64,000 nt of DNA. Origin: an uncultured Granulosicoccaceae bacterium (GTDB lineage: Bacteria > Pseudomonadota > Gammaproteobacteria > Granulosicoccales > Granulosicoccaceae). Positions 1 to 64,000 of the stretch are shown in pieces; positions within the stretch are counted from its first letter, which is position 1; each line of letters begins with the position of its first letter. A model generated the notes under the pieces. That model did not search any database. It saw only the letters and a program-made list of their open reading frames with translations, and had not been told where the DNA came from. Location: assembly GCA_938007995.1 (NCBI GenBank), contig CALLLW010000040.1, forward strand, positions 62,001 to 126,000, read 5' to 3'. The translations under genes were made by a program, and so were the position numbers.

Positions 1-363
1 AACGGCAGAATCGAAGATCTGCGCGCAGTCGCTAAAGTGGTTGAGGGTAAGAAAATTGCTGATCGAGTCAGCGCGATGGTCGTACCAGGTTCCGGCCTGG
101 TAAAAAAGCAGGCTGAAGAAGAAGGCATTGCAGACATCCTTATAGCGGCAGGCTTTGACTGGCGCGAACCCGGGTGTTCAATGTGCCTGGGCATGAACCC
201 GGATCGTTTAAAGCCACAGGAGCGTTGTGCTTCTACTTCCAACAGAAACTTTGAGGGCCGTCAGGGCCACGGGGGTCGCACACATCTAATGTCTCCCGCG
301 ATGGCGGCTGCCGCTGCCGTCACAGGCAAGTTGACCGACGTTCGCACCATGGTGGATTCATGA
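1..363 (+). CDS. leuC: 3-isopropylmalate dehydratase large subunit, C-terminal part
   Basis: This is the 3' end of LeuC, open at the left edge of the window. With LeuD it isomerises 2-isopropylmalate to 3-isopropylmalate in leucine synthesis. The visible 120 residues begin with NGRIEDLR, a conserved LeuC/aconitase motif. They include GCSMCLGMN, which supplies two of the three cysteine ligands of the catalytic 4Fe-4S cluster, and end with the family's NRNFEGRQG and [12 protein letters not shown] motifs. The third cysteine lies upstream, outside the window. The stop codon overlaps the leuD start (ATGA), so the two subunits are probably translationally coupled. The identification is secure; only the gene's length is unknown. 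Confidence 0.97.
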
Positions 364-977
364 AAGCACTGAAAGAGTTAACCGGCGTAGCAGCACCATT
401 GCCGATGATGAATGTTGATACTGACATGATCATTCCAAAGCAATACCTTAAAACTATCAGCCGTGATGGACTCGGTAAAGGGTTGTTTCATGCCATGCGT
501 TACCACGATGACGGTACTGACAATCCCGATTTCGTACTCAATAGAGAAGCCTACAAGAATGCCAGCTTTCTGATTGCCGGTGATAACTTTGGCTGTGGAT
601 CATCACGCGAGCATGCGGCCTGGGCACTTGAAGATTTTGGTATACGTTGCGTTATCGCCAGTAGCTTTTCAGATATCTTTTACAATAACGCTTTCAAGAA
701 CGGTATGTTGCTTATCAAGCTTCCTCAAGACGCCGTCGACACCTTGACTGCACAGGCAGAGTACGGTTCCAACGCCAAGTTCTCTGTTGATCTGGAATCT
801 CAAATCCTTACTGCACCGGATGGTACAGAGCACAAGTTCGAGCTGGATGAATTTAAAAAACATTGCCTGTTAAACGGTCTCGACGAAATTGCACTGACAC
901 TTGAAAAAGAAAATACCATAGCGAGCTTTGAAAAAAGCTCGACACAGAACCATAGCTGGCTCACTCCGGCCAATTAG
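360..977 (+). CDS. leuD: 3-isopropylmalate dehydratase small subunit
   Basis: LeuD is the swivelling small subunit of isopropylmalate isomerase. The protein is 205 residues, the usual proteobacterial length. It has the family signature [13 protein letters not shown] at residues 74-86, which contributes to the substrate-binding loop, followed by the conserved [15 protein letters not shown] stretch. The N-terminal [11 protein letters not shown] motif is also typical. It overlaps leuC by four bases and is followed 30 bases later by leuB, giving leuC-leuD-leuB. leuA, the first committed gene of the pathway, is not in view and may lie upstream or elsewhere. Confidence 0.97.
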
Positions 978-1007
978 CAAAGTTTCACTTAAAGGCATCT
1001 CACAAGA

Positions 1008-2111
1008 ATGAAGAATGTTTCAATTCTGCTGTTACCCGGCGACGGTATCGGTCCGGAAGCGATAGCAGAACTTAAGCGAGTTATCGACTGGTTCGGTGCA
1101 CACACAGATCTGTCTTTCGACATCACAGAAGACGATATCGGCGGTGCTGCGTATGAGCGATACGGCACCCCGCTGGCAGATTCAACCCTTGATACCGCTA
1201 AGAAAGTTGATGCCATTGTGATGGGTGCCGTCGGCGGACCACAATGGGACAACGTTGAACGTCATCTGCGACCCGAGGCAGGCTTGCTCACACTCAGAAA
1301 AGAACTCGATCTATTTGCCAATCTGCGTCCGGCAACCTGCCGAGCCGCACTGGCAAGTGCATCATCCCTAAAAGAAGATTTGGTATCGGGTTTGGATATC
1401 ATGATCCTTAGAGAGCTGACCGCCGGTGTTTATTTTGGTGAACCGCGTGGCATTGACACCGCTGCCGATGGCAGGCGTCGAGGACTCGATACGCAAGTCT
1501 ATTTTGAAGACGAGATAGAACGGTTGTTACGAGTCGGTTTTGAACTGGCAGCCAAACGCAATCGCAAAGTCCATTCAGTTGAAAAAGCCAACGTGATGGA
1601 GTCAGGTGTGTTCTGGCGCGAAATCGCGACGCGAGTCGGTAAGGACTATGCTGATGTAGAACTTGAACACATGTATGCGGATAACTGTGCGATGCAGCTG
1701 GTACGCGCACCGAAGCAGTTTGATGTCATCGCGACTGACAACCTGTTCGGAGATATATTGTCAGACTGCGCTGCCATGCTGACCGGGTCACTTGGTATGC
1801 TGCCGTCTGCATCTCTTGGTGTAGAGCAAAACGGCAAGCGCGCTGCACTCTATGAGCCGGTACATGGCTCGGCGCCGGACATTGCCGGTAAGGGACTGGC
1901 CAATCCACTCGCAACCATACTTTCATTTGCAATGTGTCTGCGCTACTCATTTGACAGGCAGTCCGACGCGGATCTGCTGGAAAAAGCAGTCGATCAGGTA
2001 CTTGCGAAAAATATACGTACAACCGATATTGCAGCTGACGGCGTTAAGCCGGTTTCTACTTCTGAAATGGGCTCAGCACTGCTTGAAGCGCTTGACGATA
2101 TCAGTTCATAA
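1008..2111 (+). CDS. leuB: 3-isopropylmalate dehydrogenase
   Basis: LeuB oxidatively decarboxylates 3-isopropylmalate using NAD. The 367-residue protein matches the family length (about 360). It shows GDGIGPE near the N-terminus, the VGGPQWD motif, the metal- and substrate-binding stretch [10 protein letters not shown] followed by [15 protein letters not shown], and the NAD-binding [14 protein letters not shown] motif near the C-terminus. It is the last gene of the leuCDB set. A strong stem-loop follows it by 30 bases. The start codon is ATG with only a weak purine-rich ribosome site (AAAGG) upstream. Confidence 0.97.
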
Positions 2112-2141
2112 ACACCAGACAGCGTGTTGAATCCTGTTAGA

Positions 2142-2166
2142 TGGCGCACTGCTTCACTGTGCGCCA
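2142..2166. terminator. Stem-loop after leuB (possible terminator)
   Basis: TGGCGCAC and GTGCGCCA form a perfect 8-bp stem with a 9-base loop, 30 bases after the leuB stop. No T-run follows on either strand, so it is not a canonical intrinsic terminator. It may stabilise the leu transcript end or attenuate read-through into the next gene. Confidence 0.45.
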
Positions 2167-2207
2167 CCACTCTAACGGATGAGCCTTTTGTCGGCGAGGA
2201 ATGATGA

Positions 2208-5018
2208 ATGCTAAAGAACATCCGCGAGATGACCAAGGGCAAAGAACAAAAGCCTGCCGGTAAGAATTCAAATGGCAAAAATGCAGCCAGTAATAATGCG
2301 GGCAGCAAAGATGCAGGCAGTGAAAGCGAATCTGAATTGTCTATAAATGACCCATTAGACAAACGCAGAGCTAAAGCAGTCGCACTACACCATGACGCAC
2401 AAGCCGTGTTACAACTGGCCAGAGCTGACAACTCTGAACTCGTGCGTGAATCAGCAGCACGACGCTACTCACAGTTAATCACAGACAGCGACGCCAGTCG
2501 CACAATCCTGGATGAGCTGTTGCAGTCATCCACTGATCGTCCGTTGTTCTTTGCAATAAGCGCAGCAAGCAACGAGGAATCTTTGCGCCTGCTTAGTCTT
2601 GAGAAATCTCAAACAGATGACGACCGACTGATTATTGCTGAAAAAGCCAGGTTTCATGACATCCGCATGCAGGCAGCCAGGCAGTTACAGTCAATTGATG
2701 CGGTAGATAAATGCTGGCGCAATATGAAAACGCGAGACAAGCTGGTCGCGCGGGAACTGAAGTCTCGTTTAGACAAAGAGCGTCTGGCAAAAGAAAGCGC
2801 AGATTTACAGTCCAGCCAGTTGGAAAAGATACTCACTGAAATGGATAAGATTGCCAACGGTGTTTGGCAACCTTCCAGTGCCAACCGTTTTGATCATTTC
2901 TCTGATCAGTGGGATCAACTCGATTTCGATCCGCCAGCTGCACTAAAGGATCGCTATGCAGCACTACACACAGTGGCCGAACAAAAGGCAACAGAATGGC
3001 GGAGCAAACAGTCTACAGGCGAGCGCAGGCAATCTATCCTGGATCGTTTGCAGGAACTATCAGAAACGCTTAACAATACCACTGAAACCGACCTGGCAAA
3101 TACCGTCAGCGCCAGTAAAAGTTCTTTAAAGCGCCAACGTGATCAGTGGCAGGAGCTTGCATCAGCAGAGCAGGAAAACAATCAAAGCCAGCAGGAGCGC
3201 TATCAGTCATTGCAGAAGTCATTAACGGCATCTATTGCAACAGCTGACATAGTGGTCAGGTCACAATCACAATTGAATGCCGACAGTACTGATCAACGTC
3301 AGTTAAAAACATTGTCAGCATCACTTGAAAAGATAAAAAACCAGAACGGTACTGCAGCATGGCTTAGCGTAGTACCACAATTACTCGAGAAATCAAAAGT
3401 TCGGCTCGAACAAAAATCCAGCGCTGATTCCGAGCTTAAAAAACAAATCCATAAACAGCTTGGCAGTCTGAATAGCGCGATTGCTGCAAAACGCTGGGGC
3501 CCTGCCCGCTCAATTCACGAACGAGCTGCGAGAAAAATAGCCCGGCTTGAGTCAAAAGATAAAACCTCCTACACAGAAAAACTCACTCGACTTGAATCAA
3601 AGCTTAAAGAACTGGGCGACTGGAAAGAATTTGCCTCCGAACCGAAGCTGATCGAGCTATGCGAGCAGATGGAGAAGGTCCCGTCTTTAAAGTTGTCACC
3701 CAATGACAGTGCAGACCGTATCAAGGAATTACAAACACAATGGAAAGCCATGGGCGCCAGCCCGGCCCAGGAAAAACACTGGTCGCGTTTCAAAACTGCA
3801 GCAGATACTGCGTACGAACCCTGTAAAAAGTTTTTTACTGCACGACGCGAAGAAAAGAAAAACAAACTCGCCACACGCCGACAAATCTGTGAGCTGCTTG
3901 AGCAGTATGAAAAAAATACTGACTGGTCCGCTCCGGATTGGCGCAGCGTTGAAAAAACGCTTCGCACTGCCAAGCGTGAGTGGAAGGAAAATCAGATCTT
4001 CGATAGAAAGCGCGGTAAACCGCTTGAAGATCGGTTCACTAAAATTCTCAAACTGATCGATGAAAAACTCGACCCGGTTTACGATGCCAATGCTGCAGTC
4101 AAAAAAGACCTGATTGAAAAAATAACCAAACTCGGTGATGCAGAAATTACTCAGCACAGTATTAATCAGGTTAAGAGCCTGCAATCAGCGTGGCGATTAA
4201 GTGGCGCTTGTCGACAGAAAGAGGATCGCGCCCTGTGGCAGGAGTTTAGCAGTGCAACCAACAAGATCTTTGATGCGCATCGCAGCAAAAAACGTGAAGA
4301 ACACGCGGCCAGTTTTGAGCATGTCAGGCGTGCAAGGGAAATCATTAAAACACTGTCTTCTGCCGGTCGTAGCGCCAGCCCGCTCAGTGATAAGGAAATA
4401 AATGCACTACAGGAAGAATATGCAGCACTGGCTGAATTTCCGGAACGTGATGAGAAAAAACTGGCGCGCGACTATCGCAAGGCACTGGATGCCATTGATC
4501 AATACCGGCAAAAGACCGCCAGCGACAATCGCAAGCGTGCGTTGCAATCATTGCAGAACAATGCCGATCTATGTGCTCAGCTCGAATCACTTGCTGGCCA
4601 GCCGTGGGCGACAATTGAAACACAGGCTGACAATATCCTTGACGAATGGCAGGACGCTGACAAAGGCGAAAATCAGCAGGCGGCAAAATCCGTGAGAGCT
4701 CGCAGAGATTCTATACTGGAACTACTTAAGTCGGATGAAAAACCCGATTATCAGAAAAACGAAGCTGCACGACGACTGTTGTGCATAGAGCTTGAAATTT
4801 TGTGCGACCGTGAAACTCCGGCCGAGGACAAGGCAATGCGCATGCAACATCAGCTGGATAAATTGCAGCAGGGTTTACAGTCAAGCACCGCTGCCGGCAC
4901 AGTCGCAGAGCAGGTTGAACGTCTACAACTGCAATGGCTGACTGGCGGCCCGGCAGAGCCAACGGTGCAGGAAAAGCTCAACAGTCGTTTTAATCAGATC
5001 ATTGAATCGGCTCACTAA
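2208..5018 (+). CDS. DUF349 domain-containing helical protein
   Basis: The 936-residue protein is extremely rich in charged residues and Gln and is almost certainly all-helical or coiled-coil. Several segments have the spaced pattern of DUF349 repeats: a Trp-Lys/Arg start, a short turn, then W.RF or LW.EF and a basic helix. Examples are WKAMGASPAQEKHWSRF, WKENQIFDRKRGKPLEDRF and WRLSGACRQKEDRALWQEF. DUF349 proteins are widespread in proteobacteria and have no settled biochemical role that I can assert. The N-terminus is low-complexity (Asn, Gly, Ser, Lys). No signal peptide or membrane segment is seen. The start at 2208 follows a good GAGGA ribosome site seven bases upstream. Confidence 0.85.
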   Translation: MLKNIREMTKGKEQKPAGKNSNGKNAASNNAGSKDAGSESESELSINDPLDKRRAKAVALHHDAQAVLQLARADNSELVRESAARRYSQLITDSDASRTILDELLQSSTDRPLFFAISAASNEESLRLLSLEKSQTDDDRLIIAEKARFHDIRMQAARQLQSIDAVDKCWRNMKTRDKLVARELKSRLDKERLAKESADLQSSQLEKILTEMDKIANGVWQPSSANRFDHFSDQWDQLDFDPPAALKDRYAALHTVAEQKATEWRSKQSTGERRQSILDRLQELSETLNNTTETDLANTVSASKSSLKRQRDQWQELASAEQENNQSQQERYQSLQKSLTASIATADIVVRSQSQLNADSTDQRQLKTLSASLEKIKNQNGTAAWLSVVPQLLEKSKVRLEQKSSADSELKKQIHKQLGSLNSAIAAKRWGPARSIHERAARKIARLESKDKTSYTEKLTRLESKLKELGDWKEFASEPKLIELCEQMEKVPSLKLSPNDSADRIKELQTQWKAMGASPAQEKHWSRFKTAADTAYEPCKKFFTARREEKKNKLATRRQICELLEQYEKNTDWSAPDWRSVEKTLRTAKREWKENQIFDRKRGKPLEDRFTKILKLIDEKLDPVYDANAAVKKDLIEKITKLGDAEITQHSINQVKSLQSAWRLSGACRQKEDRALWQEFSSATNKIFDAHRSKKREEHAASFEHVRRAREIIKTLSSAGRSASPLSDKEINALQEEYAALAEFPERDEKKLARDYRKALDAIDQYRQKTASDNRKRALQSLQNNADLCAQLESLAGQPWATIETQADNILDEWQDADKGENQQAAKSVRARRDSILELLKSDEKPDYQKNEAARRLLCIELEILCDRETPAEDKAMRMQHQLDKLQQGLQSSTAAGTVAEQVERLQLQWLTGGPAEPTVQEKLNSRFNQIIESAH

Positions 5019-5349
5019 CCCTGATCCGGAGATAGGCCAATTAGACTTGCCTGATAAACTTGCCAGATGAACTTACCAGAGAAACAGGCTTGCCAAATTA
5101 TCGTGTCTAACACCACGGCCAATGAGACTTGCTGGCTTGTCTTGTTCTTTCGCATAAGTTAGCCGCGACACAGCCTCCAGCGTTCATGTAGCCTGTACGG
5201 TAAAGTGACTACCTTGCAAGCTTACTCGTGCTAACAAACCTCAGTAATTCGGGTGCGAGGCTACATGCCTGATAAATGCATGGTTGACCACAGCAGATGT
5301 TTAAAACACACTCCCCTCACCTATACTTCCAATACTAAGGTGCCCGCGC
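5019..5349. other. Intergenic region with degenerate short repeats
   Basis: No convincing gene is seen in these 331 bases. The first part holds about four loose 13-14-base near-repeats built around ACTTGCC or ACTTACC followed by AGA/TGA (about 5044-5098). They are too degenerate to name. A purine-rich AAGGTG at 5337-5342 serves as ribosome site for the downstream TTG start. A promoter for the molybdenum hydroxylase operon presumably lies here, but I cannot fix -35 and -10 boxes with confidence. Confidence 0.4.
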
Positions 5350-6213
5350 TTGGAATATCTAGCTCCCGATAAAACAGCAGATGCTGTGAAAATTCTTGCC
5401 AAAGCAAAAGGCAACGCGCATGTACTTGCCGGCGGCTCTGATTTGCTGGTGCGAATGAAGACCGGCTTTATAGAGCCCGACCTGATTGTTGATATCAAAC
5501 GCATCAAACCAATGCAGGAGATCAAAAAAACTGCCAGCGGTTTTTCTATTGGTGCGGCGGTTTCCTGTGCGACCCTGGGTGATCACAAACCCTTGCGCAA
5601 AGCCTGGCCAGGGCTGGTTGAAGCGGCAAATCTTATAGGCTCTGATCAAATACAGGGGCGCTGCACAATAGCGGGTAATTTGTGTAACGCCTCACCCGCG
5701 GCTGACAGCATTCCTGCGCTGATTGCCGCCAATGCAGTGGCTGTTGTTAAAGGGCCTAAAGGCACTCGGCGTGTACCGGTAGAAAAGATCGTCACCGCAC
5801 CAGGCAAGACATCGCTCAAGCGGGGCGAAATAGTCGAGTCCATACATCTGCCAAAACGCACAGCGAAAATGGCTGATGCATACCTGCGTTTTACACCACG
5901 CACAGAGATGGACATTGCCGTTGTCAGTATCGCTGTCAACCTGACTCTGGGTGCAAAAGGCGTGATCACCGATGCACGTGTTGCACTGGGCGCTGTGGCG
6001 AAAACCGCGATTCTGGTCCCTGCAGCAACAAAACTTTTAAAAGGTAACAAGCTCGATGAAGCTACTCTGGATGCATTGGCAGCTGCCTGTCGTGCCGCCT
6101 GCAAACCGATAGACGATAAACGCGGCACAGTGCAGTTTAGAACACAGGTGGCAGGCACGTTGGCCAAACGCGCCGCACTTAAAGCCTACACTCGCGCGGG
6201 AGGTAAAGTCTGA
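5350..6213 (+). CDS. Molybdenum hydroxylase FAD-binding medium subunit
   Basis: This is the CoxM/CutM-type medium subunit that carries FAD in heterotrimeric molybdenum hydroxylases of the xanthine oxidase family. It takes electrons from the 2Fe-2S subunit and passes them on. The 287 residues have the PCMH-type FAD motifs: LAGGSDLLVRMK at residues 26-37, and TIAGNLCNASPAAD around 105-119. The C-terminal CO-dehydrogenase flavoprotein domain follows. Translation starts at TTG 5350, eight bases after AAGGTG. The stop overlaps the next gene as TGATG, showing tight coupling. The substrate cannot be read from this subunit. Confidence 0.93.
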   Translation: MEYLAPDKTADAVKILAKAKGNAHVLAGGSDLLVRMKTGFIEPDLIVDIKRIKPMQEIKKTASGFSIGAAVSCATLGDHKPLRKAWPGLVEAANLIGSDQIQGRCTIAGNLCNASPAADSIPALIAANAVAVVKGPKGTRRVPVEKIVTAPGKTSLKRGEIVESIHLPKRTAKMADAYLRFTPRTEMDIAVVSIAVNLTLGAKGVITDARVALGAVAKTAILVPAATKLLKGNKLDEATLDALAAACRAACKPIDDKRGTVQFRTQVAGTLAKRAALKAYTRAGGKV

Positions 6214-6686
6214 TGTCAGTAATGGTCAGATCAAAGATTAACGGTGACGACATTGAATTTGTCTGCCAGCCGGATGAGACTTTGCTTGATGCACTGCGCG
6301 ACCGTGCCGGTTTAACAGGAGTAAAAGAAGGCTGCGGCACAGGTGACTGCGGCGCCTGCAGCATCATGCTTGATGGTGCGTTGGTGTGCTCCTGTCTGGT
6401 TCTGGGTGCCGAGGCAGAAGGGCGTAGCATTGAGACGGTTGAAGGCATGGCCAACGGTGACCAACTACACCCGCTGCAACAACAGTTTCTGCAACATGCG
6501 GCACTGCAGTGCGGGATCTGCACACCGGGCTTTTTAATTGCCGCCAAAGCACTGCTGGATAAAAACCCCGACCCTAGCGAAGAACAAGTGCGTTACGCTT
6601 TGGCCGGTAATCTGTGCCGCTGTACCGGCTACGACAAAATCGTGCGCGCTGTTCTGGCTGCTGCAAAACAAATGAGGAAAGCCTGA
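6213..6686 (+). CDS. Molybdenum hydroxylase 2Fe-2S small subunit
   Basis: This is the CoxS-type small subunit with two 2Fe-2S clusters that relay electrons between the molybdenum centre and FAD. At 157 residues it has the normal length. The plant-ferredoxin-type cluster is held by Cys41, Cys46, Cys49 and Cys61 (GCGTGDCGACS then VCSC). The second, helical-domain cluster is held by Cys100, Cys103, Cys135 and Cys137 (QCGICTPGF and NLCRCTGY). All eight ligands are present, so it should be functional. It overlaps the medium subunit by one base and ends one base before the large subunit. Confidence 0.95.
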   Translation: MSVMVRSKINGDDIEFVCQPDETLLDALRDRAGLTGVKEGCGTGDCGACSIMLDGALVCSCLVLGAEAEGRSIETVEGMANGDQLHPLQQQFLQHAALQCGICTPGFLIAAKALLDKNPDPSEEQVRYALAGNLCRCTGYDKIVRAVLAAAKQMRKA

Positions 6687-6687
6687 C

Positions 6688-8949
6688 ATGGGTAAAGATA
6701 CTGCGTTTAAAGAGCGTGAATTCAGCGCTGTAGGTACCCGGCCCCTCAGACCGGACGGCATTGATAAGGTCACTGGTCGTGCACGTTACGGCGCTGACTT
6801 CAACATGCCGGGCCAGCTGCACGGCTGCATACTCAGAAGTCCGCATGCACATGCATCAATAAAAAACATTGATACCAGTAAGGCGGAAAAGCTTAAAGGT
6901 GTCAAAGCGGTGGTTACCCGCAAAGATTTTAAAGCCAAAGATGTCGATCCATCTTTGCTGACCGTGCTGGATAATTGTATGGCAGGCAAAACCGCCTTCT
7001 ATGACGGACATGCGGTTGCAGCAGTTGCGGCCATCGATGCGCGCACCGCTAAAAAAGCGTTGCAGCTCATCAAGGTTGAATACAAAGTTCTAAAGCACGT
7101 CACCGATGTTGACGAAGCAGTCAAACCGAAAGCCCCATTGATCAACAAAAAGTGTTTTACCAAAGGCGTTGATCCGGTACCTGCAAAAGCCTCAAACATT
7201 GCAGCCGTATCTGAATTTGGTCATGGTGATGTTGAACAGGGTTTCAGTGAAGCCGATATTATTATCGAGAGAAACTATAAAACCGGCCAGGCACATCAGG
7301 GTTATATAGAACCACACGCCTGCGTTGCAAGCTACAGCCCTGATGGTTCCGCTGACATGTGGGTCTGCACCCAGGGCCACTTTGATTTTCGTGCGCAGTG
7401 CGCAGGTATCCTTGGTATGGACGCGTCAAAATTGCGCGTGACTTCATCCGAGATTGGTGGTGGTTTCGGCGGTAAAACCCATCTGTGGATTGAGCCGGTA
7501 ACACTCGCGCTTTCGCGTAAAGCCAATCGACCGGTCAAGCTCGTGATGACGCGTGATGAAGTTTTTCGCGCCTCCGGTCCCGCCAGTGCCACATCGATCG
7601 ACATCAAGATGGGGGTCACTAAAGACGGCACCATTACTGCCGCACACGCCGAACTACGTTATGCCAGTGGTGCATACGAGGGCGGATGGGCCAAACTTGG
7701 TGCAATGACAGCCTTCGCCTGCTACGACCTGAAAAACGTTAAAACCATTGGTTATGAAGTACTGGTTAACCGGCCAAAGACAGCGGCGTATCGCGCTCCT
7801 TCAGCACCGATGGCAGCTTTCGCGGTTGAAAGCATGATGGATGAACTGGCTGAGCAGGTCGGTATCAAACCGATCGACTTCAGACTAAAGCATGTGGCTA
7901 AAGAAGGCACGCGTTCATCGTATGGGCCAGTTTACGGGCCGATTGGTATCGGCCCAACACTAGAGGCAGCAAAAAATCACCCACACATGAAAGCAAAACT
8001 GAAAGCCAATCAAAGCCGGGGCATGGCCTGTGGATTCTGGTTTAACTTTGGTGGTCAGTCGTGCTCCGACCTGAACATCGAGCCAGACGGCTCCGCCACT
8101 ATTACCGTGGGCACGATTGATGTTGGCGGTGCACGTGCATCACTGGCTCTGGTTGTCGCCGAAGAACTGGGCATCCCTTACCAGCAGGTTAAAGCAGTGA
8201 TTGCCGATACCGGCTCCCTCGGTCACAACGACATGACTCACGGCAGTCGCGGCACGTTTGCGAGCTCACTGTCGGCGATTGATTCGTGTCGGCAGGCAAT
8301 TCAGGAGTTGTGTAAGCGTGCAGCAATTCTCTGGGACATCGATCCTGAAGATATTGCCTGGGAGAAAGGTGAAGCACACGCGATAGGCAAGTCAAAAGGC
8401 AATTTGCCGCCACTGTCACTGGTTAATCTTGCGCAATCAGCGGAAAAAACCGGCGGCCCGATATCGGGACACTCACAAATCGTTGCCGATGGCGCCGGAG
8501 TGTCTTTCGCCACCCACATTTGTGATGTTGAGGTTGATCAGGAAACCGGGCAGACAAAAATTGCACGGTATACGGTGATTCAGGATGCCGGTAAGGCGGT
8601 GCATCCGACCTACGTCGAAGGCCAGTTTCAGGGTGGTGCTGCTCAAGGTATTGGCTGGGCGCTGAATGAAGAATATATCTATGGCGAAGACGGCCGTTTA
8701 CAAAACCCCGGCTTTCTCGATTATCGTATTCCGGTATGTTCGGACCTGCCGATGATAGACACACAAATACTCGAGATCCCCAATCCGAATCATCCCTATG
8801 GTGTCAGGGGTGTGGGTGAGACTTCTATCGTACCGCCGTTAGCGGCTGTCGGTAATGCGGTGTCTGCCGCCATCGGTGTCAGGATGACGCAAGTACCCAT
8901 GTCACCACCAAGAATACTCGCGGCGCTGGATGCCGCTGAGTCTCAGTAA
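6688..8949 (+). CDS. Molybdenum hydroxylase large (molybdopterin-binding) subunit
   Basis: This is the catalytic subunit of the xanthine oxidase/CoxL superfamily. The 753 residues carry the N-terminal hammerhead domain, the cofactor motif GGGFGGKTH near residue 257, an active-site loop AYRAPSAP near 367, the EGQFQGGAAQG cofactor loop, and a C-terminal GVGETS in which Glu near 711 is the expected catalytic base. True CO dehydrogenases have AYRCSFR at the active-site loop. The Cys is absent here, so this is a form II-like or other aldehyde/N-heterocycle/aromatic hydroxylase, not a CO dehydrogenase. The substrate is unknown. An AGGAAAG ribosome site precedes the ATG. Confidence 0.93.
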   Translation: MGKDTAFKEREFSAVGTRPLRPDGIDKVTGRARYGADFNMPGQLHGCILRSPHAHASIKNIDTSKAEKLKGVKAVVTRKDFKAKDVDPSLLTVLDNCMAGKTAFYDGHAVAAVAAIDARTAKKALQLIKVEYKVLKHVTDVDEAVKPKAPLINKKCFTKGVDPVPAKASNIAAVSEFGHGDVEQGFSEADIIIERNYKTGQAHQGYIEPHACVASYSPDGSADMWVCTQGHFDFRAQCAGILGMDASKLRVTSSEIGGGFGGKTHLWIEPVTLALSRKANRPVKLVMTRDEVFRASGPASATSIDIKMGVTKDGTITAAHAELRYASGAYEGGWAKLGAMTAFACYDLKNVKTIGYEVLVNRPKTAAYRAPSAPMAAFAVESMMDELAEQVGIKPIDFRLKHVAKEGTRSSYGPVYGPIGIGPTLEAAKNHPHMKAKLKANQSRGMACGFWFNFGGQSCSDLNIEPDGSATITVGTIDVGGARASLALVVAEELGIPYQQVKAVIADTGSLGHNDMTHGSRGTFASSLSAIDSCRQAIQELCKRAAILWDIDPEDIAWEKGEAHAIGKSKGNLPPLSLVNLAQSAEKTGGPISGHSQIVADGAGVSFATHICDVEVDQETGQTKIARYTVIQDAGKAVHPTYVEGQFQGGAAQGIGWALNEEYIYGEDGRLQNPGFLDYRIPVCSDLPMIDTQILEIPNPNHPYGVRGVGETSIVPPLAAVGNAVSAAIGVRMTQVPMSPPRILAALDAAESQ

Positions 8950-8969
8950 ATCTGCAAGCTTTAACAGTA

Positions 8970-9230
8970 ATGACAAAGGTCGCCAGCAGAGTCATCCATT
9001 TGTGGGGCGGCTTACGCCCTGCTGTTAATGGTGCAGAGAGTGTTGAAGTTTGCGCATCGACTATCCGTGAACTCATGCGGGTGCTGGCAAAGCAATACCC
9101 TGCTCTACAACCCTTTATTGAAGAAGGAATTGCTGTCTCGGTGGATGGAACGATCTACCGCGACGACTGGTCTCAAAAACTCCCCGACGATGCAGAAGTC
9201 TATCTGTTGCCTAGAATAGAAGGTGGCTGA
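8970..9230 (+). CDS. MoaD/ThiS-like sulfur-carrier protein
   Basis: The 86-residue protein ends in Arg-Ile-Glu-Gly-Gly. That Gly-Gly tail is the hallmark of ubiquitin-like sulfur carriers (MoaD, ThiS), which are adenylated and thiocarboxylated at the last glycine. The body fits a beta-grasp fold: a TIRELMRVL helix, a hydrophobic strand IAVSVDG, and the LPDDAEVYLLP stretch typical of MoaD just before the tail. It lies 20 bases after the Mo-hydroxylase large subunit. A role in making or sulfurating the molybdenum cofactor for this enzyme is the natural inference, but no MoaE or MoeB partner is nearby. It could equally serve another sulfur-transfer route. Confidence 0.8.
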   Translation: MTKVASRVIHLWGGLRPAVNGAESVEVCASTIRELMRVLAKQYPALQPFIEEGIAVSVDGTIYRDDWSQKLPDDAEVYLLPRIEGG

Positions 9231-9327
9231 CAAAGTAGCAAAGAAGCCTGTGAAACCAGTAAATTTCAAGCGCAATTATTCAAGCCACTGCTACGCTTTT
9301 GCTACACCAGTTATATGTAGACCTGCC

Positions 9328-10617
9328 ATGTCATCTGTCAGAAATTTGCTACCAACCCCGCTAATCTGCGCACTCACCCTCACAGTTGCTACTTTCGCGT
9401 CTGGTCTGCCATCTGTAAGCGTCGCGCAGAGTGACTTATGCGTCAATGCACCGCCATTACCGGAATCAAGAGCACGTACCACCAGAGTAAGCAGTATCGA
9501 TGAGCTTAATGACGCTATTTCGAACTTAAGAAAAAATTCGACAATTCTTCTTGAACCGGGTCAGTACAAGCTGACCAGAACGCTATCCATAGAAGTAGAC
9601 AATGTCGCCATACGCGGTGCGTCAAACAACTGCAGCGATGTTGTCATTCTAGGCCCCGGCATGGATGAGGAAAATCATCGGGGCATTGAGAATGCCTTCT
9701 GGATTAATGCCAATAACACAGCGATTGCAAATCTATCGATTGGTGAGGTGTACTACCACACGGTGCAGATCAATAATAAATCTTTCGCGCCGCATATTTA
9801 CAACGTCAGAATGTTTAACTCAGGTCAGCAGTTTGTAAAAGCCAATCCCGTCAAGTTTGGTCAGGGCGTAGACAATGGCATTGTTGAATACAGTGTTATG
9901 GAATACACCAACGGGCCATCACTGTTGAATCGTGACAACAGCGGCACCGGCTATACCAATGGCGTAGATATACATGCAGGTAAAGGCTGGCGTATCAGCA
10001 ATAATCGTTTTAAAAATTTTCATACACCCGACAACGCCGATCACCTGTGGAACGCGGCAGTATTGGTATGGAACGGCGCCAGCGAAACCATCACCGAAAA
10101 CAATGTGTTTGTTAATGTAGACCGTGCGGTGGTCTATGGACTGGAAGAGAGAACCTTCGATCATAGAGGCGGTGTCATTCGCAATAATATGATTTCAATG
10201 GCACCTGATCTCTACACAGATTTACGTACACGTAGTTCAGATGCCGTAATCAGCATCCTCGACTCACCCAGAACCAGAGTGCTGCATAACACGGTACTGA
10301 CTCAGGGCAACACGAATCTGGCCATTGAACTGCGCCTCGATACCAGCGGCTCTGAAGTATCCAACAATATTACAGACGCGCCAATCGAGCACCGGCAACG
10401 GCGATTCTTTCATCAAAATGACAACATCACCGATGCGCGACCAGAGTGGTTTACCAACCCGGTTACCGGCAATCTAAGAATAAAGTCAGACGTATCCCAC
10501 GGACAGGACAAGGTGCGGGCGCACAGATACGCACAATTTGATATTGATGGCCAGAGAAGACCGCGTGGACTCAGAGTAGACATTGGCGCAGATGAAGCAA
10601 CTGCAGCCAATCAGTAA
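9328..10617 (+). CDS. Exported right-handed parallel beta-helix protein
   Basis: From the ATG at 9328 the product begins MSSVRNLLPTPLICALTLTV and has a classic signal peptide, with likely cleavage after SVAQS. An open frame with a GTG at 9223 extends 35 residues further upstream and overlaps the sulfur-carrier gene by eight bases. That extension would bury the signal peptide, so I prefer 9328. The mature part has the repeating short hydrophobic/Asn pattern of right-handed beta-helix proteins (NTAIANLSIGEVYYHTVQI, VSNNITDAP), as in polysaccharide lyase-like and carbohydrate-binding proteins. It ends with a DIDGQRRPRG..VDIGADE motif common at the end of such proteins. No catalytic residues can be assigned. 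Confidence 0.75.
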   Translation: MSSVRNLLPTPLICALTLTVATFASGLPSVSVAQSDLCVNAPPLPESRARTTRVSSIDELNDAISNLRKNSTILLEPGQYKLTRTLSIEVDNVAIRGASNNCSDVVILGPGMDEENHRGIENAFWINANNTAIANLSIGEVYYHTVQINNKSFAPHIYNVRMFNSGQQFVKANPVKFGQGVDNGIVEYSVMEYTNGPSLLNRDNSGTGYTNGVDIHAGKGWRISNNRFKNFHTPDNADHLWNAAVLVWNGASETITENNVFVNVDRAVVYGLEERTFDHRGGVIRNNMISMAPDLYTDLRTRSSDAVISILDSPRTRVLHNTVLTQGNTNLAIELRLDTSGSEVSNNITDAPIEHRQRRFFHQNDNITDARPEWFTNPVTGNLRIKSDVSHGQDKVRAHRYAQFDIDGQRRPRGLRVDIGADEATAANQ

Positions 10618-11113
10618 GTGTTAAAATTTTGCAGCAGCACTTATCACCGCCAGCTGCCACCCGGATCAACCGACAAAAGCAATAACACTTCGTTTCAAAG
10701 CACTACCCCTTTCAGCAAACTGCCTAGCCAGAGTAGCCATAATGCTCCGCCAGTTGCCAGTACCACCAGGAACAGGCAATAGAAGACATTTTCTTTCAAG
10801 TTGCACCTCCAACCATCGACTGATTACACCAGACACGGGCGGCAGTTCTGGAGCGCGGCTTACGCCGAGATTGAAACCCTACTCCTTATGCCAGCTGCAG
10901 CACGGGATGCACAAACACGGTCACTACAGAGCTCACGTTCCCTCTACTGCTTAGGAAGAACTATACATAAAATCACAGAGGTAAACAAACGTATCACACG
11001 CTTGTTTGACTGGCGAAGAGGCCAAAAATATTTTGGGTCTCTGGAAACGAGTAACAACTTACAGTTACTATTGACCAATCAACAACACAACAGTGACCCT
11101 CAGGTAAATAGCA
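10618..11113. other. Intergenic region with two inverted repeats
   Basis: No credible gene is seen in these 496 bases. Possible frames are composed of residues with no family pattern and overlap the real downstream gene. Two short inverted repeats are visible: AAACAAACG/CGCTTGTTT (one mismatch, about 10983-11007), and AGTAAC/GTTACT (about 11050-11069). Either could be a transcript end for the beta-helix gene or a leader element of the next gene. Neither has a T-run. Confidence 0.35.
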
Positions 11114-11341
11114 ATGACCAACAAACCAGATCGCGACATCGAAAAAAGCTACTCCAACGAAGAATTTACCGATAAATTAAGACGTCTGGCGGATGCAATA
11201 GACAACAATGAAAAATTTGAAATTCAAGTTGCCGGGGAGCGAATCTATGTTCCTGTTCGTGCCTCCTACTCAATAGAGCACGAGCGTGGCGACTCAGAGG
11301 AAGAGATTGAATTTCAAATCAAATGGTCTCTGGAAGATTAA
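11114..11341 (+). CDS. amphi-Trp domain-containing small protein
   Basis: The 75-residue protein ends in EEEIEFQIKWSLED. It matches the small 'amphi-Trp domain' family, named for an amphipathic strand finishing with a conserved tryptophan. The preceding segment DKLRRLADAIDNNEKFEIQV followed by GERIYVPVRA is the usual helix-strand-strand body. The function of the family is not established. The protein has no signal peptide. It stands alone, with 496 bases of non-coding sequence before it and 153 after. Confidence 0.75.
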   Translation: MTNKPDRDIEKSYSNEEFTDKLRRLADAIDNNEKFEIQVAGERIYVPVRASYSIEHERGDSEEEIEFQIKWSLED

Positions 11342-11494
11342 CGACGTACTGACGAACTTTGTGAATGTTAATCTGGGCGGATAAATGCTGTCGGCACTCG
11401 TGTCGTACAGCTAAAAAACCTTCACATTGAGGGATTAATTAGTACCCTCGCCCCCCACAAGAACCCCCGAAGCACTAATGGAAGTTCGGTTTTT

Positions 11495-12256
11495 ATGACC
11501 GTCAGCCTGCCCATGTATATGCGTGATGAACTGCTTGAAGCACATCACGCTTTCTACGGTTTAATCCGCAAGCATCTGCACAACAAGGGCATTGATAGCC
11601 CGGCACAGATCACACAGCCGCTGGACCTCTACAACAGCTGGACAAGCCCCGATCTGCTGCTTAGCCAAACCTGTGGGATGCCATACCGTCTTCGGCTGCA
11701 CCGTCAGGTAAAATTGATTGGCACCCCCGACTACCAACTCGAAGGGTGCACTGCCGGCTATTATCGCAGCGCGATTATTGTAAGGCGTGATTCCGCAGAG
11801 CAATCATTGGCCCAGTACCAAAATGCAGTGTTTACCTATAACGCCAAAGACTCACAGTCAGGCTATGCTGCAGCATATCAACATGCCCGAAGACATGGTT
11901 TCTGGTTCGAGAAAAAACTGCCATCCGGCAGTCATCAAAACTCTGCTGTTAAAGTGGCCGAAGGTGTCGCTGATATAGCCGCCATTGACGCGATGACCTG
12001 GCGACTTTTACAAAAATACGAGCGATTTACCGATACCCTGACCGTACTCGACTGGACTGATCCCACTCCCGGTCTGCCTTACATCACTTCTATTACGCAA
12101 GATGACGGATTACTGTTTGATGCTGTCAGTGCGGCGATTGCAGAGCTCACTCCAGGGGTTCGAGCACTGCTACATCTGTATTCGCTTGAAAAAATTGATG
12201 CAGATGATTATCTGTCTGTAAGCACCCCACCGGACATGATCGAATCCCAATGGTGA
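11495..12256 (+). CDS. PhnD/SsuA-type substrate-binding-like protein without signal peptide
   Basis: The 253-residue protein resembles the periplasmic binding proteins of phosphate/phosphonate ABC transporters. It has an early hydrophilic helix after a short strand (LPMYMRDELLEAHHAFY), the LLLSQTCGMPYR segment typical of this group, a strand running into YYRSAIIVRR, the DSQSGYAAA loop, and DIAAIDAMTW. Unlike transport proteins it lacks any N-terminal export signal and no ABC permease or ATPase is adjacent. It may be cytoplasmic with a sensory or binding role, or have lost its exported form. The start has no obvious ribosome site. Confidence 0.7.
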   Translation: MTVSLPMYMRDELLEAHHAFYGLIRKHLHNKGIDSPAQITQPLDLYNSWTSPDLLLSQTCGMPYRLRLHRQVKLIGTPDYQLEGCTAGYYRSAIIVRRDSAEQSLAQYQNAVFTYNAKDSQSGYAAAYQHARRHGFWFEKKLPSGSHQNSAVKVAEGVADIAAIDAMTWRLLQKYERFTDTLTVLDWTDPTPGLPYITSITQDDGLLFDAVSAAIAELTPGVRALLHLYSLEKIDADDYLSVSTPPDMIESQW

Positions 12257-12281
12257 ATAGTCAAATTCACCTGCCCCGATA

Positions 12282-12297
12282 ATTGTCTACAGACAAT
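12282..12297. repeat. 16-base palindrome between convergent genes
   Basis: ATTGTCT and AGACAAT face each other across two bases, and TTGTCTAC is repeated again at 12299-12306. The element sits between the end of the PhnD-like gene (plus) and the end of the HExxH gene (minus). No T-run follows, so calling it a terminator would be a guess. Confidence 0.35.
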
Positions 12298-12359
12298 CGT
12301 TGTCTACGATCAGTCAGCCACCACTGCACAGTAATTCAGTACGCCGCGATATTGCACTG

Positions 12360-12809
12360 CTACGGTAATTCATGCCGGCGCGCATCACGTTCAAATTCAC
12401 TATTGTAGTAACCATCGGCCAGCACTGATTTGATATAGGCGCTGATAAACATCTCGAGTGAGCCTGCCTGTTCAAATTGGTAGACATGCCTGAATTCATG
12501 CCGCAATAACTCCCGGCTGCTATACCCCTCTACGACTTCTATACCGTACCCGATGGCGCGCGCGGCAGCATCGTCGCCCAGCATGCCTATCTCTATAGCT
12601 GCCTTTAAGAGTTCGGGATGGACAGGTTTGGAAACCTCGCTTACAGCCAGTACTTTGATCCGCTCGGCGTGCAGTACACCCACCGATTTTGCCTCTTGAA
12701 TTTCCACACCGGTAAGATCAAGGCCGTTAGTCAGACAATTCCGCTCAACACTTTGCAGCCAGTCAATAGCCAGTGGTAACAACTCACTGTATTGCTCGAA
12801 TGTTTTCAC
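12360..12809 (-). CDS. Small HExxH putative zinc metallopeptidase-like protein
   Basis: The 149-residue protein has HEFRH at residues 104-108, a perfect HExxH zinc-binding motif in a helix, followed by VYQFEQAGS. Further on, a Glu-rich FERDAR segment near 139-144 could supply the third ligand, as in gluzincin folds. No signal peptide or membrane segment is present. I do not recognise a named family. It starts 24 bases after pgsA ends and is probably co-transcribed with gacA-uvrC-pgsA. It might be a cytoplasmic minimal metallopeptidase, or a protein that binds metal without being a protease. Confidence 0.65.
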   Translation of the reverse strand: MKTFEQYSELLPLAIDWLQSVERNCLTNGLDLTGVEIQEAKSVGVLHAERIKVLAVSEVSKPVHPELLKAAIEIGMLGDDAAARAIGYGIEVVEGYSSRELLRHEFRHVYQFEQAGSLEMFISAYIKSVLADGYYNSEFERDARRHELP

Positions 12810-12833
12810 GGCTTATATGTTTTGCAGACCTGG

Positions 12834-13394
12834 CTAAGACCGCGAATCCACTGGCCTGAATGCCGCCAGCAGGTAGTCGATCATAGACCACAGCGTTAAG
12901 GCAGCGGCAATATAGAGCGCAAAAATACCGATGCTGTAAATAGGCAGGCCAAGCAAATCAATCTTGTATAACAGCATGGCCAGTGCAGTGATCTGCAATG
13001 TGGTCTTCAGCTTACCGAGATAGCTGACCGCTACCTTGGCTCTTGAACCCACACTTGCCATCCATTCTCTGAGTGCCGAAATCGTTATCTCGCGGCTGAT
13101 AATAATGATCGCTGGCAACGTCACCCACCAGCTCGACGCATCTTCAACAATCAGGATTAATACCGTCGCAACCATGAGCTTGTCGGCAACCGGATCCAGA
13201 AAAGCTCCAAACTCTGACTCGATGTCCCATTTACGGGCAAGATAGCCATCCAGCCAGTCGGTGATTGCCGCGATCAGAAAAATCGCACAGCACAACGGGC
13301 GCGCCCAGGGCACTTGCAGATAAAACACAGCGACAATAACCGGCAGCAGAACGATACGGCCAAGAGTCAGAATGGTGGGTATATTTAAATTCAT
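12834..13394 (-). CDS. pgsA: CDP-diacylglycerol--glycerol-3-phosphate 3-phosphatidyltransferase
   Basis: PgsA makes phosphatidylglycerol phosphate, the first step to phosphatidylglycerol and cardiolipin, at the inner membrane. From the ATG at 13394 the product is 186 residues, beginning MNLNIPTILTLGRI like its relatives. An upstream ATG at 13418 would add eight residues. The CDP-alcohol phosphotransferase signature is complete: Asp46, Asp49-Gly50, Ala53-Arg54, Gly63, Asp67 and Asp71. Several hydrophobic helices follow. The position after uvrC is the classic gammaproteobacterial gacA-uvrC-pgsA order. Confidence 0.95.
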   Translation of the reverse strand: MNLNIPTILTLGRIVLLPVIVAVFYLQVPWARPLCCAIFLIAAITDWLDGYLARKWDIESEFGAFLDPVADKLMVATVLILIVEDASSWWVTLPAIIIISREITISALREWMASVGSRAKVAVSYLGKLKTTLQITALAMLLYKIDLLGLPIYSIGIFALYIAAALTLWSMIDYLLAAFRPVDSRS

Positions 13395-13432
13395 GCGCGA
13401 ACTATATAGTACCGACAAGGATTAGAACTGAA

Positions 13433-15331
13433 TCAAACATTATTTTCATGGAAGAAATCGTAAACTTGCTGCGCCAGATGTCTACTGATACCGGGCACGC
13501 TCGAAATATCTTCCTGGCTGGCTAATTTTAACGCTCTTATTCCACCAAAATGCGTCAACAGAGCCTTGCGTCGTTTAGGCCCCAGACCGGCTATATCTTC
13601 CAGCACTGATTTTCTTCTGACTTTCGCTCGCGATGCACGGTGGCCGGCGACCGCATACCGATGCGCCTCATCCCGAATCTGCTGTATCAAATGCAGTGCC
13701 GGGGAATCATGACTCATGTGTATTTCTCTTCCCTGACGGCAAAGTAGAAGTGATTCTTCGCCGGGCCTTCTGGCCGGGCCCTTAGCGACGCCGACTATCT
13801 GTAGATCGGCCTCGAGCTGCAGATCGCGGATCACTTCCATAGCGACACTCACTTGCCCTTTGCCACCATCGATAAACAGCACTTCGGGAATACGCTGTTG
13901 CTCTTTAATCAGACGGGTATAACGGCGGGTTAGGGCCTGACGCATGGCAGCGTAATCGTCACCGGGTGTGATATCACTGATTTTAAAGCGTCGATACTCA
14001 GCCTTTATCGCTCCTTCAACACCAAAGACAACACAGGAGGCAATAGTTGATTCACCCGACAGGTGACTGATGTCAAAACACTCCAGCCGCGCAGGCAGCT
14101 CATCTAGGTCCAGCAGTTGGCGCAGTTTGTCCTGCCGCTCCGCCATACCGCTGCGTGATGCGAGCCTCGCTTCAAGCGCGATTTTACCATTCTCATAAGC
14201 ACTCTCAAGCCAGCGCCTCGGTTCGCCACGAACATTATGAACAAACTCAACACTGCTGCCGAGGCGTAATTTCAGAGCCTGCTGTACCAGTTCAACATCT
14301 GCTACTTTGTATTGCGTAATAATCCGATCGGGCACTTCATGCTGAAGATAGTATTGTGAAACAAAACCACTGACTACTTCCTCTGCAGATGAATCGGCTG
14401 GCGCAGACGGAAAAAATGCCTTGTTTCCAAGACTCACTCCATTGCGAATGAAAAACAGCTGTATGCAGTTTTTGCCACTATGCTGATAGCAGGCTACCAC
14501 GTCGATGTTACCTTTACCGCTCTCGACATACTGAGATTGATTGACAGACTTCAGGTTTTTTATCTGATCTCTTAAGCGCGCTGCCTCTTCAAACTGCAAA
14601 TCAGCAGATGCCTGCTCCATATCTGCCACCAACCCGCTGATCACTTCATTGGTGCGGCCCTCAAGTACCTTTATCGTCATATCAACGTCGCGATGATAGG
14701 CTTCCTCGTCAATCAATCCCACACAAGGTGCAGTACAGCGGTTAATTTGATACTGCAAACAGGGTCGCGAACGATTTTTAAAATAGGAGTCTTCACACTG
14801 ACGCACTTTAAAAAGCTTTTGTATATAGCGAAGTGACTTCTTAACCGCACCGGCGTGTGGGTATGGACCAATCGTTTTACCAGATTGTTTTTTTCCACCA
14901 CGACGATACGAAACCCGCGGAAACTCCTGGTCCGTGGTGATGTGCACGAACGGGTAGCTTTTATCATCACGCAGCAGAATGTTGTAGCGCGGCCGCTTCT
15001 CTTTGATAAGATTATTTTCAAGAATCAGCGCTTCAATTTCATTGTTGGTGACCGTCAGATCGATATTGGCTATCTGGGCAACCATTACGCGGGTTTTGTT
15101 TGAACCGGGATCTTTCTGAAAGTAACTCGATACCCGCTTTTTCAGATTGCCCGCTTTACCAACGTAGATGGTATCTCCGTTGGCATTAAGCATTCGGTAG
15201 ACACCGGGGCGCTGAGTCACCGTTTTGAGAAACTGCTGTGGATCAAACGGTTCTTCTACAGATTGGTGATCAACTGCTGCCGGGGCTGAATTGTCGTATG
15301 AACTTTCATCTTCTGACTCTGCAGAGCACAT
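13433..15331 (-). CDS. uvrC: Excinuclease ABC subunit C
   Basis: UvrC makes the dual incisions in nucleotide excision repair. The 632 residues show the GIY-YIG nuclease near the N-terminus (GVY at 43-45, YVG at 56-58). Next come a four-cysteine cluster region (QCEDSYFKNRSRPCLQY..CTAPC), the UVR domain (FEEAARLRDQI), the RNase H-like second nuclease with FDISHLSGE, and a C-terminal helix-hairpin-helix pair (LEDIAGLGPKRRKALL). An acidic N-terminal tail of about 28 residues precedes the usual start and may mean that translation begins later. It is 38 bases upstream of pgsA in the same direction. Confidence 0.96.
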   Translation of the reverse strand: MCSAESEDESSYDNSAPAAVDHQSVEEPFDPQQFLKTVTQRPGVYRMLNANGDTIYVGKAGNLKKRVSSYFQKDPGSNKTRVMVAQIANIDLTVTNNEIEALILENNLIKEKRPRYNILLRDDKSYPFVHITTDQEFPRVSYRRGGKKQSGKTIGPYPHAGAVKKSLRYIQKLFKVRQCEDSYFKNRSRPCLQYQINRCTAPCVGLIDEEAYHRDVDMTIKVLEGRTNEVISGLVADMEQASADLQFEEAARLRDQIKNLKSVNQSQYVESGKGNIDVVACYQHSGKNCIQLFFIRNGVSLGNKAFFPSAPADSSAEEVVSGFVSQYYLQHEVPDRIITQYKVADVELVQQALKLRLGSSVEFVHNVRGEPRRWLESAYENGKIALEARLASRSGMAERQDKLRQLLDLDELPARLECFDISHLSGESTIASCVVFGVEGAIKAEYRRFKISDITPGDDYAAMRQALTRRYTRLIKEQQRIPEVLFIDGGKGQVSVAMEVIRDLQLEADLQIVGVAKGPARRPGEESLLLCRQGREIHMSHDSPALHLIQQIRDEAHRYAVAGHRASRAKVRRKSVLEDIAGLGPKRRKALLTHFGGIRALKLASQEDISSVPGISRHLAQQVYDFFHENNV

Positions 15332-15454
15332 AGAACACTGACCTCAGCACACTTAATCCGTACAATAATACCAACACCTAAAAGCTAAAACATCAACGCT
15401 GCGAGACAGGCTGCACAGCTATACAGGTGAGTTCAGGTAAAACCATGCGAAACA

Positions 15455-16111
15455 CTACCCGGCACTGATAAATCCGCTTTCCCTGCCCAACTGCACAAGT
15501 TCAGGCAGCGTATCAACATTGAGTTTTTCAAACGCCCGGCGCTTGTATGTACTTACCGACTTTGGGCTCAAAAATAACATTGACCCCACCACTCCGGGCT
15601 TGTGACCACCCATCAGTAACAAGGCTACTTGCAGTTCGCGTCGCGACAGATTATCCAGCGGATGCGCAGCATCGCCTTTTTTCAATGAATCCATTGCGAG
15701 TTGATTGGCTATCTCACGCGAAAGATAGGTGCCCCCGCGCATGACGCACTCTACTGCCTGACCAATCTCTTCTGTGGCGGATGACTTGGTCATATAACCA
15801 CTGACACCGGCGCGCATCACCACGCGCGAAACCGGTCTCTGCTGGAGACCCGTGAGAATAATTATTTTCAGCGCCTGATTGAGTTGCAACAATCGCAGTG
15901 AGGTAGAGACACCATCCAAACCGGGCAAAGCATAATCCATGAAGACGATATCAATGCCATGCTCTCTGACCAACCGAATGCTTTCCTCACCATCAGACGC
16001 TTCATACACAGCGCCACTGCCCAGTGAGGTGATAATCATTTTCAGCCCGGAACGAAACAGTGCATGATCGTCAACTACCAGGATGCTGCAAGGGTGTTCA
16101 GACATGGTCAC
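15455..16111 (-). CDS. gacA: GacA/UvrY-type LuxR-family response regulator
   Basis: The 218-residue protein has an N-terminal receiver domain (Asp14, Asp15, phospho-acceptor Asp59 in FMDYALPG, and the TK pair in YMTKSS). It also has a C-terminal LuxR-type helix-turn-helix (LSRRELQVALLL through SPKSVSTYKRRAFEKLNV). Its place just upstream of uvrC and pgsA is the conserved location of GacA/UvrY, the regulator that controls Csr/Rsm small RNAs in response to the BarA/GacS kinase. That kinase is not in this window. The receiver lacks nothing essential. The ATG at 16105, two codons in, is an equally possible start. Confidence 0.88.
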   Translation of the reverse strand: MTMSEHPCSILVVDDHALFRSGLKMIITSLGSGAVYEASDGEESIRLVREHGIDIVFMDYALPGLDGVSTSLRLLQLNQALKIIILTGLQQRPVSRVVMRAGVSGYMTKSSATEEIGQAVECVMRGGTYLSREIANQLAMDSLKKGDAAHPLDNLSRRELQVALLLMGGHKPGVVGSMLFLSPKSVSTYKRRAFEKLNVDTLPELVQLGRESGFISAG

Positions 16112-16236
16112 TCGCGAATGCTAATAATCACTTGTCTTCTTTGCAGTTATTAAAGCACAAGATTCTGTGACATACATCCGGCAAGGCAAATAATCGTGGT
16201 CTGTTTCGTTACTTTGCAAGCTCTTTGACTAATTTT

Positions 16237-17205
16237 CTAGAAAGTCACCAGTGCTGAACCCCAGGTAAAACCACCACCAAAGCCTTCGAGCAATAGTTTC
16301 TCACCCGGCTTTATACGGCCATCGCGGACTGCAACATCCAGTGCCATCGGAATTGACGCGGCGGAAGTATTGCCATGGTCCTGCACAGTGACAACCACGT
16401 TGTCCATAGACATAGACAACTTGCGTGCAGTGGCCTTGATTATTCTAAGGTTCGCCTGATGGGGTACCAGCCAGTCGAGGTCAGACTTTTCAATATTGTT
16501 GGCTTGCAGGGTTTCGTCAACGACTTCACTGAGTTTGGATACCGCCATCTTGAAGACTTCGCTACCACGCATTTGCACATAGGCTTGCTGCTGCATCTCT
16601 GCATAACCCCTTGATACCCCTTCGGGTACATGCAGTAATTCCGAGTATCGACCATCTGCATGCAAATGCGTGCTGTGTATGCCCGGCTCGTCTGAAGCTT
16701 TGAGTACAACAGCGCCTGCACCATCACCGAATAAAACGCAGGTATTCCGATCCTCCCAGTTGAGAATGCGTGAAAATGTCTCTGCACCGATGACCAGTAC
16801 GGTCTGGCCGCTACCAGCGCGGAGCATAGAGTTTGCAATACCCAATGCGTAGACGAATCCCGCACACACGGCCTGTACATCAAAGGCCGGACTCGAGTTG
16901 GTAATACCTAATCGATTTTGCAACAAACAGGCAACACTTGGGAAAACACAATCAGCGGTGGTAGTGGCGACAATAACAAGATCGATATCCTTGGCAGTGA
17001 CACCTGCCATGTCCATCGCGTTACGAGCCGCAGCTTCGGCCAGATCAGCGGTCGTTTCCGACTCGCCCGCGATGTGTCGACGTTCGATGCCGGTTCTTTC
17101 GCGTATCCATTGGTCACTGGTATCAACCATCGTTTCGAGTTCAGCATTGGTCAGAACCCGTTGCGGAAGATAACTACCGGTGCCTGCTATTCTCGAGTAC
17201 TTCAA
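16237..17205 (-). CDS. fabH: Beta-ketoacyl-ACP synthase III
   Basis: FabH condenses acetyl-CoA with malonyl-ACP to start fatty acid synthesis. The 322-residue protein has the whole Cys-His-Asn triad: Cys114 in [10 protein letters not shown], His near 248 in VPHQANLRI, and Asn near 278 in [11 protein letters not shown]. The C-terminal [12 protein letters not shown] motif is typical. It overlaps plsX by four bases. In many gammaproteobacteria fabD, fabG and acpP follow. Here fabH ends the cluster, and the next gene in the same direction, 125 bases on, is the gacA-type regulator. Confidence 0.97.
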
Positions 17206-18323
17206 TCGATTTGAACCGTAGACTTGAGTAGATTTTCTGTGACGCTGTTGATCATCGCCACCAGATCCTTGCGAGCTTCAACTCTGGCAACGTTGATTGC
17301 ATTCTCCAGTGCCAGAGCGTCTGCACTGCCGTGACTTTTAACCACCAGCCCGCGCAGGCCAAGCAGGCTTGCACCATTATAGTGGCGTGGGTCAATGCGT
17401 ACCTTAAGTCGATTCAGCACCGGCTTAGCCAACAGCGCCATTAACTTGGACAAAGGTGAGCGAGTAAACTCGTCACGCATGTAGCCGGTAATCAGCTTCG
17501 CCACACCTTCGCTTGTTTTGAGGGCAACGTTACCAACAAATCCATCGGTGACCACTACATCCACATCACCGAGGTAAATAGCATCACCTTCGACGAATCC
17601 GATGTAATTCAGGTTAGCCTGCTGCAGCAATTTATCCGCTTCTCGAACCTGTTCGTTGCCTTTGATATCTTCTGAGCCAATATTCAGCAAGCCCACCCGG
17701 GGCGACTGCTTGCCGTCTACCACCCCCGCCAATGCAGAGCCCATAACCGCGAACTGGTAAAGCTGTTCCGGGCTGGAATCAACGTTGGCTCCCAGGTCAA
17801 GCATGTGAACCGGGCCGTTGGCGTTGGGAATAGTTGTGCAGATAGCCGGGCGCTCAACACCTGGCAGCGTTTTTAATACGAACTTGGCGGTGCCCATCAA
17901 AGCGCCGGTGTTACCGCTACTGACGCAGGCATTGGCTTTACCCTGCTGAACCAGGTTAATCGCTACCCGCATCGATGAGTCTTTCTTCGAGCGCATGGCG
18001 TTGGCCGCAGACTCTTCCATGGTGACCACTTCCGAGGCGTGGTGTATCGATAGCCGGTCAGAGTCCGGGGCCGATGATCCGGCAAGCAACGGCGCCAAAA
18101 CAGTTTCATCGCCAACCAGGATGATGCTGATATCGTTGTTGTGGCTGACAGAGGATCGAGCTGCCTCGACAGCTGTCGGCGCGCCCAGGTCACCACTCAT
18201 GGCATCCAGCGCAATTGTCACATGACTCTGACCCTGCGGTGAGCTGATCTCGGCTACTGCGTTGTTCGTTAACGCTTTGGCCGATGATACACTACCACCG
18301 GGCTCAGTCGGTTCAATCGTCAC
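17202..18323 (-). CDS. plsX: Phosphate acyltransferase PlsX
   Basis: PlsX converts acyl-ACP to acyl-phosphate for phospholipid synthesis. The 373-residue frame starts at GTG 18323 and has a 34-residue Ser/Pro/Ala-rich N-terminus not usual in the family. The conserved part begins [15 protein letters not shown], and a GTG at 18221 with an AGGG upstream is a good alternative start. Family motifs are clear: [38 protein letters not shown] and [15 protein letters not shown]. It lies between rpmF and fabH as in most gammaproteobacteria. Confidence 0.96.
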
Positions 18324-18380
18324 TTTGAGCGACTACAAACTAAGTAGCTGGTCAATGACGTTGCTCGCCTGTACCGGGCC

Positions 18381-18578
18381 CTACTCGTCGTCTTCGTCTA
18401 TTTCAACCGCGGTTTCTATCACTTTGCGGCCGCGATAATAGCCTTCCGGTGACACGTGATGGCGCAGATGCACCTCACCTGTGGTTGGGTCAGTGGATAA
18501 AGCCGGGCTTTTGAGTTTGTCGTGTGAGCGACGCATACCACGACGCGAACGGGTTACTTTGTGTTTTTGAACGGCCAT
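18381..18578 (-). CDS. rpmF: 50S ribosomal protein L32
   Basis: The product begins [20 protein letters not shown], which is unmistakably L32. A good AGGAG ribosome site precedes the ATG at 18578 by six bases; an upstream ATG at 18593 in the same frame lies before that site and is unlikely. There are no zinc-binding cysteines, so this is the metal-independent form. The C-terminus has an acidic tail (VEIDEDDE) after the conserved [10 protein letters not shown], longer than in Escherichia coli. It is 28 bases downstream of yceD, and the two are usually co-transcribed. Confidence 0.97.
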
Positions 18579-18606
18579 CAGGCGCTCCTGCAAAAATTAT
18601 AAACTG

Positions 18607-19122
18607 TCAGTTTTTAAGCAAATCTTCCAACCCTGCAAAAGGGTTGTGCTTCTTCACCGGTTCCTGCTGGTCAGCTAACGCGGCGATTACTACCGGGTCA
18701 CAATCAGACTCGTCTGCATGCACCACTCTCGGAGGGATCTGCAGGATGAGCTCATCTTCAATGAAACCCGCCACATCAATTTCTTCACTATCACCAAGAA
18801 TCACCGGATCAATATGTTCCGGAAGTTCCTCGGCATCAGCTTCCTGCGCCACAAACACCAGCTCGAATTCGCTTGCCAGTTCAAACTGCATCACTGCCTG
18901 GCAACGCTGACACGTCATGCTTACCTGACAAGCCAGCCTACCACGCGCCTGCGGCAATTTGTCTTCGGTAAGGCCGAACGATGCCACTATTTTCACATCG
19001 CCAGAGTCATCCGCAAGGATAGCTGCGAAACGGGAAAAGTGGGATACTGGCAGAGTAGTCTGGGCGGCACACGCGGAGCGGGCCAATTCGGCAGGGTTGA
19101 ACCTGACAGGGAGCTGTTCCAT
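18607..19122 (-). CDS. yceD: YceD/DUF177 family protein
   Basis: The 171-residue protein belongs to the DUF177 family, known as YceD, which is linked to 23S rRNA accumulation and sits next to rpmF in most bacteria. It shows the conserved CQRCQAVMQFEL segment with two cysteines and the C-terminal stretch EDELILQIPPRVVHAD followed by DCDP. It is the first gene of yceD-rpmF-plsX-fabH. No Shine-Dalgarno sequence precedes the ATG, and a promoter-like pair of boxes ends only about ten bases before it, so the message may be leaderless. Confidence 0.9.
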   Translation of the reverse strand: MEQLPVRFNPAELARSACAAQTTLPVSHFSRFAAILADDSGDVKIVASFGLTEDKLPQARGRLACQVSMTCQRCQAVMQFELASEFELVFVAQEADAEELPEHIDPVILGDSEEIDVAGFIEDELILQIPPRVVHADESDCDPVVIAALADQQEPVKKHNPFAGLEDLLKN

Positions 19123-19131
19123 AAACGATCA

Positions 19132-19160
19132 ATAGTAATAGTGTTTGCTCAATTAGTCAA
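19132..19160 (-). promoter_or_regulatory. Possible sigma-70 promoter of yceD-rpmF-plsX-fabH
   Basis: On the minus strand TTGACT (19160-19155) is separated by 17 bases from TACTAT (19137-19132). The first box is a strong -35 match; the -10 has four of six consensus bases. A start point about seven bases later would lie only about three bases before the yceD ATG. Confidence 0.4.
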
Positions 19161-19213
19161 AATTAGCATTAGCAAAAACTGTCTGTTTTCTAAAAAGTTT
19201 GTCGAATATTTCC

Positions 19214-19795
19214 ATGCCGCCATCAGTAATTCTTGCTTCCACATCCCGCTATCGCGCAGAACTTCTGCAACGATTGAAAATTGACTTCACTCAGCTGTCT
19301 CCGGATTGCGATGAAACCCCTCTGCACAACGAAACCGCGCGTGAGCTGGTTGAGCGTTTATCTGTCACCAAAGCGCGCTCTGTTGCCACTCAGCATCCGG
19401 AGTGCCTGGTCATCGGGTCTGACCAGGTCGCCGCTGATGACAATGCAATTTACGGCAAGCCAAACGATCACGACGATGCTGTCAGGCAACTGCAAGCCCT
19501 GAGTGGTCGAGCGATTAAATTTTTAACCGGTCTTTGCGTGATGCACCACGCAAGCGGCCGGCAATTGCAAGGTGTGGTAACCACCGAAGTACAATTCAGG
19601 CATCTGGACAACGTACAAATCGAAAGATATCTGCGGGCCGACAAACCTTACGACTGCGCAGCAAGCTTCCGCTCTGAGGGTTACGGTAGCAGTGTGGTAG
19701 ATGCCATCAGCAGCGATGATCCGAGTGCCATTATTGGCTTACCGGTCATACTTGTATCGAAATATCTAGATCAACTCGGGCTGCAGCTACCGTAA
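19214..19795 (+). CDS. Maf/YceF-family nucleotide pyrophosphatase
   Basis: Maf proteins hydrolyse non-canonical or modified nucleoside triphosphates; the YceF branch prefers m7GTP. The 193-residue product begins MPPSVILASTSRYRAELL, the expected Maf N-terminus. It has the DCDET motif, the GSDQVA catalytic-base motif, the YGKP segment, and the C-terminal DPSAIIGLPV. GSDQV is typical of the YceF branch. A TTG five codons upstream at 19199 is also possible. It is divergent from yceD, as in many relatives where yceF and yceD are neighbours. Confidence 0.92.
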   Translation: MPPSVILASTSRYRAELLQRLKIDFTQLSPDCDETPLHNETARELVERLSVTKARSVATQHPECLVIGSDQVAADDNAIYGKPNDHDDAVRQLQALSGRAIKFLTGLCVMHHASGRQLQGVVTTEVQFRHLDNVQIERYLRADKPYDCAASFRSEGYGSSVVDAISSDDPSAIIGLPVILVSKYLDQLGLQLP

Positions 19796-19837
19796 TACTC
19801 AAGGTCTGCAGGCAACACAGGTTACCGTACCGGATTG

Positions 19838-20305
19838 TCAGACGAACACCCACGGAGAGAACCTGATTAGCAGGTGCAGGATCACGCAGCTGACTGCACC
19901 TGCGATCAGATCATCGAGCATGATACCGAGTCCGCCACCAACCCTTTTATCAGCCCACGAAATTGGCCACGGCTTGAGAATATCAAACACACGAAACAGC
20001 AAAAAACCCAGCAACATCGCGGTCAATGAGAACGGAACCAGAAACATCGTGACCAGAAACCCGACTATTTCATCCCAGACAATACCGCCATGATCATGCT
20101 CACCAGCAGCCTCTGATGCCTTTGCACAAATTGATATTCCGGCAAGCGCCATCGCCACAACAATCAGCAGATACAAAGGCCACGCTAACTGGCTTAACGG
20201 CACCCACAGCAATAATGCCGGCAAAGTGCCGAAAGTGCCGGGTGCCACCGGCGCCAGGCCGGTACCAAAACCAAATGCCAGCAGATTCACGGGGGATCGA
20301 AGCAT
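19838..20305 (-). CDS. pgpA: Phosphatidylglycerophosphatase A
   Basis: PgpA removes the phosphate from phosphatidylglycerol phosphate, the step after PgsA, and is a small integral membrane protein. The 155 residues begin with LLAFGFGTGLAPVAPGTFGTL, a near-diagnostic stretch. They also have the DEIVGFLV motif and the later FDILKPWPI and GGLGIMLDDLIAG segments. Four hydrophobic helices are evident. It lies 109 bases downstream of nusB; thiL, which often sits between them, is missing here. The family often has a few more N-terminal residues, so the start is slightly uncertain. Confidence 0.94.
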   Translation of the reverse strand: MLRSPVNLLAFGFGTGLAPVAPGTFGTLPALLLWVPLSQLAWPLYLLIVVAMALAGISICAKASEAAGEHDHGGIVWDEIVGFLVTMFLVPFSLTAMLLGFLLFRVFDILKPWPISWADKRVGGGLGIMLDDLIAGAVSCVILHLLIRFSPWVFV

Positions 20306-20414
20306 CGCCTGACTGTGCTTGCTCTGCTTAAACTTGATAATCGAAAACCCTCGTGACTTGTTTAGTGTTTTTAAGATTCTGGCTTATCAATGGTGGCAGT
20401 GAGATCCGGGCCGG

Positions 20415-21041
20415 CTATTTTTTTGCCGGGTCAGTTTTCGGTCCGGAATCGGTTTTATCCTGATCCGGCTTTACTTTTTTACTCACCGGTACAGACCTGC
20501 CCCTGCTACCAGCTGCCGTATGGCGTGAAGACGGCTCGCGAACAGATGATTTTTCAGACAACGGATTACCTGCCGGATGATCCGCGTTGTATTCAATTGC
20601 TCTGAGTTTGGTAGCGAGCTTATCCGCAACGCCATTTATATAGCGATAGCCTTTTTCAGCACCAAAATCTTTGCTTATTTCCAGCGCCTCGTTAACCACT
20701 ACTTTGTATGGCGTTGCCAGTTGAGTCTTAAGCTCTGTGCAACACAAACGAAGCACTGAGCGTTCAATTGGATCCAGCTGATCGAGATCCCGATCCAGAT
20801 GCTGAGCAATCTCATCATCTATCTCTGCAACATGTTCCACCGCGTAGCCAAACAACGCCATGAAGTAATCTACGTCAACCTTATCCATATTCTGCAAATC
20901 GAGAAATTGCCCGATAACACTGTCGGGGGGATTTGCAGCATGGTCAAAATCCCACTGATACAACGCCTGCATGGCTTTTTGCCTGGCAGCACGTCTGCGC
21001 TTGGGACTGGTCGCGCGATTGGCTGTTTTTTTCTGACTCAC
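20415..21041 (-). CDS. nusB: Transcription antitermination factor NusB with C-terminal extension
   Basis: NusB, with NusE (S10), supports rRNA antitermination. Residues 15-155 form the normal helical NusB domain (RRAARQKAMQALYQWDF, DQLDPIERSVLRL, YKVVVNEALEISKDFG, YRYINGVADKLA). The protein is 208 residues against about 140-150 in relatives. The extra 50 or so residues are a Ser/Lys/Pro/Asp-rich, probably disordered tail. It reads toward pgpA. The extension is in frame and has no stop codon or internal start that would suggest a second gene. Confidence 0.93.
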   Translation of the reverse strand: MSQKKTANRATSPKRRRAARQKAMQALYQWDFDHAANPPDSVIGQFLDLQNMDKVDVDYFMALFGYAVEHVAEIDDEIAQHLDRDLDQLDPIERSVLRLCCTELKTQLATPYKVVVNEALEISKDFGAEKGYRYINGVADKLATKLRAIEYNADHPAGNPLSEKSSVREPSSRHTAAGSRGRSVPVSKKVKPDQDKTDSGPKTDPAKK

Positions 21042-21234
21042 AAATTTATCACCAGCTTGCGTGGCAACAAGATGCGTCGGCGGCTAGCGCCCTGCGATAC
21101 GGGTTGCGGCGCCGCTTTCTTCAGCCAGCAGCAACATGGCTCCGGAGATGGAGTAATACACACAGTAACGTATCGCCTTCAGGGTTGAACCAAGATAGTA
21201 TAAACAGCCTGCGACTTTTTCACAGAGATAAACT

Positions 21235-21933
21235 TTGCTCAATCACCTTTTACCTGTTACCGGCAGGTACGGATCACCGCTTTTTATTGGTCTTTTGGCA
21301 GCCCTGCTCGCTGTTGTGACTCCAGACGCTCTGTACGCCCAAAGTTACTCCCAACAAGCAAAAAGCACTGCGGTAGAAATTCTTGATGAGTCTGCTGCAC
21401 AGGCAGTACAACAAGCGCTCACTGAAAACCTGCCGGTAGTATTGCTGCAAACCAGTCTCGGCAACCTGTATGTTGAGCTCTATCCTGACAAAGCCCCTGA
21501 GAGCGTAAAGAATTTTCTCACTTACGTGGACGATGGCTTTTACGACGGCACTGTGTTTCATCGAGTGATCGAGGGTTTCATGATCCAGACCGGTGGCGTC
21601 GATCTGCGCTTGAATATCAAAGAAACCCGCGCCGCCGTGGTCAACGAAGCTGATAACGGTCTGCTGAATGAGAAGTTTACTGTCGCCATGGCCCGCACCG
21701 CAGATCCACACTCCGCAACCTCGCAATTTTTTATTAATACCGCGGATAATCATTTTCTTGATCACAAAGAAAAAACACCAACCGGTTGGGGGTACACTGT
21801 TGTCGGCAGACTAATCGCAGGCGAGCGAATCGCCGAATGGATCAGCAAAGCACCCACCGGCCCTGCTGGCCCCTTCACCTCTGACGTACCAAATACGCCA
21901 GTTGTGGTCAACAAGGCGCGGCGGCTCGACTAA
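21235..21933 (+). CDS. Periplasmic cyclophilin-type peptidyl-prolyl isomerase
   Basis: The 232-residue product (TTG start) has a signal peptide with likely cleavage after DALYA. It then has a spacer of about 35 residues and a cyclophilin domain with FHRVIEGFMIQTGG and MARTADPHSATSQFFIN, the catalytic and substrate-binding motifs. It would catalyse proline isomerisation of proteins in the periplasm, as PpiA does. It is followed 78 bases later by a cytoplasmic cyclophilin gene whose domain is clearly similar, suggesting duplication with relocation. The start codon is inferred from the signal peptide rather than from a good ribosome site. Confidence 0.88.
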   Translation: MLNHLLPVTGRYGSPLFIGLLAALLAVVTPDALYAQSYSQQAKSTAVEILDESAAQAVQQALTENLPVVLLQTSLGNLYVELYPDKAPESVKNFLTYVDDGFYDGTVFHRVIEGFMIQTGGVDLRLNIKETRAAVVNEADNGLLNEKFTVAMARTADPHSATSQFFINTADNHFLDHKEKTPTGWGYTVVGRLIAGERIAEWISKAPTGPAGPFTSDVPNTPVVVNKARRLD

Positions 21934-22011
21934 AGAAAACACGAATAAGGCAGAGCCCGATCAGGTAACTTGCGCCGCGTTCCCATTGTTAACCAACACA
22001 AAGAAATCCCA

Positions 22012-22503
22012 ATGATAAAAATCACCACCAACAAAGGCCCCATTGAAATTGAGCTGGACGAGGCCAATGCACCAAAGACCTGTGCAAATTTCCTCAGCTA
22101 CATTGAAAGCGGTCACTACAACAACACGCTGTTCCATCGTTGCATACCCGGCTTTATGATCCAGGGCGGTGGTATGGATGAGAACATGCAGCAAAAGCCA
22201 ACCAAAGCAACCATTGAGAACGAAGCAGATAACGACCTGAAAAATGTCACGGGCTCGATTGCAATGGCCAGAACAGGCGACCCGCATTCAGCAACATCGC
22301 AGTTCTTTATCAACGTGAATGACAACGAGTTCCTTGATCATAAAGGTAAGACCCCTGACGCTTGGGGCTACTGTGTTTTTGCAAAGGTTACTGGCGGCAT
22401 GGATCTGGTCATGGAAATCAGCATGACACCAACCGGCAATCGTAACGGACACGGCGATGTACCGCTGGAGTCGGTTATTATCGAGAAAATAGAAGTAACC
22501 TGA
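22012..22503 (+). CDS. ppiB: Cytoplasmic peptidyl-prolyl cis-trans isomerase B
   Basis: The 163-residue cyclophilin has no export signal. It begins MIKITTNKGPIEIEL, the usual PpiB start; an open frame 14 codons further upstream is not needed. Catalytic motifs FHRCIPGFMIQGGG and MARTGDPHSATSQFFIN are intact, as is the C-terminal AWGYCVFAKVTGGMDLV stretch. It lies between the periplasmic cyclophilin and lpxH. ppiB-lpxH is a common gammaproteobacterial pair, so it is probably co-transcribed with lpxH, which starts 33 bases after its stop. Confidence 0.94.
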   Translation: MIKITTNKGPIEIELDEANAPKTCANFLSYIESGHYNNTLFHRCIPGFMIQGGGMDENMQQKPTKATIENEADNDLKNVTGSIAMARTGDPHSATSQFFINVNDNEFLDHKGKTPDAWGYCVFAKVTGGMDLVMEISMTPTGNRNGHGDVPLESVIIEKIEVT

Positions 22504-22536
22504 TTTAATTTTCTGCCACAGAAGAACATAGACTCG

Positions 22537-23283
22537 ATGAGCACAACGATTTATATCTCGGATCTGCATCTGCAATCCAGTGCACCTGAACTTACCGAAC
22601 TCGCATTTGAGCTATTCAATTCCATTGAATGCGATCGATTGTTCGTACTGGGTGACTTGTTCGAGTACTGGATTGGCGACGACAGCATTGATCAAACCGC
22701 TGAAGCGGTCAGTCAAAAACTAAAGACGCTACACAAACGCGGCACAGAAATTCTGGTGATGCACGGCAATCGGGATTTTCTGCTAGGTGACAAATATATC
22801 AATGGCTTCGGTGGCTCATTAGTCACCGATGATGTCATCAAACTGGAGATTGCAGGCAAACAAACGCTGCTCATGCATGGTGATACGCTCTGCACTGATG
22901 ATACCCAATACCACTTCTACCGGCGCATGGTGCGAAATCAGCATTGGCAGAAAGACTTCCTGTCTAAAACCGTTTCAGAACGAGAAGCCACCGCTCGCAT
23001 GATAAGAAACACCAGTAAAGCCAGTGGCAGCCGTGCACATAGAAATTCAATCGCAGACATCAACGTCAATACTTTGCAGGAAACAATCGATAACCATGGC
23101 GTTGAACGGGTGATACATGGCCATACTCACCGACCTGCACTGCACAGCAAAACTGACAGTATCAATGTCGAAAGGATGGTTCTTGGAGACTGGCATCCAG
23201 GGGAAGCAGTGATTGCCGTGAGTGACGAGACAAACTGCAACCTGTTTAAATGGGATGGCAATTCCCTCGCCGCTTTGAGTTAA
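22537..23283 (+). CDS. lpxH: UDP-2,3-diacylglucosamine diphosphatase
   Basis: LpxH hydrolyses UDP-2,3-diacylglucosamine to lipid X in lipid A synthesis, showing that the cell has a lipopolysaccharide outer membrane. The 248-residue protein has all calcineurin-like metal motifs: YISDLHL, LGDLFEYWIGDD, MHGNRDFLLG, LMHGDTLCTDD and IHGHTHRPA. Length and order agree with the family. The product has no membrane helix and acts on the inner face of the inner membrane. Confidence 0.95.
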   Translation: MSTTIYISDLHLQSSAPELTELAFELFNSIECDRLFVLGDLFEYWIGDDSIDQTAEAVSQKLKTLHKRGTEILVMHGNRDFLLGDKYINGFGGSLVTDDVIKLEIAGKQTLLMHGDTLCTDDTQYHFYRRMVRNQHWQKDFLSKTVSEREATARMIRNTSKASGSRAHRNSIADINVNTLQETIDNHGVERVIHGHTHRPALHSKTDSINVERMVLGDWHPGEAVIAVSDETNCNLFKWDGNSLAALS

Positions 23284-23635
23284 CCTTTAACCTCGGGCCC
23301 TCGTAGGGGGTACTGGCTAGCTGGCTTATAAGTCTCCAGAGCCAGAGCATAAGCCATCAGTACAAAGCCTGTGTATAAGTTATGAGCTGCAGCTCTCCAT
23401 AAGTCGACAAACAGAATGCGCACCGCGCCATAGTCGCCTGTGACCGTCAGTCGCGTCCGATGGTTTCTTGATAAGCGGGTGCGCATGAATAGCTGCCACG
23501 CCCTTACCACTCGTCTGCTCCACATCACCTCGCCTCAGAGGCTCAATAACCTCTGGTATCAACAACTCAAGGAGCAGGAACTTCGGCCGTCACCGTGTCA
23601 ATAGAGATGTTAGTTGTTCTATCATGGAGCGGTAT
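23284..23635. other. Intergenic region with a stem-loop, no clear gene
   Basis: Two open minus-strand frames cross this stretch, but neither has a family pattern or a ribosome site. The only structure I see is CAGAGG/CCTCTG (23536-23555), a six-base-pair stem with an eight-base loop and no T-run. It could close the lpxH transcript or belong to the leader of the next gene. The ribosome site GGAG at 23627 belongs to the downstream gene. Confidence 0.35.
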
Positions 23636-25240
23636 ATGAAAAAAGTCAGTGTGCACCTCGTCGGGTTAAAAAAAGGTATCACCCGCAGCCAGGTTGTTAA
23701 GGAGTTAGCGCAGATGTACGGCAAGCCGCCGTCTTACTTCACCCCTCACTGCGATCACCTCTTTGACCTTCAAACACCCTACAAACACCTTGCGAAAGTC
23801 TCGCCCGACGAAGCGCAAGAGCATTGCAAACGCCTTGCGTCTGTCGGTATTAAAATCGCTGTTGCTGAAATCGACAGTAACACCGGTCTGTCATTGGTTC
23901 CGGTCGAACAAGCAGCTGAACAAGCTCAGCTATGCCCGGCATGTGGTGAAGCCACTACTGCTGCAGAGCTCTGCAGCGAATGCGGAGTGATGATCCGGAA
24001 ATATCTGGCGCAACTGGCCATTGATCAGAAGTTGCAGCGCAAGCTGGCGGCCGCGGAGCAAAGTGATCAACGAATAAAAGCGTTTACTGCCGCTGAAGAT
24101 CAGCGAATAAAACAAGTAAGACACAGAAAAATCACACAGGAAAACGCTACCTCCATCTCACAGCAGCAGCCGGAGGACGATCACTTTACCATCAGAGTTG
24201 CAGATCAATCCGGCAAGCGAGTCATGTACTTTGCCAGTGCAGCACTGCTTGCAAGTGTGGTTGGAACTGCTGTTTTCTTTAACTTTGCAAAAGACAAAGC
24301 AGCGCTGACGGACCAATACAAATACGCCGAAGCGACAGCAGCAGAGGTTTCATCCGAACTTGCCACTGCGGAAACTATCACAGGCAGCCCGACAGACAGT
24401 ATTTCGTTAAGTCAGTCCGATAGCTTCACGGACTGGAAAAGTAAAATCAATCAGATCGAAAGACTCAAAAACAGCCTGAACGTGCTTAACGAATCCGTTG
24501 GTATGTCTTCCAGCATGGACGGACTCATTGCAGAAACGCAGAATCCGTTTGAACGTGTCATCGGATTACAACACCTGGCATTGCTCAGAGAAAAAAAGAC
24601 GCAGCCAGTTCCAGCAGAATCGGCGCTGCAAAGTACGACAATGCTGGACACGAATATCGCACTGATTAATAACTTACCTGATAAAGTTGAGAAACTTTAT
24701 GCATGCCTGAGTCTGGCAGAAGTTTTAACCACACTGAACAAACCTGAACTTGCCACCAATGCACTCGAGCAGGCAAAAAGTGATGCGCAGGATATTGCAG
24801 CGCAAGGTGATTATTCACAACGCGTTATCGCAGAAGTTATTTCCGCTGAATTTTTTGCAAAGCACAATGCCGTTGAGCAGATGTCTACTCATTATGGCAG
24901 CGCTGTAAAAATTGCACAGCAGATTGATACTGAGTCCGCTGGCAGGCTTTGGGCAATTCCGTTCATCGTCAGAAGTCAGGCAAGTACCGGCCAGTTCGCA
25001 GATGCTTATACCCTGCTTGAGAAAATTGAAGACCGTGCAATCGCAGATAAAGTGATGGACGATATTACAGTTTATGCCCAGTCAGCTGATGTTGGTACTC
25101 TGAACGAAACAAACACCACGCTTGATGAATTGCAGTCGGAGTTTGTCGACGATCCAGATATGCAGTTATTGATAGAGAACCAGAGAATAATGCAGCAGAA
25201 CGCAGAAATGCTTTCCGGGCTTGTAGAGAAAGTACGTTAA
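23636..25240 (+). CDS. Zinc-ribbon, single-pass membrane protein of unknown function
   Basis: I do not recognise this 534-residue protein. An N-terminal basic domain of about 80 residues (KKVSVHLVGLKKG through CKRLASVGIKIAVAEI) is followed by a four-cysteine zinc ribbon, CPAC-x9-CSEC, near residues 100-116. A charged helical linker leads to one membrane helix (YFASAALLASVVGTAVFFNFA) around residues 198-220. The C-terminal 310 residues are helical, with TPR-like helical hairpins (KLYACLSLAEVLTTLNKPELATNALEQA). The ATG at 23636, five bases after GGAG, is better than the one at 23624. The layout suggests a cytoplasmic binding head tethered to a periplasmic helical scaffold. Confidence 0.7.
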   Translation: MKKVSVHLVGLKKGITRSQVVKELAQMYGKPPSYFTPHCDHLFDLQTPYKHLAKVSPDEAQEHCKRLASVGIKIAVAEIDSNTGLSLVPVEQAAEQAQLCPACGEATTAAELCSECGVMIRKYLAQLAIDQKLQRKLAAAEQSDQRIKAFTAAEDQRIKQVRHRKITQENATSISQQQPEDDHFTIRVADQSGKRVMYFASAALLASVVGTAVFFNFAKDKAALTDQYKYAEATAAEVSSELATAETITGSPTDSISLSQSDSFTDWKSKINQIERLKNSLNVLNESVGMSSSMDGLIAETQNPFERVIGLQHLALLREKKTQPVPAESALQSTTMLDTNIALINNLPDKVEKLYACLSLAEVLTTLNKPELATNALEQAKSDAQDIAAQGDYSQRVIAEVISAEFFAKHNAVEQMSTHYGSAVKIAQQIDTESAGRLWAIPFIVRSQASTGQFADAYTLLEKIEDRAIADKVMDDITVYAQSADVGTLNETNTTLDELQSEFVDDPDMQLLIENQRIMQQNAEMLSGLVEKVR

Positions 25241-25330
25241 TTACTGTCTTTTTGCCGTCTTGTTTCAGTCTGGTTAATGCAGCCTTGTCATCAGTGACAG
25301 CCTGCTAATAAGAGCCAGTCTGCTAACAAG

Positions 25331-25363
25331 AAAAAGAGTCGCGGGTACATTATGTGTACCCGC
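25331..25363 (-). terminator. Intrinsic terminator of the rpoE-to-recO gene run
   Basis: GCGGGTACA and TGTACCCGC form a perfect 9-bp stem with a five-base loop. On the minus strand it is followed by GACTCTTTTTC. It lies 28 bases after the DUF455 gene and is the clearest rho-independent terminator in the window. Confidence 0.85.
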
Positions 25364-25390
25364 ATACAACCAAAAATAGTAGTTGTTGCC

Positions 25391-26218
25391 TCACACCAGC
25401 GCTGCTTCCTCCCTGAATAACTGCTCAATACCATCCAGTTCATTGAGTTCTGATTCACTAAAGCCGGCTTTAAGACGAGCGGGTTTGTTGAAAGGGCCTC
25501 GCAGCGCTGCCTTACCATGTTTATACAATAGGCTTTTAAACGTCTCATCTGTCGCAAGACCGCGCTGTTGACAAGCTGCACCGAACCAGCGATTGCCAAT
25601 TTTTACATGCTCGACCTCTTCATCGAGAATACGAGACAGAATTGCCACTGTTTTGCTGTCATTGACAGCTGACAGCTTTTGCAACATCGGTGGTGTGACA
25701 TCAAGCCCTCGCGCCTCAAGCACGCGCGGCACCAGCGCCATACGAACCATAACATCGTAATCGGTCTCGACTGCCATAGCCCACATACCTCCATGCACCG
25801 GCAACGCACCGTAGTGAGAGGACAGCTCATGCAATCTGGCTGACAGTAACTTAAAATGAGTCGCTTCTTCACTGGCAACCCGCATCCAGTCACGGTAGTA
25901 CTTACAAGGCATATCGCGGAATCGATACACGGCATCAAGAGCCAGGTTCATTGCATTGAACTCAATATGTGCAACGGCATGTATCAAGGCAATCCGACCC
26001 TCTACTGATCCAAGTCTGCGGCGCTTCACTTCAGTGGGATGAACATGCATCGGCAGCATCGGTCTTCCTGGTTCAGGAATTTTTCTGGCCGCCTCCCGAT
26101 GACTGGTTACAAAGTCATCGTCAGATACCTGCTGATATAGCGCACGTATTTTTCTTATCTTGTCTTCGGTACTACAACACAATAAAGCCTGCAGACTTTG
26201 AGTAAACACATCAGTCAT
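25391..26218 (-). CDS. DUF455 ferritin-like domain protein
   Basis: From ATG 26218 the product has 275 residues. It shows three helical metal-ligand motifs of ferritin-like di-iron proteins: HAVAHIEFNAMNLA, ASEEATHFKLL and LDEEVEHVKIG, that is, repeated ExxH pairs. This fits the DUF455 family, whose function is not established; di-iron oxygenase or hydroxylase roles have been suggested by fold. It overlaps recO by eight bases (ATGACTGA), so it is translationally coupled to it. An open frame continues 48 codons upstream but runs inside recO and is not credible as coding. Confidence 0.82.
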   Translation of the reverse strand: MTDVFTQSLQALLCCSTEDKIRKIRALYQQVSDDDFVTSHREAARKIPEPGRPMLPMHVHPTEVKRRRLGSVEGRIALIHAVAHIEFNAMNLALDAVYRFRDMPCKYYRDWMRVASEEATHFKLLSARLHELSSHYGALPVHGGMWAMAVETDYDVMVRMALVPRVLEARGLDVTPPMLQKLSAVNDSKTVAILSRILDEEVEHVKIGNRWFGAACQQRGLATDETFKSLLYKHGKAALRGPFNKPARLKAGFSESELNELDGIEQLFREEAALV

Positions 26219-27014
26219 GAGCTTTAACTCCAAGCGTACTGAAACTTTTAAACAGCTTTCTTGATAGCAACTCTTTGCCATCAAGGTGATAGTGAAGCAA
26301 GGCCCTGTTGAGTTTCCGGGCCTCTGCTTGAGTTTGTGTATCAGAAAAATCCATGGATGCAATTTTCAATAAGCTACTGCCGGAAATTTTTATACCGTTG
26401 CCGCTTCCCGAACCATTGCCATTGCCATTGCCATTGCCATTGCCATTGCCATTGCCATTTTCATTTTCATCACAAGGGCCAGCCGCAACAGGTCCATCAG
26501 GCACACGATAGTAATAATCGCAATCGACATCTGTGCCACGGCCGGTCAAAATATCGTGATCCAGCGTCGGTGACAAACCCAACTGATCCAGCAGAGCGAG
26601 CTCAAAGTAACGCAAACTTGCTTGCCTTGTATCAGCATGACAGCATCCCTGGATAGTCGGCCAGTAGTGTGTGAACAACTCTGCAGACGATTCAAACTTT
26701 GGCACCAGATAGTAGACCAGTTCATTGACGTAGTATCCGCAGGCAAGTGCTTCACCACGCAAGTGCAGCGGCACACCAGCCTCTTCAGCTGCAGTCAGCA
26801 CGGGTAGCTCGCCACGTCCGGTCCAGGACACATGCAAACTTCTAAACGGCTGCAAAACCAGCGATTTTTGCGATTTACCGCGCTTCACTCCACGGGCCAG
26901 CACAGAGACTCGGCCATGAGCAGGTGTTAGCAATTCAACGATCAGGCTGGTATCGCTATAGGCACGCCGATGGATAACGTATGCAGGCTCCAGTAACATG
27001 CGTCCGGCGTTCAT
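26211..27014 (-). CDS. recO: DNA repair protein RecO with an Asn-Gly repeat insertion
   Basis: RecO loads RecA on SSB-coated DNA in gap repair. The N-terminal OB-fold segment (PAYVIHRRAYSDTSLIVELLTPAHGRVSVLARGVKRGKS) and the LRYFELALLDQLGLSP helix are typical. At 267 residues it is longer than the usual 240 or so. The excess is mainly an (Asn-Gly)n tract around residues 178-200, encoded by seven perfect six-base repeats. The tract stands where the central zinc-finger region is found in other RecO proteins, and the usual four-cysteine motif is not seen. It follows era by 57 bases. Confidence 0.92.
   Translation of the reverse strand: MNAGRMLLEPAYVIHRRAYSDTSLIVELLTPAHGRVSVLARGVKRGKSQKSLVLQPFRSLHVSWTGRGELPVLTAAEEAGVPLHLRGEALACGYYVNELVYYLVPKFESSAELFTHYWPTIQGCCHADTRQASLRYFELALLDQLGLSPTLDHDILTGRGTDVDCDYYYRVPDGPVAAGPCDENENGNGNGNGNGNGNGNGSGSGNGIKISGSSLLKIASMDFSDTQTQAEARKLNRALLHYHLDGKELLSRKLFKSFSTLGVKAHD
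26413..26460. repeat. Hexanucleotide tandem repeat inside recO
   Basis: Seven perfect copies of CCATTG followed by CCATTT, in frame within recO, encode alternating Asn and Gly. Flanking CATTTTCAT and CCGCTTCCCG look like decayed copies. Six-base units change length without a frameshift. Confidence 0.95.
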
Positions 27015-27071
27015 AGAGGCTTGAGCAGCACTCTTGGCTTAATGGTGATTCGCTTAATGGTGACTTTGTTA

Positions 27072-27974
27072 TCAATCACTGCCATAACCGAGACCACGAA
27101 TCATTGCAGCATCATCTGACCAACCGTCTTTCACTTTTACCCATAGTTGCAGATGCACTTTGGTATCAAAGAGACGCTGCATCTCACGTCTGGCCCAACT
27201 ACCTATTTCTTTTAGATTGGTACCGCCTTTGCCAATCACGATAGATTTCTGGCTGGCTTTTTCAACCCAGATCACTGCAGATATGTTGGCAATTTTTTCC
27301 GTCTGCTCAAACTTTTCGATTTCTACACTCACTGAGTACGGCAACTCCTGCGATAAAAATCGCGTTAGCTGTTCGCGGACTAACTCAGACGCCAGAAACT
27401 TTGAAGATCGGTCTGTGAGCGCGTCCTGACCGAACTGGAATTCAGCATATGGCAGTCTCGATTCAAGCTCCGATTCCAGGACATTAAGATTGGTCCCACG
27501 GGTAGCCGACACAGGTATGACTGCATCCGCAGACTGAACCGCCGGTAGCTCTGACAGCCACGGCAATAACCGCTCTTTTGGATTCACCCGGTCTGTCTTG
27601 TTCACAACCAGCAACCACGGTAGTTCCTGAGCACTGACCGTCTCGTAGGCCATTGCATCATCATCGTTAAACGTCATAGCCTGTAAGACAAGCACCAGCA
27701 CGTTAGCACCGGTTGCAGCAGACGAGGCAGTCTTATTCAGCACTCGGTTGAGGGTTTTTCTGCCGCCCCGATGTATGCCCGGTGTGTCTATGTAGATAAA
27801 CTGGGCAGTCGCGGTGGTATTGATACCAAGCAAAGCGTGCCGGGTAGTTTGCGGTTTATGTGCTGTGATGCTCAACTTCTGACCGATAAGCCGGTTCAGT
27901 AGTGTCGACTTACCAACGTTTGGCCGACCGGTTATCGCAATAGTGCCGCATCTGGTTTGTGAGCCTTGGGTCAA
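27072..27974 (-). CDS. era: GTPase Era
   Basis: Era is an essential GTPase that binds 16S rRNA during small-subunit maturation. The 300-residue protein has the G1 loop GRPNVGKST at 16-24, the switch region HKPQTTRHALLG, the DTPGIH G3 motif, the NKTD G4 motif, and SATRGTNL at G5. The C-terminal KH domain follows, with SIVIGKGGTNLKEIGSWARR. Length and order match the family. It lies between rnc and recO, the conserved order, and starts 38 bases after rnc ends. Confidence 0.97.
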   Translation of the reverse strand: MTQGSQTRCGTIAITGRPNVGKSTLLNRLIGQKLSITAHKPQTTRHALLGINTTATAQFIYIDTPGIHRGGRKTLNRVLNKTASSAATGANVLVLVLQAMTFNDDDAMAYETVSAQELPWLLVVNKTDRVNPKERLLPWLSELPAVQSADAVIPVSATRGTNLNVLESELESRLPYAEFQFGQDALTDRSSKFLASELVREQLTRFLSQELPYSVSVEIEKFEQTEKIANISAVIWVEKASQKSIVIGKGGTNLKEIGSWARREMQRLFDTKVHLQLWVKVKDGWSDDAAMIRGLGYGSD

Positions 27975-28012
27975 TGGTCTAAGCAGTTGTACGAGTGTGT
28001 AGCAAGCTTACG

Positions 28013-28696
28013 CTAATTCTCACTGGCCGTCTCAAGCTGTGCCAGCAAACTGGCTGCGGCCGCCTGCTCCGCTTTTCTTCGGCTTGTGCCCTGCGACTGT
28101 ACTTTCAACTCGAGCGATGTGATCTCACACGCCACCACAAATGTCTTTGCATGTGCCTCGCCGTAAGACTTAATCAACTGATAGTCCGGCAAGCCGAGCC
28201 CGCGACCCTGCAGTAGTTCCTGTAAGTTGGTCTTTGGATCTTTTACCGGTTCGCTGTCTGGTAGATTTGAAAACCGGTTTGCATACAGATGAAGGATGGC
28301 TTTCTCGGCAGATACGAAACCGCCTTCAAGGTAGATAGCGCCAATAACAGCTTCGAAGGCATCAGCAAGTATGGAAGATCGTTTGAAGCCGCCACTCTTT
28401 AGCTCACCCGAGCCAAGCTTCAACAACGCGCCGAGCTCAAGATCGCGAGCGATCTCGGCGAGGGTTTCGCCACGTACAAGATTGGCCCGCAACCGGGTGA
28501 GTTGCCCTTCATTGTAGTGACTGCGCAGATGATACAGCTGCGCAGCTACAACAAAATTCAGTATGCTGTCGCCCAGGAATTCCAGCCGTTCATTGTTACG
28601 AGCGCCGACGCTGCGGTGCGTCAGGGCGGCGTCTAGAAGCTCAGGATCACTAAACCGGTAGCCGAGCTTTTTCTGTAGCTGTAATTCTGGATTCAA
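28013..28696 (-). CDS. rnc: Ribonuclease III
   Basis: RNase III cleaves double-stranded RNA in rRNA processing and mRNA control. The 227 residues have the catalytic signature ERLEFLGDSILNF with Glu39 and Asp43, the second acidic cluster in LADAFEAVIGAIYLEGG, and a C-terminal double-stranded RNA-binding domain ending SRRKAEQAAAASLL. Length is normal. It lies between the DUF4845 gene and era in the lepB-rnc-era order. Confidence 0.97.
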   Translation of the reverse strand: MNPELQLQKKLGYRFSDPELLDAALTHRSVGARNNERLEFLGDSILNFVVAAQLYHLRSHYNEGQLTRLRANLVRGETLAEIARDLELGALLKLGSGELKSGGFKRSSILADAFEAVIGAIYLEGGFVSAEKAILHLYANRFSNLPDSEPVKDPKTNLQELLQGRGLGLPDYQLIKSYGEAHAKTFVVACEITSLELKVQSQGTSRRKAEQAAAASLLAQLETASEN

Positions 28697-28714
28697 TAAA
28701 TTCGGTTGATGGAC

Positions 28715-29044
28715 CTAATCGGTGATCTGATCATCAAAGGCTGCGACGAGCTCAAGATTGTACATCAGTTTGCGACGCTCTTCGTATTTAACATCCACGA
28801 CCCACTGGCCTTTGTTATCGCGCTGTACAGTCAGTATTTCCTTTGGATCCTGATTGATGTCATTGGCACGAAACAGCTCCTGCACCCGCTTAACGACTTC
28901 CCGCTTGGTTCTGAGATCATCCTGCGATATAACGTCCTGCGCTACTTTGTTAATCGCGTGATTTTGTATGTAGACCGGCACGAACTGGATACCGACTAAC
29001 GCCAGCATTCCCACTAGTGCCAGAGTCACCAACAATTTGAACAT
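28715..29044 (-). CDS. DUF4845 small membrane protein
   Basis: The 109-residue protein has one N-terminal membrane helix (LLVTLALVGMLALVGIQFVPVYI) and a periplasmic-facing soluble part (DVISQDDLRTKREVVKRVQELF, WVVDVKYEERRKLMYNL). This matches DUF4845, a family found between lepB and rnc in gammaproteobacteria. The function is unknown, but its conserved position suggests a link to protein export or RNA processing. It lies nine bases after lepB and 18 bases before rnc. Confidence 0.85.
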   Translation of the reverse strand: MFKLLVTLALVGMLALVGIQFVPVYIQNHAINKVAQDVISQDDLRTKREVVKRVQELFRANDINQDPKEILTVQRDNKGQWVVDVKYEERRKLMYNLELVAAFDDQITD

Positions 29045-29053
29045 TTCTTAGCC

Positions 29054-29800
29054 TCATTGAATGCGATCTCCGATCCTGCTCCACGCCACACCCCCGTTAT
29101 CCCAGTTGAAATGCATCCAGACCAGAAATGCTTTTCCCACCAGATTTTCTTCAGGTACCGTGCCCCAGTATCGGCTGTCTTCGCTGTTATCCCTGTTATC
29201 TCCAACAGCAAAATACGTTCCTTCGGGCACGGTTAGATCAATGTCGAGGTTGCGACGATTGGCGGTAATGAGCATGTTGTGCTCCAGGTCACCAAGTTGC
29301 TCGGTAAATTCAACGATCTGACTACCGAAATTTCCATCCGGATCATCGTAATCACCGATCAGCGTTTGTGCTGCCTCAACGCCGTTGATGATCAATTTTT
29401 TATCGCGATACTGGACTCTGTCGCCTGGTACACCAACAATTCTTTTTATGTAATCAAGCTTCGGGTTACGTGGAAACCGAAACACCGCTACATCTCCACG
29501 CTCAGGCTCACCCAGATCAAGAATCTTTTTGTGTATTACCGGCAGTCGAACGCCATAAGCGAACTTGTTTACCAGAATAAAATCACCGACGAGCAATGTC
29601 GGTTTCATCGAGCCGGACGGTATGCGAAAAGGCTCAAAAATAAACGAACGGAGCACCAGCACAAGCAGCAACAACGGAAAAAAAGATTTTGCGTATTCAA
29701 CCGGCCAGCTATCGGTTTTTTTAAATGCGGCGCCAAGCGCCCAGACAACACCACACAGTAAAACTAACAACACAAGAAATAGTGAAAAATCAACGTTCAT
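29054..29800 (-). CDS. lepB: Signal peptidase I
   Basis: LepB cleaves signal peptides from exported proteins at the periplasmic face of the inner membrane. The 248-residue product has two N-terminal membrane helices (about 5-25 and 40-58). The catalytic Ser64 lies in IPSGSMKPTLLVGD, the general-base Lys near 120 in DYIKRIVGVPGD, and the GDNRDNSEDSRYWG motif toward the C-terminus. It follows lepA by 28 bases. The Ser/Lys dyad is complete. Confidence 0.96.
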   Translation of the reverse strand: MNVDFSLFLVLLVLLCGVVWALGAAFKKTDSWPVEYAKSFFPLLLLVLVLRSFIFEPFRIPSGSMKPTLLVGDFILVNKFAYGVRLPVIHKKILDLGEPERGDVAVFRFPRNPKLDYIKRIVGVPGDRVQYRDKKLIINGVEAAQTLIGDYDDPDGNFGSQIVEFTEQLGDLEHNMLITANRRNLDIDLTVPEGTYFAVGDNRDNSEDSRYWGTVPEENLVGKAFLVWMHFNWDNGGVAWSRIGDRIQ

Positions 29801-29828
29801 ACGTGTTACGACCCTTCGCAGGTGACCT

Positions 29829-31631
29829 CTAGGATTTATTGTCGACTTGCAGCACGGCGAGAAATGCCTCTTGCGGGATCTCCACGCGACCGATTTGCTT
29901 CATACGCCGCTTACCGGCCTTTTGTTTCTCTAACAGCTTTCTTTTACGAGTGATATCACCACCGTAACACTTGGCAGTCACGTTCTTACGCAAGGCCTTA
30001 ACATTACTGCGGGCAATAATATGATTGCCAATGGCAGCCTGCACAGCGACATCAAACATCTGCCTTGGTATGAGATCTTTCATGCGCTCTACCAATTCAC
30101 GACCACGCGACTGAGAACGATCCTTGTGAACAATCACCGCCAGTGCGTCAACCTGATCGCCATTAATCAGAATATCCACCTTAACCAGTTCCGCCGCCTG
30201 AAAACGTAGAAACGCGTAGTCAAAAGAGGCGAAACCACGACTGACTGACTTCAGCCGATCAAAAAAATCGAGCACAACTTCACTGAGCGGCAGTTCATAA
30301 GTCAGCGACACTTGTCTGCCAACATAGACCATATTTTTTTGCACGCCGCGTTTTTCAACGCACAGCGTTATCACATCGCCCAGGTAAGCGTTTGGCACCA
30401 GAATGTTGGCTTGTATAATCGGCTCACGCACTTCCTCGAGCTGATTGGGTGGTAACAGCTGAGACGGATTATGGATGTAACTGACGTTGCCGGAGGTATC
30501 GAGCAACTCATAAATTACCGTGGGTGCGGTGGTAATCAGATCAAGATCGTATTCACGTTCAAGTCGCTCCTGAACGATCTCCATATGCAACATGCCAAGG
30601 AAGCCACAACGGAAACCGAAACCAAGCGCTTCAGAGGTTTCAGGCTCATAGGCAAGTGCCGAATCGTTGAGCCTTAGCTTTTGCAGCGCATCTCGAAAAG
30701 ATTCATAGTCATCAGAGCTTGATGGGTACAAGCCGGCAAAGACCCGTGGCTGCACTTCTTTAAAACCGTCCAGCGGCGCTTCACACTGGTTGTTTTCAAG
30801 TGTGATTGTGTCACCGACACGGGCTGCATCAATCTCTTTAATACCGGCGATTATATAACCGACCTGACCGGTTTTAAGCTCTTCAGTTTCCGTTCTCTTC
30901 GGAGTAAACACACCGACCGAGTCCGTTTGAAATGTTCTGCCAGTAGAGATAATCCTGATTTTGTCGCGCTTCTTAACTCTGCCACTGACAATTCTGATTA
31001 GCGAGATAACGCCAACATAGCTGTCAAACCATGAGTCGATGATCAAAGCCTGCAGCGGGTCATCTACATTGCCTACAGGCGGTGGCACGCGCTCGACCAG
31101 CATCTCAAGCAGATCGGTAATACCAATGCCGGTTTTGGCACTGCACAAAACAGCATCATGAGCTTCCAGACCAATAATCTCTTCAATCTCATCAACGACC
31201 CGCTCTGGCTCGGCGGCTGGTAAATCGATTTTGTTCAGCACTGGAATCACTTCCAGATCCTGCTCTATCGCGGTGTAGCAGTTGGCCACACTCTGTGCTT
31301 CCACACCCTGCGAAGCATCTACTACAAGCAACGCACCTTCACACGCCGCGAGTGATCGTGACACTTCGTAGGAAAAGTCGACGTGTCCAGGGGTATCAAT
31401 AAAGTTAAGCAGATACACTTCGCCATCTTTGCTTTTATATTCGAGCGAGACCGATTGCGCTTTTATCGTGATACCGCGCTCTCGCTCAAGATCCATTGAG
31501 TCAAGCACTTGCGCTGACATCTCACGATCATCGAGCCCGCCGCAGGTTTGAATAAAGCGATCTGCCAGTGTCGACTTACCATGGTCGATATGAGCAATAA
31601 TCGAGAAGTTTCTTATATGCGTTTGCTGCAT
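29829..31631 (-). CDS. lepA: Elongation factor 4 (LepA)
   Basis: LepA/EF4 is a ribosome-associated GTPase related to EF-G. The 600-residue length is exact for the family. It has [13 protein letters not shown] at the N-terminus, the switch [14 protein letters not shown], the [12 protein letters not shown] motif, NKIDLP, and the LepA-specific C-terminal domain ending with the basic [23 protein letters not shown] region. Its ATG overlaps the stop of the glutaredoxin-like gene by one base (TGATG). Confidence 0.97.
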
Positions 31632-31888
31632 CAGTGTTCAGTACGCTCCGCAGCAAGCGACTGAGTCAGTGCTTCGCGATCAAAAAAGTGGTGGCAAATC
31701 TCTGAGTTGCCAAGTTTCAGTACAGGGACCAGATCGTTGTATTTGTTACGAGTGTCCGGGTTCAGATCAATGTCTACAAGACACACTGAGAAATTCAACT
31801 CACTGGAAAAGTCATTTAGAGTAGCCAGCATGTCTTCGCACAACGAGCAATTATGCCTTGTGTAGAGCGTCAGTACGACAGGTTTCAT
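31631..31888 (-). CDS. Glutaredoxin-like thioredoxin-fold protein
   Basis: From ATG 31888 the product has 85 residues and begins [21 protein letters not shown] is a CxxC active site at the start of the first helix of a thioredoxin fold. The family is DUF836/glutaredoxin-like, found between mucD and lepA in pseudomonads and relatives. It ends with [25 protein letters not shown] includes the cis-proline of the fold. It overlaps lepA by one base. It is probably a small cytoplasmic thiol-disulfide protein with an unknown partner. Confidence 0.85.
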
Positions 31889-31991
31889 GAGTTTAATCCG
31901 GCAATGCGTCCGGTTTGGCCTGGTTACGTCGCTTTTCCGGACCGGGTCGGCTAAGTTTGGCCGGTTTCGGCTCAGTTGAGAAAGTAATGAC

Positions 31992-33494
31992 CTATTCAAC
32001 CGTCATGGCGAGAAAAATCGGACCGTTTTCCCGCTGTACCAATATCGCTATGCTCGAGTTTGATTCAATCGCTTCCACCGCTGTTTCAAAAGCGTCGAGC
32101 GAGTCAATCGTGCTTGAATCTATCATGGTGATGACATCGCCCTCGCGCACTCCAGCCTGAGCAGCCGGACCTTCACCCACTTTGGATACCACAACACCTG
32201 CGCCTTCGAGTCCGAGTGACTCGGATAACTCCGCAGGTACCGGTGCTACATTCAAACCGAGTTTGTTGTTTAAAGAAGGGGAAGCAGGCTTGTTCGCTGC
32301 AGCGACTGTGCGGGAGTCTTCCAACTCACCAATGACCACACTCAGTGAGGTGCGCTTACCTTCTCTGATGACTTCAACCGCAGCAGCTCCACCAGCACGG
32401 ACCTGCCCCACCAACGGTGGCAGCGAACTGGATTTATCGACATACCCACCGTTGAAGCTGACAATAATATCACCGACACGCAATTCAGAGTCAGCCGCCG
32501 GGCTATCCGGTAAGATCCGTGATATCAGCGCGCCGTGCGGTACATCCATTGAAAACGATTCTGCCAGTTCACGAGTGACATCCTGGATAATCACTCCCAG
32601 CCAGCCACGCGATACTTTACCGCTTTGCTTGAGCTGATCAGAAATATCAATCGCCATCTCGATCGGTATTGAAAAAGATAAACCCATAAAACCGCCGGTG
32701 CGGCTATATATCTGAGAGTTTATACCAACAACTTCGCCGTTCAGGTTAAACAGTGGCCCACCGGAGTTACCCGGATTAATCGCCACATCCGTCTGTATAA
32801 AAGGCACATAACTTTCACGCGGCAAAGAACGCCCGGTAGCGCTGACAATCCCGGCGGTCACAGAAAAATCAAATCCAAACGGCGAGCCGATCGCGAGTAC
32901 CCATTCACCCACAGCTAACTCACTGGATTTGCCGATCCGTGCAGCAGGTAAATTTTCTGCGTCAATCTTGATCACCGCAACGTCACTGCGCGGGTCGCGA
33001 CCGATGAGCTCGGCGACGAACTGCCTCCGATCATGCAGCCGAACAATAATTTCTGCAGCGCCCTCAATCACGTGATTGTTGGTCAGAATGAAACCGTCAG
33101 ACGACACGATGAAACCAGAGCCAAGCGAGTCTGAATTAAACTGCACTCGATCAAGACCATTTTTCTGATCTGGCTCAAAGCTTTGATTTCTTTGGCCCGG
33201 GCCATTCTGTTGCTCTTCCATGAATCGACGGAAGAATTCACCAAAAGGAGAATCATCGTCAGGCAAAGTCGGACCGGTTTGCGATCGGTCCACCTCACTA
33301 TTGGTACTGATGTTGACCACCGACATATGATTCTGCTCGACCAGCACGGTAAAATCCGGCAGGTCTGCAAAAACCAACGCTGGCAGATAAAGCAGCGCCA
33401 GTAACACACCAAGAATGGACCGACGCACTCGCACCGGAGACAAAGACGACATCACGCATACGCAAGCGCTAACATTTTTCAGGGAGGAAGACAT
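31992..33494 (-). CDS. mucD: DegP/MucD-type periplasmic serine protease
   Basis: The product is a trypsin-like HtrA protease with two PDZ domains. The catalytic residues are visible: His in TNNHVIEG, Asp in RSDVAVIKI, and Ser in INPGNSGGPLFN. PDZ1 follows (RGWLGVIIQDV, GALISRILPDSPA) and PDZ2 ends the protein (VSKVGEGPAAQAGVREGDVI). A signal peptide (RRSILGVLLALLYLPALVFA) precedes the mature part. I chose ATG 33494; ATG 33452 gives a tighter signal peptide and is also plausible. Lying in the sigma-E operon downstream of rseC, it fits MucD, the periplasmic quality-control protease. Confidence 0.93.
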   Translation of the reverse strand: MSSSLKNVSACVCVMSSLSPVRVRRSILGVLLALLYLPALVFADLPDFTVLVEQNHMSVVNISTNSEVDRSQTGPTLPDDDSPFGEFFRRFMEEQQNGPGQRNQSFEPDQKNGLDRVQFNSDSLGSGFIVSSDGFILTNNHVIEGAAEIIVRLHDRRQFVAELIGRDPRSDVAVIKIDAENLPAARIGKSSELAVGEWVLAIGSPFGFDFSVTAGIVSATGRSLPRESYVPFIQTDVAINPGNSGGPLFNLNGEVVGINSQIYSRTGGFMGLSFSIPIEMAIDISDQLKQSGKVSRGWLGVIIQDVTRELAESFSMDVPHGALISRILPDSPAADSELRVGDIIVSFNGGYVDKSSSLPPLVGQVRAGGAAAVEVIREGKRTSLSVVIGELEDSRTVAAANKPASPSLNNKLGLNVAPVPAELSESLGLEGAGVVVSKVGEGPAAQAGVREGDVITMIDSSTIDSLDAFETAVEAIESNSSIAILVQRENGPIFLAMTVE

Positions 33495-33600
33495 CTTAAA
33501 GGCAGTGATCAAGTTGCTCTCCGTTAACGGCTTTGCGCGCCGGGTGGTTAAAGGTTTGAGTGATCAATAGTCACCCGTGTCACTAGCGTACGGCTCACAT

Positions 33601-34350
33601 TCACGGAATTGCTATGCTGTGTTCGCTGGCCTGACGACGCACTGTGTCGTGGCGACGCAATGTGTCGTGACGCGATTCAGTATTCGCAGTGCTACTTAGC
33701 ATACCGAGAACTCGTGGTCGCAAGGTACTACCAAGGCGCACAGATAAAGTCAGTCCAACACTGAGACCCAACACTGCAGAGGCAGCGACACCGCTTTCTG
33801 ACGCCACGAACAAAAGCTCCCCACCAACCGCAAATAATAGCATAAGCAGCACAGGTAGCAGGTAAATCACCGATGACAGGCCTATCAGCATCTTCGACGA
33901 TACCTCAAGACTCACAGATTGACCGACCAGACTTTCGGGAGGTATACCTGACTTAAAATCAACCAGAGAACCAGTTGGAATGTCAGCCTGCCCAGGACAC
34001 GACCGTCCATGAAGCAACTGGATAAGTAACTGGCTGGGCAACTGGACAGGCAACTCAAGCTGCGTCAATGCTTCGCGCCCGCCAGATGCGCAACCGCCGC
34101 AAGCTCTACAGGCAGCCGCGTGCGGTGAGTTATCCTGCGGTCGGCAAACGATTTCAGAGGCAGACTGCCGAATCACCAGCAGTTCGCGGCGATGCGTTAA
34201 CTGATGACCGGCTCTTTGTTCCTGACAACTTGCGGGCAAATGTTTATGCCGAATCTCTGGCCGGATCTCTGGCCGGATCTCTGGCCGAACCTTTGACCAA
34301 ATCTTTGGCCAATTCAAAGCCCTATACGAGGACCGATGGCCGGACCTCAC
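33601..34350 (-). CDS. rseC: RseC-like positive regulator of sigma E
   Basis: The 249-residue frame starts at GTG two bases after rseB. The cysteine cluster ACRACGGCASGG near residues 80-91 and two membrane helices (IGLSSVIYLLPVLLMLLFAVGG and a second, SAVLGLSVGLTLSV) are the RseC/MucC plan: a short cytoplasmic N-terminus, a Cys-rich segment, and two helices. RseC family proteins affect SoxR reduction and sigma-E signalling. The first 75 residues are much longer than usual and include an RPEI repeat encoded by a 12-base tandem array. The true start may lie later at a non-ATG codon. Confidence 0.7.
   Translation of the reverse strand: MRSGHRSSYRALNWPKIWSKVRPEIRPEIRPEIRHKHLPASCQEQRAGHQLTHRRELLVIRQSASEIVCRPQDNSPHAAACRACGGCASGGREALTQLELPVQLPSQLLIQLLHGRSCPGQADIPTGSLVDFKSGIPPESLVGQSVSLEVSSKMLIGLSSVIYLLPVLLMLLFAVGGELLFVASESGVAASAVLGLSVGLTLSVRLGSTLRPRVLGMLSSTANTESRHDTLRRHDTVRRQASEHSIAIP
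34248..34307. repeat. 12-base tandem repeat in the 5' part of rseC
   Basis: Five head-to-tail 12-base units lie on the plus strand. The first reads GCCGAATCTCTG, the next two GCCGGATCTCTG, and the last two are more diverged. On the minus strand they encode a four-residue RPEI-type repeat within the extended N-terminus of the RseC-like protein. Confidence 0.85.
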
Positions 34351-34352
34351 AA

Positions 34353-35345
34353 CTACTGCTCTTGCAGTTGTAACGAGTCGCCAGTCATCATTACCGTTGG
34401 TTTCGGCACCTCACCCACTACGGTAACGTGCCACTGTTCCTGCGTTACCCCGTAGGCGTGCACGCCACCCATTCCCATCAGACCAACCAACTCGTTGCGC
34501 GAGTTTTCGCCTTGTTCTGCAACATAAACAGAAAGCGATGCGAGTCCGTCGGTGTACATTATCCGACGCACCACGGATTCCTCCGGCAAGACCACCACTT
34601 TATCAGACATCAGTTTAAAGCCATCAGGCAAATTCAGTTGTGCGACACCAGGTATTCCTGAATCTGGCGGAGGAGACGCAATCAGCGGCTCTTCCATGTC
34701 GAGGTCGATAACCCACTCTTGCCTGTTGCCCTTGGTCGATGTCGTGAACAATGACGCCGGAATGCTCTCAGGGTACTCGACCTGTGTGAACATCACCTGC
34801 TCTATAATCGCGCCGGTATTGTCGCTCATCACTGAACGCAGCATCAGGTGAGTTTCAGAATCAATCCAGAGTTTGTATCCGTAGCGGTAGTCGTCGAGAG
34901 GTTTGATGTCTACCACCTCTGCGATGCGTCCGGCCACTCTGTCCATGCCGTTGTGGTCAAACGCGTAAAGCTTCTCAAGCTCGGCCAGCTGGCGCGGCTC
35001 AAATTCCGGGAAGGGTGATCTTGGTGAAGCCTTGCTCACCGCTACTGTTTTACTACCCGGCCAGATACAAACAACATTTTCAGCGTTACGCACAATCTCT
35101 CTGGCCTCGCCGTTCAACGAAATCAGCCGTTCGCGCTCAACACCATCAGAGTTGCTGTGAGTAATGCGCATGGACTCGAGCTCACCATCATGTGCGTAGA
35201 CAAACGAACCGTCATAGTTCAGTGTCTGCATGGCCATCGACATCTGTCTGACCAGATCCCGACCTGCTGATCCCGTATCAGCCAGGCCCAGCGATGATGC
35301 TGTGAGGCAGGTTATGAACAGCCAGGCTCTGGTGATAGTCATCAT
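34353..35345 (-). CDS. rseB: RseB/MucB sigma-E regulatory protein
   Basis: RseB is the periplasmic protein that binds RseA and protects it from cleavage until envelope stress displaces it. The 330-residue protein has a signal peptide (TRAWLFITCLTASSLGLA) and the MucB/RseB N-terminal domain (NYDGSFVYAHDGELESMRITH, then GEAREIVR and VAGRIAEVVDIKPLD). The C-terminal domain includes VVRRIMYTDGLASLSVYV. The last base of its predecessor rseA is shared with its start region. The order rpoE-rseA-rseB-rseC-mucD is fully conserved. Confidence 0.94.
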   Translation of the reverse strand: MMTITRAWLFITCLTASSLGLADTGSAGRDLVRQMSMAMQTLNYDGSFVYAHDGELESMRITHSNSDGVERERLISLNGEAREIVRNAENVVCIWPGSKTVAVSKASPRSPFPEFEPRQLAELEKLYAFDHNGMDRVAGRIAEVVDIKPLDDYRYGYKLWIDSETHLMLRSVMSDNTGAIIEQVMFTQVEYPESIPASLFTTSTKGNRQEWVIDLDMEEPLIASPPPDSGIPGVAQLNLPDGFKLMSDKVVVLPEESVVRRIMYTDGLASLSVYVAEQGENSRNELVGLMGMGGVHAYGVTQEQWHVTVVGEVPKPTVMMTGDSLQLQEQ

Positions 35346-36250
35346 TACTTTTGGTCAGTCGTGGCAGGTAATTCAATAACGGGCTGCTCGCTGGATAGTT
35401 CGTCGTAACCAACGATCCGCGAGTGTGACACCAACCCGTGAACACGACCCATGCTGGCGTCTTCAAGATGATTGGTCAGCAGCAGGTTCAAGCGTTTTTC
35501 TATCTCGGCATTGCGGGCTGCCGCGTCATCCATTCGCCAGTGGGTGCCTTCATTGCCAAGCGTAGTCGAACCGCCATTGCCCGAGCCTCCTGTAGCTGCG
35601 GCGTTAAGAGACAGCACCTCTAAGAGGTCAGTGTTTTGTTGCGTCGCTGCGGTAAGTGTGGAGTCCTGCGCTGCGGCGCCTGCTCCGGATGCCACGGTCT
35701 GCCCGGCTTGCGCCGAGTCTGCACCGGTTTGATCGACCTTCCAGAGGTTTGCCTGCCAGAGCTGCGAAAATAAAAAGCTGGCGCCAGCCAGACTCGCAGC
35801 CAACCCGAGACCGGCCACAGGCTTCCATAAGCTGAAAGGTTGATGTACGGTGGCCTGCTGCGCCGCGGGTGGTTCAGCGTATTCTCTGACACGGCCAGTT
35901 GACTGCACCGCCCTGTCCCGCATCCGACTGATCGACACAACCTCAGCGGTGCGGTACCCGGAAGCAGCTTCATCTCCAACGAAAGATTGCCCCGAGAAGT
36001 TTTCTTCATAGGTATCTTCGTACATCTCTTCCAGAGCAATAGCGTTGCTGACTCGCGATGCAAAGTCTGTGGGCAACAAGCCGTTGTAGTCTGCCTGAAT
36101 GACATCACGCACCAGATGCATGCTTTGCCACGCCGCAACTGAACTATCGTTTTCGAAGACCTGTTCAAGCAAGCCTGGCTCACTGGTTGATTCGTCATCT
36201 ACAAACGCAGACAGTACTTCGTTCATTGCTTTATCTTCAATTGTATTCAT
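35345..36250 (-). CDS. rseA: Anti-sigma-E factor RseA/MucA
   Basis: RseA is the inner-membrane anti-sigma factor that holds RpoE until regulated proteolysis. The 301-residue protein has the N-terminal sigma-binding domain (MNEVLSAFVDDE, EQVFENDSSVAAWQSMHLVRDVIQ), a linker, one membrane helix (PVAGLGLAASLAGASFLFSQLW) around residues 145-167, and a periplasmic C-terminus. It is longer than the Escherichia coli protein (about 216 residues). The additional periplasmic part is Ala/Gly/Ser/Thr-rich. It starts 33 bases after rpoE. Confidence 0.93.
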   Translation of the reverse strand: MNTIEDKAMNEVLSAFVDDESTSEPGLLEQVFENDSSVAAWQSMHLVRDVIQADYNGLLPTDFASRVSNAIALEEMYEDTYEENFSGQSFVGDEAASGYRTAEVVSISRMRDRAVQSTGRVREYAEPPAAQQATVHQPFSLWKPVAGLGLAASLAGASFLFSQLWQANLWKVDQTGADSAQAGQTVASGAGAAAQDSTLTAATQQNTDLLEVLSLNAAATGGSGNGGSTTLGNEGTHWRMDDAAARNAEIEKRLNLLLTNHLEDASMGRVHGLVSHSRIVGYDELSSEQPVIELPATTDQK

Positions 36251-36283
36251 ATGTAAGTCGCCATTTTTCAGGGGCTATCCACG

Positions 36284-36880
36284 CTACGCTTCAACACTGT
36301 TGCTATTGTCTAACAGCGGCCGAAGCTGCTGATCTATCGAATCCCGTGCACGAAATATCCTTGATCGGACGGTACCGATCGGGCATTCCATTATTCTGGC
36401 TATCTCATCGTACGATAAACCCTTCAGCTCTCTGAGCGTGATCGCGGTTTGTAGTTCCGCGGGTAGGCTGTTTATCGCCAGTTTCACGGTTGCAGCGATC
36501 TGATCCGTCATAAGCTCGCTGTGCGGGTCTGCAATATCGCGCAGCCCCGACGCACTTTCAAAATACTCTGCATCTTCGCTGTCCACACTGCCATCCGTCG
36601 GTCTTCGCGATGCTGAAACGAGATGGTTCTTTGCTGTGTTGATGGCAATTCTGTACAGCCAGGTGTAGAAGGCACTGTCACCCCGAAAGTTCTTAAGCCC
36701 CCGGTATGCCTTAATAAAGGTCTCCTGCGTGACATCCTGAACTTCATGGTGGTCATGCACGAACCTTGAAACAAGATTGGCTATTTTATGCTGATATTTT
36801 AGTACCAGCAGGTCAAAAGCACGCTTGTCGCCAGCCTGTACTTTGCGCACCAGCACGAGATCATTACTTTTCTCGCTCAA
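36284..36880 (-). CDS. rpoE: RNA polymerase sigma-E factor (AlgU type)
   Basis: This extracytoplasmic-function sigma factor directs the envelope-stress response. The 198 residues contain region 2 (FDLLVLKYQHKIANLVSRFV, DVTQETFIKAYRGL, FYTWLYRIAINTAKNHL) and region 4 (LPAELQTAITLRELKGLSYDEIARIMECPIGTVRSRIFRAR, of which the last part is the DNA-binding helix-turn-helix). It heads the operon with its own anti-sigma factor. A sigma-E-like promoter just upstream suggests autoregulation, as known in Escherichia coli and Pseudomonas. Confidence 0.96.
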   Translation of the reverse strand: MSEKSNDLVLVRKVQAGDKRAFDLLVLKYQHKIANLVSRFVHDHHEVQDVTQETFIKAYRGLKNFRGDSAFYTWLYRIAINTAKNHLVSASRRPTDGSVDSEDAEYFESASGLRDIADPHSELMTDQIAATVKLAINSLPAELQTAITLRELKGLSYDEIARIMECPIGTVRSRIFRARDSIDQQLRPLLDNSNSVEA

Positions 36881-36912
36881 TTTTGCTGACTCGAGACTGC
36901 CGCGATCAAAGC

Positions 36913-36941
36913 TATGACCGCCACATGTACCGGTAAGTTCA
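36913..36941 (-). promoter_or_regulatory. Probable sigma-E-dependent promoter of rpoE
   Basis: On the minus strand TGAACTT (36941-36935) stands 16 bases before GTCATA (36918-36913). The known sigma-E consensus is GGAACTT, 15-19 bases, then GTCTAA. The -35 box agrees at six of seven positions and the spacing is right. It lies about 33-61 bases before the rpoE ATG, so autoregulation is likely. Confidence 0.65.
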
Positions 36942-37035
36942 GGAAAGTATTCATACTTTTATCGTTATTACTTGTAGACTGATTCCAGATACTTGAAGTA
37001 TGCCCGTTTTTAGCAGGCTCGGGGAAGCAGGTTGA

Positions 37036-37584
37036 TCAATCGAAATGCATGATAAAATGTGCGCGATAGTGCAATAGCTCGTCAATTGAGTCTTTTATAT
37101 CGCTCAACGCCAGATGTTTGGACTGTTTGACGAACCCCTGCGATACCTGCGGTGCCCAGCGCTGCGCCAGTATCTTTAGCGTACTGACATCAAGATTGCG
37201 GTAGTGAAAGTACGTCTCGAGCTCAGGCAGGTGGCGGGCCATAAACCGACGATCCTGACATATGCTGTTGCCACACATCGGGCTGACCCCTGCCGGAACC
37301 CAATCAGCCAGAAACTCAATGGTTGCCTTTTCAGCGTCTGACTCACTATATTCACTGGCTTTGACTCTATCGACCAGACCGGATGACGTATGGTGCGACG
37401 TATTCCATTCGTCCATCCCGGAAAGCACATCAATCGACTGGCTGATCGCCATCACCGGCCCCTCGGCCAGAATTTCAAGACTGGAATCAGTAACGATAGT
37501 GGCTATTTCAATGACCCGGTCCTGCTCCGGGTCCAGCCCCGTCATCTCCAGATCGATCCAAATCAGATTTTCCCGACTCACCAT
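37036..37584 (-). CDS. orn: Oligoribonuclease
   Basis: Orn degrades two- to five-nucleotide RNAs, and pGpG from cyclic-di-GMP breakdown, to mononucleotides. From ATG 37584 the product is 182 residues beginning [20 protein letters not shown], matching the family start; a GTG four codons earlier is possible. The DEDDh exonuclease residues are in place: Asp/Glu in WIDLEMTG, then [13 protein letters not shown] with the second Asp pair, and the C-terminal [13 protein letters not shown]. It is divergent from rsgA, a neighbour pair common in gammaproteobacteria. Confidence 0.96.
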
Positions 37585-37714
37585 TGTTTTTGCCACTCAG
37601 CCACCCGCTGCCATTTGTTCAACATTGCAGGGTACAATGGTAGCCGCAAAGCGCAAAAATTGCAGAGAACATAATGCCTGAAAACACTCGCACAACACCC
37701 GATACCCACGAGCC

Positions 37715-38632
37715 TTGTCATTGAGCGGCGATTCTTCGATTCCTCAATCCAGCACCGACAAACCTGCCCGGGTTATCGCTAATCTCGGCACAGAGCTGCT
37801 CATTCAGACCGACTGTGGCAAAAAGCTTAATGCCTCCGCAAAAAAGAATCTCGGCCTGCTCGTTACCGGCGATCTGGTGACATGGCAGACAGATGGCTAC
37901 GGCAACACGCGCGTTACCGAATCACTGAAACGCACAGGTACACTGGCGAGAACCGATCGGCGCGGCAAGGCAAAACCGATTGCAACCAATGTGAGCCAGG
38001 TGATTGTGGTGACAGCGCCGAGGCCCCCGTTTGATACATTGCTGATCGACCGTTACTGCGTTGCCGCCGCCGAGATCGGTGCCGAAATCGCAGTTGTTAT
38101 CAACAAAACGGATCTGTTAAACAGCGAGTCCGGCAACGCAGCGGACTCAATTGAGCAGCTTTACGGCAAGCTTGGTTATAAAGTTGCACGCTGTTGCGTC
38201 AAGCAAACGGGCGGGTTAGCCGCAGTTGCCAAGCTGCTCGATGAGCAGGTGTCAATCCTGGTGGGACAGTCCGGTGTTGGCAAGTCTTCCATTCTTAAGA
38301 ATCTCATGCCTCAACACGATATTAAAACCGGTGACTTGTCAGACAACTCCGGCCTTGGTCGGCACACAACCACCGTCACCAACTGGTATCCGTTGCCAAA
38401 CAACGGCGCGATAATCGATTCGCCTGGAGTCAGACTATTCTCTCTGGAGCATCTTGACTCAGTCAACATTCAGGCGGGCTTTCGTGAAATTGCCGACCAC
38501 GCCACTCGCTGCAAGTTCAACAACTGCACCCATCAACACGAACCTGAGTGTGCCGTGCTCACAGCACTGACGAACGGTGCAATACACCCTGACCGCTACG
38601 AACATTTTCTGCAACTACTCAACAGCGAGTAG
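37715..38632 (+). CDS. rsgA: Small ribosomal subunit biogenesis GTPase RsgA
   Basis: RsgA is a circularly permuted GTPase that helps to mature the 30S subunit. The 305 residues have an OB-fold N-terminus (RVIANLGTELLIQTDCGKKL), then G motifs in permuted order: NKTDLL (G4), VGQSGVGKSSIL (G1), the LGRHTTT switch and DSPGVRLF (G3). A C-terminal zinc site (CKFNNCTHQHEPEC) follows. The frame opens at TTG 37715, with another TTG two codons later and no in-frame ATG. A 16-codon ATG frame (37674-37724) runs across the start in a different frame. Confidence 0.94.
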   Translation: MSLSGDSSIPQSSTDKPARVIANLGTELLIQTDCGKKLNASAKKNLGLLVTGDLVTWQTDGYGNTRVTESLKRTGTLARTDRRGKAKPIATNVSQVIVVTAPRPPFDTLLIDRYCVAAAEIGAEIAVVINKTDLLNSESGNAADSIEQLYGKLGYKVARCCVKQTGGLAAVAKLLDEQVSILVGQSGVGKSSILKNLMPQHDIKTGDLSDNSGLGRHTTTVTNWYPLPNNGAIIDSPGVRLFSLEHLDSVNIQAGFREIADHATRCKFNNCTHQHEPECAVLTALTNGAIHPDRYEHFLQLLNSE

Positions 38633-38797
38633 CTTAACTCTGCCAAAGACCATCAGTACAAAATGGTTTATACTTTAGCGCTTTGCATTACGATTCAAAG
38701 CCAGTAGTCAAACCAGACTGCTCGTCAACGATCACAAGACCTGACCCGCTGGCAGTCTTGTATTTTCCCGAATTCACTAAACTCACAGTGAGCTTGC

Positions 38798-41038
38798 ATG
38801 CCTGACTCAACCAAAATTATCTACACCAACACTGACGAAGCCCCTGCACTGGCAACCTACTCGTTGCTGCCTATCGTGCGCAGCTTCCTCACTCCAGCTG
38901 GCGTGGCGATTGATACCGCAGACATCTCGCTCGCCGCAAGAACACTGAGCGCGTTCAATGATCTGCTACCCGAAAATCAGCGAGTGGAAGACGCATTGCA
39001 CAACCTCGGTGAACTGGCGAAAACCCCTGCAGCCAATATTGTAAAACTTCCAAATATCAGCGCATCAGTACCGCAGCTAAAAGGCGCTATCGCAGAGCTT
39101 CAGTCAAGTGGCTATAGCATCCCCGACTACCCTGATAATCCTGAAACCGAACAGGAACACGATGCTCGAGCCAGGTTCGATAAAGTCAAAGGCAGCGCTG
39201 TTAATCCGGTACTGCGCGAAGGCAACTCTGACAGACGCGCCCCTGCAGCGGTCAAAAACTACGCAAAGATAAACCCGCACGCGATGGGCGCCTGGTCTGC
39301 CGATTCACAAACCTCAGTCACTACCATGAGCAGTGGTGATTTCAAATCGAATGAGAAGTCAGTAACCATAGATAAAGAAGATGTACTGAGCGTTGTGCAC
39401 ATTGACAGCAACGGTAATGAGACCGTTTTAAAAGATTCCATTCCGGTGCTTGCTGATGAAATTGTCGACGCCACCTTCATGAGTCACAAAGCACTGGTCA
39501 GCTTTCTTGAACAGCAAATCAAAGCAGCTAACGAGCAGGATGTTCTTTTTTCACTGCACATGAAAGCCACCATGATGAAAGTCTCTGATCCGATCATCTT
39601 CGGTACTGCTGTTGAAGTCTTTTTTGCGGACCTTTTCAAAAAGCACGGCACAGCGCTTAAAGAAGCTGGCGCCAACGTCAGAAACGGTTTTGGTAATCTG
39701 CTCAGCAGCCTTGCTAACCTGCCAGACAGTACGCGCGAGGAAATTGAAAAAGACATCGCAGCTACCTACGAGGCGCGACCAGACCTAGCAATGGTTAACT
39801 CGGATAAAGGCATCACTAACCTGCACGTACCGAGTGATGTCATCATTGATGCGTCAATGCCCGCTATGATCAGAAGCTCCGGCAAGATGTGGAATAAAGC
39901 CGGCCAGCAGCAGGACACCATGGCCGTCATTCCAGACAGCAGCTACGCCGACTTATACACACGTTCAATTCAGTTCCACAAAGACCACGGCGCATTTGAT
40001 CCCACCACCATGGGCACCTGCCCTAACGTCGGGCTGATGGCCCAAAAAGCCGAAGAATACGGATCTCACGACAAAACTTTCGAAATATCTTCTGACGGTA
40101 AAGTACAACTAAGAAACTCAGCCGGCGACGTGCTTATTGAACATCAGGTTGAAGCCGGTGATATCTGGCGGTCCTGTCAGGTCAAAGATGCACCAATCAG
40201 AGATTGGGTAAAACTTGCAGTCAGTCGTGCAACAGTCACTGGTTGGCCTGCCGTTTTCTGGCTCGATAAAAACCGCGCTCACGATGCCGAGTTAATCAAA
40301 AAGGTTGAGCTTTACCTTAAAGATCACGACACCGCCTCACTTGACATCAAAATAATGTCTGTTGGTGACGCCACCGACTACACACTTGATCGAATCAAAA
40401 ATGGCGATAACACTATTTCAGTCACTGGCAATGTATTGCGCGACTATCTCACTGATCTCTTTCCAATATTGGAACTCGGCACCAGTGCAAAAATGCTTTC
40501 TATCGTGCCGTTGATGAACGGCGGGGGATTGTTCGAAACAGGTGCAGGTGGCTCCGCTCCCAAGCACGTTGAACAACTGCTTGAAGAAAATCACCTGCGA
40601 TGGGATTCCCTGGGTGAGTTCCTCGCATTGGCTGTATCGCTTGAACATCTATCGGAAGTAAACGGCAACAAAACAGCCGCTATCCTGGGCAATGCTTTAG
40701 ACACAGCCACAGAAAAGCTGCTGACCAATCGCAAGTCGCCATCAAGAAAAGTCGGTGAGCTTGATACTCGCGGCAGCCATTTTTATCTATCACTGTACTG
40801 GGCAGAAGCTATAGCAGCACAAACTGACGACAGCGCTCTGGCAGACCGCTTCGCGCCACTGGCTGAGGCACTGGCAGCAGACGAAGATAAAATTGTCGAT
40901 GAACTCAACAGTGTACAGGGTAGCGCTGTTGACATTGGCGGGTACTATTACCCTGATGAAGATAAGTGCGCTGCTGCAATGCGACCGAGCAAAACATTAA
41001 ACAGTCATCTTGACAGTTTTGCTGCGGCATCTACCTGA
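38798..41038 (+). CDS. icd: Monomeric NADP-dependent isocitrate dehydrogenase
   Basis: This is the large single-chain isocitrate dehydrogenase (IcdII type), not the common homodimeric enzyme. It oxidatively decarboxylates isocitrate to 2-oxoglutarate in the citric acid cycle. The 746-residue length is typical (about 740). The protein begins with [22 protein letters not shown] and carries [56 protein letters not shown] and the C-terminal [13 protein letters not shown], all hallmarks of this form. It stands alone between rsgA and a convergent sensor kinase gene. Confidence 0.96.
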
Positions 41039-41069
41039 CACAGTGCATAAGTAAATGCTTTAAACAGCT

Positions 41070-43181
41070 CTAAACGGCTTCCCGGTACAAAGGGAAGTCG
41101 ATACTAAACCGCACAGCTTCTTTACCGTGCACATCATGCGCGCTGCAGGTGGCACCATGATAATCTGCGATCAGCTTGACTATATGCAAGCCAAAACCCA
41201 TGTGCGGTTGATCGTCGCGGTTATTGCGAATACTGACCATAGGTTCAAATAACTCAGCAGCCGGCAAGGCAAGCCGGCTACCGGCATTTTCAATCTCTAT
41301 AGCCACGCCGGATGCTGTTTTAGCGAGGCACAGTTGTATTACGCTGTTGTTGTAACTGAAATCAACCGCGTTCGCCATCAGTTTATCGAGCATCTGGTGC
41401 AGCAGCTCCAGAGATACGTTTGCTTTAGCTTGTGTTACACGCTCATCTATTTTCAATACAACTGACCTGTCCGGGTAAAGGCTGTCATAGACTTCCGCCG
41501 CTATCCGGATCCAGTCACGCAGATCAACCACTTCTTTAGTTGATCGTTGTATGGTTTGCTCAACGCTACTTGCCTCAGACAAATTTCTGATCAAACGCTG
41601 CAATCGCGCAGTACCCAACTCTGCACGCGTTAGCGCATCACTGGTATGTGTATCCACACGGGTTTTGTCTATACCCTCAAGTGAGGTTGCAACCACACTG
41701 AGCGGTGTACGCAGCTCGTGTGACAAGCGTGAGCCAAGAGACTGCAAATAATTGGTGTAGCCGTCCATGCGGGACATAATCGTGTGAAAGCTACGCGACA
41801 GATCACCAATTTCATCAGGCGCAGTAGACTGCGGCACAACGCGAACAACAACTCCTTCTCCGGAGACAGAATGCTCTACCACATCACGAAGCTTCTTTAC
41901 CCGCCACGATACCAGTGTCGCAAACCCGATTAATACCAGAGCAATCAATGAGACTGCCAATCCAAATATTTTTACCAGCCTGAGCATGGCTGTTTCGGTA
42001 AAGGTCGTTAACGCGACTCTTGGTTGTTGCACCAAAAGATAGCCGAGCAGATTATCGTCTTTAGTCAGGTTAACTACCGATGTGTAAAATATCCTCTGAT
42101 ATTGATCTTTTAAAAACCTGCCATCATCAGCAAGCAGCGGAAACAACTCAAACTCGGCAAACTCCATTTTACCGTCTGCGATCTCGGGTAACTTTTGCGT
42201 CTCCACATTTTTAGCTAATGACCACACAATGAACCGATGCAACACCGCATCTAAAATACTATTGTCTGACGGTTCGAAGTCACGCACTTCAGCATCCGGC
42301 AGACGTCTGTCTGCATCTGCCAACAACCAACCCTGACCATCAAATACCCGCAAACGCATTCCGGGCTCGGTATATTCAGCCAATACACCGGTGAGGTTTT
42401 CATCAATCACCTGCAGTTGACCAATATCATCAGGCTCATCCGGATCGAACATACCGGTCCAGCGTTGCACGTTACCGGTACTATCAACATCAATCAGACT
42501 CAAACCAAATCTGCGGTCTTCAGGCACCGGGATACGCACTTCAATATGATAGCCCCCGGATGACTCTACCAAAGAGGCTCTGTAGTCTGCAGCAATTCTG
42601 ATAGGCCGTACCCCGTCTTTAACTTCGCCGAGGTATCGTCCTATTTCAATACCGGGTGCCTCCCATCTGAAGGTATAACGACGAATACTGCCATCAGTAC
42701 CCGGCACTCTTATGATCAGCTGATCACCCGTGGCTATGCGGTTACTTGATGAGTTGTGGTAGCTAATCTGCTGATCTGTAACACGAATAAACAAATACAG
42801 GAACCGCTGCCTGACGGCTGCATTAACAACAAAAGAACTTGCGCGATTTATATCTTCTGCCGCAACTGCAATTTTGTTCATCGGGTAGTCAAATTTACGC
42901 GCCCCGAGCTCAAACGCCGACCAGTCATCGGCATAGCCATCAATAAGAATTTCGTTGTTCAGCCTGCCAGCCAGCAGTGTTTTAGATGCGGGTCTAACTC
43001 GAACACCACGATCAGTCAGCATGTCCCTGACCTGATCTGCCACCGCCCCTGCCTGTACACGCGACTGTTTTAATTGTTCATCACGCAGATTACGATCAAG
43101 CTCACCGACGAACAAAAACACCGTCCACGGCAATACCAGCAAAGACAGACAAACAACGGCAAGTTGAACACGAAGATTCAC
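41070..43181 (-). CDS. Sensor histidine kinase, proteobacterial dedicated-sortase type
   Basis: The 703-residue kinase has a membrane helix at about 6-25 and a periplasmic sensor of 380 residues. The sensor contains a stretch resembling a family-9 carbohydrate-binding-like domain (LIDGYADDWSAFELG, GDQLIIRVPG, YHIEVRIPVPEDRRFGLSLID). A second membrane helix lies near 405-427, followed by a HAMP-like linker, the H-box SHELRTPLS with His near 486, and an ATP-binding domain with LMANAVDFS and GFGLHIVKLI. The sensor architecture is that of the kinase of the proteobacterial dedicated sortase system (PdsS). No sortase or target gene is visible here. The kinase and its regulator (five bases away) form an operon. 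Confidence 0.75.
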   Translation of the reverse strand: MNLRVQLAVVCLSLLVLPWTVFLFVGELDRNLRDEQLKQSRVQAGAVADQVRDMLTDRGVRVRPASKTLLAGRLNNEILIDGYADDWSAFELGARKFDYPMNKIAVAAEDINRASSFVVNAAVRQRFLYLFIRVTDQQISYHNSSSNRIATGDQLIIRVPGTDGSIRRYTFRWEAPGIEIGRYLGEVKDGVRPIRIAADYRASLVESSGGYHIEVRIPVPEDRRFGLSLIDVDSTGNVQRWTGMFDPDEPDDIGQLQVIDENLTGVLAEYTEPGMRLRVFDGQGWLLADADRRLPDAEVRDFEPSDNSILDAVLHRFIVWSLAKNVETQKLPEIADGKMEFAEFELFPLLADDGRFLKDQYQRIFYTSVVNLTKDDNLLGYLLVQQPRVALTTFTETAMLRLVKIFGLAVSLIALVLIGFATLVSWRVKKLRDVVEHSVSGEGVVVRVVPQSTAPDEIGDLSRSFHTIMSRMDGYTNYLQSLGSRLSHELRTPLSVVATSLEGIDKTRVDTHTSDALTRAELGTARLQRLIRNLSEASSVEQTIQRSTKEVVDLRDWIRIAAEVYDSLYPDRSVVLKIDERVTQAKANVSLELLHQMLDKLMANAVDFSYNNSVIQLCLAKTASGVAIEIENAGSRLALPAAELFEPMVSIRNNRDDQPHMGFGLHIVKLIADYHGATCSAHDVHGKEAVRFSIDFPLYREAV

Positions 43182-43185
43182 AGCG

Positions 43186-43881
43186 TCAACCGGCGGCCAG
43201 CCACCGATAGCCCATTCCGTAAGCCGTTTCTATTTGATCGAACTGACCATCAACGGCTAAAAACTTACGCCGGATTCTTTTTACATGCGAAGTCACTGTT
43301 GCATCATCCAGTACCACGCTGGCGGCATCCATCAGCTGCTGTCGTGTTTTCACATGCCCGGGATGCAACGCCAGTGAATGGACCATCCACAACTCGGTCA
43401 CAGAAAGCGCTACCGGTATGTTAGCCCAGGTAGCTGCCATGCGCTTCATATCAAGCTGCAGCTTACCCGTATTGACAATGTCTTCCGGTAAATCCGGCTG
43501 ATTATGTGCATCCACTCTTCTGAACAGCGCAACAACTCGGGCAACCAGATGTGCGAGGCTGATATCTTTGGTTAGATAATCATCCGCACCAAGACGCAAG
43601 CCCGAGATTGTATCGAGCTCTGAATCAAGTGCGGTGAGAAAAACTATGGGCAGCACCGGCGCCATGGCACGCAGCTGGCGGCACAATTCAAAACCACCTT
43701 CTACTTCATCTCCTAATCCAACATCGATAATTGCAAGATCGGGAAGCTGATTCTCAAAAGCTGTCAGCGCCTCAGGCCGGTTGCTGTAAACAGACACCTG
43801 AAATCCGTGACGCTCCAGTGCCTCACGATAATTTACCTGCAGTGATGGTTCGTCTTCAACCAGCGCGACCTTCTTTACCAT
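43186..43881 (-). CDS. Response regulator, proteobacterial dedicated-sortase type
   Basis: The 231-residue protein has a receiver domain (Glu9-Asp10, phospho-acceptor Asp53 in AIIDVGLGDE, the LTALD switch, and TKDI). It also has an OmpR-type winged-helix output domain (LSVTELWMVHSLALHPGHVKTRQQLMDAA, VTSHVKRIRRKFLAVD, ETAYGMGYRWLA). It is encoded directly before the histidine kinase gene. The receiver includes the inserted acidic stretch GLGDEVEGGFELC characteristic of the dedicated-sortase regulator family (PdsR). The regulon is unknown. Confidence 0.78.
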   Translation of the reverse strand: MVKKVALVEDEPSLQVNYREALERHGFQVSVYSNRPEALTAFENQLPDLAIIDVGLGDEVEGGFELCRQLRAMAPVLPIVFLTALDSELDTISGLRLGADDYLTKDISLAHLVARVVALFRRVDAHNQPDLPEDIVNTGKLQLDMKRMAATWANIPVALSVTELWMVHSLALHPGHVKTRQQLMDAASVVLDDATVTSHVKRIRRKFLAVDGQFDQIETAYGMGYRWLAAG

Positions 43882-43954
43882 GTTATCTGTAAACCGGATC
43901 GGTGCTTATTGAGCAGGTGCGAGTTTGACTCATATCCAACAATCAGCAAAACGA

Positions 43955-44719
43955 CTATCTTGGCGCCATACGTATCGCGCCATCCATCCGAATCACCTCA
44001 CCGTTGAGTAGTTGATTGCGGCAAATCTCGGTGACCAGTGACGCAAATTCTGCAGGATAACCAAGCCGTTTCGGGAACGGCACCTGCCCTGCCAGACTTT
44101 GCTGCGCTTCTTCCGGCAAACCCAGCAACAGCGGAGTGCCCATCAGGCCCGGAGCAATTGCCATGGTGCGGATACCAAAGCTTGCAAACTCTCTGGCGGC
44201 GACCAGGTTCAACGCTACAATACCACCCTTTGAAGCACTGTAAGCCGCCTGCCCGATCTGGCCATCATACGCCGCCACGGAAGCCGTGTTAACGATCACC
44301 CCGCGCTCACCATCATCGTCTAACACCTCTGCCGGAATCAACGCTTCGGCGAACAATCGCATCATGTTGTAGGTACCGACCAAATTGATATCGATGACCC
44401 GCTTGAAGTCTGCCAGCGGACTGGCCCCCTCACGACCCACAATTCGCTGCGGTGGCGCAATACCCGCGCAGTTAACCAGCACACGCGCCACACCGTGCCG
44501 CTCCCGGGCAGAAGCCAGAGCAGCCGAGACCGACTCTTCATCAGTGACATCACACAACAAGCCCAAAGCGCCAGTCTGATCTTCGATATCCTTGATTGCC
44601 TGCTGATTGACATCCAGGGCCGCCACCTGCATACCCTGCTCGCGCAAGCTCTGTACGGTTGCCGCACCCAGTCCTGAACCTCCACCCGTCACAACGGCTG
44701 CTAATCCGGATACATTCAT
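43955..44719 (-). CDS. Short-chain dehydrogenase, 3-hydroxyacyl-CoA dehydrogenase-like
   Basis: From ATG 44719, preceded by an AGGAA ribosome site, the product has 254 residues. It has the cofactor loop TGGGSGLG at 11-18, Asp in LDVNQQAI (NAD preference), NCAGIAPP, the Ser of NTASVAAYDGQIGQ, and YSASKGG with the catalytic Tyr and Lys. The sequence resembles type-II 3-hydroxyacyl-CoA dehydrogenases (HSD17B10-like), which act on short branched acyl-CoAs, or other hydroxysteroid-type enzymes. It is divergent from an ETF-ubiquinone oxidoreductase gene, so a role in acyl-CoA oxidation fits, but the substrate is inferred. Confidence 0.82.
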   Translation of the reverse strand: MNVSGLAAVVTGGGSGLGAATVQSLREQGMQVAALDVNQQAIKDIEDQTGALGLLCDVTDEESVSAALASARERHGVARVLVNCAGIAPPQRIVGREGASPLADFKRVIDINLVGTYNMMRLFAEALIPAEVLDDDGERGVIVNTASVAAYDGQIGQAAYSASKGGIVALNLVAAREFASFGIRTMAIAPGLMGTPLLLGLPEEAQQSLAGQVPFPKRLGYPAEFASLVTEICRNQLLNGEVIRMDGAIRMAPR

Positions 44720-44919
44720 TAGTGATTCCTGTGTGTGGTTAACCGCGGAGATGCATTGAGTTTTACTGGCCACAACTGCGGCCGATACATCGGTGGATTA
44801 TTATAAATCGGTGACCGCTGACGTTGGAAATATTATACTCAGTCAGTCGGCGGAATGACTTTCATCGTCAGCATACTAACGCAGTCTTTAATCAGCAGAC
44901 TTGAACCGGAGCCAGCACC

Positions 44920-46581
44920 TTGGAAACAGAACGCGAATCGATGGAATTTGACGTTGTCATCGTCGGCGGTGGTCCTGCCGGTCTGGCAACAGCCTGCCGC
45001 CTGATGCAAATGGCGGCCGAGAACGAAACCGAACTCTCAGTCGTGCTGCTCGAAAAAGGCTCTGAAGTCGGCGCACACATCTTATCCGGGGCCATCCTTG
45101 AGCCAAGAGCGTTAAATGAACTATTCCCGGACTGGAAAGAAAAAGGCGCACCGCTGCATACTGAAGTCACCGGCGATGAAATGCATTTTTACACCGGCAT
45201 GGAAAAATCGATCAAAGTGCCGAACTTTATGATCCCCAAGCCCATGCACAACGACGGCAACTATATTGTCAGCCTTGGTAACGTTGCACGCTGGATGGGT
45301 GAACAGGCAGAAGCACTGGGCGTTGAGATATTCCCGGGCTTTGCCGCCGCAGAAATTCTCTATAACGACGACGGCAGTGTTGCAGGTGTTGCCACCGGTG
45401 ATATGGGTATTGGTAAAGACGGCAAAAAGAAAGACAGTTACGAACCCGGCATGGAACTGCGTGCTAAATACACCGTATTCGCAGAAGGATGCCGCGGCCA
45501 CCTTGGCAAACAGTTAATCTCAAAGTTCAATCTTGATGAAGGCAAAAGCCCGCAACATTATGGCATCGGCTTAAAGGAACTCTGGAAAGTTGATAAAGAA
45601 AAGCATCAACCGGGTTTGGTAGTACATGGTGCAGGCTGGCCGCTGGGTGAAAGTGGCGCCACCGGTGGGTCGTTTGTTTACCATCTTGAAGATCAGCAGG
45701 TAGTGGTTGGCTTGATCGTAGACCTTAACTACAGCAACACTAACCTAAGCCCGTTTGATGAATTCCAGGTATTCAAACACCATAAATCAGTTAAAGAAGT
45801 ACTTGAAGGTGGTGAACGAATTTCCTACGGGGCCAGAGCGATTGTAAAAGGTGGCTTAAACTCGCTACCCAAAATGACCTTCCCCGGTGGTCTGGTAGTC
45901 GGATGTGATGCGGGCACATTAAACTTCTCAAAAATCAAAGGCAGCCACACCGCCATGAAGAGCGGCATGATCGCCGCCGAAACGCTTTTCGAAGAGTTTA
46001 AAACCGATGCAGAAAGCACCGGCAAAGAGCTCGATGCCTATACAAAGAATTTTGAAGAAAGCTGGCTGTATGACGAGCTATATAAATCTCGCAACTTCGG
46101 CCCTGCCATGCACAAGTTCGGCACTTATATCGGCGGTGCATTCAACTACATTGATCAAAATCTGCTTGGCGGAAAAATGCCGATCACCCTGAAAGATGGT
46201 ACCCCCGATCACGCAACCCTGAAGACCACAGAAGAAAGCCCCACCATCGAATACCCGCGCCCGGATGGCAAGATCAGTTTCGACAAACCCAGCTCCGTCT
46301 TTCTATCAAGCACCAACCACGAAGAAGACCAGCCAGCACACCTGACACTCGCCAACGCAGACATCCCGCTAGGCACCAACCTGCCCAAATGGAACGAACC
46401 CGCACAACGCTACTGCCCTGCCGGTGTATATGAAGTGGTGGAAAAAGCAGGCGAGAAACTATTTCAAATCAACGCGCAAAATTGCGTGCACTGCAAAACC
46501 TGCGATATCAAAGACCCGAGTCAGAATATTACCTGGGTTGTGCCTGAAGGTGGTGGCGGGCCAAATTATCCTAATATGTGA
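44920..46581 (+). CDS. Electron transfer flavoprotein-ubiquinone oxidoreductase
   Basis: ETF-QO passes electrons from ETF, reduced by acyl-CoA dehydrogenases, to ubiquinone at the inner membrane. The 553-residue protein starts METERESMEFDVVIVGGG, as in relatives, from TTG 44920 with GGAG upstream. The FAD motif GGGPAG is at 16-21. The 4Fe-4S ligands are Cys499, Cys522, Cys525 and Cys528 (CPAGVYEV and NCVHCKTCDIKDP), and the C-terminus ITWVVPEGGGGPNYPNM is the family's. The neighbouring short-chain dehydrogenase is consistent with fatty-acid or branched-chain catabolism. Confidence 0.96.
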   Translation: METERESMEFDVVIVGGGPAGLATACRLMQMAAENETELSVVLLEKGSEVGAHILSGAILEPRALNELFPDWKEKGAPLHTEVTGDEMHFYTGMEKSIKVPNFMIPKPMHNDGNYIVSLGNVARWMGEQAEALGVEIFPGFAAAEILYNDDGSVAGVATGDMGIGKDGKKKDSYEPGMELRAKYTVFAEGCRGHLGKQLISKFNLDEGKSPQHYGIGLKELWKVDKEKHQPGLVVHGAGWPLGESGATGGSFVYHLEDQQVVVGLIVDLNYSNTNLSPFDEFQVFKHHKSVKEVLEGGERISYGARAIVKGGLNSLPKMTFPGGLVVGCDAGTLNFSKIKGSHTAMKSGMIAAETLFEEFKTDAESTGKELDAYTKNFEESWLYDELYKSRNFGPAMHKFGTYIGGAFNYIDQNLLGGKMPITLKDGTPDHATLKTTEESPTIEYPRPDGKISFDKPSSVFLSSTNHEEDQPAHLTLANADIPLGTNLPKWNEPAQRYCPAGVYEVVEKAGEKLFQINAQNCVHCKTCDIKDPSQNITWVVPEGGGGPNYPNM

Positions 46582-46596
46582 GAGAAACGTATTGGT

Positions 46597-46626
46597 GCCT
46601 GTTGTTGACCTTGGTCAGCGACAGGC
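46597..46626. terminator. Long stem-loop after the ETF-QO gene
   Basis: GCCTGT pairs with ACAGGC and TGACC with GGTCA, with G-U pairs between them, giving about 14 paired positions and a tight loop. It begins 16 bases after the stop. No T-run follows, so it is a terminator-like structure rather than a canonical intrinsic terminator. Confidence 0.55.
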
Positions 46627-46957
46627 GATGATATACAGGTGGTGACCAACGCTAAGCTCCTGGACTAACAAAACCACAGTCAACCACATCGAGCATCAGG
46701 CCGCCTACGGCGCATGCATCAACCCATAACACGGTGCATTAGCAAAAAAATCGATCCTGCTCCCATAGGTGACACTGACCGTTCTCTCTCGGAACCGCCG
46801 TACAGAGCGAGAGACCTTGTAGTACTTTTGGCTTACTGATCCACTGGCTTGTAGAAGAGTCACTATTGCGGATACCACGTAGTGAACCCTCTATCACGCG
46901 GTGAAACAAACAGATATCTATAGCCTTGGCCTCAGTAGTAAGCTCGACAACAGTTTT

Positions 46958-46977
46958 AATGTGACATTCATCACATT
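46958..46977. promoter_or_regulatory. CRP/Vfr-type binding site
   Basis: TGTGA and TCACA half-sites are separated by exactly six bases, and AA/TT flanks extend the symmetry to seven bases per arm. This is a perfect match to the CRP consensus. Its centre is 118 bases before the ATG of the exported hydrolase gene, suitable for activation of that gene. Confidence 0.7.
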
Positions 46978-47084
46978 AATTTATGACCAAGTGCAAACTT
47001 AACTACTCCCGGCTCACAAGTGCATTTCGGTGCCACTTGTCTTACAGTAGTATTGCTTAAGTTCCATCTCATGACCTAATTCCT

Positions 47085-49676
47085 ATGTTCAACATCGTCA
47101 AGAAAGTTTCTGGTCTAGCTGCAATAGGCGCAACTCTGGCCACAGCACTGACACTCCTGTCTCCGATCGCAAACGCTCAACAAATTCCGCGCGAGCTGAC
47201 AAAGATACTTGCGATTGGTGACTCGATCACCGAAGGCTTCAGCGTCGATGGTGGCATTGAAAGTTATAGATTTCCGCTGACGTCGGAGCTGAACAACACA
47301 TCATGCAACTACCGAATGGTCGGAAGACGCACCTCAAATGTACCGGCAACAAGCTTCTTCTCACCGCATGAAGGTTACTCAGGCCACGGGGTCGAACATT
47401 TTTTAATGCAACTTGCTGGTAACCCCGGCATAGAATCCATCATCACTGACGCTGATCCGGATGTTGTGCTAATCCATCTCGGCTCTAACGACATGAACCG
47501 AAATCAGGACGAAGAACAAACCATTGGAGAACTGAATCTGCTTGTCAGCAGCATTTGGAATATCAAATCAGACACCCAGGTTTATGTGGCAAATGTAATT
47601 CCGTGGTTTGGCTCAAGCAATCTCAACCCAAACATCAGACAGTCCATAAATAGCCTTGGATCAAAGATCAATACTTGGATAACCGACTCAAATGACAGCC
47701 GACTTCACCTGGTTGACGTAAGGTCAGGTTTTATCCGCGCTTATATGCAAAGCGACGATATTCACCCGAACTCTGATGGTGACAACCACATCGCCGACGC
47801 CTTTCTGGCCGCTATTGAAGCAAACAATGACTGCCCCACCCCACCGGAAACCATCCTCGTTTCACCGGCAATACCAGACCCGAATAACCCAGGTGATACA
47901 TTTGACACATTGCCCGCCGCACACACATTCACCGGTAGTGCATTTGATATGGAGGGAGATGGCATACAGCGTGTTCGAATAGCAATAGAAGATAACAATC
48001 ACACGAACAGCTCAAACCAATGGTTTAATTTTGCGACCGGGGAATTCGGCTCATACAGCGAGACTATCGCCACTTTATCCAACCGGACAGCCACGTCCGC
48101 TACATGGAGTATTGACGTAGTACTACCCGGCGGCGGCGATTACCAGTTTTATGCATTGGCCGTGGATAACCTTGGTAATCAGAATTACTTCAATAGGGGG
48201 GTGTGGCCGGAGAATACCAGGTTCTTTACCGATGTTGACGTATCTGCACCTCAACCAACATTCACCACGCCGGAAACAGATGGTGCGATACTCACCTCCG
48301 GATCGATCAACCTCTCGGGAACAGCCACCGATACCGGCGGGTCAGGCCTCCAGGATATTCGAATTTCACTGCGTAACATATCTAGTGGAAGATGGTTTAA
48401 CTTCTCCAACAACAGTTTTACAGGAGCAATCGGTAACGGGGCAATTTCTGCCAACCAAACCAACACCTCGCCAGCAAGCGCAAGTTGGAACTACACATTT
48501 TCACTGACGCCAGGTGATTATTCAGTCCACATCAATGCCAGAGATAACGCTGGAAACACCTCAGGCTTCCAGCAACGGAAGTTTACAGTACTCCCTGACG
48601 ATACCCAGCCTCCCCAGGCACTTATTTCAACACCAGCAGCTAACGGCGACTCACTATCTACTAGCACAATTTTTACAGGCTCTGCGACCGATGCCGGTGG
48701 TTCTGGCTTCAATGACATTAGATTCGCTATCCGCAACCTTACAAACAACCGTTGGTATAACTTCAACAACAACTCGTTTAATGGCGCAGTCGGCAATGGC
48801 TCTATTGCTGCCAATCTCACTAATACTTCTATCGGCAACACCAACTGGAATGTCTCGCTTACTCTCCCCCCTGGAAATTACTCTGCCCACATCAACGCAA
48901 GAGATAATGCAGGAAACATTTCCGGATTTCGAAATCGTACATTCACTATCCTGCCCGACGACAACCAATCACCTGACGGCTTCTTTACAAATCCCGCAGT
49001 GAATAACGAAACACTCACTTCCAATATTACTTTTACTGGTACTGCGACTGATTCCGGTGGATCGGGGGTCAATGATGTCCTGTTTGCTGTCCGCGACGTC
49101 AACTCGGGCAACTGGTACAACTTCAACAACAATTCTTTCAATGGTGCTGTCGGTAATGGCTCTACCACTGCCAATCTGTCGAATACTACAACAAACAGTA
49201 CCAACTGGAATTATTCCCTCACACTACCTCCCGGTGAATATTCCGTTCATATAAATGTCAGAGACAACGCTGGTCTTATCTCTGGTTTTCAAAACCGTCG
49301 ATTTACAGTTATTCCCAACGACACTCAGTCACCCAATGGCAACATCACTACACCAGCAGTCAACAACGACACCCTGGCATCAAATATTATCTTCAGAGGC
49401 ACCGCCACTGATGGTGGTGGATCCGGCTTTAAGGATGTACTGGTATCAATAAGAGACAGGAGTACCGGCAATTGGTACAACTTTAACAACAATAGCTTCA
49501 GTGGTGCCACAGGCAATGGGGCGACTACCGCTAATCTAACTTTCACTTCCACTAATAACACCAATTGGAACTTCCCAGTTGCGCTTCCTTCTGGTAACTA
49601 CTCTGTTCACGTCAATATCCGAGATAATGCTGGAAACACCTCTGGTTTCCAGAATCGAAGATTTAGTGTGCCTTAG
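47085..49676 (+). CDS. Exported SGNH/GDSL hydrolase with C-terminal tandem repeats
   Basis: The 863-residue protein has a signal peptide (cleavage likely after Ala31 in PIANAQQ) and an SGNH hydrolase domain to about residue 245. Block I is ILAIGDSITEG with nucleophile Ser47; block III is HLGSNDMN; block V is DDIHPNSDGDNHIAD with the catalytic Asp/His pair. A divergent repeat follows at about 255-385. Then four copies of a 120-residue domain (consensus GTATDSGGSG, WYNFNNNSFNGA, YSVHINARDNAGNTSGFQNR) run to the C-terminus. Such enzymes usually deacetylate or de-esterify carbohydrates. The repeats look like Ig-like or carbohydrate-binding beta-sandwiches. No sortase or PEP-CTERM signal is present at the end. 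Confidence 0.88.
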   Translation: MFNIVKKVSGLAAIGATLATALTLLSPIANAQQIPRELTKILAIGDSITEGFSVDGGIESYRFPLTSELNNTSCNYRMVGRRTSNVPATSFFSPHEGYSGHGVEHFLMQLAGNPGIESIITDADPDVVLIHLGSNDMNRNQDEEQTIGELNLLVSSIWNIKSDTQVYVANVIPWFGSSNLNPNIRQSINSLGSKINTWITDSNDSRLHLVDVRSGFIRAYMQSDDIHPNSDGDNHIADAFLAAIEANNDCPTPPETILVSPAIPDPNNPGDTFDTLPAAHTFTGSAFDMEGDGIQRVRIAIEDNNHTNSSNQWFNFATGEFGSYSETIATLSNRTATSATWSIDVVLPGGGDYQFYALAVDNLGNQNYFNRGVWPENTRFFTDVDVSAPQPTFTTPETDGAILTSGSINLSGTATDTGGSGLQDIRISLRNISSGRWFNFSNNSFTGAIGNGAISANQTNTSPASASWNYTFSLTPGDYSVHINARDNAGNTSGFQQRKFTVLPDDTQPPQALISTPAANGDSLSTSTIFTGSATDAGGSGFNDIRFAIRNLTNNRWYNFNNNSFNGAVGNGSIAANLTNTSIGNTNWNVSLTLPPGNYSAHINARDNAGNISGFRNRTFTILPDDNQSPDGFFTNPAVNNETLTSNITFTGTATDSGGSGVNDVLFAVRDVNSGNWYNFNNNSFNGAVGNGSTTANLSNTTTNSTNWNYSLTLPPGEYSVHINVRDNAGLISGFQNRRFTVIPNDTQSPNGNITTPAVNNDTLASNIIFRGTATDGGGSGFKDVLVSIRDRSTGNWYNFNNNSFSGATGNGATTANLTFTSTNNTNWNFPVALPSGNYSVHVNIRDNAGNTSGFQNRRFSVP
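48240..49676 (+). repeat. Four tandem 357-360-base coding repeats
   Basis: Units start near 48240, 48597, 48957 and 49317, at a period of 360 bases (357 for the first). Units 2-4 are very alike at DNA level, for example around the segment encoding WYNFNNNSF, which points to recent duplication or ongoing recombination. All are in frame with the hydrolase. Confidence 0.93.
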
Positions 49677-49789
49677 CGCAAATTATTTTGACGAACCCAG
49701 CCGATTTAATGGCTGAGCTCTCTACTGTGTTTATCTGGATTGAAGACAAGCGAATTTATACAACAACCAGCCGAGTAGTAGCGGTCGAG

Positions 49790-50710
49790 TCAAGCGGATT
49801 CTTGGCTTGCCGCTGAGTCTAAAACAAACCTTAGACCTTGCTCGATAGAAATTCTCGTCTTCCATCCAAGTTCCCGATGTGCACGATCGCAGCATAATAT
49901 GTTTGAATGCACATCGAACTGGCGTTGCGGCTCATAGATAACTCTCAGCCTTGTATTTGCCACTAGTTCAAACTTACTAATTATTTCGTTTAACGAATAG
50001 CCGATTGACGAACCAATATTGAAAACCTGTTCACTACCTGTGTACTCGGTAGCCAACCTAACTGCCGTAGCAACATCCGCCACATAAAGAAAATCCCGAC
50101 GGACTTTTCCATCGCCCCAGATAACTATCTCTCTATTTACAATATGGGAGTTAACGACGGTACTTACAAACCCTTGCCCTTTCCGTATGTCTTGACCCAA
50201 TCCATACGGATTGGCTATTCGCAGTGAAATAGTCCTTGTATTGGAATAGTTCTCAAGCACCTTCAAATAGTTTTCGATTGCCAATTTTGAAGCACCATAG
50301 GCACTTATCGGTTGCGTTGCACTATCTTCCACTAGAGGCGAGGCATCGGAGTTACCGTAAACCGTACCTCCACTGGACGCAAAAATAACCTTTGATACAC
50401 CAAGATTAGCAGCGAACTCTGCTAATCTCACAGTGCACTCTACATGGGTATGTATATCTTCCGCAATATTTTCATTAGCAGTAGCTGGCAAACTACTAGG
50501 CGCAAGCAACACGACTGAGTCCACGTCAACAAAATATCTTGACACCTCACTCGAATTGTATAAATCCACAGCTACTTGCCTTACGCGTACCGCACCATCA
50601 TTATCGACGGTTCTAACCAACGATGTGACATCGTAGCCGTGACTTACGAGTTCATGACAAACATGTCTTCCTATAAACCCGTTGCCACCAAGTACAACGC
50701 ATTTTTTCAT
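49790..50710 (-). CDS. NAD-dependent sugar epimerase/dehydratase
   Basis: The 306-residue protein is an extended short-chain dehydrogenase acting on nucleotide sugars. It has the cofactor loop GGNGFIGRHV near the N-terminus, ASSGGTVYG with the catalytic Ser/Thr region, YGASKLAIENYL with the Tyr-Lys pair, and RIANPYGLGQ, followed by RRDFLYVADVATAV and FNIGSSIGYSLNEI. It is of the GalE/WcaG type; the exact sugar cannot be read. Its start shares bases with the methyltransferase stop (TAATG), so it is translationally coupled to that gene at the end of the glycan operon. Confidence 0.87.
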   Translation of the reverse strand: MKKCVVLGGNGFIGRHVCHELVSHGYDVTSLVRTVDNDGAVRVRQVAVDLYNSSEVSRYFVDVDSVVLLAPSSLPATANENIAEDIHTHVECTVRLAEFAANLGVSKVIFASSGGTVYGNSDASPLVEDSATQPISAYGASKLAIENYLKVLENYSNTRTISLRIANPYGLGQDIRKGQGFVSTVVNSHIVNREIVIWGDGKVRRDFLYVADVATAVRLATEYTGSEQVFNIGSSIGYSLNEIISKFELVANTRLRVIYEPQRQFDVHSNILCCDRAHRELGWKTRISIEQGLRFVLDSAASQESA

Positions 50711-51435
50711 TATATTTTTACTAGCTCTCTGCCACGTAGCTGATCTAAAGCCAGCAAACTATCCTGCTTTTGCCCTTTAATGATAACCGCTTTGCCCGCA
50801 TCAATCGAAATAGATTGAATGTTACTGCGGGTACCCAGATCAATAACTAATTCAAAAAGCAGATTGGTCATAGCAGGGTCTTTGTGCCACGCATGCGAGG
50901 TGTTCTGCATACCCGGCTTGTGGGCCCATGCCCAGTCTTCGATGATATAGGTACCACCAGCCGCCAACTTTGGAAACGTCATTTCAAAAGTGGACTTAGT
51001 TGCAGCATAGGTATGAGATGCATCATCCACTATAAGATCGATACCATTTGGAAACTCCACATCAAGAATCGAATTGATTGCACTTTCATCAGTCTGAGAC
51101 GTATTAAAGTACACGTTTACATTTCTAACTTCCTGTGAACAGTAATGCTCCAATGCATGGAAACTTTTCGCAATCTCGACACCTATAAGTGTGCTGGGCT
51201 TAAACAGCTTATCCATTAACACAAAGGAACCGCCCTGAAAAACCCCAATTTCGAGAATGGAATCAATTTTCTTTCTTTTTGCCAAACTAAAATAGTAGTT
51301 CAGCACAGGTGGGGATTTTACTAAAGTGAATGACCCCACCTCAGATGGACGTCGATCATACCCAGGGGTAGTATCGATCACGAACTCTGTACCTTCGAGT
51401 TTAAACTTGCTGGTCAATTCTTCTTTAGTTAACAT
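50710..51435 (-). CDS. Class I SAM-dependent methyltransferase
   Basis: The 241-residue protein has the Rossmann motif ILEIGVFQGGSFVLMDKLF, with the acidic residue of motif II in LIGVEIAKS, and DLIVDDASHTYAATKSTFE followed by GGTYIIEDWAWAH. This pattern matches cephalosporin-hydroxylase-like or Methyltransf_24-type methyltransferases that are common in O-antigen and exopolysaccharide clusters, where they methylate sugars. A metal-dependent mechanism is possible from the Asp-Asp and His residues. It lies 17 bases after the sulfotransferase-like gene and overlaps the epimerase. Confidence 0.82.
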   Translation of the reverse strand: MLTKEELTSKFKLEGTEFVIDTTPGYDRRPSEVGSFTLVKSPPVLNYYFSLAKRKKIDSILEIGVFQGGSFVLMDKLFKPSTLIGVEIAKSFHALEHYCSQEVRNVNVYFNTSQTDESAINSILDVEFPNGIDLIVDDASHTYAATKSTFEMTFPKLAAGGTYIIEDWAWAHKPGMQNTSHAWHKDPAMTNLLFELVIDLGTRSNIQSISIDAGKAVIIKGQKQDSLLALDQLRGRELVKI

Positions 51436-51452
51436 TAGGATTATAAACCTGG

Positions 51453-52433
51453 TTATTTATTATGTATGTGCTTATGCATTCCATATACCATCTCAGTTAT
51501 TAGAGCCCATTTATTCGCATCAACCTCATTCGGGGACGGCACGTGGTAATCATCGTTGACCGGCATAGGGAAAAGAGGGCCATCCAATCCCTCAAAATAC
51601 TTACTTTTTATCCATTCATTTGATGATTGATACCTTTCAATTATTGACCTTCTCTCTGCCCCGGTCAGCCTTGATTCACCCTTCACTTTCTTATGAGCGA
51701 GCTGACCATACTTCTGTATCATATTAAAGAATTGATTATCGTGTGGCCCTTCAAACAAACCTGGAGCTGACAGCGCAAGCTCCTCCACGGCTGTATTGTA
51801 GCTGGTATTTATATTTCCTTTTGATTTTGAAAACTCATTTGCATCAATAGCAAGCGCATCATAAAAGTCATCAACAACATCCTTATTAATCAACCTGTCC
51901 CTCTGATATACCCTTACTAATATTTTATGCGTGGCAATGGACTGCCATTCTTCAATAGGTACACGCCAGTCCCCTGCGACACCAATATTTCGGAGGAGCC
52001 ATTCGTAAAAACTCGCACCAGTTTTCAATCCCCACTGTTGCCAAGCCGACAAAAGGTAGTCATCTTGTCGTCTTACATAAATAACAACGCTAGATTCATG
52101 TTCTCGGATAGCTTCATGCAACAAGCCGTGCCATGAAAACACATTACTTAAGTTCTCTGCACTAAAGACTATTTTGTCGCAGTTTTTTTCTAAGGCAGCA
52201 CTGACGGCACAATCAATCCCCCTATTCAACTCGATCAAAGCTTCTGCCATATCCATCTGTTTGATTTTCTCAAACCACCACACATGATATCCGGTAACCT
52301 TGCCGTTTACCGTAAGATCTTCAGATGGAAGGTAGAAACCCTGCGACTCAAGTGCCACCTGGTTTGTCGCCAACGCATGCTGGATCGCAGAACTACCTGT
52401 TTTTCCGGCACCGATATGAAAATAGATATGCAT
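51453..52433 (-). CDS. Sulfotransferase-like protein (type A, first copy)
   Basis: The 326-residue protein has the 5'-phosphosulfate-binding loop near the N-terminus, FHIGAGKTGSSAIQHAL, resembling a P-loop that binds PAPS. It also has a 3'-phosphate-binding stretch around residues 115-130, VVIYVRRQDDYLLSAW. It belongs with two further genes here (55221-56297 and 57273-58190). Such proteins transfer sulfate to polysaccharide or glycan hydroxyls, though some members of this fold have other roles. It is 31 bases after the large bifunctional glycosyltransferase gene, suggesting that its acceptor is the same glycan. Confidence 0.8.
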   Translation of the reverse strand: MHIYFHIGAGKTGSSAIQHALATNQVALESQGFYLPSEDLTVNGKVTGYHVWWFEKIKQMDMAEALIELNRGIDCAVSAALEKNCDKIVFSAENLSNVFSWHGLLHEAIREHESSVVIYVRRQDDYLLSAWQQWGLKTGASFYEWLLRNIGVAGDWRVPIEEWQSIATHKILVRVYQRDRLINKDVVDDFYDALAIDANEFSKSKGNINTSYNTAVEELALSAPGLFEGPHDNQFFNMIQKYGQLAHKKVKGESRLTGAERRSIIERYQSSNEWIKSKYFEGLDGPLFPMPVNDDYHVPSPNEVDANKWALITEMVYGMHKHIHNK

Positions 52434-52464
52434 TTAGAAATGTATTTTCTAAAGGGGGCTCTTC

Positions 52465-54942
52465 CTATGCAATGATCACGCCTGTTTTTTCCTCCTCGTT
52501 AACGCAGTTAGCTTCTTTATCGTGCAATTCACTAAATATTTTAAGATAAGAGTCTGCTAACAAGTCGATACAGTACGACTCCCCGATAGCACAAGCAGTT
52601 TGTTGTTTTTGTGCGTATATCTCTTTGTCCTGTATATCCGACATCGCGTCTGTGAGCATATTTTGAAAATCATCATGCTGATGTTCTATCAAAACCCCTG
52701 CACTCATACCCTCTTTGACGATAATATTAGGTATCTCACCAATATCTGTTGATACGCAAGGCAGGCCATTCTGCAGAGCTTGAATAAGAATTAACGGGTA
52801 GGATTCCCCGGGGAACCTGGTCGGCAATAGACAACAATCACTCATTCTCATCAATCCGTGTATATTTGCCTGAAACCCAAGAAAGTATAGATCCTCGATA
52901 TCGGCATATTCATCTTCAAGATCTTCCTGGTATTCACTCTCACCGACGAGCAGTAACACAATATTGGACTGTGTCTTTTGAAGCTCTATAAATGAATTTA
53001 TTGCCTCCTCCCAACCTTTCTCTTTTACAGGTCGCGATACAAGAATAAAGACAAATGCATCATCATTTACTCCCAATACTTCACGTGTAATATGACAAGG
53101 CTTATGATCCACTGGTGTGGCATTAGGAAGTTTGGTAACCTCGGCCTTCGCCCAGGAACGCTTCCTAAGATGACGTAGATTTTTATCAGCGGTATACATC
53201 CAGTGATCCACATTTCTAACGATTTTAGTCATGTGATACTCATCTACCTCTGCAACCTCATACGTACCATGTAGCGTCACTACGTAAGGTATATCAGACT
53301 GAAATCCGAGTTCCAGAAAAAACAAACCTTCAACACCTATGTGATGTGAGTTTATTAAGGTAACACCCGTTTGTTTCAAAAACTCTTTACTACCCATCCC
53401 TCTCACGTCACTGGCTGCGTACACGGGAATTCTGCTATCCAGCAAACTATACATTTCGCTATTCACATCAGTAACATCGAGCGCTAGCATCGATACATTT
53501 ATACCGTTACGGACCAGAGCATTTGCAATAAATATAGGAAAATATTCGCCACCGCCAACATGAAAACCAAGAAATCCGATCAAGATGTGCTGACCGTTAC
53601 GCTTTGTACCCAATACTCTATCAAGGCTAATATGGTCGAATATACTCCCATCTTCCTTAAAAACTGAGTCAAATTGATCATTGAGCTGCTTGTAAAATCT
53701 CCAGGTTGTATCCTCTGTAATATTCCACTGTGATTTTACGTTTATCGCCAGTTTCTCATGCTCTTGATAATACCTCTCCCCTTTAAAACTTTTCACGGAA
53801 GTATTTGCACCATGTTGCCGGAAATACGTTGTCGCATCACAAACGTAGGCAAGCTTTCCGCCTCTGGACAATGCCAAGTAAAGGAACCAGTCACCTAGAA
53901 TGCTGAATTCCTGAGCGGTTTGCCAAATTGAATCCTCAATTTCCTGGCGCCTGATCAAGCAACCACCAACGTTTGGAATAATATTGTGTACAGAAAAAGA
54001 ACCAGAGAACCACGCTGCTGCCGGGCCTGACCGATTACTTCCCCAGATATTCGACTCGGCTCTCTCCCGGTACGCATCAAGGCCCTCTATTTCTCGACTA
54101 TCACTGTCTATAAATTGTATTTTACAAAATGCAATCATTACTGCTAAATCATCGAACGCCGGCACAAGCTTTTCCAGAAAGTCTGTTTCAGCTGAATCAT
54201 CGCTCTCACAAATCCAAACAAAGTCCCCCTGACACTGATCGAAGCCCTTACGCCATTGTTTGAAGACATTGCCAGAGTTCTGTGTATTCGGTATAAACTT
54301 GATCCTATTAGGAAACTTCTCTTGATATTCTTTTATAACATCTTCGCTTCCATCTGTGGACGCGTCATCAAGCACGATAATTTCAGTCGATTCGAAAGAC
54401 TGATACAGAATTGAATCCAGCCTCTCTGCTAAAAACTCTCTGTGGTTGTAGTTAGGTACTATAACAGACACTTTTGGAGAGCCCGATCTCTGTTGCTTGA
54501 ATTCCTCCAAACATTTGTCTAAAAAGTTTCGAAACTCGCTACTTTTTCTGTCTTTCTTATCAACACCTGCAACTGCTTTTCGCTCACGCCTAAGGTTCTT
54601 TAAATCAAGATCGGCTAGTTCATTAAGGCTTAAATTCTCAAGGTTAGGTAAGGGTGCTCTCCCCTCCAGATGACCGTACAATAGAAAGTGAGTAAATGGA
54701 TCGATCTCAGCTGCTGCGACATCTACATTTGTTTTTCGGTAGTAATCTGTACTGAACCAAGGAGCAGGGTCTAGCCCTTTAGCTGCTCCTACCTCAATAT
54801 AATGCATTATTAAGTCGTTAATCTCAGCTGGATCTGGAGATTCACTCTGAGATAAATAAAACTCGACGTTGAAATATTGACAAATCATACCCTCCACTTC
54901 AGATCTATTTTCAGTGATGGTATTTTGTTTATTGTTAATCAT
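52465..54942 (-). CDS. Bifunctional GT2-GT4 glycosyltransferase
   Basis: This 825-residue protein joins two enzymes. Residues 1-100 hold a small motif (GLDPAPWFSTDYYRKTNVDVA, FLLYGHLEGRAPLP) found at the N-terminus of many bacterial multi-domain glycosyltransferases. A GT2 domain runs from about 152 (KVSVIVPNYNHREFLAERL, DDASTDGS, ICESDDSAE with the metal-binding acidic residues). A GT4 domain of GT-B fold runs from about 450 (ILIGFLGFHVGGGEYFPIFI) with the C-terminal signature ILVSRPVKEKGWEEA and GESYPLILIQALQNGLPCVSTDIGEIP. It probably adds two different sugars to one chain. It is cytoplasmic, with no export signal. Confidence 0.88.
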   Translation of the reverse strand: MINNKQNTITENRSEVEGMICQYFNVEFYLSQSESPDPAEINDLIMHYIEVGAAKGLDPAPWFSTDYYRKTNVDVAAAEIDPFTHFLLYGHLEGRAPLPNLENLSLNELADLDLKNLRRERKAVAGVDKKDRKSSEFRNFLDKCLEEFKQQRSGSPKVSVIVPNYNHREFLAERLDSILYQSFESTEIIVLDDASTDGSEDVIKEYQEKFPNRIKFIPNTQNSGNVFKQWRKGFDQCQGDFVWICESDDSAETDFLEKLVPAFDDLAVMIAFCKIQFIDSDSREIEGLDAYRERAESNIWGSNRSGPAAAWFSGSFSVHNIIPNVGGCLIRRQEIEDSIWQTAQEFSILGDWFLYLALSRGGKLAYVCDATTYFRQHGANTSVKSFKGERYYQEHEKLAINVKSQWNITEDTTWRFYKQLNDQFDSVFKEDGSIFDHISLDRVLGTKRNGQHILIGFLGFHVGGGEYFPIFIANALVRNGINVSMLALDVTDVNSEMYSLLDSRIPVYAASDVRGMGSKEFLKQTGVTLINSHHIGVEGLFFLELGFQSDIPYVVTLHGTYEVAEVDEYHMTKIVRNVDHWMYTADKNLRHLRKRSWAKAEVTKLPNATPVDHKPCHITREVLGVNDDAFVFILVSRPVKEKGWEEAINSFIELQKTQSNIVLLLVGESEYQEDLEDEYADIEDLYFLGFQANIHGLMRMSDCCLLPTRFPGESYPLILIQALQNGLPCVSTDIGEIPNIIVKEGMSAGVLIEHQHDDFQNMLTDAMSDIQDKEIYAQKQQTACAIGESYCIDLLADSYLKIFSELHDKEANCVNEEEKTGVIIA

Positions 54943-55220
54943 ATTGAAAATAAATTCTCAAATAGCTAATACTAGAGAGCAGGTGTATTAAGGCACTTAA
55001 TACCAATGCACCGATAAAACAATTGCTTGCACATCAGCATTAGCAACATATTGACCATTCATCTAATCGGGATTCTATAAAGTACGTACGGATTGCTTTT
55101 TAACCACTCATGCAACAAAATTCGGACCTTGGTCAGTCAAAATATGAAACAATCAAGTTAGGCCGTCACACTGGGATTTAATGAGTGCCATTTTTTGGTC
55201 GTCAGAAATAACTTTTTAAT

Positions 55221-56297
55221 CTAAGCAGCTTTGGTATGTGCTTTCTTATTACTATTTCTCAAGTTTTCAAATCGAGATATTAACGCAGAGTGGCTAGCGC
55301 GCAGCTTAAACTCTTTTTCAATTTGCTCATGAAAACATCTGGCGATAGAATCGAAATATTCTGCTTCAAACCAAAGCTCTTCGCATGGCACTATCTTATT
55401 AAAGTTATACTGTCTCGGATCGTATATCTGGCCACCTAGAAACTCGTTTAGGCTTTGTGATTCATGTTTCGCATAATCGATTATTATTTCGCTGCATGCT
55501 CGTGTAACTGTAAATTTTGAACCACCTAGTTTTCCACAAAGCTGATGGCATAGTGCAGTCCACCTTAGCTCACTTACACCGTCGGGGCATTCCAATCTAT
55601 TTAGAGCATCTAAGGTCCACGCTCCTTGCTGCGTCATTGAAGAATTTCTCGCAACAATTGCCCCATGACCCTCAGTAATATCTCGAAATCCCGCCAATTC
55701 TAAACCGGACTCAGACAAAAACGACTCCAATATCGTCGAGTTTGAGCGACAAAGCACCTCAAAAGAAACAACCGAGATACTTACGTACGGAAAACCGTAT
55801 CGAGCGCGCTCAATAAGATTCTCTAACGGATAGAACCGAGGTTTTTTATAGTGTTCCGATAGGTTCTTTACACCGGACTTCAAGCACTGTTGTATAACAG
55901 ACACCGTATGTGCGTAGGGGTCTCGAACCGTAAAAACCAAGTGAACTTTAACAGATTGAAACAACAACCCCAGCCTCTGCCAGTCTTTGATACTGAAATT
56001 TGACAACGCCTCATCTGAAATAATAGCGTACTGACAAGGGGATTCCATGAACTCATTCAACACTCCTTCAACAACTTGTTCAACATCGTAAGTTTCACCA
56101 CCCGCACGTGGGCTCGTCACCTGTCCGTGGCGAATCATACGACGCAAAGTATCCCCTACACCATCACAGAAAGATGGATACAGAACCCCATATTCAGCAA
56201 GTACATTGCGGTTTTGGTTAAGAGCCCACTGAATAGATGATGTTCCTGTCTTTGGCAAACCGCCATGGATAATTAGTGTTTTATCGGAATTAGCCAT
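55221..56297 (-). CDS. Sulfotransferase-like protein (type A, second copy)
   Basis: The 358-residue protein begins LIIHGGLPKTGTSSIQWALNQN, a clear sulfotransferase phosphosulfate-binding loop. The 3'-phosphate-binding region VHLVFTVRDPYAHTVSVIQQ is near residue 117. It is related to the 51453 and 57273 genes in the start motif and in length but not closely, so these are a family of paralogues rather than recent copies. The C-terminus has many charged helices. A gap of 278 bases separates it from the GT2-GT4 gene; I see no promoter that I can certify there. Confidence 0.8.
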   Translation of the reverse strand: MANSDKTLIIHGGLPKTGTSSIQWALNQNRNVLAEYGVLYPSFCDGVGDTLRRMIRHGQVTSPRAGGETYDVEQVVEGVLNEFMESPCQYAIISDEALSNFSIKDWQRLGLLFQSVKVHLVFTVRDPYAHTVSVIQQCLKSGVKNLSEHYKKPRFYPLENLIERARYGFPYVSISVVSFEVLCRSNSTILESFLSESGLELAGFRDITEGHGAIVARNSSMTQQGAWTLDALNRLECPDGVSELRWTALCHQLCGKLGGSKFTVTRACSEIIIDYAKHESQSLNEFLGGQIYDPRQYNFNKIVPCEELWFEAEYFDSIARCFHEQIEKEFKLRASHSALISRFENLRNSNKKAHTKAA

Positions 56298-56621
56298 ATA
56301 ATATTTTTATACTAAGAACATAAATTGAACCCCTTCCGCGAAAGCATATCCCTGCCTTATCAATCCGCGAGGGCTCTTAATCGAAAATGCAATAACTTGG
56401 GTATCAGAAGTGTAGGCGGCGCAGTCTTAATTTTAGTCAGTATTCAGCGGGAAGAGTTAGGATTGGCTGATTCGAGCAATATACACGCCACCACTATAAC
56501 TCCACCTAATATAGATAGGCTTGGTTTTTGCTCATACACATGAGGCCTTGACGGCCAAAGTCGTGAGCTTGACAACCACGCAAATATGCTTCAGAAAACA
56601 TTGAGATATTAAGGTAAACAC
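56298..56621. other. Intergenic region between divergent genes
   Basis: These 324 AT-rich bases separate the second type-A sulfotransferase gene (minus) from a small plus-strand gene. A plus-strand open frame here has no family pattern and only a TTG start, so I do not call it. Promoters for both directions are expected, but no boxes are clear enough to mark. Confidence 0.35.
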
Positions 56622-56807
56622 ATGAAATCTAATCAGGAAAAAGATCTACGGTTACAACTCCGCGCTAATAGGCAAGAACGTGAAGCACTCACAAAGCTAT
56701 TAGCAGATACCAGGGCCAAAAAGCTTAAACTTGTTGAAGAACGAGACAAAATTCATAAGAAGGCGGTTAGCCTTGGTATTGAATTTGGAAAAAAAGCGAC
56801 TGCGTAA
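56622..56807 (+). CDS. Small basic coiled-coil protein
   Basis: The 61-residue product (QEKDLRLQLRANRQEREALT, then KLVEERDKIHKKAVSLGIEF) is almost entirely charged helix with no membrane segment. An AAGG stands seven bases before the ATG, a usable ribosome site. I do not recognise a family. It could be a real small gene lying within the glycan island, opposite to its neighbours, or a chance open frame. The regular heptad-like pattern and ribosome site make me favour a real gene, weakly. Confidence 0.4.
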   Translation: MKSNQEKDLRLQLRANRQEREALTKLLADTRAKKLKLVEERDKIHKKAVSLGIEFGKKATA

Positions 56808-56896
56808 AGATAGGCTGAATCGCAATATAACAGCACGATTCATTTCTGGAAAAAATAATCTTAGTACCACACTGCTGATACGACTCCCAGGCAGCC

Positions 56897-57136
56897 TCAT
56901 GCTAAAGAGGCTGCCTCTTCACCATGAACCATCTTTTCGTTACATAATATGTCCAACAACTCCTTACGTGCCAATCCGAATTCTCTAATCTTTCGATAGC
57001 AAATGCTCAAATCAACGTACACTCGCTGATTATCCGGACAAGATTCTTTGAGCTTTAAAAAAACATCTATTGCCTTCGTATGATTTCTGGCGTTTCGATA
57101 TTTTAACCCTTTAGCTCTTAGCGATTCAGATTCCAT
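56897..57136 (-). CDS. Short TPR-repeat protein
   Basis: The 79-residue product has two helix-turn-helix units typical of TPR motifs (LRAKGLKYRNARNHTKAIDVF, then NQRVYVDLSICYRKIREFGLARKEL). It is too short for a working TPR scaffold and may be the surviving end of a longer TPR-glycosyltransferase like the one at the right edge of the window, or an independent small protein. The start ATG has no clear ribosome site. It lies between two sulfotransferase genes on the same strand. Confidence 0.55.
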   Translation of the reverse strand: MESESLRAKGLKYRNARNHTKAIDVFLKLKESCPDNQRVYVDLSICYRKIREFGLARKELLDILCNEKMVHGEEAASLA

Positions 57137-57272
57137 GACTCATACATTTATTATTCAAGCATGGATCGGTAAATATATCAGCACAATACGAATATCTATC
57201 GCGGAAAAGAATCACCAAATCGGGAATTTTGAAAATTACAATATATTGCTTCGATACCATATTAAATCGGTC

Positions 57273-58190
57273 TTATAATCCCTCGAATAACAAGTGCTCT
57301 CGATTTTTTCTGTAGGCTTTCGATACAAGTCTATTGATTTCAACGAAACGTTCATACAATTCCTTTTGCTCCATTAGCGTGAGTAGCTCCGCTTCAGACT
57401 TGTTTTCTGGTCGAGAATTCACTTTTAATATTTCGGCTACCCTCCCGTTTTTCTCTGATATGTTATCACATTCATTTACTTTTATTAACTCCTCAACACC
57501 TTTAGCAGTTGGGGATCTATTCACAACCTTTGCTTCGTCTGGTACCACAATATCAGCCACCTCACTATCACATACAATATTTGCCACACGCCGAATATAC
57601 TCTGTCCGATCTTTAAACTCATATGGCACTACCTGTATATCAGACGGCAACAGAACCTCTGCCCAATGATTAAGTATTTTCAGGTAGTTGGCGCCTCCCA
57701 TATTGGCTGTTTTCAACCTGTCGTCCAGCCATTCCTTAAAGATTCTGGATTCACCACTTTTCACCGCCTGTAGATACGATGCCTCTAACCATCTGTCTTG
57801 CCGCCTCACACAGGCAACCAATCTCGTTTCGAAAGAATGAAACTGCTCGGAAATCACTTTTTGAAATTTGACTGGCAACTGCCCCCACCAGTACTCAGAG
57901 GAAAGTACTACATGTTCTACACGTTCTGAAGCAGCCTGCTCCATTATTTGTGAGAACGTATCTCTAAAGTACTGGGATCTTTCGCTCTCAACGCTCGACA
58001 AAACATCTCTATGCATACCCCACGCACCAGGATGTGCGGCTGCAAACAATAAGTGATGTGCATTTGACTTGGCACCTAACTCCGGATATAGCACACCAGC
58101 TTCAAGTAGTTTGTCACGCGCTTGAGCGAGATGCATCTGAAGAGCAGAAGATCCAGTTTTTGTAGAGCCAATATGGATAGTTATTTTCAT
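57273..58190 (-). CDS. Sulfotransferase-like protein (type A, third copy)
   Basis: The 305-residue protein has the PAPS-type loop ITIHIGSTKTGSSALQMHLAQ at its N-terminus and a 3'-phosphate-binding stretch near residue 120 (RLVACVRRQDRWLEASYLQA), followed by FKEWLDDRL. In both motifs it resembles the 51453 gene (FHIGAGKTGSSAIQ and VVIYVRRQDDYLLSAW), so these two are the closest pair. It lies 22 bases before the GT2-like gene's end on the same strand. It would act on a glycan hydroxyl in the cytoplasm before export, if sulfation is its role. Confidence 0.8.
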   Translation of the reverse strand: MKITIHIGSTKTGSSALQMHLAQARDKLLEAGVLYPELGAKSNAHHLLFAAAHPGAWGMHRDVLSSVESERSQYFRDTFSQIMEQAASERVEHVVLSSEYWWGQLPVKFQKVISEQFHSFETRLVACVRRQDRWLEASYLQAVKSGESRIFKEWLDDRLKTANMGGANYLKILNHWAEVLLPSDIQVVPYEFKDRTEYIRRVANIVCDSEVADIVVPDEAKVVNRSPTAKGVEELIKVNECDNISEKNGRVAEILKVNSRPENKSEAELLTLMEQKELYERFVEINRLVSKAYRKNREHLLFEGL

Positions 58191-58212
58191 AATATACGGT
58201 CATTAGCTACAA

Positions 58213-59127
58213 TCAAGCAGCGAGACCATGTTGCCGTGCAAAACATTCATGGATTCGGAAGTCGTTCCGAAGTATATTTTTCTCTTGTAGATCGACCAGA
58301 TCCTGCTCTGGAAGAACGAAAAGATCGTACTGTTCTCGGAGGGTTCCAGCCTTGTAACACTCGTACCAATGCCTCAGATGACTGCTAATAGCAGGCGAAA
58401 ACCTTTCATTTTTCTCAAGGCTTGAACCATAGTTGACAACCTTTTTCTCGAACTGCTCGAATGATCTGATCGGGTAGTGGAATATTTCAATATTTCGGCA
58501 TTCCGCTTTAGACCCCAGGTGTGCAGCACCATGGTTCCCCATTCCGATGGACTTTAAACCTTCCAGTCGAGTTATGACCTTTCCGGGGAGCTTCCTTATA
58601 ATGATATTTCCACTTTTCTCGCTCCATGCGGTCTCATTACAATCCGAATCTATGTTCCTGATAACTGCATAGTTGTTTTGGTGAAATTGATAGTCTTGTT
58701 TTGCCGTTGTTTCCTTTGACGCTATCATGTTCTGTCGTCTACAGGTAAGCACCCCGACATCACTCGATGCTGAGCTCACTGTTTCCAGTATACCTTTGCG
58801 GAGATCTTCAGCATCCGTTAGCCAGAATTCATCTGCGTCATTGTTTATAACCCAGTCACTATCATCATTTTCTCTTAGCCAGTTAGCCATTCGGGTGACC
58901 CATCGATCTTGATCAATCGTTAGCGATGGCTCATCAAATATTTTAATGTCAAACTCTTTAGATAGTTCAGCCAAAATCTCTCTTGTACCATCCAGCGAGG
59001 AATTATCAGTAACTACAAATTTGTCAACACCAGCAGCAGCGTGAAACCTGATGTTATGCTCAATTATATCTCCCTCGTCACGAGCGAGAATCGTCATCGC
59101 CAGTTTCATGTTTTTAATATTATCCAT
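58213..59127 (-). CDS. GT2-like glycosyltransferase
   Basis: From ATG 59127 the product has 304 residues; the frame is open upstream to a GTG at 59175, and ATG 59109 is also possible. The domain begins KLAMTILARDEGDIIEHNIRFH and has VTDNSSLDGTREIL and an acidic NNDADEFWLT motif. The DxD in this motif is the metal-binding centre of this glycosyltransferase group (Glyco_tranf_2_4 type). A histidine-rich HYPIRSFEQFEKKV stretch follows, common in these enzymes. The acceptor and donor sugars are unknown. Confidence 0.83.
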   Translation of the reverse strand: MDNIKNMKLAMTILARDEGDIIEHNIRFHAAAGVDKFVVTDNSSLDGTREILAELSKEFDIKIFDEPSLTIDQDRWVTRMANWLRENDDSDWVINNDADEFWLTDAEDLRKGILETVSSASSDVGVLTCRRQNMIASKETTAKQDYQFHQNNYAVIRNIDSDCNETAWSEKSGNIIIRKLPGKVITRLEGLKSIGMGNHGAAHLGSKAECRNIEIFHYPIRSFEQFEKKVVNYGSSLEKNERFSPAISSHLRHWYECYKAGTLREQYDLFVLPEQDLVDLQEKNILRNDFRIHECFARQHGLAA

Positions 59128-59181
59128 ATATTTTGTTACTAGTGAATTGCGTGTAATCGGAACGATACCGGTCACAAAACC

Positions 59182-59436
59182 TCAGTATTTGCTTGGAGGC
59201 CATCCAAACTGATATCTGACTTGGGGCAGCCCATGCTTCAAGAAAATTGAGCTCAACACATTAAGTATAGAATATTCGTGCCAGCGAAAAGATTCACTGA
59301 CCTTCAAGAGACGCTTTGCAGGTACGTTTTTTGCGCGAATCAAATACCGTATTCCACCTACCTCTCCCACAGCGCTATTCGAAAATATAACGAGCCACTT
59401 TGCCCAAACAAATGAAGGCAGTAACACTAGAATCAA
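59182..59436 (-). pseudogene. Possible remnant of a glycan-locus gene
   Basis: The 84-residue frame reads VGGIRYLIRAKNVPAKRLLK and then FRWHEYSILNVLSSIFLKHG, ending QFGWPPSKY. This looks like a genuine protein tail rather than noise. Its 5' end, however, overlaps the start of the plus-strand GT61 gene and lacks a sensible N-terminal domain. It may be the 3' end of a gene whose front was lost when the divergent gene arrived. I cannot name its family. It could also be a small intact gene or a chance frame. Confidence 0.3.
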
Positions 59437-60464
59437 GCACGAGTTTTCGAACGCGTTTACAGACGTTTCCGCCTGTAAAATATGATCTAATAAACCCGAC
59501 GCTCTCGAATGCAGAGAATCTGTCGGAAACTATAAAGAAACTGGTACTGGCAGAACATGATAAGCCGCTTGTAACATGCCCGGAAATCACTGTTTCCTGT
59601 CTTGATGACGTTGTCGTTAATCCGAATGGCAGCTTACTTGATTTATCTGGAAACGTAATAAATGAATCTGTGCATGATTTCCCACCAAAAATGGGTTACG
59701 AAAAAACCACCCCTCTCTCAACATCTGATCACCCCGGCATTCTTCTTTTTAAATACGGATTTAGAAACTACGGACACTGGCTCATAGAAATGCTGCCGAA
59801 GCTCCATTTTTTACAAAATACTCTACGGGACAATCCTGAGTGCAAAATTTTAATTGGTGATACAAAGGGCGCTATGAGAGACATTGCTTATTCCACTCTC
59901 GCGAAGTTTGGCGTGAACAAAGATTCGACAATTCCGATTGAGTACAGCACAAAGTTCAAGACGCTATTCTATTGCAGCCCGATTACAAAACACCCATTTA
60001 TGATGCGGCCTGAAATCACACAGTTTTATAGTAAACATGCTAAAAAATGCCTTGAGCCCAACAATAAGCTGTTTATTACACGACCTTTAAACGGCAACAG
60101 AGTCCTAAGTGACCTTAAGACTGTTGAATCGTATTTCAGAAATCGCGGCTACATCGTATTAAACCCCGGAACTCTGTCATTCGATGAACAAGTTGAGGTA
60201 TTCAGAAAAGCCGGTATAGTTGTCGGCATTGCAGGTGCCGCTATGACAAATACAGTATTTTGCGCCAAGGACACAAAGGTCGTACATATTGCCCCCCCTT
60301 CTATGCCAAACCTCTTTTTCTATCAGTTAGCATCAATTTGTAACCATCAATATTACGAATTTAGAGGCTATGCGGATACCGGGATGTTTGGTAATTCTTT
60401 CGACGCGAATTTTGATGAGCTATGTCACTTCATAGAAAATATTGATGCCAGTATTTCAAACTAA
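59412..60464 (+). CDS. GT61-family glycosyltransferase
   Basis: From ATG 59412 (TTG 59400 is four codons earlier) the product has 350 residues. It carries the DUF563/GT61 signature: FKYGFRNYGHWLIEMLPKLHFLQ in the middle, ILIGDTKGAM, KLFITRPLNGNRVLSD, and the C-terminal VVGIAGAAMTNTVFCAKDTKVVHIAPP. GT61 enzymes add pentoses or N-acetylglucosamine to glycans or proteins. It overlaps the next gene by 20 bases. It is transcribed opposite to most of the glycan block, and so may be a separate module. Confidence 0.87.
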   Translation: MKAVTLESSTSFRTRLQTFPPVKYDLINPTLSNAENLSETIKKLVLAEHDKPLVTCPEITVSCLDDVVVNPNGSLLDLSGNVINESVHDFPPKMGYEKTTPLSTSDHPGILLFKYGFRNYGHWLIEMLPKLHFLQNTLRDNPECKILIGDTKGAMRDIAYSTLAKFGVNKDSTIPIEYSTKFKTLFYCSPITKHPFMMRPEITQFYSKHAKKCLEPNNKLFITRPLNGNRVLSDLKTVESYFRNRGYIVLNPGTLSFDEQVEVFRKAGIVVGIAGAAMTNTVFCAKDTKVVHIAPPSMPNLFFYQLASICNHQYYEFRGYADTGMFGNSFDANFDELCHFIENIDASISN

Positions 60465-61068
60465 CACCGGTCTTGTCTTTTTTTCCCATATTCCAAAATG
60501 CGCTGGAATGAGTGTAGAGAAGGCCTTTTCGACATACCCGACACATTTGAAAAACCCGAACCTTCATGGCAAAAACCAGTTAGGCTTCCCTTGTTCGCCT
60601 CAGCATTTTCATGCAGAAATTATTCAAAAGATGTTTTCTGCTGAATCTTTTCGGTATGCTTTCACAGTAGTTCGTAATCCATTCGATAGGATTATCAGCG
60701 AGTATCGATTCAGAGCGGATATTGCAGCTCGACAAAAAACCGAATTACCAGAATTTAACGAATGGCTTGAGTCGTCCTTAATTAAATATGATCTTGATAA
60801 CTACTTATTAGATAATCACATACGACCACAAATTGAGTTTTTAATCCCTGGAATCGACATCTACAAATTAGAAATCGGAGCGGCGGAAATATTAATGCAG
60901 ATACAGCTTAAACTGCCAGAGCTTAAATTAAAGCCGCCAAATATAGCAAACGCTTCACGATCTGAAAGACCACAACTTAATGATGCTAGTATCAAATCAG
61001 TACAGAGTTTTTACGCAGAAGATTTCGAACGATTTGGATACGAGACTGAGTATCGACTGTACAAATAA
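60445..61068 (+). CDS. Sulfotransferase family 2-like protein
   Basis: The 207-residue product has the phosphosulfate loop FFSHIPKCAGMSVEKAFS and the 3'-phosphate-binding FTVVRNPFDRIISEYRF. This pattern is that of carbohydrate sulfotransferases of the HNK-1/Gal-3-O type (Sulfotransfer_2), different from the three type-A copies. It ends with SVQSFYAEDFERFGYE, typical of this group. The gene overlaps the GT61 gene by 20 bases, so the pair is translationally coupled and probably acts on the same sugar. It converges with the large gene at 61082. Confidence 0.86.
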   Translation: MPVFQTNTGLVFFSHIPKCAGMSVEKAFSTYPTHLKNPNLHGKNQLGFPCSPQHFHAEIIQKMFSAESFRYAFTVVRNPFDRIISEYRFRADIAARQKTELPEFNEWLESSLIKYDLDNYLLDNHIRPQIEFLIPGIDIYKLEIGAAEILMQIQLKLPELKLKPPNIANASRSERPQLNDASIKSVQSFYAEDFERFGYETEYRLYK

Positions 61069-61081
61069 TTGCTGAGTGCTT

Positions 61082-64000
61082 CTACGCAACTTTCGACTTT
61101 TGAAAAACAGTCTTTTCTCCATCTAACAACAGATAATCTTTAGAAAAAGACTGATAGCTTGCCCCTGTAACTATGCGCTCTACGTTGGCCTCGTTAAACT
61201 CAATCCCCGTAATTATATTCAGTATCGAATTGTATAGAGATTCGACATCTGATGTTAGCGGGACAGTAGCACCATAATTATGTTGCACTATCCTTTCAGA
61301 AAAGGCTCCAATATCAAAAGCAATTGGGAATACACCATTCTGAATCGCATCGGTCAAGGCGTAACAATATGTTTCGGGCCATTTACTTAAGAACAACCCA
61401 AAAGTTGGCTTATATTCACTTACTAGAGTACTTAGTGATTGGGCAGAATACTGACCCGCACAACTGACATTGTCATATCCCTCCATCCAGTCGTAGTCAG
61501 CCATAGTACCGAAAAATACAACTCTGATTCCGGGATGCCTTGTAGAGAGCAGCCAACACAGCTGCTTTATTTCATGCAATCCCTTGTGGTTCCCAATCAT
61601 TCCGAAAATCCCGACGATATGCTCCTCCAGGTTATCTGCTCGATAGCGCTGTATCGCTGAAGTCACTTCAAAAAAGTCCATATGGTACTTTGCTGAAATA
61701 TCTAAATCTGGATATCTTTCACTTATCCTATGCGCTGTATCTTGAGAAGGAGCGATAATTCGGCGTGCATCCGTTAGTAACGACTTGTTCCTTGTAAGCC
61801 ATAGATCAAGCCCGGTACTAATATTTTTCCAGTCCATATTAAAGCTATCATGCGTTCCAGCCACCTCTATGCACTTCACACAAACTTCACTCCCTGGCAA
61901 CCCGCAAAAACTACCGGAGGCATCAATTAAATTTATTCTTGGACATACGTACGAGTAATCATGTAGAACTACGGTGTAGCCGCTGGACAGTTGCGTGATT
62001 CGATCTACCAATTCTGATTGAAAATTGAAAGTCGAATTAATAACAACATCCATAAAATGAAACTTGTCAAGATCAGCTTTTAGATTCTCTATTTCATCAT
62101 TCCGATAAACGCAATATAGCGACTCAGTTGGGTCACAAACTATGATATCTCTATTCTGAGTGGTCAGGTAGATCGAGCCAATTCCTTCACTGGCAAGCTG
62201 CTGTACACTTCTGTTTAAATATTCAGTGGTTCCTCCTCCCAGACTGTGGGTAACAAACAATACAAATCTGTTACCTGCGTTACCAAAGAGCCTGAGCTGT
62301 TGAAGTCGATTTCTAGACAGTCTTGATTCACCCTCATTCTTGATGTAATTCTGAATGAGACGGTCATACTCCGGATATATTCTATTTAACTTCTTCAGAT
62401 TTTTTCGTATTTGCTTGTCACGCTTCTCATTGCCAAAAGACACTGAGCCTACGTGGCCAACGTACATTCCATGATATGCACCGATCTTCCAACCATGCAT
62501 TTTTACACGCTGACAATAATCATTCTCCTCACCGTAGCCAAGTCCCCAGTTTTCCTCATCGAGCATACCAACACTTGCTATAACTTCCCCTCTGACAAAC
62601 ATACAATAACCATGTCCGGTAGGCACTTCGAATATTTCGTTGGCAGCGTGCTTTCTGAGCAGAAAATCTATTTCTGACAGCTCTGAGTTGTCACTTATCG
62701 TATTCTCAGTCAAGGTCAGCGGAAAGCTGAATATGGTGGCATTGTTAGACAGGGGCGTCACTACACCATACTGATCATGGAGTTGAGCAGTACTATGAAA
62801 TCTGTCAATAAAATTCAGCGGTACGATTGTATCGGAATTAAGAATAACCACATCTTTGAATTTTCTGGCTTGAATTCCTTTATTGACAGTCTTTACAAAT
62901 CCTCTGTTTATATTGCTATTAATAACAGACACGTTTGGGTTCAACAATTCGAGATCTTTCAGATAAGTCTCTACATTACCATCAGTGCTTCTGTCATTAA
63001 CAAGCAGTACCTCATGATCTACTGAATTTTCAGAGCTTAAAACACTGTCTACACAGCGGCTTACATCTTCAAGACCATTATAAACAGGTATTATTACACT
63101 AATGCCATCAGTAAAATTTGAAATATTCTGATTGTTACATGCAGTATGCTCGGTCAGCACATCAGATTTGTCTCTGATAACCTTGAAAATTTTCTCGACA
63201 GTGGCAGCTGTGAACCGGTTTTTACCGAGAACTTCCGACATCCCAACTTCCAATTGCTGAATGGCCTCTTCAATACGCTGTATCTTCACTGGAGTTCCAA
63301 GCACAGCAACACCCGAGACGGGATTTCTAAATTCAATTTTATTTGCGATTATGTGATCATCCCACGAGAACTCAAACCCACACTGAGTGTCGCCCAGATT
63401 ATAGTGTTCAAGTACATCCGGGCGATCAAGCAAGGTTGGTAACTTAGCAACAAACTCATCATTAATGTATAGATCCAGTTCTTTTTTTCCATCTACCAAA
63501 CTTGCGTACCAACCGTGAATTCTGTTTGCACCCTTATATTCAAAATCCCCCAGATACAGAGATCTGTCACTCTCAAAGAGCTTGTTTTTTTTGTATCGTG
63601 CAGAGAAAAAACTATCGATTTTTGACTTTTCTTTTATCTCTAATAGAAAACAGTCTGCCTTATCATCTACATAACAGCATGGCAGGACCAGTAGGTATTT
63701 TCTAGATGGCCCATCTGAGAATTCACCAACTAGTCGAGCATATCGCACCATGCCATTACTGACTCGGAAACCGTTTATAAACAGTTCAAAGTCTGACAAG
63801 CTTTGATTATCTAACAATGTAAATGACGGAATCCCGTCGTCAGCGCCTAATCGGCGCGATTGAAATGACTTTTCATACAATTGATCCAGCCGAATGTCGT
63901 TCGGGTTCTGTACCTTCCATTTCTCTATTTTACTAATCGCAAGTTGCGATTCTCCAGAATAAATACAAGCAAGTGCCATTTTTTCTACCAATGGCGCTCT
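61082..64000 (-). CDS. TPR-GT2-GT4 glycosyltransferase, truncated by window edge
   Basis: The gene runs off the right edge; 972 residues are visible. The first 45 or so show a TPR-like helical pair (ALACIYSGESQLAISKIEKW). Next comes a beta-rich region of unknown function (to about 290). A GT2 domain follows near 297 (ISVIIPVYNGLEDVSRCVDS, NDRSTDGN, ILNSDTIVP with a DxD-like acidic pair). A GT4-like domain starts near 575 (FVLFVTHSLGGGTTEYLNRS) and has the GT-B motifs IVGIFGMIGNHKGLHEI and WPETYCYALTDAIQNGVFPIAFD. Its arrangement parallels the 52465 gene, and both are likely chain-extending enzymes of the same polymer. The true start is outside the window. Confidence 0.87.
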   Translation of the reverse strand, partial: RAPLVEKMALACIYSGESQLAISKIEKWKVQNPNDIRLDQLYEKSFQSRRLGADDGIPSFTLLDNQSLSDFELFINGFRVSNGMVRYARLVGEFSDGPSRKYLLVLPCCYVDDKADCFLLEIKEKSKIDSFFSARYKKNKLFESDRSLYLGDFEYKGANRIHGWYASLVDGKKELDLYINDEFVAKLPTLLDRPDVLEHYNLGDTQCGFEFSWDDHIIANKIEFRNPVSGVAVLGTPVKIQRIEEAIQQLEVGMSEVLGKNRFTAATVEKIFKVIRDKSDVLTEHTACNNQNISNFTDGISVIIPVYNGLEDVSRCVDSVLSSENSVDHEVLLVNDRSTDGNVETYLKDLELLNPNVSVINSNINRGFVKTVNKGIQARKFKDVVILNSDTIVPLNFIDRFHSTAQLHDQYGVVTPLSNNATIFSFPLTLTENTISDNSELSEIDFLLRKHAANEIFEVPTGHGYCMFVRGEVIASVGMLDEENWGLGYGEENDYCQRVKMHGWKIGAYHGMYVGHVGSVSFGNEKRDKQIRKNLKKLNRIYPEYDRLIQNYIKNEGESRLSRNRLQQLRLFGNAGNRFVLFVTHSLGGGTTEYLNRSVQQLASEGIGSIYLTTQNRDIIVCDPTESLYCVYRNDEIENLKADLDKFHFMDVVINSTFNFQSELVDRITQLSSGYTVVLHDYSYVCPRINLIDASGSFCGLPGSEVCVKCIEVAGTHDSFNMDWKNISTGLDLWLTRNKSLLTDARRIIAPSQDTAHRISERYPDLDISAKYHMDFFEVTSAIQRYRADNLEEHIVGIFGMIGNHKGLHEIKQLCWLLSTRHPGIRVVFFGTMADYDWMEGYDNVSCAGQYSAQSLSTLVSEYKPTFGLFLSKWPETYCYALTDAIQNGVFPIAFDIGAFSERIVQHNYGATVPLTSDVESLYNSILNIITGIEFNEANVERIVTGASYQSFSKDYLLLDGEKTVFQKSKVA

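Follow-up and report, generated by a model that had tools for sequence, protein, structure and literature searches.

In Escherichia coli, the operators of class I and class II CRP-dependent promoters possess the core TGTGA-N6-TCACA with A/T-rich flanks, and a single site lies upstream of one gene. CRP sites act near -41.5, -61.5, -72.5 or -92.5 from the transcription start. According to a review (PMC7247823), the cues for Vfr in Pseudomonas aeruginosa are calcium, osmolarity and surfaces and not sugars, and catabolite control may go via Crc. A third reference point is the acetyl-esterase type of SGNH/GDSL hydrolases, for which solved structures exist (2vpt; 5b5s/5b5l). Here we describe a locus that combines features of these systems. 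It is located in a stretch of 64,000 nucleotides from an uncultured Granulosicoccaceae bacterium, which is called the window in the following; the corresponding genome (G000) comprises 4.69 Mb and is 91% complete.

The locus consists of a candidate CRP/Vfr-type operator, AATGTGACATTCATCACATT, in front of a gene coding for an SGNH/GDSL hydrolase (Table 1). The initial annotation had pointed out a TGTGA-N6-TCACA element with symmetric flanks in an intergenic region of 503 bases, and both statements were confirmed: the arms TTAATGTGA and TCACATTAA form a perfect palindrome over nine bases, and the gap between the stop codon of the gene for ETF-ubiquinone oxidoreductase (ETF-QO, last base 46581) and the ATG of the hydrolase gene (47085) has exactly this length. 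This ATG is the earliest ATG, GTG or TTG in the hydrolase ORF, and the centre of the operator is 117 bases upstream of it. Core, A/T-rich flanks and the position of a single site upstream of one gene agree with the E. coli operators mentioned above; the candidate operator would thus belong to an already known type and is in this respect unremarkable.

Table 1. Features of the window, and genes next to A/T-flanked CRP-type sites in related genomes (distances in bases)
Feature	Position	Strand	Remarks
Candidate CRP/Vfr-type operator	46958..46977	no strand	exact core 46960-46975; perfect 9-base arms
Intergenic region	46582..47084	+	503 bases; would contain the promoter
Possible -10 hexamer TAGTAT	47048..47053	+	4/6 match; read by eye; speculative
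ETF-QO	44920..46581	+	upstream neighbour; synteny anchor
SGNH/GDSL hydrolase, C-terminal Ig-like repeats	47085..49676	+	863 aa; first gene after the site
Putative signal peptide	47085..47177	+	residues 1-31, ends ANA; judged by eye from the translation
SGNH/GDSL catalytic domain	47211..47780	+	residues 43-232; GDSIT, GSND, DDIHP motifs
Site in G013			128 before bacterial sugar transferase; polysaccharide-type neighbours (by eye)
Site in G008			307 to farthest start of Poly_export gene, followed by chain-length-type ORF (by eye)
Site in G001			374 before family 2 glycosyltransferase; other side: aldo-keto-reductase-like ORF, 372
Site in G003			131 before PilZ protein
Site in G003			82 before DUF11-repeat protein
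Site in G011			329 before Big_9 protein; other side: carbon-nitrogen hydrolase, nearer (89)
Site in G012			267 before Big_9 protein; other side: topoisomerase-like ORF, nearer (241)
Remaining sites, no theme			photolyase; two transposase-like ORFs; 179-aa ORF without Pfam match; L048 and L055 without nameable gene

The putative TAGTAT hexamer would set the operator near -92.5, which is a class I spacing of CRP; note that such a hexamer match is cheap. A promoter scan proposed one sigma-70-like pair (46605-46632), which is located upstream of the site and is at chance level, and none at TAGTAT.

The assignment of the downstream gene is based on Pfam scores of 63 bits for Lipase_GDSL_2 (cut-off 32.9) and 58.6 bits for Big_13 (cut-off 27). 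The motifs of the catalytic domain are those of SGNH hydrolases, and the GDS, G, N and DxxH blocks of this family are all present. A profile of four proteins, among them the one of the window, matched the solved structures 2vpt (lipolytic enzyme) and 5b5s/5b5l (acetyl esterase) with E-values of 4.8e-16 and 5.1e-13; the GDS, GSND and DxxHP motifs are common to these enzymes and the window hydrolase. Unlike these proteins, the window hydrolase contains fused Ig-like repeats, which follow the SGNH domain. To judge from its secreted-looking N-terminus, the enzyme would be exported. Further downstream, at 50710-61068, the window contains a glycosyltransferase cluster and one Pfam-supported sulfotransferase; three additional ORFs in this region look like sulfotransferases by eye and have no Pfam match. 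As the solved relatives include an acetyl esterase and as glycosyltransferase and sulfotransferase genes follow downstream, the link to polysaccharide proposed for the hydrolase is plausible, and one may reasonably guess that it acts on polysaccharide of the cell surface or the extracellular space.

The occurrence of the motif was assessed by means of pattern searches in the genome and the genus. In the window, TGTGA-N6-TCACA has one match, which is exact and remains the only one if one mismatch is tolerated; with this tolerance, shuffled windows contain on average 2.76 matches, and therefore no conclusion can be drawn from the number of matches in the window. In the whole genome, 10 exact cores contrast with 2 for the reversed control, which is a modest excess. 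With at most one mismatch the numbers are 131 and 118; thus, near-matches are background and only the exact cores stand out. Most of the exact cores, seven out of 10, are located within ORFs of at least 100 aa. In one of these cases (L011) the homologue aligns only from residue 48 onwards and the site precedes this residue, so that the ORF, as judged from this alignment, is probably over-long. Searching the consensus AAATGTGA-N6-TCACATTT with up to three mismatches gave 12 matches versus 9 for the reversed control; the window site is the best of these with two mismatches, and the other 11 have three, near background. For sites with A/T flanks, defined as WWN-core-NWW, the window's genome alone shows no excess (1 versus 1 in the control). 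Across 14 genomes of the genus there are 15 such sites versus 3 in the control, and five of the genomes have none. Scrambling the palindrome at unchanged composition gave 1 match in the 14 genomes, and the reversal of this scrambled pattern gave 2.

The strongest evidence for an operator comes from a single pair of loci, namely that of the window and its positional orthologue in the congeneric genome G006 (6.2 Mb). The SGNH domains of the two hydrolases are 58% identical. In both genomes the hydrolase is preceded by ETF-QO (90% identity) and by a histidine kinase and a response regulator (named by eye). The synteny is imperfect: G006 has an extra ORF of 786 aa before the hydrolase, and a dehydrogenase-like ORF of the window (43955-44773, between response regulator and ETF-QO) is missing from its ORF list. 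G006 carries TAATGTGATCTCTGTCACATAA, in which A/T flanks again surround an exact core. Its centre is 66 bases upstream of the start codon of the hydrolase, and it is one of only two A/T-flanked sites in this genome. In comparison to the window's TAATGTGACATTCATCACATTA, the core is identical, and five of the six spacer bases as well as one flank base differ. The surroundings have diverged: local alignment of one gap with the other yields, as its top result, a 14-column match away from the site, and the longest word common to both on the same strand is the half-site TAATGTGA. The distance to the start codon differs as well (117 versus 66 bases). In first-order Markov copies of the window gap such a site occurred in 87 of 800000 cases; for the G006 gap the number was 57 of 800000 (about 7e-5). 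The conservation of the site together with its target is observed at the only positional orthologue found (n = 1).

The architecture of the G006 hydrolase (L083:8247-13375) differs from that of the window protein: by eye, the repeats precede the SGNH domain. Next to it, on the downstream side, comes a galactose-oxidase-like protein that also carries Ig-like repeats, which illustrates domain shuffling within one locus.

The arrangement was also sought elsewhere. Among 11 ETF-QO loci with a readable 3' end, only that of the window shows the hydrolase downstream; the stretch considered was at most 1500 bases long (239 in L095, about 990 in L093), and the hydrolase of G006 lies beyond it. Searching up to 500 bases before the farthest start of 29 other homologues with given loci (out of 51 other rows), the exact core was found in G006 only; the homologue of G009 carries TGAGAACTGCTTCTCA with two mismatches. 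A search of named genomes with residues 1-252 of the hydrolase as a single sequence gave no relative. With a four-sequence alignment as query (third row shortened), 505 relatives were found in named genomes, 80 of which were kept. The exact core is absent from the DNA preceding the matched region in all of these 80 (up to 700 bases considered), and tolerating one mismatch gave 1 match versus 3 for the control.

Of the 15 A/T-flanked sites of the genus, 14 do not lie wholly within any ORF of at least 100 aa, and the exception is in an ORF of exactly 100 aa; two more (L055 and L062) overlap the end of an ORF. A second target is shared by the window's genome and G006: an exact core is located between a photolyase gene and the divergent gene of a 161-aa protein, with a gene for a further protein nearby (contig C65 of G000, L011:1501-1516; contig C45 of G006, L056:1123-1144). 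These neighbours are 67.9, 66.5 and 75% identical, and only the site of G006 has A/T flanks. Two similar-looking transposase-like ORFs (L058:436-1461 and L061:433-1443), which presumably are RayT-like, follow consensus CRP-type sites at distances of 73 and 68 bases; neither has a Pfam match. The giant DUF11-repeat protein behind a site of G003 (L110:1900-6999) contains a weak, divergent SGNH-like domain (34.9 bits, cut-off 32.9); it was rejected as a relative of the window hydrolase, as there is no BLAST similarity. Several of the genes in Table 1 relate to the cell surface; the control palindromes occur too rarely to provide a gene-matched comparison for this theme. One may tentatively envisage, as a possibility that we regard as rather less than even, a CRP/Vfr regulon redirected to the cell surface in this uncultured lineage. 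Its few operators of consensus quality would serve polysaccharide export and assembly, PilZ signalling and secreted repeat proteins including the modular SGNH esterase, and the trigger would be a class III cyclase and not sugar status. The esterase would then be a case in which the operator was kept while the protein domains were reshuffled.

A cognate regulator is encoded in the same genome. The initial annotation had made its proposal dependent on a crp homologue, and contig C8 of G000 indeed contains a CRP orthologue, scoring 351 bits with NF008732 (CRP, cut-off 266). Its closest solved relatives are Vfr of P. aeruginosa and, next, CRP of E. coli. In the printed alignment, the recognition helix stretch GCSREMVGRVLK is the same as in Vfr, and it is identical in all 13 crp loci that were read. 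An orthologue above the NF008732 cut-off occurs in 13 of the 14 genus genomes; the exception, G001, is 80% complete. As in P. aeruginosa, the gene adjoins one that is trpC-like as judged by eye. Upstream of crp, 6 of 13 loci (L063-L075) have in common the imperfect CRP-like sequence TWATGTGAGTTGWATCAACTTA with two mismatches, which may be a site used for autoregulation or simply conserved DNA.

With respect to the signal, the genus deviates from E. coli. Neither a class I adenylate cyclase nor a glucose-type EIIA of the PTS was detected in any of the 14 genomes by searches that find both in E. coli. Since the window's genome is 91% complete, the absence there alone is weak; the absence from 14 genomes, eight of which combine a completeness of 90% or more with a contamination of 5% or less, is stronger. 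Class III cyclase domains are present in all 14 genomes, one of them in the window's genome. In this protein of 430 aa, Pfam identifies the catalytic domain only, and upstream of its gene there is no near CRP-type site (the best has three mismatches). With no class I cyclase and no glucose-type EIIA found, the input must differ from that of E. coli, and one resembling that of Vfr is a better fit than carbon control of the enteric kind. The Vfr/CyaB system has a class III cyclase domain in common with the genus, CyaB of P. aeruginosa being a class III cyclase; the cyclase found here gave only the catalytic domain in Pfam and is at most a possible equivalent of CyaB. The proposal of the initial annotation that the hydrolase is under CRP-type control by carbon status has therefore to be divided. 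Its CRP part is supported by the presence of the CRP/Vfr orthologue and by the conservation of the site at one positional orthologue, whereas its carbon-status part is not supported: the components of the enteric route from sugar to cAMP were found in none of the 14 genomes.

How these findings are weighed depends on the alternatives. That the palindrome has arisen by chance and plays no role would agree with an excess of exact cores that is only modest, with near-matches at background and with the count of 1 versus 1 for A/T-flanked sites in the window's genome; it would, however, leave the recurrence of core and A/T flanks in G006, within a gap whose spacer and surroundings have diverged, to an event with a simulated frequency of about 7e-5, and we consider it very improbable. 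We regard it as most improbable that another protein of the CRP/FNR family uses the site. A second protein of this kind is encoded in the window's genome (L002, 28.1 bits with PF00325), and several more exist in relatives, but L002 reaches only 40 bits with the CRP profile (cut-off 266), and its helix reads AREVVSR, which we assume to be nearer to the FNR type. FNR-type proteins prefer TTGAT half-sites, whereas a Vfr-type protein fits TGTGA.

The site might be real and repressing, for instance as an obstacle to a promoter or to elongation, and the only sigma-70-like pair that was found does lie upstream of it, though at chance level; as distances of 117 and 66 bases to the start codons are compatible with the positions of an activator, given general knowledge of CRP promoters, repression appears unlikely. 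Carbon status, too, could control polysaccharide use via a non-enteric route. CRP orthologue and site are at hand, some carbon link is favoured by biofilm dispersal of P. aeruginosa on glucose starvation, which acts through cAMP-Vfr according to the review cited above (PMC7247823), and the title of another paper (PMC12654477) connects Crc with the cyclase CyaB. Against this stands the lack of class I cyclase and glucose-type EIIA in all 14 genomes, and we rate such a route as improbable, too.

The explanation that accounts best for the data, and which we consider quite probable as a whole, is a CRP/Vfr operator that serves polysaccharide remodelling. A class III adenylate cyclase would raise the level of cAMP, the cAMP-bound CRP/Vfr dimer would bind to the palindrome, and the bound dimer would most likely activate the gene of the SGNH esterase. 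Once exported, this enzyme would trim or remodel polysaccharides that carry acyl groups, either on the cell surface or outside the cell. The signal would be other than sugar status.

A search of titles and the beginnings of abstracts gave no report on a CRP regulon in Granulosicoccaceae. The site has been kept in a related bacterium, so that the switch is probably real, although it seems to lack the customary input from sugar sensing. For an uncultured gammaproteobacterial lineage, the locus provides a defined operator that can be put to the test, together with a candidate CRP/Vfr regulon, and it suggests that cAMP in this lineage may steer surface polysaccharide rather than the choice of sugars.

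Follow-up and report, generated by a model that had tools for sequence, protein, structure and literature searches.

A ten-gene island in the genome of an uncultured Granulosicoccaceae bacterium is probably a horizontally exchanged glycan-assembly cassette, seated in a variable polysaccharide locus, that would direct synthesis of a multiply sulfated, O-methylated surface polysaccharide. We analysed a 64,000-nt stretch, termed the window (GCA_938007995.1, contig CALLLW010000040.1, positions 62,001-126,000, forward strand), from a draft genome of 94 contigs. The island runs from 49.79 kb to roughly 64.58 kb and extends beyond the right edge of the window, its right limit being the start of the GTB gene near 64582. 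It encodes a GalE-like epimerase, a methyltransferase, two large GT2-GT4 enzymes, a GT2_4/GT92-like enzyme, a GT61 enzyme and four predicted sulfotransferases (ST1-4). The sulfated, methylated surface glycan of the original prediction is the best reading of this locus, favoured by profile and composition tests, although no linked export genes were recognised.

Gene content and composition of the island

The island comprises the following features, in window coordinates:

49790..50710, minus strand: NAD-dependent sugar epimerase, GalE-like (PF01370, 6e-49)
50710..51435, minus strand: SAM-dependent methyltransferase (Methyltransf_24, 2e-8; RMNT_CmcI, 7e-5)
51453..52433, minus strand: ST1, predicted sulfotransferase of the HIGxxKTG family
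52465..54942, minus strand: GTA, fused GT2-GT4 (Glycos_transf_2, 2e-29; Glycos_transf_1, 7e-20)
54943..55220, no strand: gap without a convincing gene (only 25-37 aa fragments)
55221..56297, minus strand: ST2, predicted divergent sulfotransferase of the same family as ST1 (family profile)
56298..57272, no strand: gap holding two open stretches, one TPR-like of 80 aa (56897-57139, minus) and one of 64 aa (56613-56807, plus)
57273..58190, minus strand: ST3, predicted divergent sulfotransferase of the same family as ST1 (family profile)
58213..59175, minus strand: GT2_4/GT92-like glycosyltransferase (Glyco_tranf_2_4, 1e-13; Glyco_transf_92, 3e-8)
59400..60464, plus strand: GT61 glycosyltransferase (Glyco_transf_61, 2e-23)
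60442..61068, plus strand: ST4, Sulfotransfer_2-type carbohydrate sulfotransferase (PF03567, 4e-12)
61082..64000 and on to ~64582, minus strand: GTB, with an N-terminal weak TPR, GT2 and a weak GT4 (Glycos_transf_2, 5e-15; Glycos_transf_1, 1e-4)

The genes form several blocks, occupy both strands and are interrupted by gene-free gaps. The epimerase is nearest in the PDB to a UDP-glucose 4-epimerase (4zrm, 2e-39) and scores under the TIGR01179 GalE equivalog cut-off. The methyltransferase is nearest to macrolide-tailoring sugar O-methyltransferases (demethylmacrocin O-methyltransferase, 2e-6; 3ssm, 1e-5) and, judged by its sequence, is probably a sugar O-methyltransferase. In GTA, both the GT2 and the GT4 domain exceed their Pfam cut-offs. 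In GTB, which is 1166 aa when complete (TPR_19, 0.008), the GT2 domain exceeds its cut-off and has chondroitin synthase K4CP as its nearest profile match, whereas the GT4 half scores 22.4 bits against a cut-off of 26.4; the two GT2-GT4 fusions originally proposed thus hold fully for GTA and for the GT2 half of GTB. The GT2-like, GT61, epimerase and methyltransferase genes of that proposal each have Pfam matches.

The region was also said to be richer in AT than the left part of the window, and it is: GC content is 0.415 at 49790-64000 against 0.501 at 1-49700, and the island's Karlin codon distance, 0.305, lies above the null maximum of 0.186. This host-unlike composition and codon usage, together with the differing gene content of this place in close relatives, points to a horizontally acquired island; we recognised no integrase ORF or mobile element among the ORFs of the window, no tRNA gene marking the island and no border repeats within 49400-64000. 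Promoter and terminator matches did not exceed those in shuffled sequence.

The locus in relatives and the route of the product

Two secreted proteins flank the island, an Ig-repeat SGNH hydrolase and an ASH/GSDH protein, and the latter is conserved and adjoins a variable place in the genus; the locus lies between ETF-QO and this ASH/GSDH gene. A UDP-xylose-synthase-like gene stands beside the ASH/GSDH gene in G009, G010, G011 and G013, the place in G010 holds Wza-Wzb-Wzc as well, and in G006 it is occupied by a different cassette of methyltransferases, a Sulfotransfer_2 enzyme and a TPR-GT4 protein; among these genomes, the two flanks lie close together on one contig in G006 and G010 only. 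TPR modules occur in GTB and, in relatives, in a GT4 enzyme and a sulfotransferase. A second island, on contig 4 of G018 (L028), from another genus of the family, encodes five sulfotransferases, WbsX, GT61 and AlgX. It resembles the present island in its GTB-like, GT2-GT4 and GT61 enzymes and in combining three HIGxxKTG sulfotransferases with a Sulfotransfer_2 enzyme, but adds Sulfotransfer_3, WbsX and an AlgX-type acetyltransferase and differs in genus and gene order.

Export, assembly or PAPS genes had been expected nearby. Neither the window nor the 10.7 kb between it and the contig end contained a recognisable gene for Wzx/Wzy, for an ABC-type polysaccharide exporter or for PAPS synthesis, and no initiating transferase or polymerase is linked to the island. 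CysD and CysNC are encoded on contig 36; ordinary sulfate assimilation draws on PAPS synthesis too. Family searches and reading of stretches located a KpsMT-type/Poly_export capsule exporter, with kpsMT-like genes on contig 8, Wzx, a Wzy_C-like protein, Wza/Wzc and polymer initiation genes on other contigs, and contig 27 carries Wzx with a Wzy/O-antigen-ligase-like protein. Supply and export must therefore act in trans.

As a surface-polysaccharide cassette, the island would work as follows. The four glycosyltransferases (GTA, GTB, GT2_4/GT92-like and GT61) would assemble a carrier-bound oligosaccharide or repeat unit in the cytoplasm, the GalE-like epimerase would, by its family, supply a 4-epimerised sugar nucleotide, and the methyltransferase would place an O-methyl group on a sugar. 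The four mutually distant sulfotransferases might each sulfate a different hydroxyl using PAPS from CysD-CysNC, and the product could be exported and anchored by the KpsMT/Poly_export or Wzx/Wzy-Wza-Wzc systems present on other contigs.

Alternatively, the island could modify the LPS core or O-antigen, yielding an O-antigen that bears sulfate and methyl groups, by way of the O-antigen-ligase-like and Wzx proteins that the genome encodes. The gene pair on contig 27 would suit such a route, as would the sulfotransferase reported from an O-antigen operon of Vibrio sp. KMM 8419 (PMC11641403); however, LPS core and O-antigen marker genes are absent in or beside the island, and the Wzy_C match falls slightly under its cut-off (30.1 versus 31.7), and we consider this route unlikely. 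If the island instead glycosylated and sulfated a protein or an appendage, such as flagellin, pilin or the secreted repeat proteins next to it, with no polymer formed, this would accommodate the lack of a polymerase, flippase and initiating transferase in the island, the TPR modules, the secreted flanking proteins and the nearest solved chain of the GT2_4/GT92-like enzyme, the flagellin glycosyltransferase GmaR (E 4e-4). Against this, the GmaR match is weak and falls in a region general to GT2 enzymes, we recognised no flagellar gene in the window, the corresponding place in G010 holds Wza-Wzb-Wzc, and polymer export systems are abundant in the present genome; such a role seems quite improbable.

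The both-strand blocks and gene-free gaps make partial decay of the island possible, and the open stretches in 56298..57272, taken from a stop-to-stop listing (the TPR likeness being judged by eye), are probably debris or small genes. The gaps (278 and 975 bases) with their fragments, the mixed strands and the unlinked export genes would fit a partly decayed, non-functional pile-up of transferred genes, yet all ten island genes have full-length open frames, the spacing of many is operon-like, and GTB has a full-length counterpart in the same genus (G003; 44% identity over the alignment), which makes loss of function very unlikely.

Identity of the sulfotransferases

Four sulfotransferase-like genes of two types had been predicted, and both types were recovered. 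ST4, whose gene overlaps the GT61 gene by 23 nt, scores 47.3 bits with PF03567 (Sulfotransfer_2), whose cut-off is 22; searched alone against the PDB (phmmer), it gave chance matches only. No curated Pfam sulfotransferase model exceeds its cut-off for ST1, ST2 or ST3: the best match of ST1 is sub-threshold (Sulfotransfer_1, E 0.063), and, searched alone, ST2 has no Pfam match and ST3 no sulfotransferase Pfam match. Several other HIGxxKTG-family members also lack such a match. ST1 alone gave only chance matches in the PDB (phmmer), so a family profile was needed. The joint ST1-3 profile (A3; ST2 is contained in both A3 and A4) retrieves PDB sulfotransferases, led by 3rnl (E 6e-10) and including SULT2A1 (2e-5), with no kinase among the 23 PDB matches listed. 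The profile check favours the prediction, directly for ST4 and through their family for ST1-3.

The motifs sought are those general to SULT enzymes, a 5′-PSB loop with a Lys and a 3′-PB Arg-x7-Ser. An HxGxxKTG 5′-PSB loop is present in ST1-3, and an R-x7-S 3′-PB-like motif in all four island sulfotransferases, in ST3 counting only from the second Arg (R130-S138); the ST1 motifs are FHIGAGKTGSSAIQ and RRQDDYLLS. The H, G, K and R columns are invariant in the family alignment. The best Foldseek matches of the ST2 model (pLDDT 71.5) are mostly sulfotransferases, the top ones including StaL, NDST1, 3rnl and Teg14 (E 1e-3 to 4e-3), and those of the ST3 model (pLDDT 82.5) mix P-loop kinases and sulfotransferases, with zeta-toxin and adenylate kinase folds among the first and P-loop kinases ranked above retinol dehydratase/SULT. 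We predict that ST1-3 are PAPS-dependent sulfotransferases. The rival reading, in which ST4 is the one true sulfotransferase and ST1-3 are P-loop transferases or kinases of another kind, would agree with their sub-cut-off Pfam scores and the leading ST3-model matches but is highly improbable given the family-profile matches, the ST2-model matches and the R-x7-S motif in each protein.

ST1-3 are separate deep lineages, with at most 28% identity to any relative found, which fits different acceptor positions. Local duplication as their origin is unsupported, as they stand apart in a tree whose branches are long and placements unsure. Searching the genome contigs with ST3 alone returned no relatives. 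PADLOC returned nothing for the sulfotransferases, and a defence role was therefore dropped.

Density of sulfotransferases and known clusters

A six-member ST profile finds three family genes in the genome, all inside the island, and broadening the profile brings in one further, weak match, on contig 43. The chance of four of about seven genomic sulfotransferases falling within ten adjacent genes is ~2e-6, assuming 4300 genes. Three or more genes of the ST1-3 family occur in only 2 of 48 genomes of the bacterial family, and at least three ST-profile matches in 7 of 370 genomes of the class. Such clusters are uncommon, as predicted, in density, but their kind is known: published sulfated capsule and EPS clusters carry two to three sulfotransferases (PMC11641403, PMC8205485). 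No paper linking Granulosicoccus with sulfotransferases was found in the literature collection searched.

The island joins glycosyltransferase and sulfotransferase genes, as sulfated-polysaccharide clusters do, and holds neither an export/polymerisation system nor PAPS genes, whose presence in the cluster has been termed a hallmark (PMC11641403). The sulfated CPS cluster of Vibrio sp. KMM 8419 is likewise marine gammaproteobacterial, strain-variable and lower in GC than its genome, with glycosyltransferases and three sulfotransferases; it is, however, a complete 95-kb locus that includes cysNDC and an ABC exporter, and the structure of its product is solved (PMC11641403), whereas the present island spans ~15 kb and has four sulfotransferases and no linked PAPS or export genes. 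Cobetia marina KMM 1449, also a marine gammaproteobacterium, combines glycosyltransferase and sulfotransferase genes in a sulfated CPS cluster that differs in having KpsETMD, KpsSC and PAPS genes and a known product (PMC11766843). The synechan xss cluster of Synechocystis shares several glycosyltransferases and sulfotransferases of distinct subfamilies, but is plasmid-borne, with two sulfotransferases, Wzx/Wzy/PCP in the cluster and genetic and chemical proof; many cyanobacterial sulfotransferase clusters are partial, according to the same authors (PMC8205485). A putative GAG-like cluster of Pontiella sulfatireligans, from another phylum, similarly has GT2/GT4, methyltransferase and sulfotransferase genes, but a single sulfotransferase (PMC7356697). 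The island is an unusually dense example among already known sulfated-glycan clusters.

Outside the cyanobacteria, the genes are so far known for few bacterial sulfated polysaccharides, and this 15-kb cassette is a compact source of candidate polysaccharide sulfotransferases, in four lineages, three of them in a group missed by Pfam. The host is probably alga-associated. It is conceivable, though we give the idea low credence, that Granulosicoccaceae-like alga-associated bacteria swap compact sulfotransferase-glycosyltransferase cassettes at a fixed locus, using shared PAPS and export machinery located elsewhere, and so acquire methylated coats with dense sulfation, which might imitate sulfated polysaccharides of the host algae. 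The cassette also suggests that sulfation of the surface is a trait these marine bacteria can exchange.

Composition and gene content of the island

The island, a block of ten genes running from position 49790 to about 64582 of the window, stands apart from its surroundings in base composition. The window itself covers bases 62001–126000 of contig 40. Between 49790 and 64000 its GC content is 0.415, compared with 0.501 for the 49.7 kb to its left and 0.496 for the right flank, and its GC3 is 0.396 versus 0.517. The 5-kb windows in its span have GC values of 0.406–0.424, against at least 0.453 for the lowest of 309 others sampled from the same genome, polysaccharide loci among them. The GC values bear out the original observation of a segment more AT-rich than the left part of the window. 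The Karlin codon distance of the island (0.305) also exceeds the null maximum (0.186). Pfam assigns the following island genes:

Epimerase
Methyltransferase, Methyltransf_24/RMNT_CmcI-like
ST1, with a sub-threshold Sulfotransfer_1 match
GTA, a large glycosyltransferase with GT2 and GT4 domains
GT2_4/GT92-like glycosyltransferase
GT61 enzyme
ST4, Sulfotransfer_2
GTB, a large glycosyltransferase with a GT2 and a weak GT4 domain

NCBIfam gave nothing more specific for the ten island proteins. Among solved chains, the epimerase is nearest to UDP-glucose 4-epimerase, the methyltransferase to demethylmacrocin O-methyltransferase and the GT2 domain of GTB to chondroitin synthase K4CP; the chain nearest to the GT2_4 enzyme is GmaR, a weak match. 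A gene-free gap (56298–57272) holds a TPR-like stretch of 80 amino acids and an open stretch of 64, and may be what remains of a TPR gene since lost. Directly left of the island lies a secreted SGNH hydrolase with Ig-like repeats (47085–49676), which has many variable relatives within the genus. GTB, the last island gene, extends 582 bases beyond the window edge, and the contig goes on for roughly 10 kb with genes for a secreted ASH/GSDH protein, a 3-hydroxy-D-aspartate-aldolase-like protein, DddP and a trimethylamine-methyltransferase-like protein.

Identity and number of the sulfotransferases

The predicted four sulfotransferases of two types were recovered. ST4 is assigned as a sulfotransferase by its Pfam match. 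ST1–ST3 escape the Pfam sulfotransferase models, ST2 and ST3 being unplaced among the ten proteins, and form a common family with an HxGxxKTG(S/T)(S/T)xxQ motif near the N terminus, an S-x-E motif and an invariant Arg. A 14-member profile of this family matches 3rnl (6e-10) and human SULT2A1 (2e-5), and kinases are absent among the 23 matches listed. The best matches to the predicted structure of ST2 (pLDDT 71.5), with modest E-values, include StaL, NDST1, 3rnl, Teg14 and 3-OST5; the picture for ST3 (pLDDT 82.5) is less clear-cut, as P-loop kinases rank before retinol dehydratase and SULTs. ST1, ST2 and ST3 each represent a deep lineage of their own, and nothing found is more than 28% identical to any of them, which argues against an obvious local duplication.

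By a six-member profile, the genome has three ST1-type genes, every one inside the island; it has four Sulfotransfer_2 genes more, one of them in the island. An ST1-type gene occurs in 29 of 48 genomes of the family, and three or more only in this genome and in G018, from another genus (2/48). Across the class, 54 of 370 genomes have any ST1-type match and seven have at least three; no more than five candidates were scored in each genome, and some of the matches are fragments of a single gene. A comparable island in G018 (L028; contig 4, 25000–44999) combines WbsX, GT61 and an AlgX-type acetyltransferase with five sulfotransferases that fall into three types. GTB-like proteins are widespread in Proteobacteria and beyond, and of the 80 named loci surrounding them, 11 carry an ST1-type gene as well. 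Separately, a 1.9-Mb gammaproteobacterial genome (G037, contig 17) encodes proteins of 1135 and 763 amino acids with three and two tandem sulfotransferase domains (L231:7144–10551 and 11766–14057), adjoined by other glycan-type genes; such multi-domain sulfotransferases look unusual.

A variable locus and candidate partner functions in trans

We inspected relatives around the flanking genes for ETF-QO, the SGNH hydrolase and the ASH/GSDH protein. In G006, of the same genus, all three lie on a single contig, with methyltransferase, Sulfotransfer_2 and TPR-GT4 genes between them; a 786-aa ST1-type sulfotransferase fused to many TPRs (L071:625–2985) adjoins ETF-QO. In G010, the space between ETF-QO and the ASH/GSDH gene is taken up by Wzc, Wzb and Wza together with a UDP-xylose-synthase-like gene. 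In G009, G011 and G013 the UDP-xylose-synthase-like gene adjoins ASH/GSDH, distant from ETF-QO, with glycosyltransferase and epimerase genes present or absent beside it. (The UDP-xylose-synthase-like name was given by eye from likeness to UDP-glucuronate decarboxylase; Pfam indicates the epimerase family only.) Because gene content around the flanking genes differs so among these congeners, the place beside ASH/GSDH reads as a variable polysaccharide locus, with the island as one allele.

Export or assembly genes had been expected nearby; none was recognised in the window or the 10.7 kb beyond it, which strictly counts against the original prediction, but the functions exist in trans in this 4.69-Mb draft of 94 contigs. 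CysD and a CysN–CysC fusion are on contig 36, where the CysD frame (L026:6802–8595) is extended at its N terminus by about 290 residues. This extension has an IS630-transposase-like match and is perhaps the in-frame remnant of a transposase lying upstream. Wzx-type proteins are on contigs 27, 23 and 6; contig 27 additionally encodes a Wzy_C-like protein along with Wzc and Wza, and initiating transferases are on contigs 23 and 28. On contig 8, Poly_export, ABC ATPase and ABC-2 permease genes adjoin a sulfotransferase and a double-GT2 gene, a candidate second sulfated-capsule locus; this Sulfotransfer_2 gene overlaps the double-GT2 gene beside the KpsMT-like exporter (L219:6362–9653), and counterparts probably occur in many congeneric genomes. 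All the PAPS, export and initiating genes found are on other contigs, none linked to the island.

Proposed product and probable algal association

Glycosyltransferases together with sulfotransferases also characterize the sulfated capsule cluster of Vibrio KMM 8419 (PMC11641403), that of Cobetia KMM 1449 (PMC11766843) and the synechan cluster (PMC8205485). In contrast to the island, however, the first two contain export and PAPS genes and the third export genes. Many cyanobacterial sulfotransferase clusters are partial (PMC8205485), and the island is likewise a partial cluster of the sulfated-polysaccharide kind, unusually rich in sulfotransferases. We propose that the glycosyltransferases would assemble a glycan on a carrier, using a sugar nucleotide provided by the epimerase; the methyltransferase would then cap a hydroxyl, the four sulfotransferases would place sulfate on different positions with PAPS as donor, and a trans-encoded system would export the product, presumably to the cell surface.

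The DMSP lyase gene dddP (L002:5408–6754; 897.8 bits against an NCBIfam cut-off of 600), some 4 kb beyond the right end of the island, points to an algal association. Granulosicoccus genomes with cysNC and DMSP genes have been described from a kelp habitat (PMC9238374).
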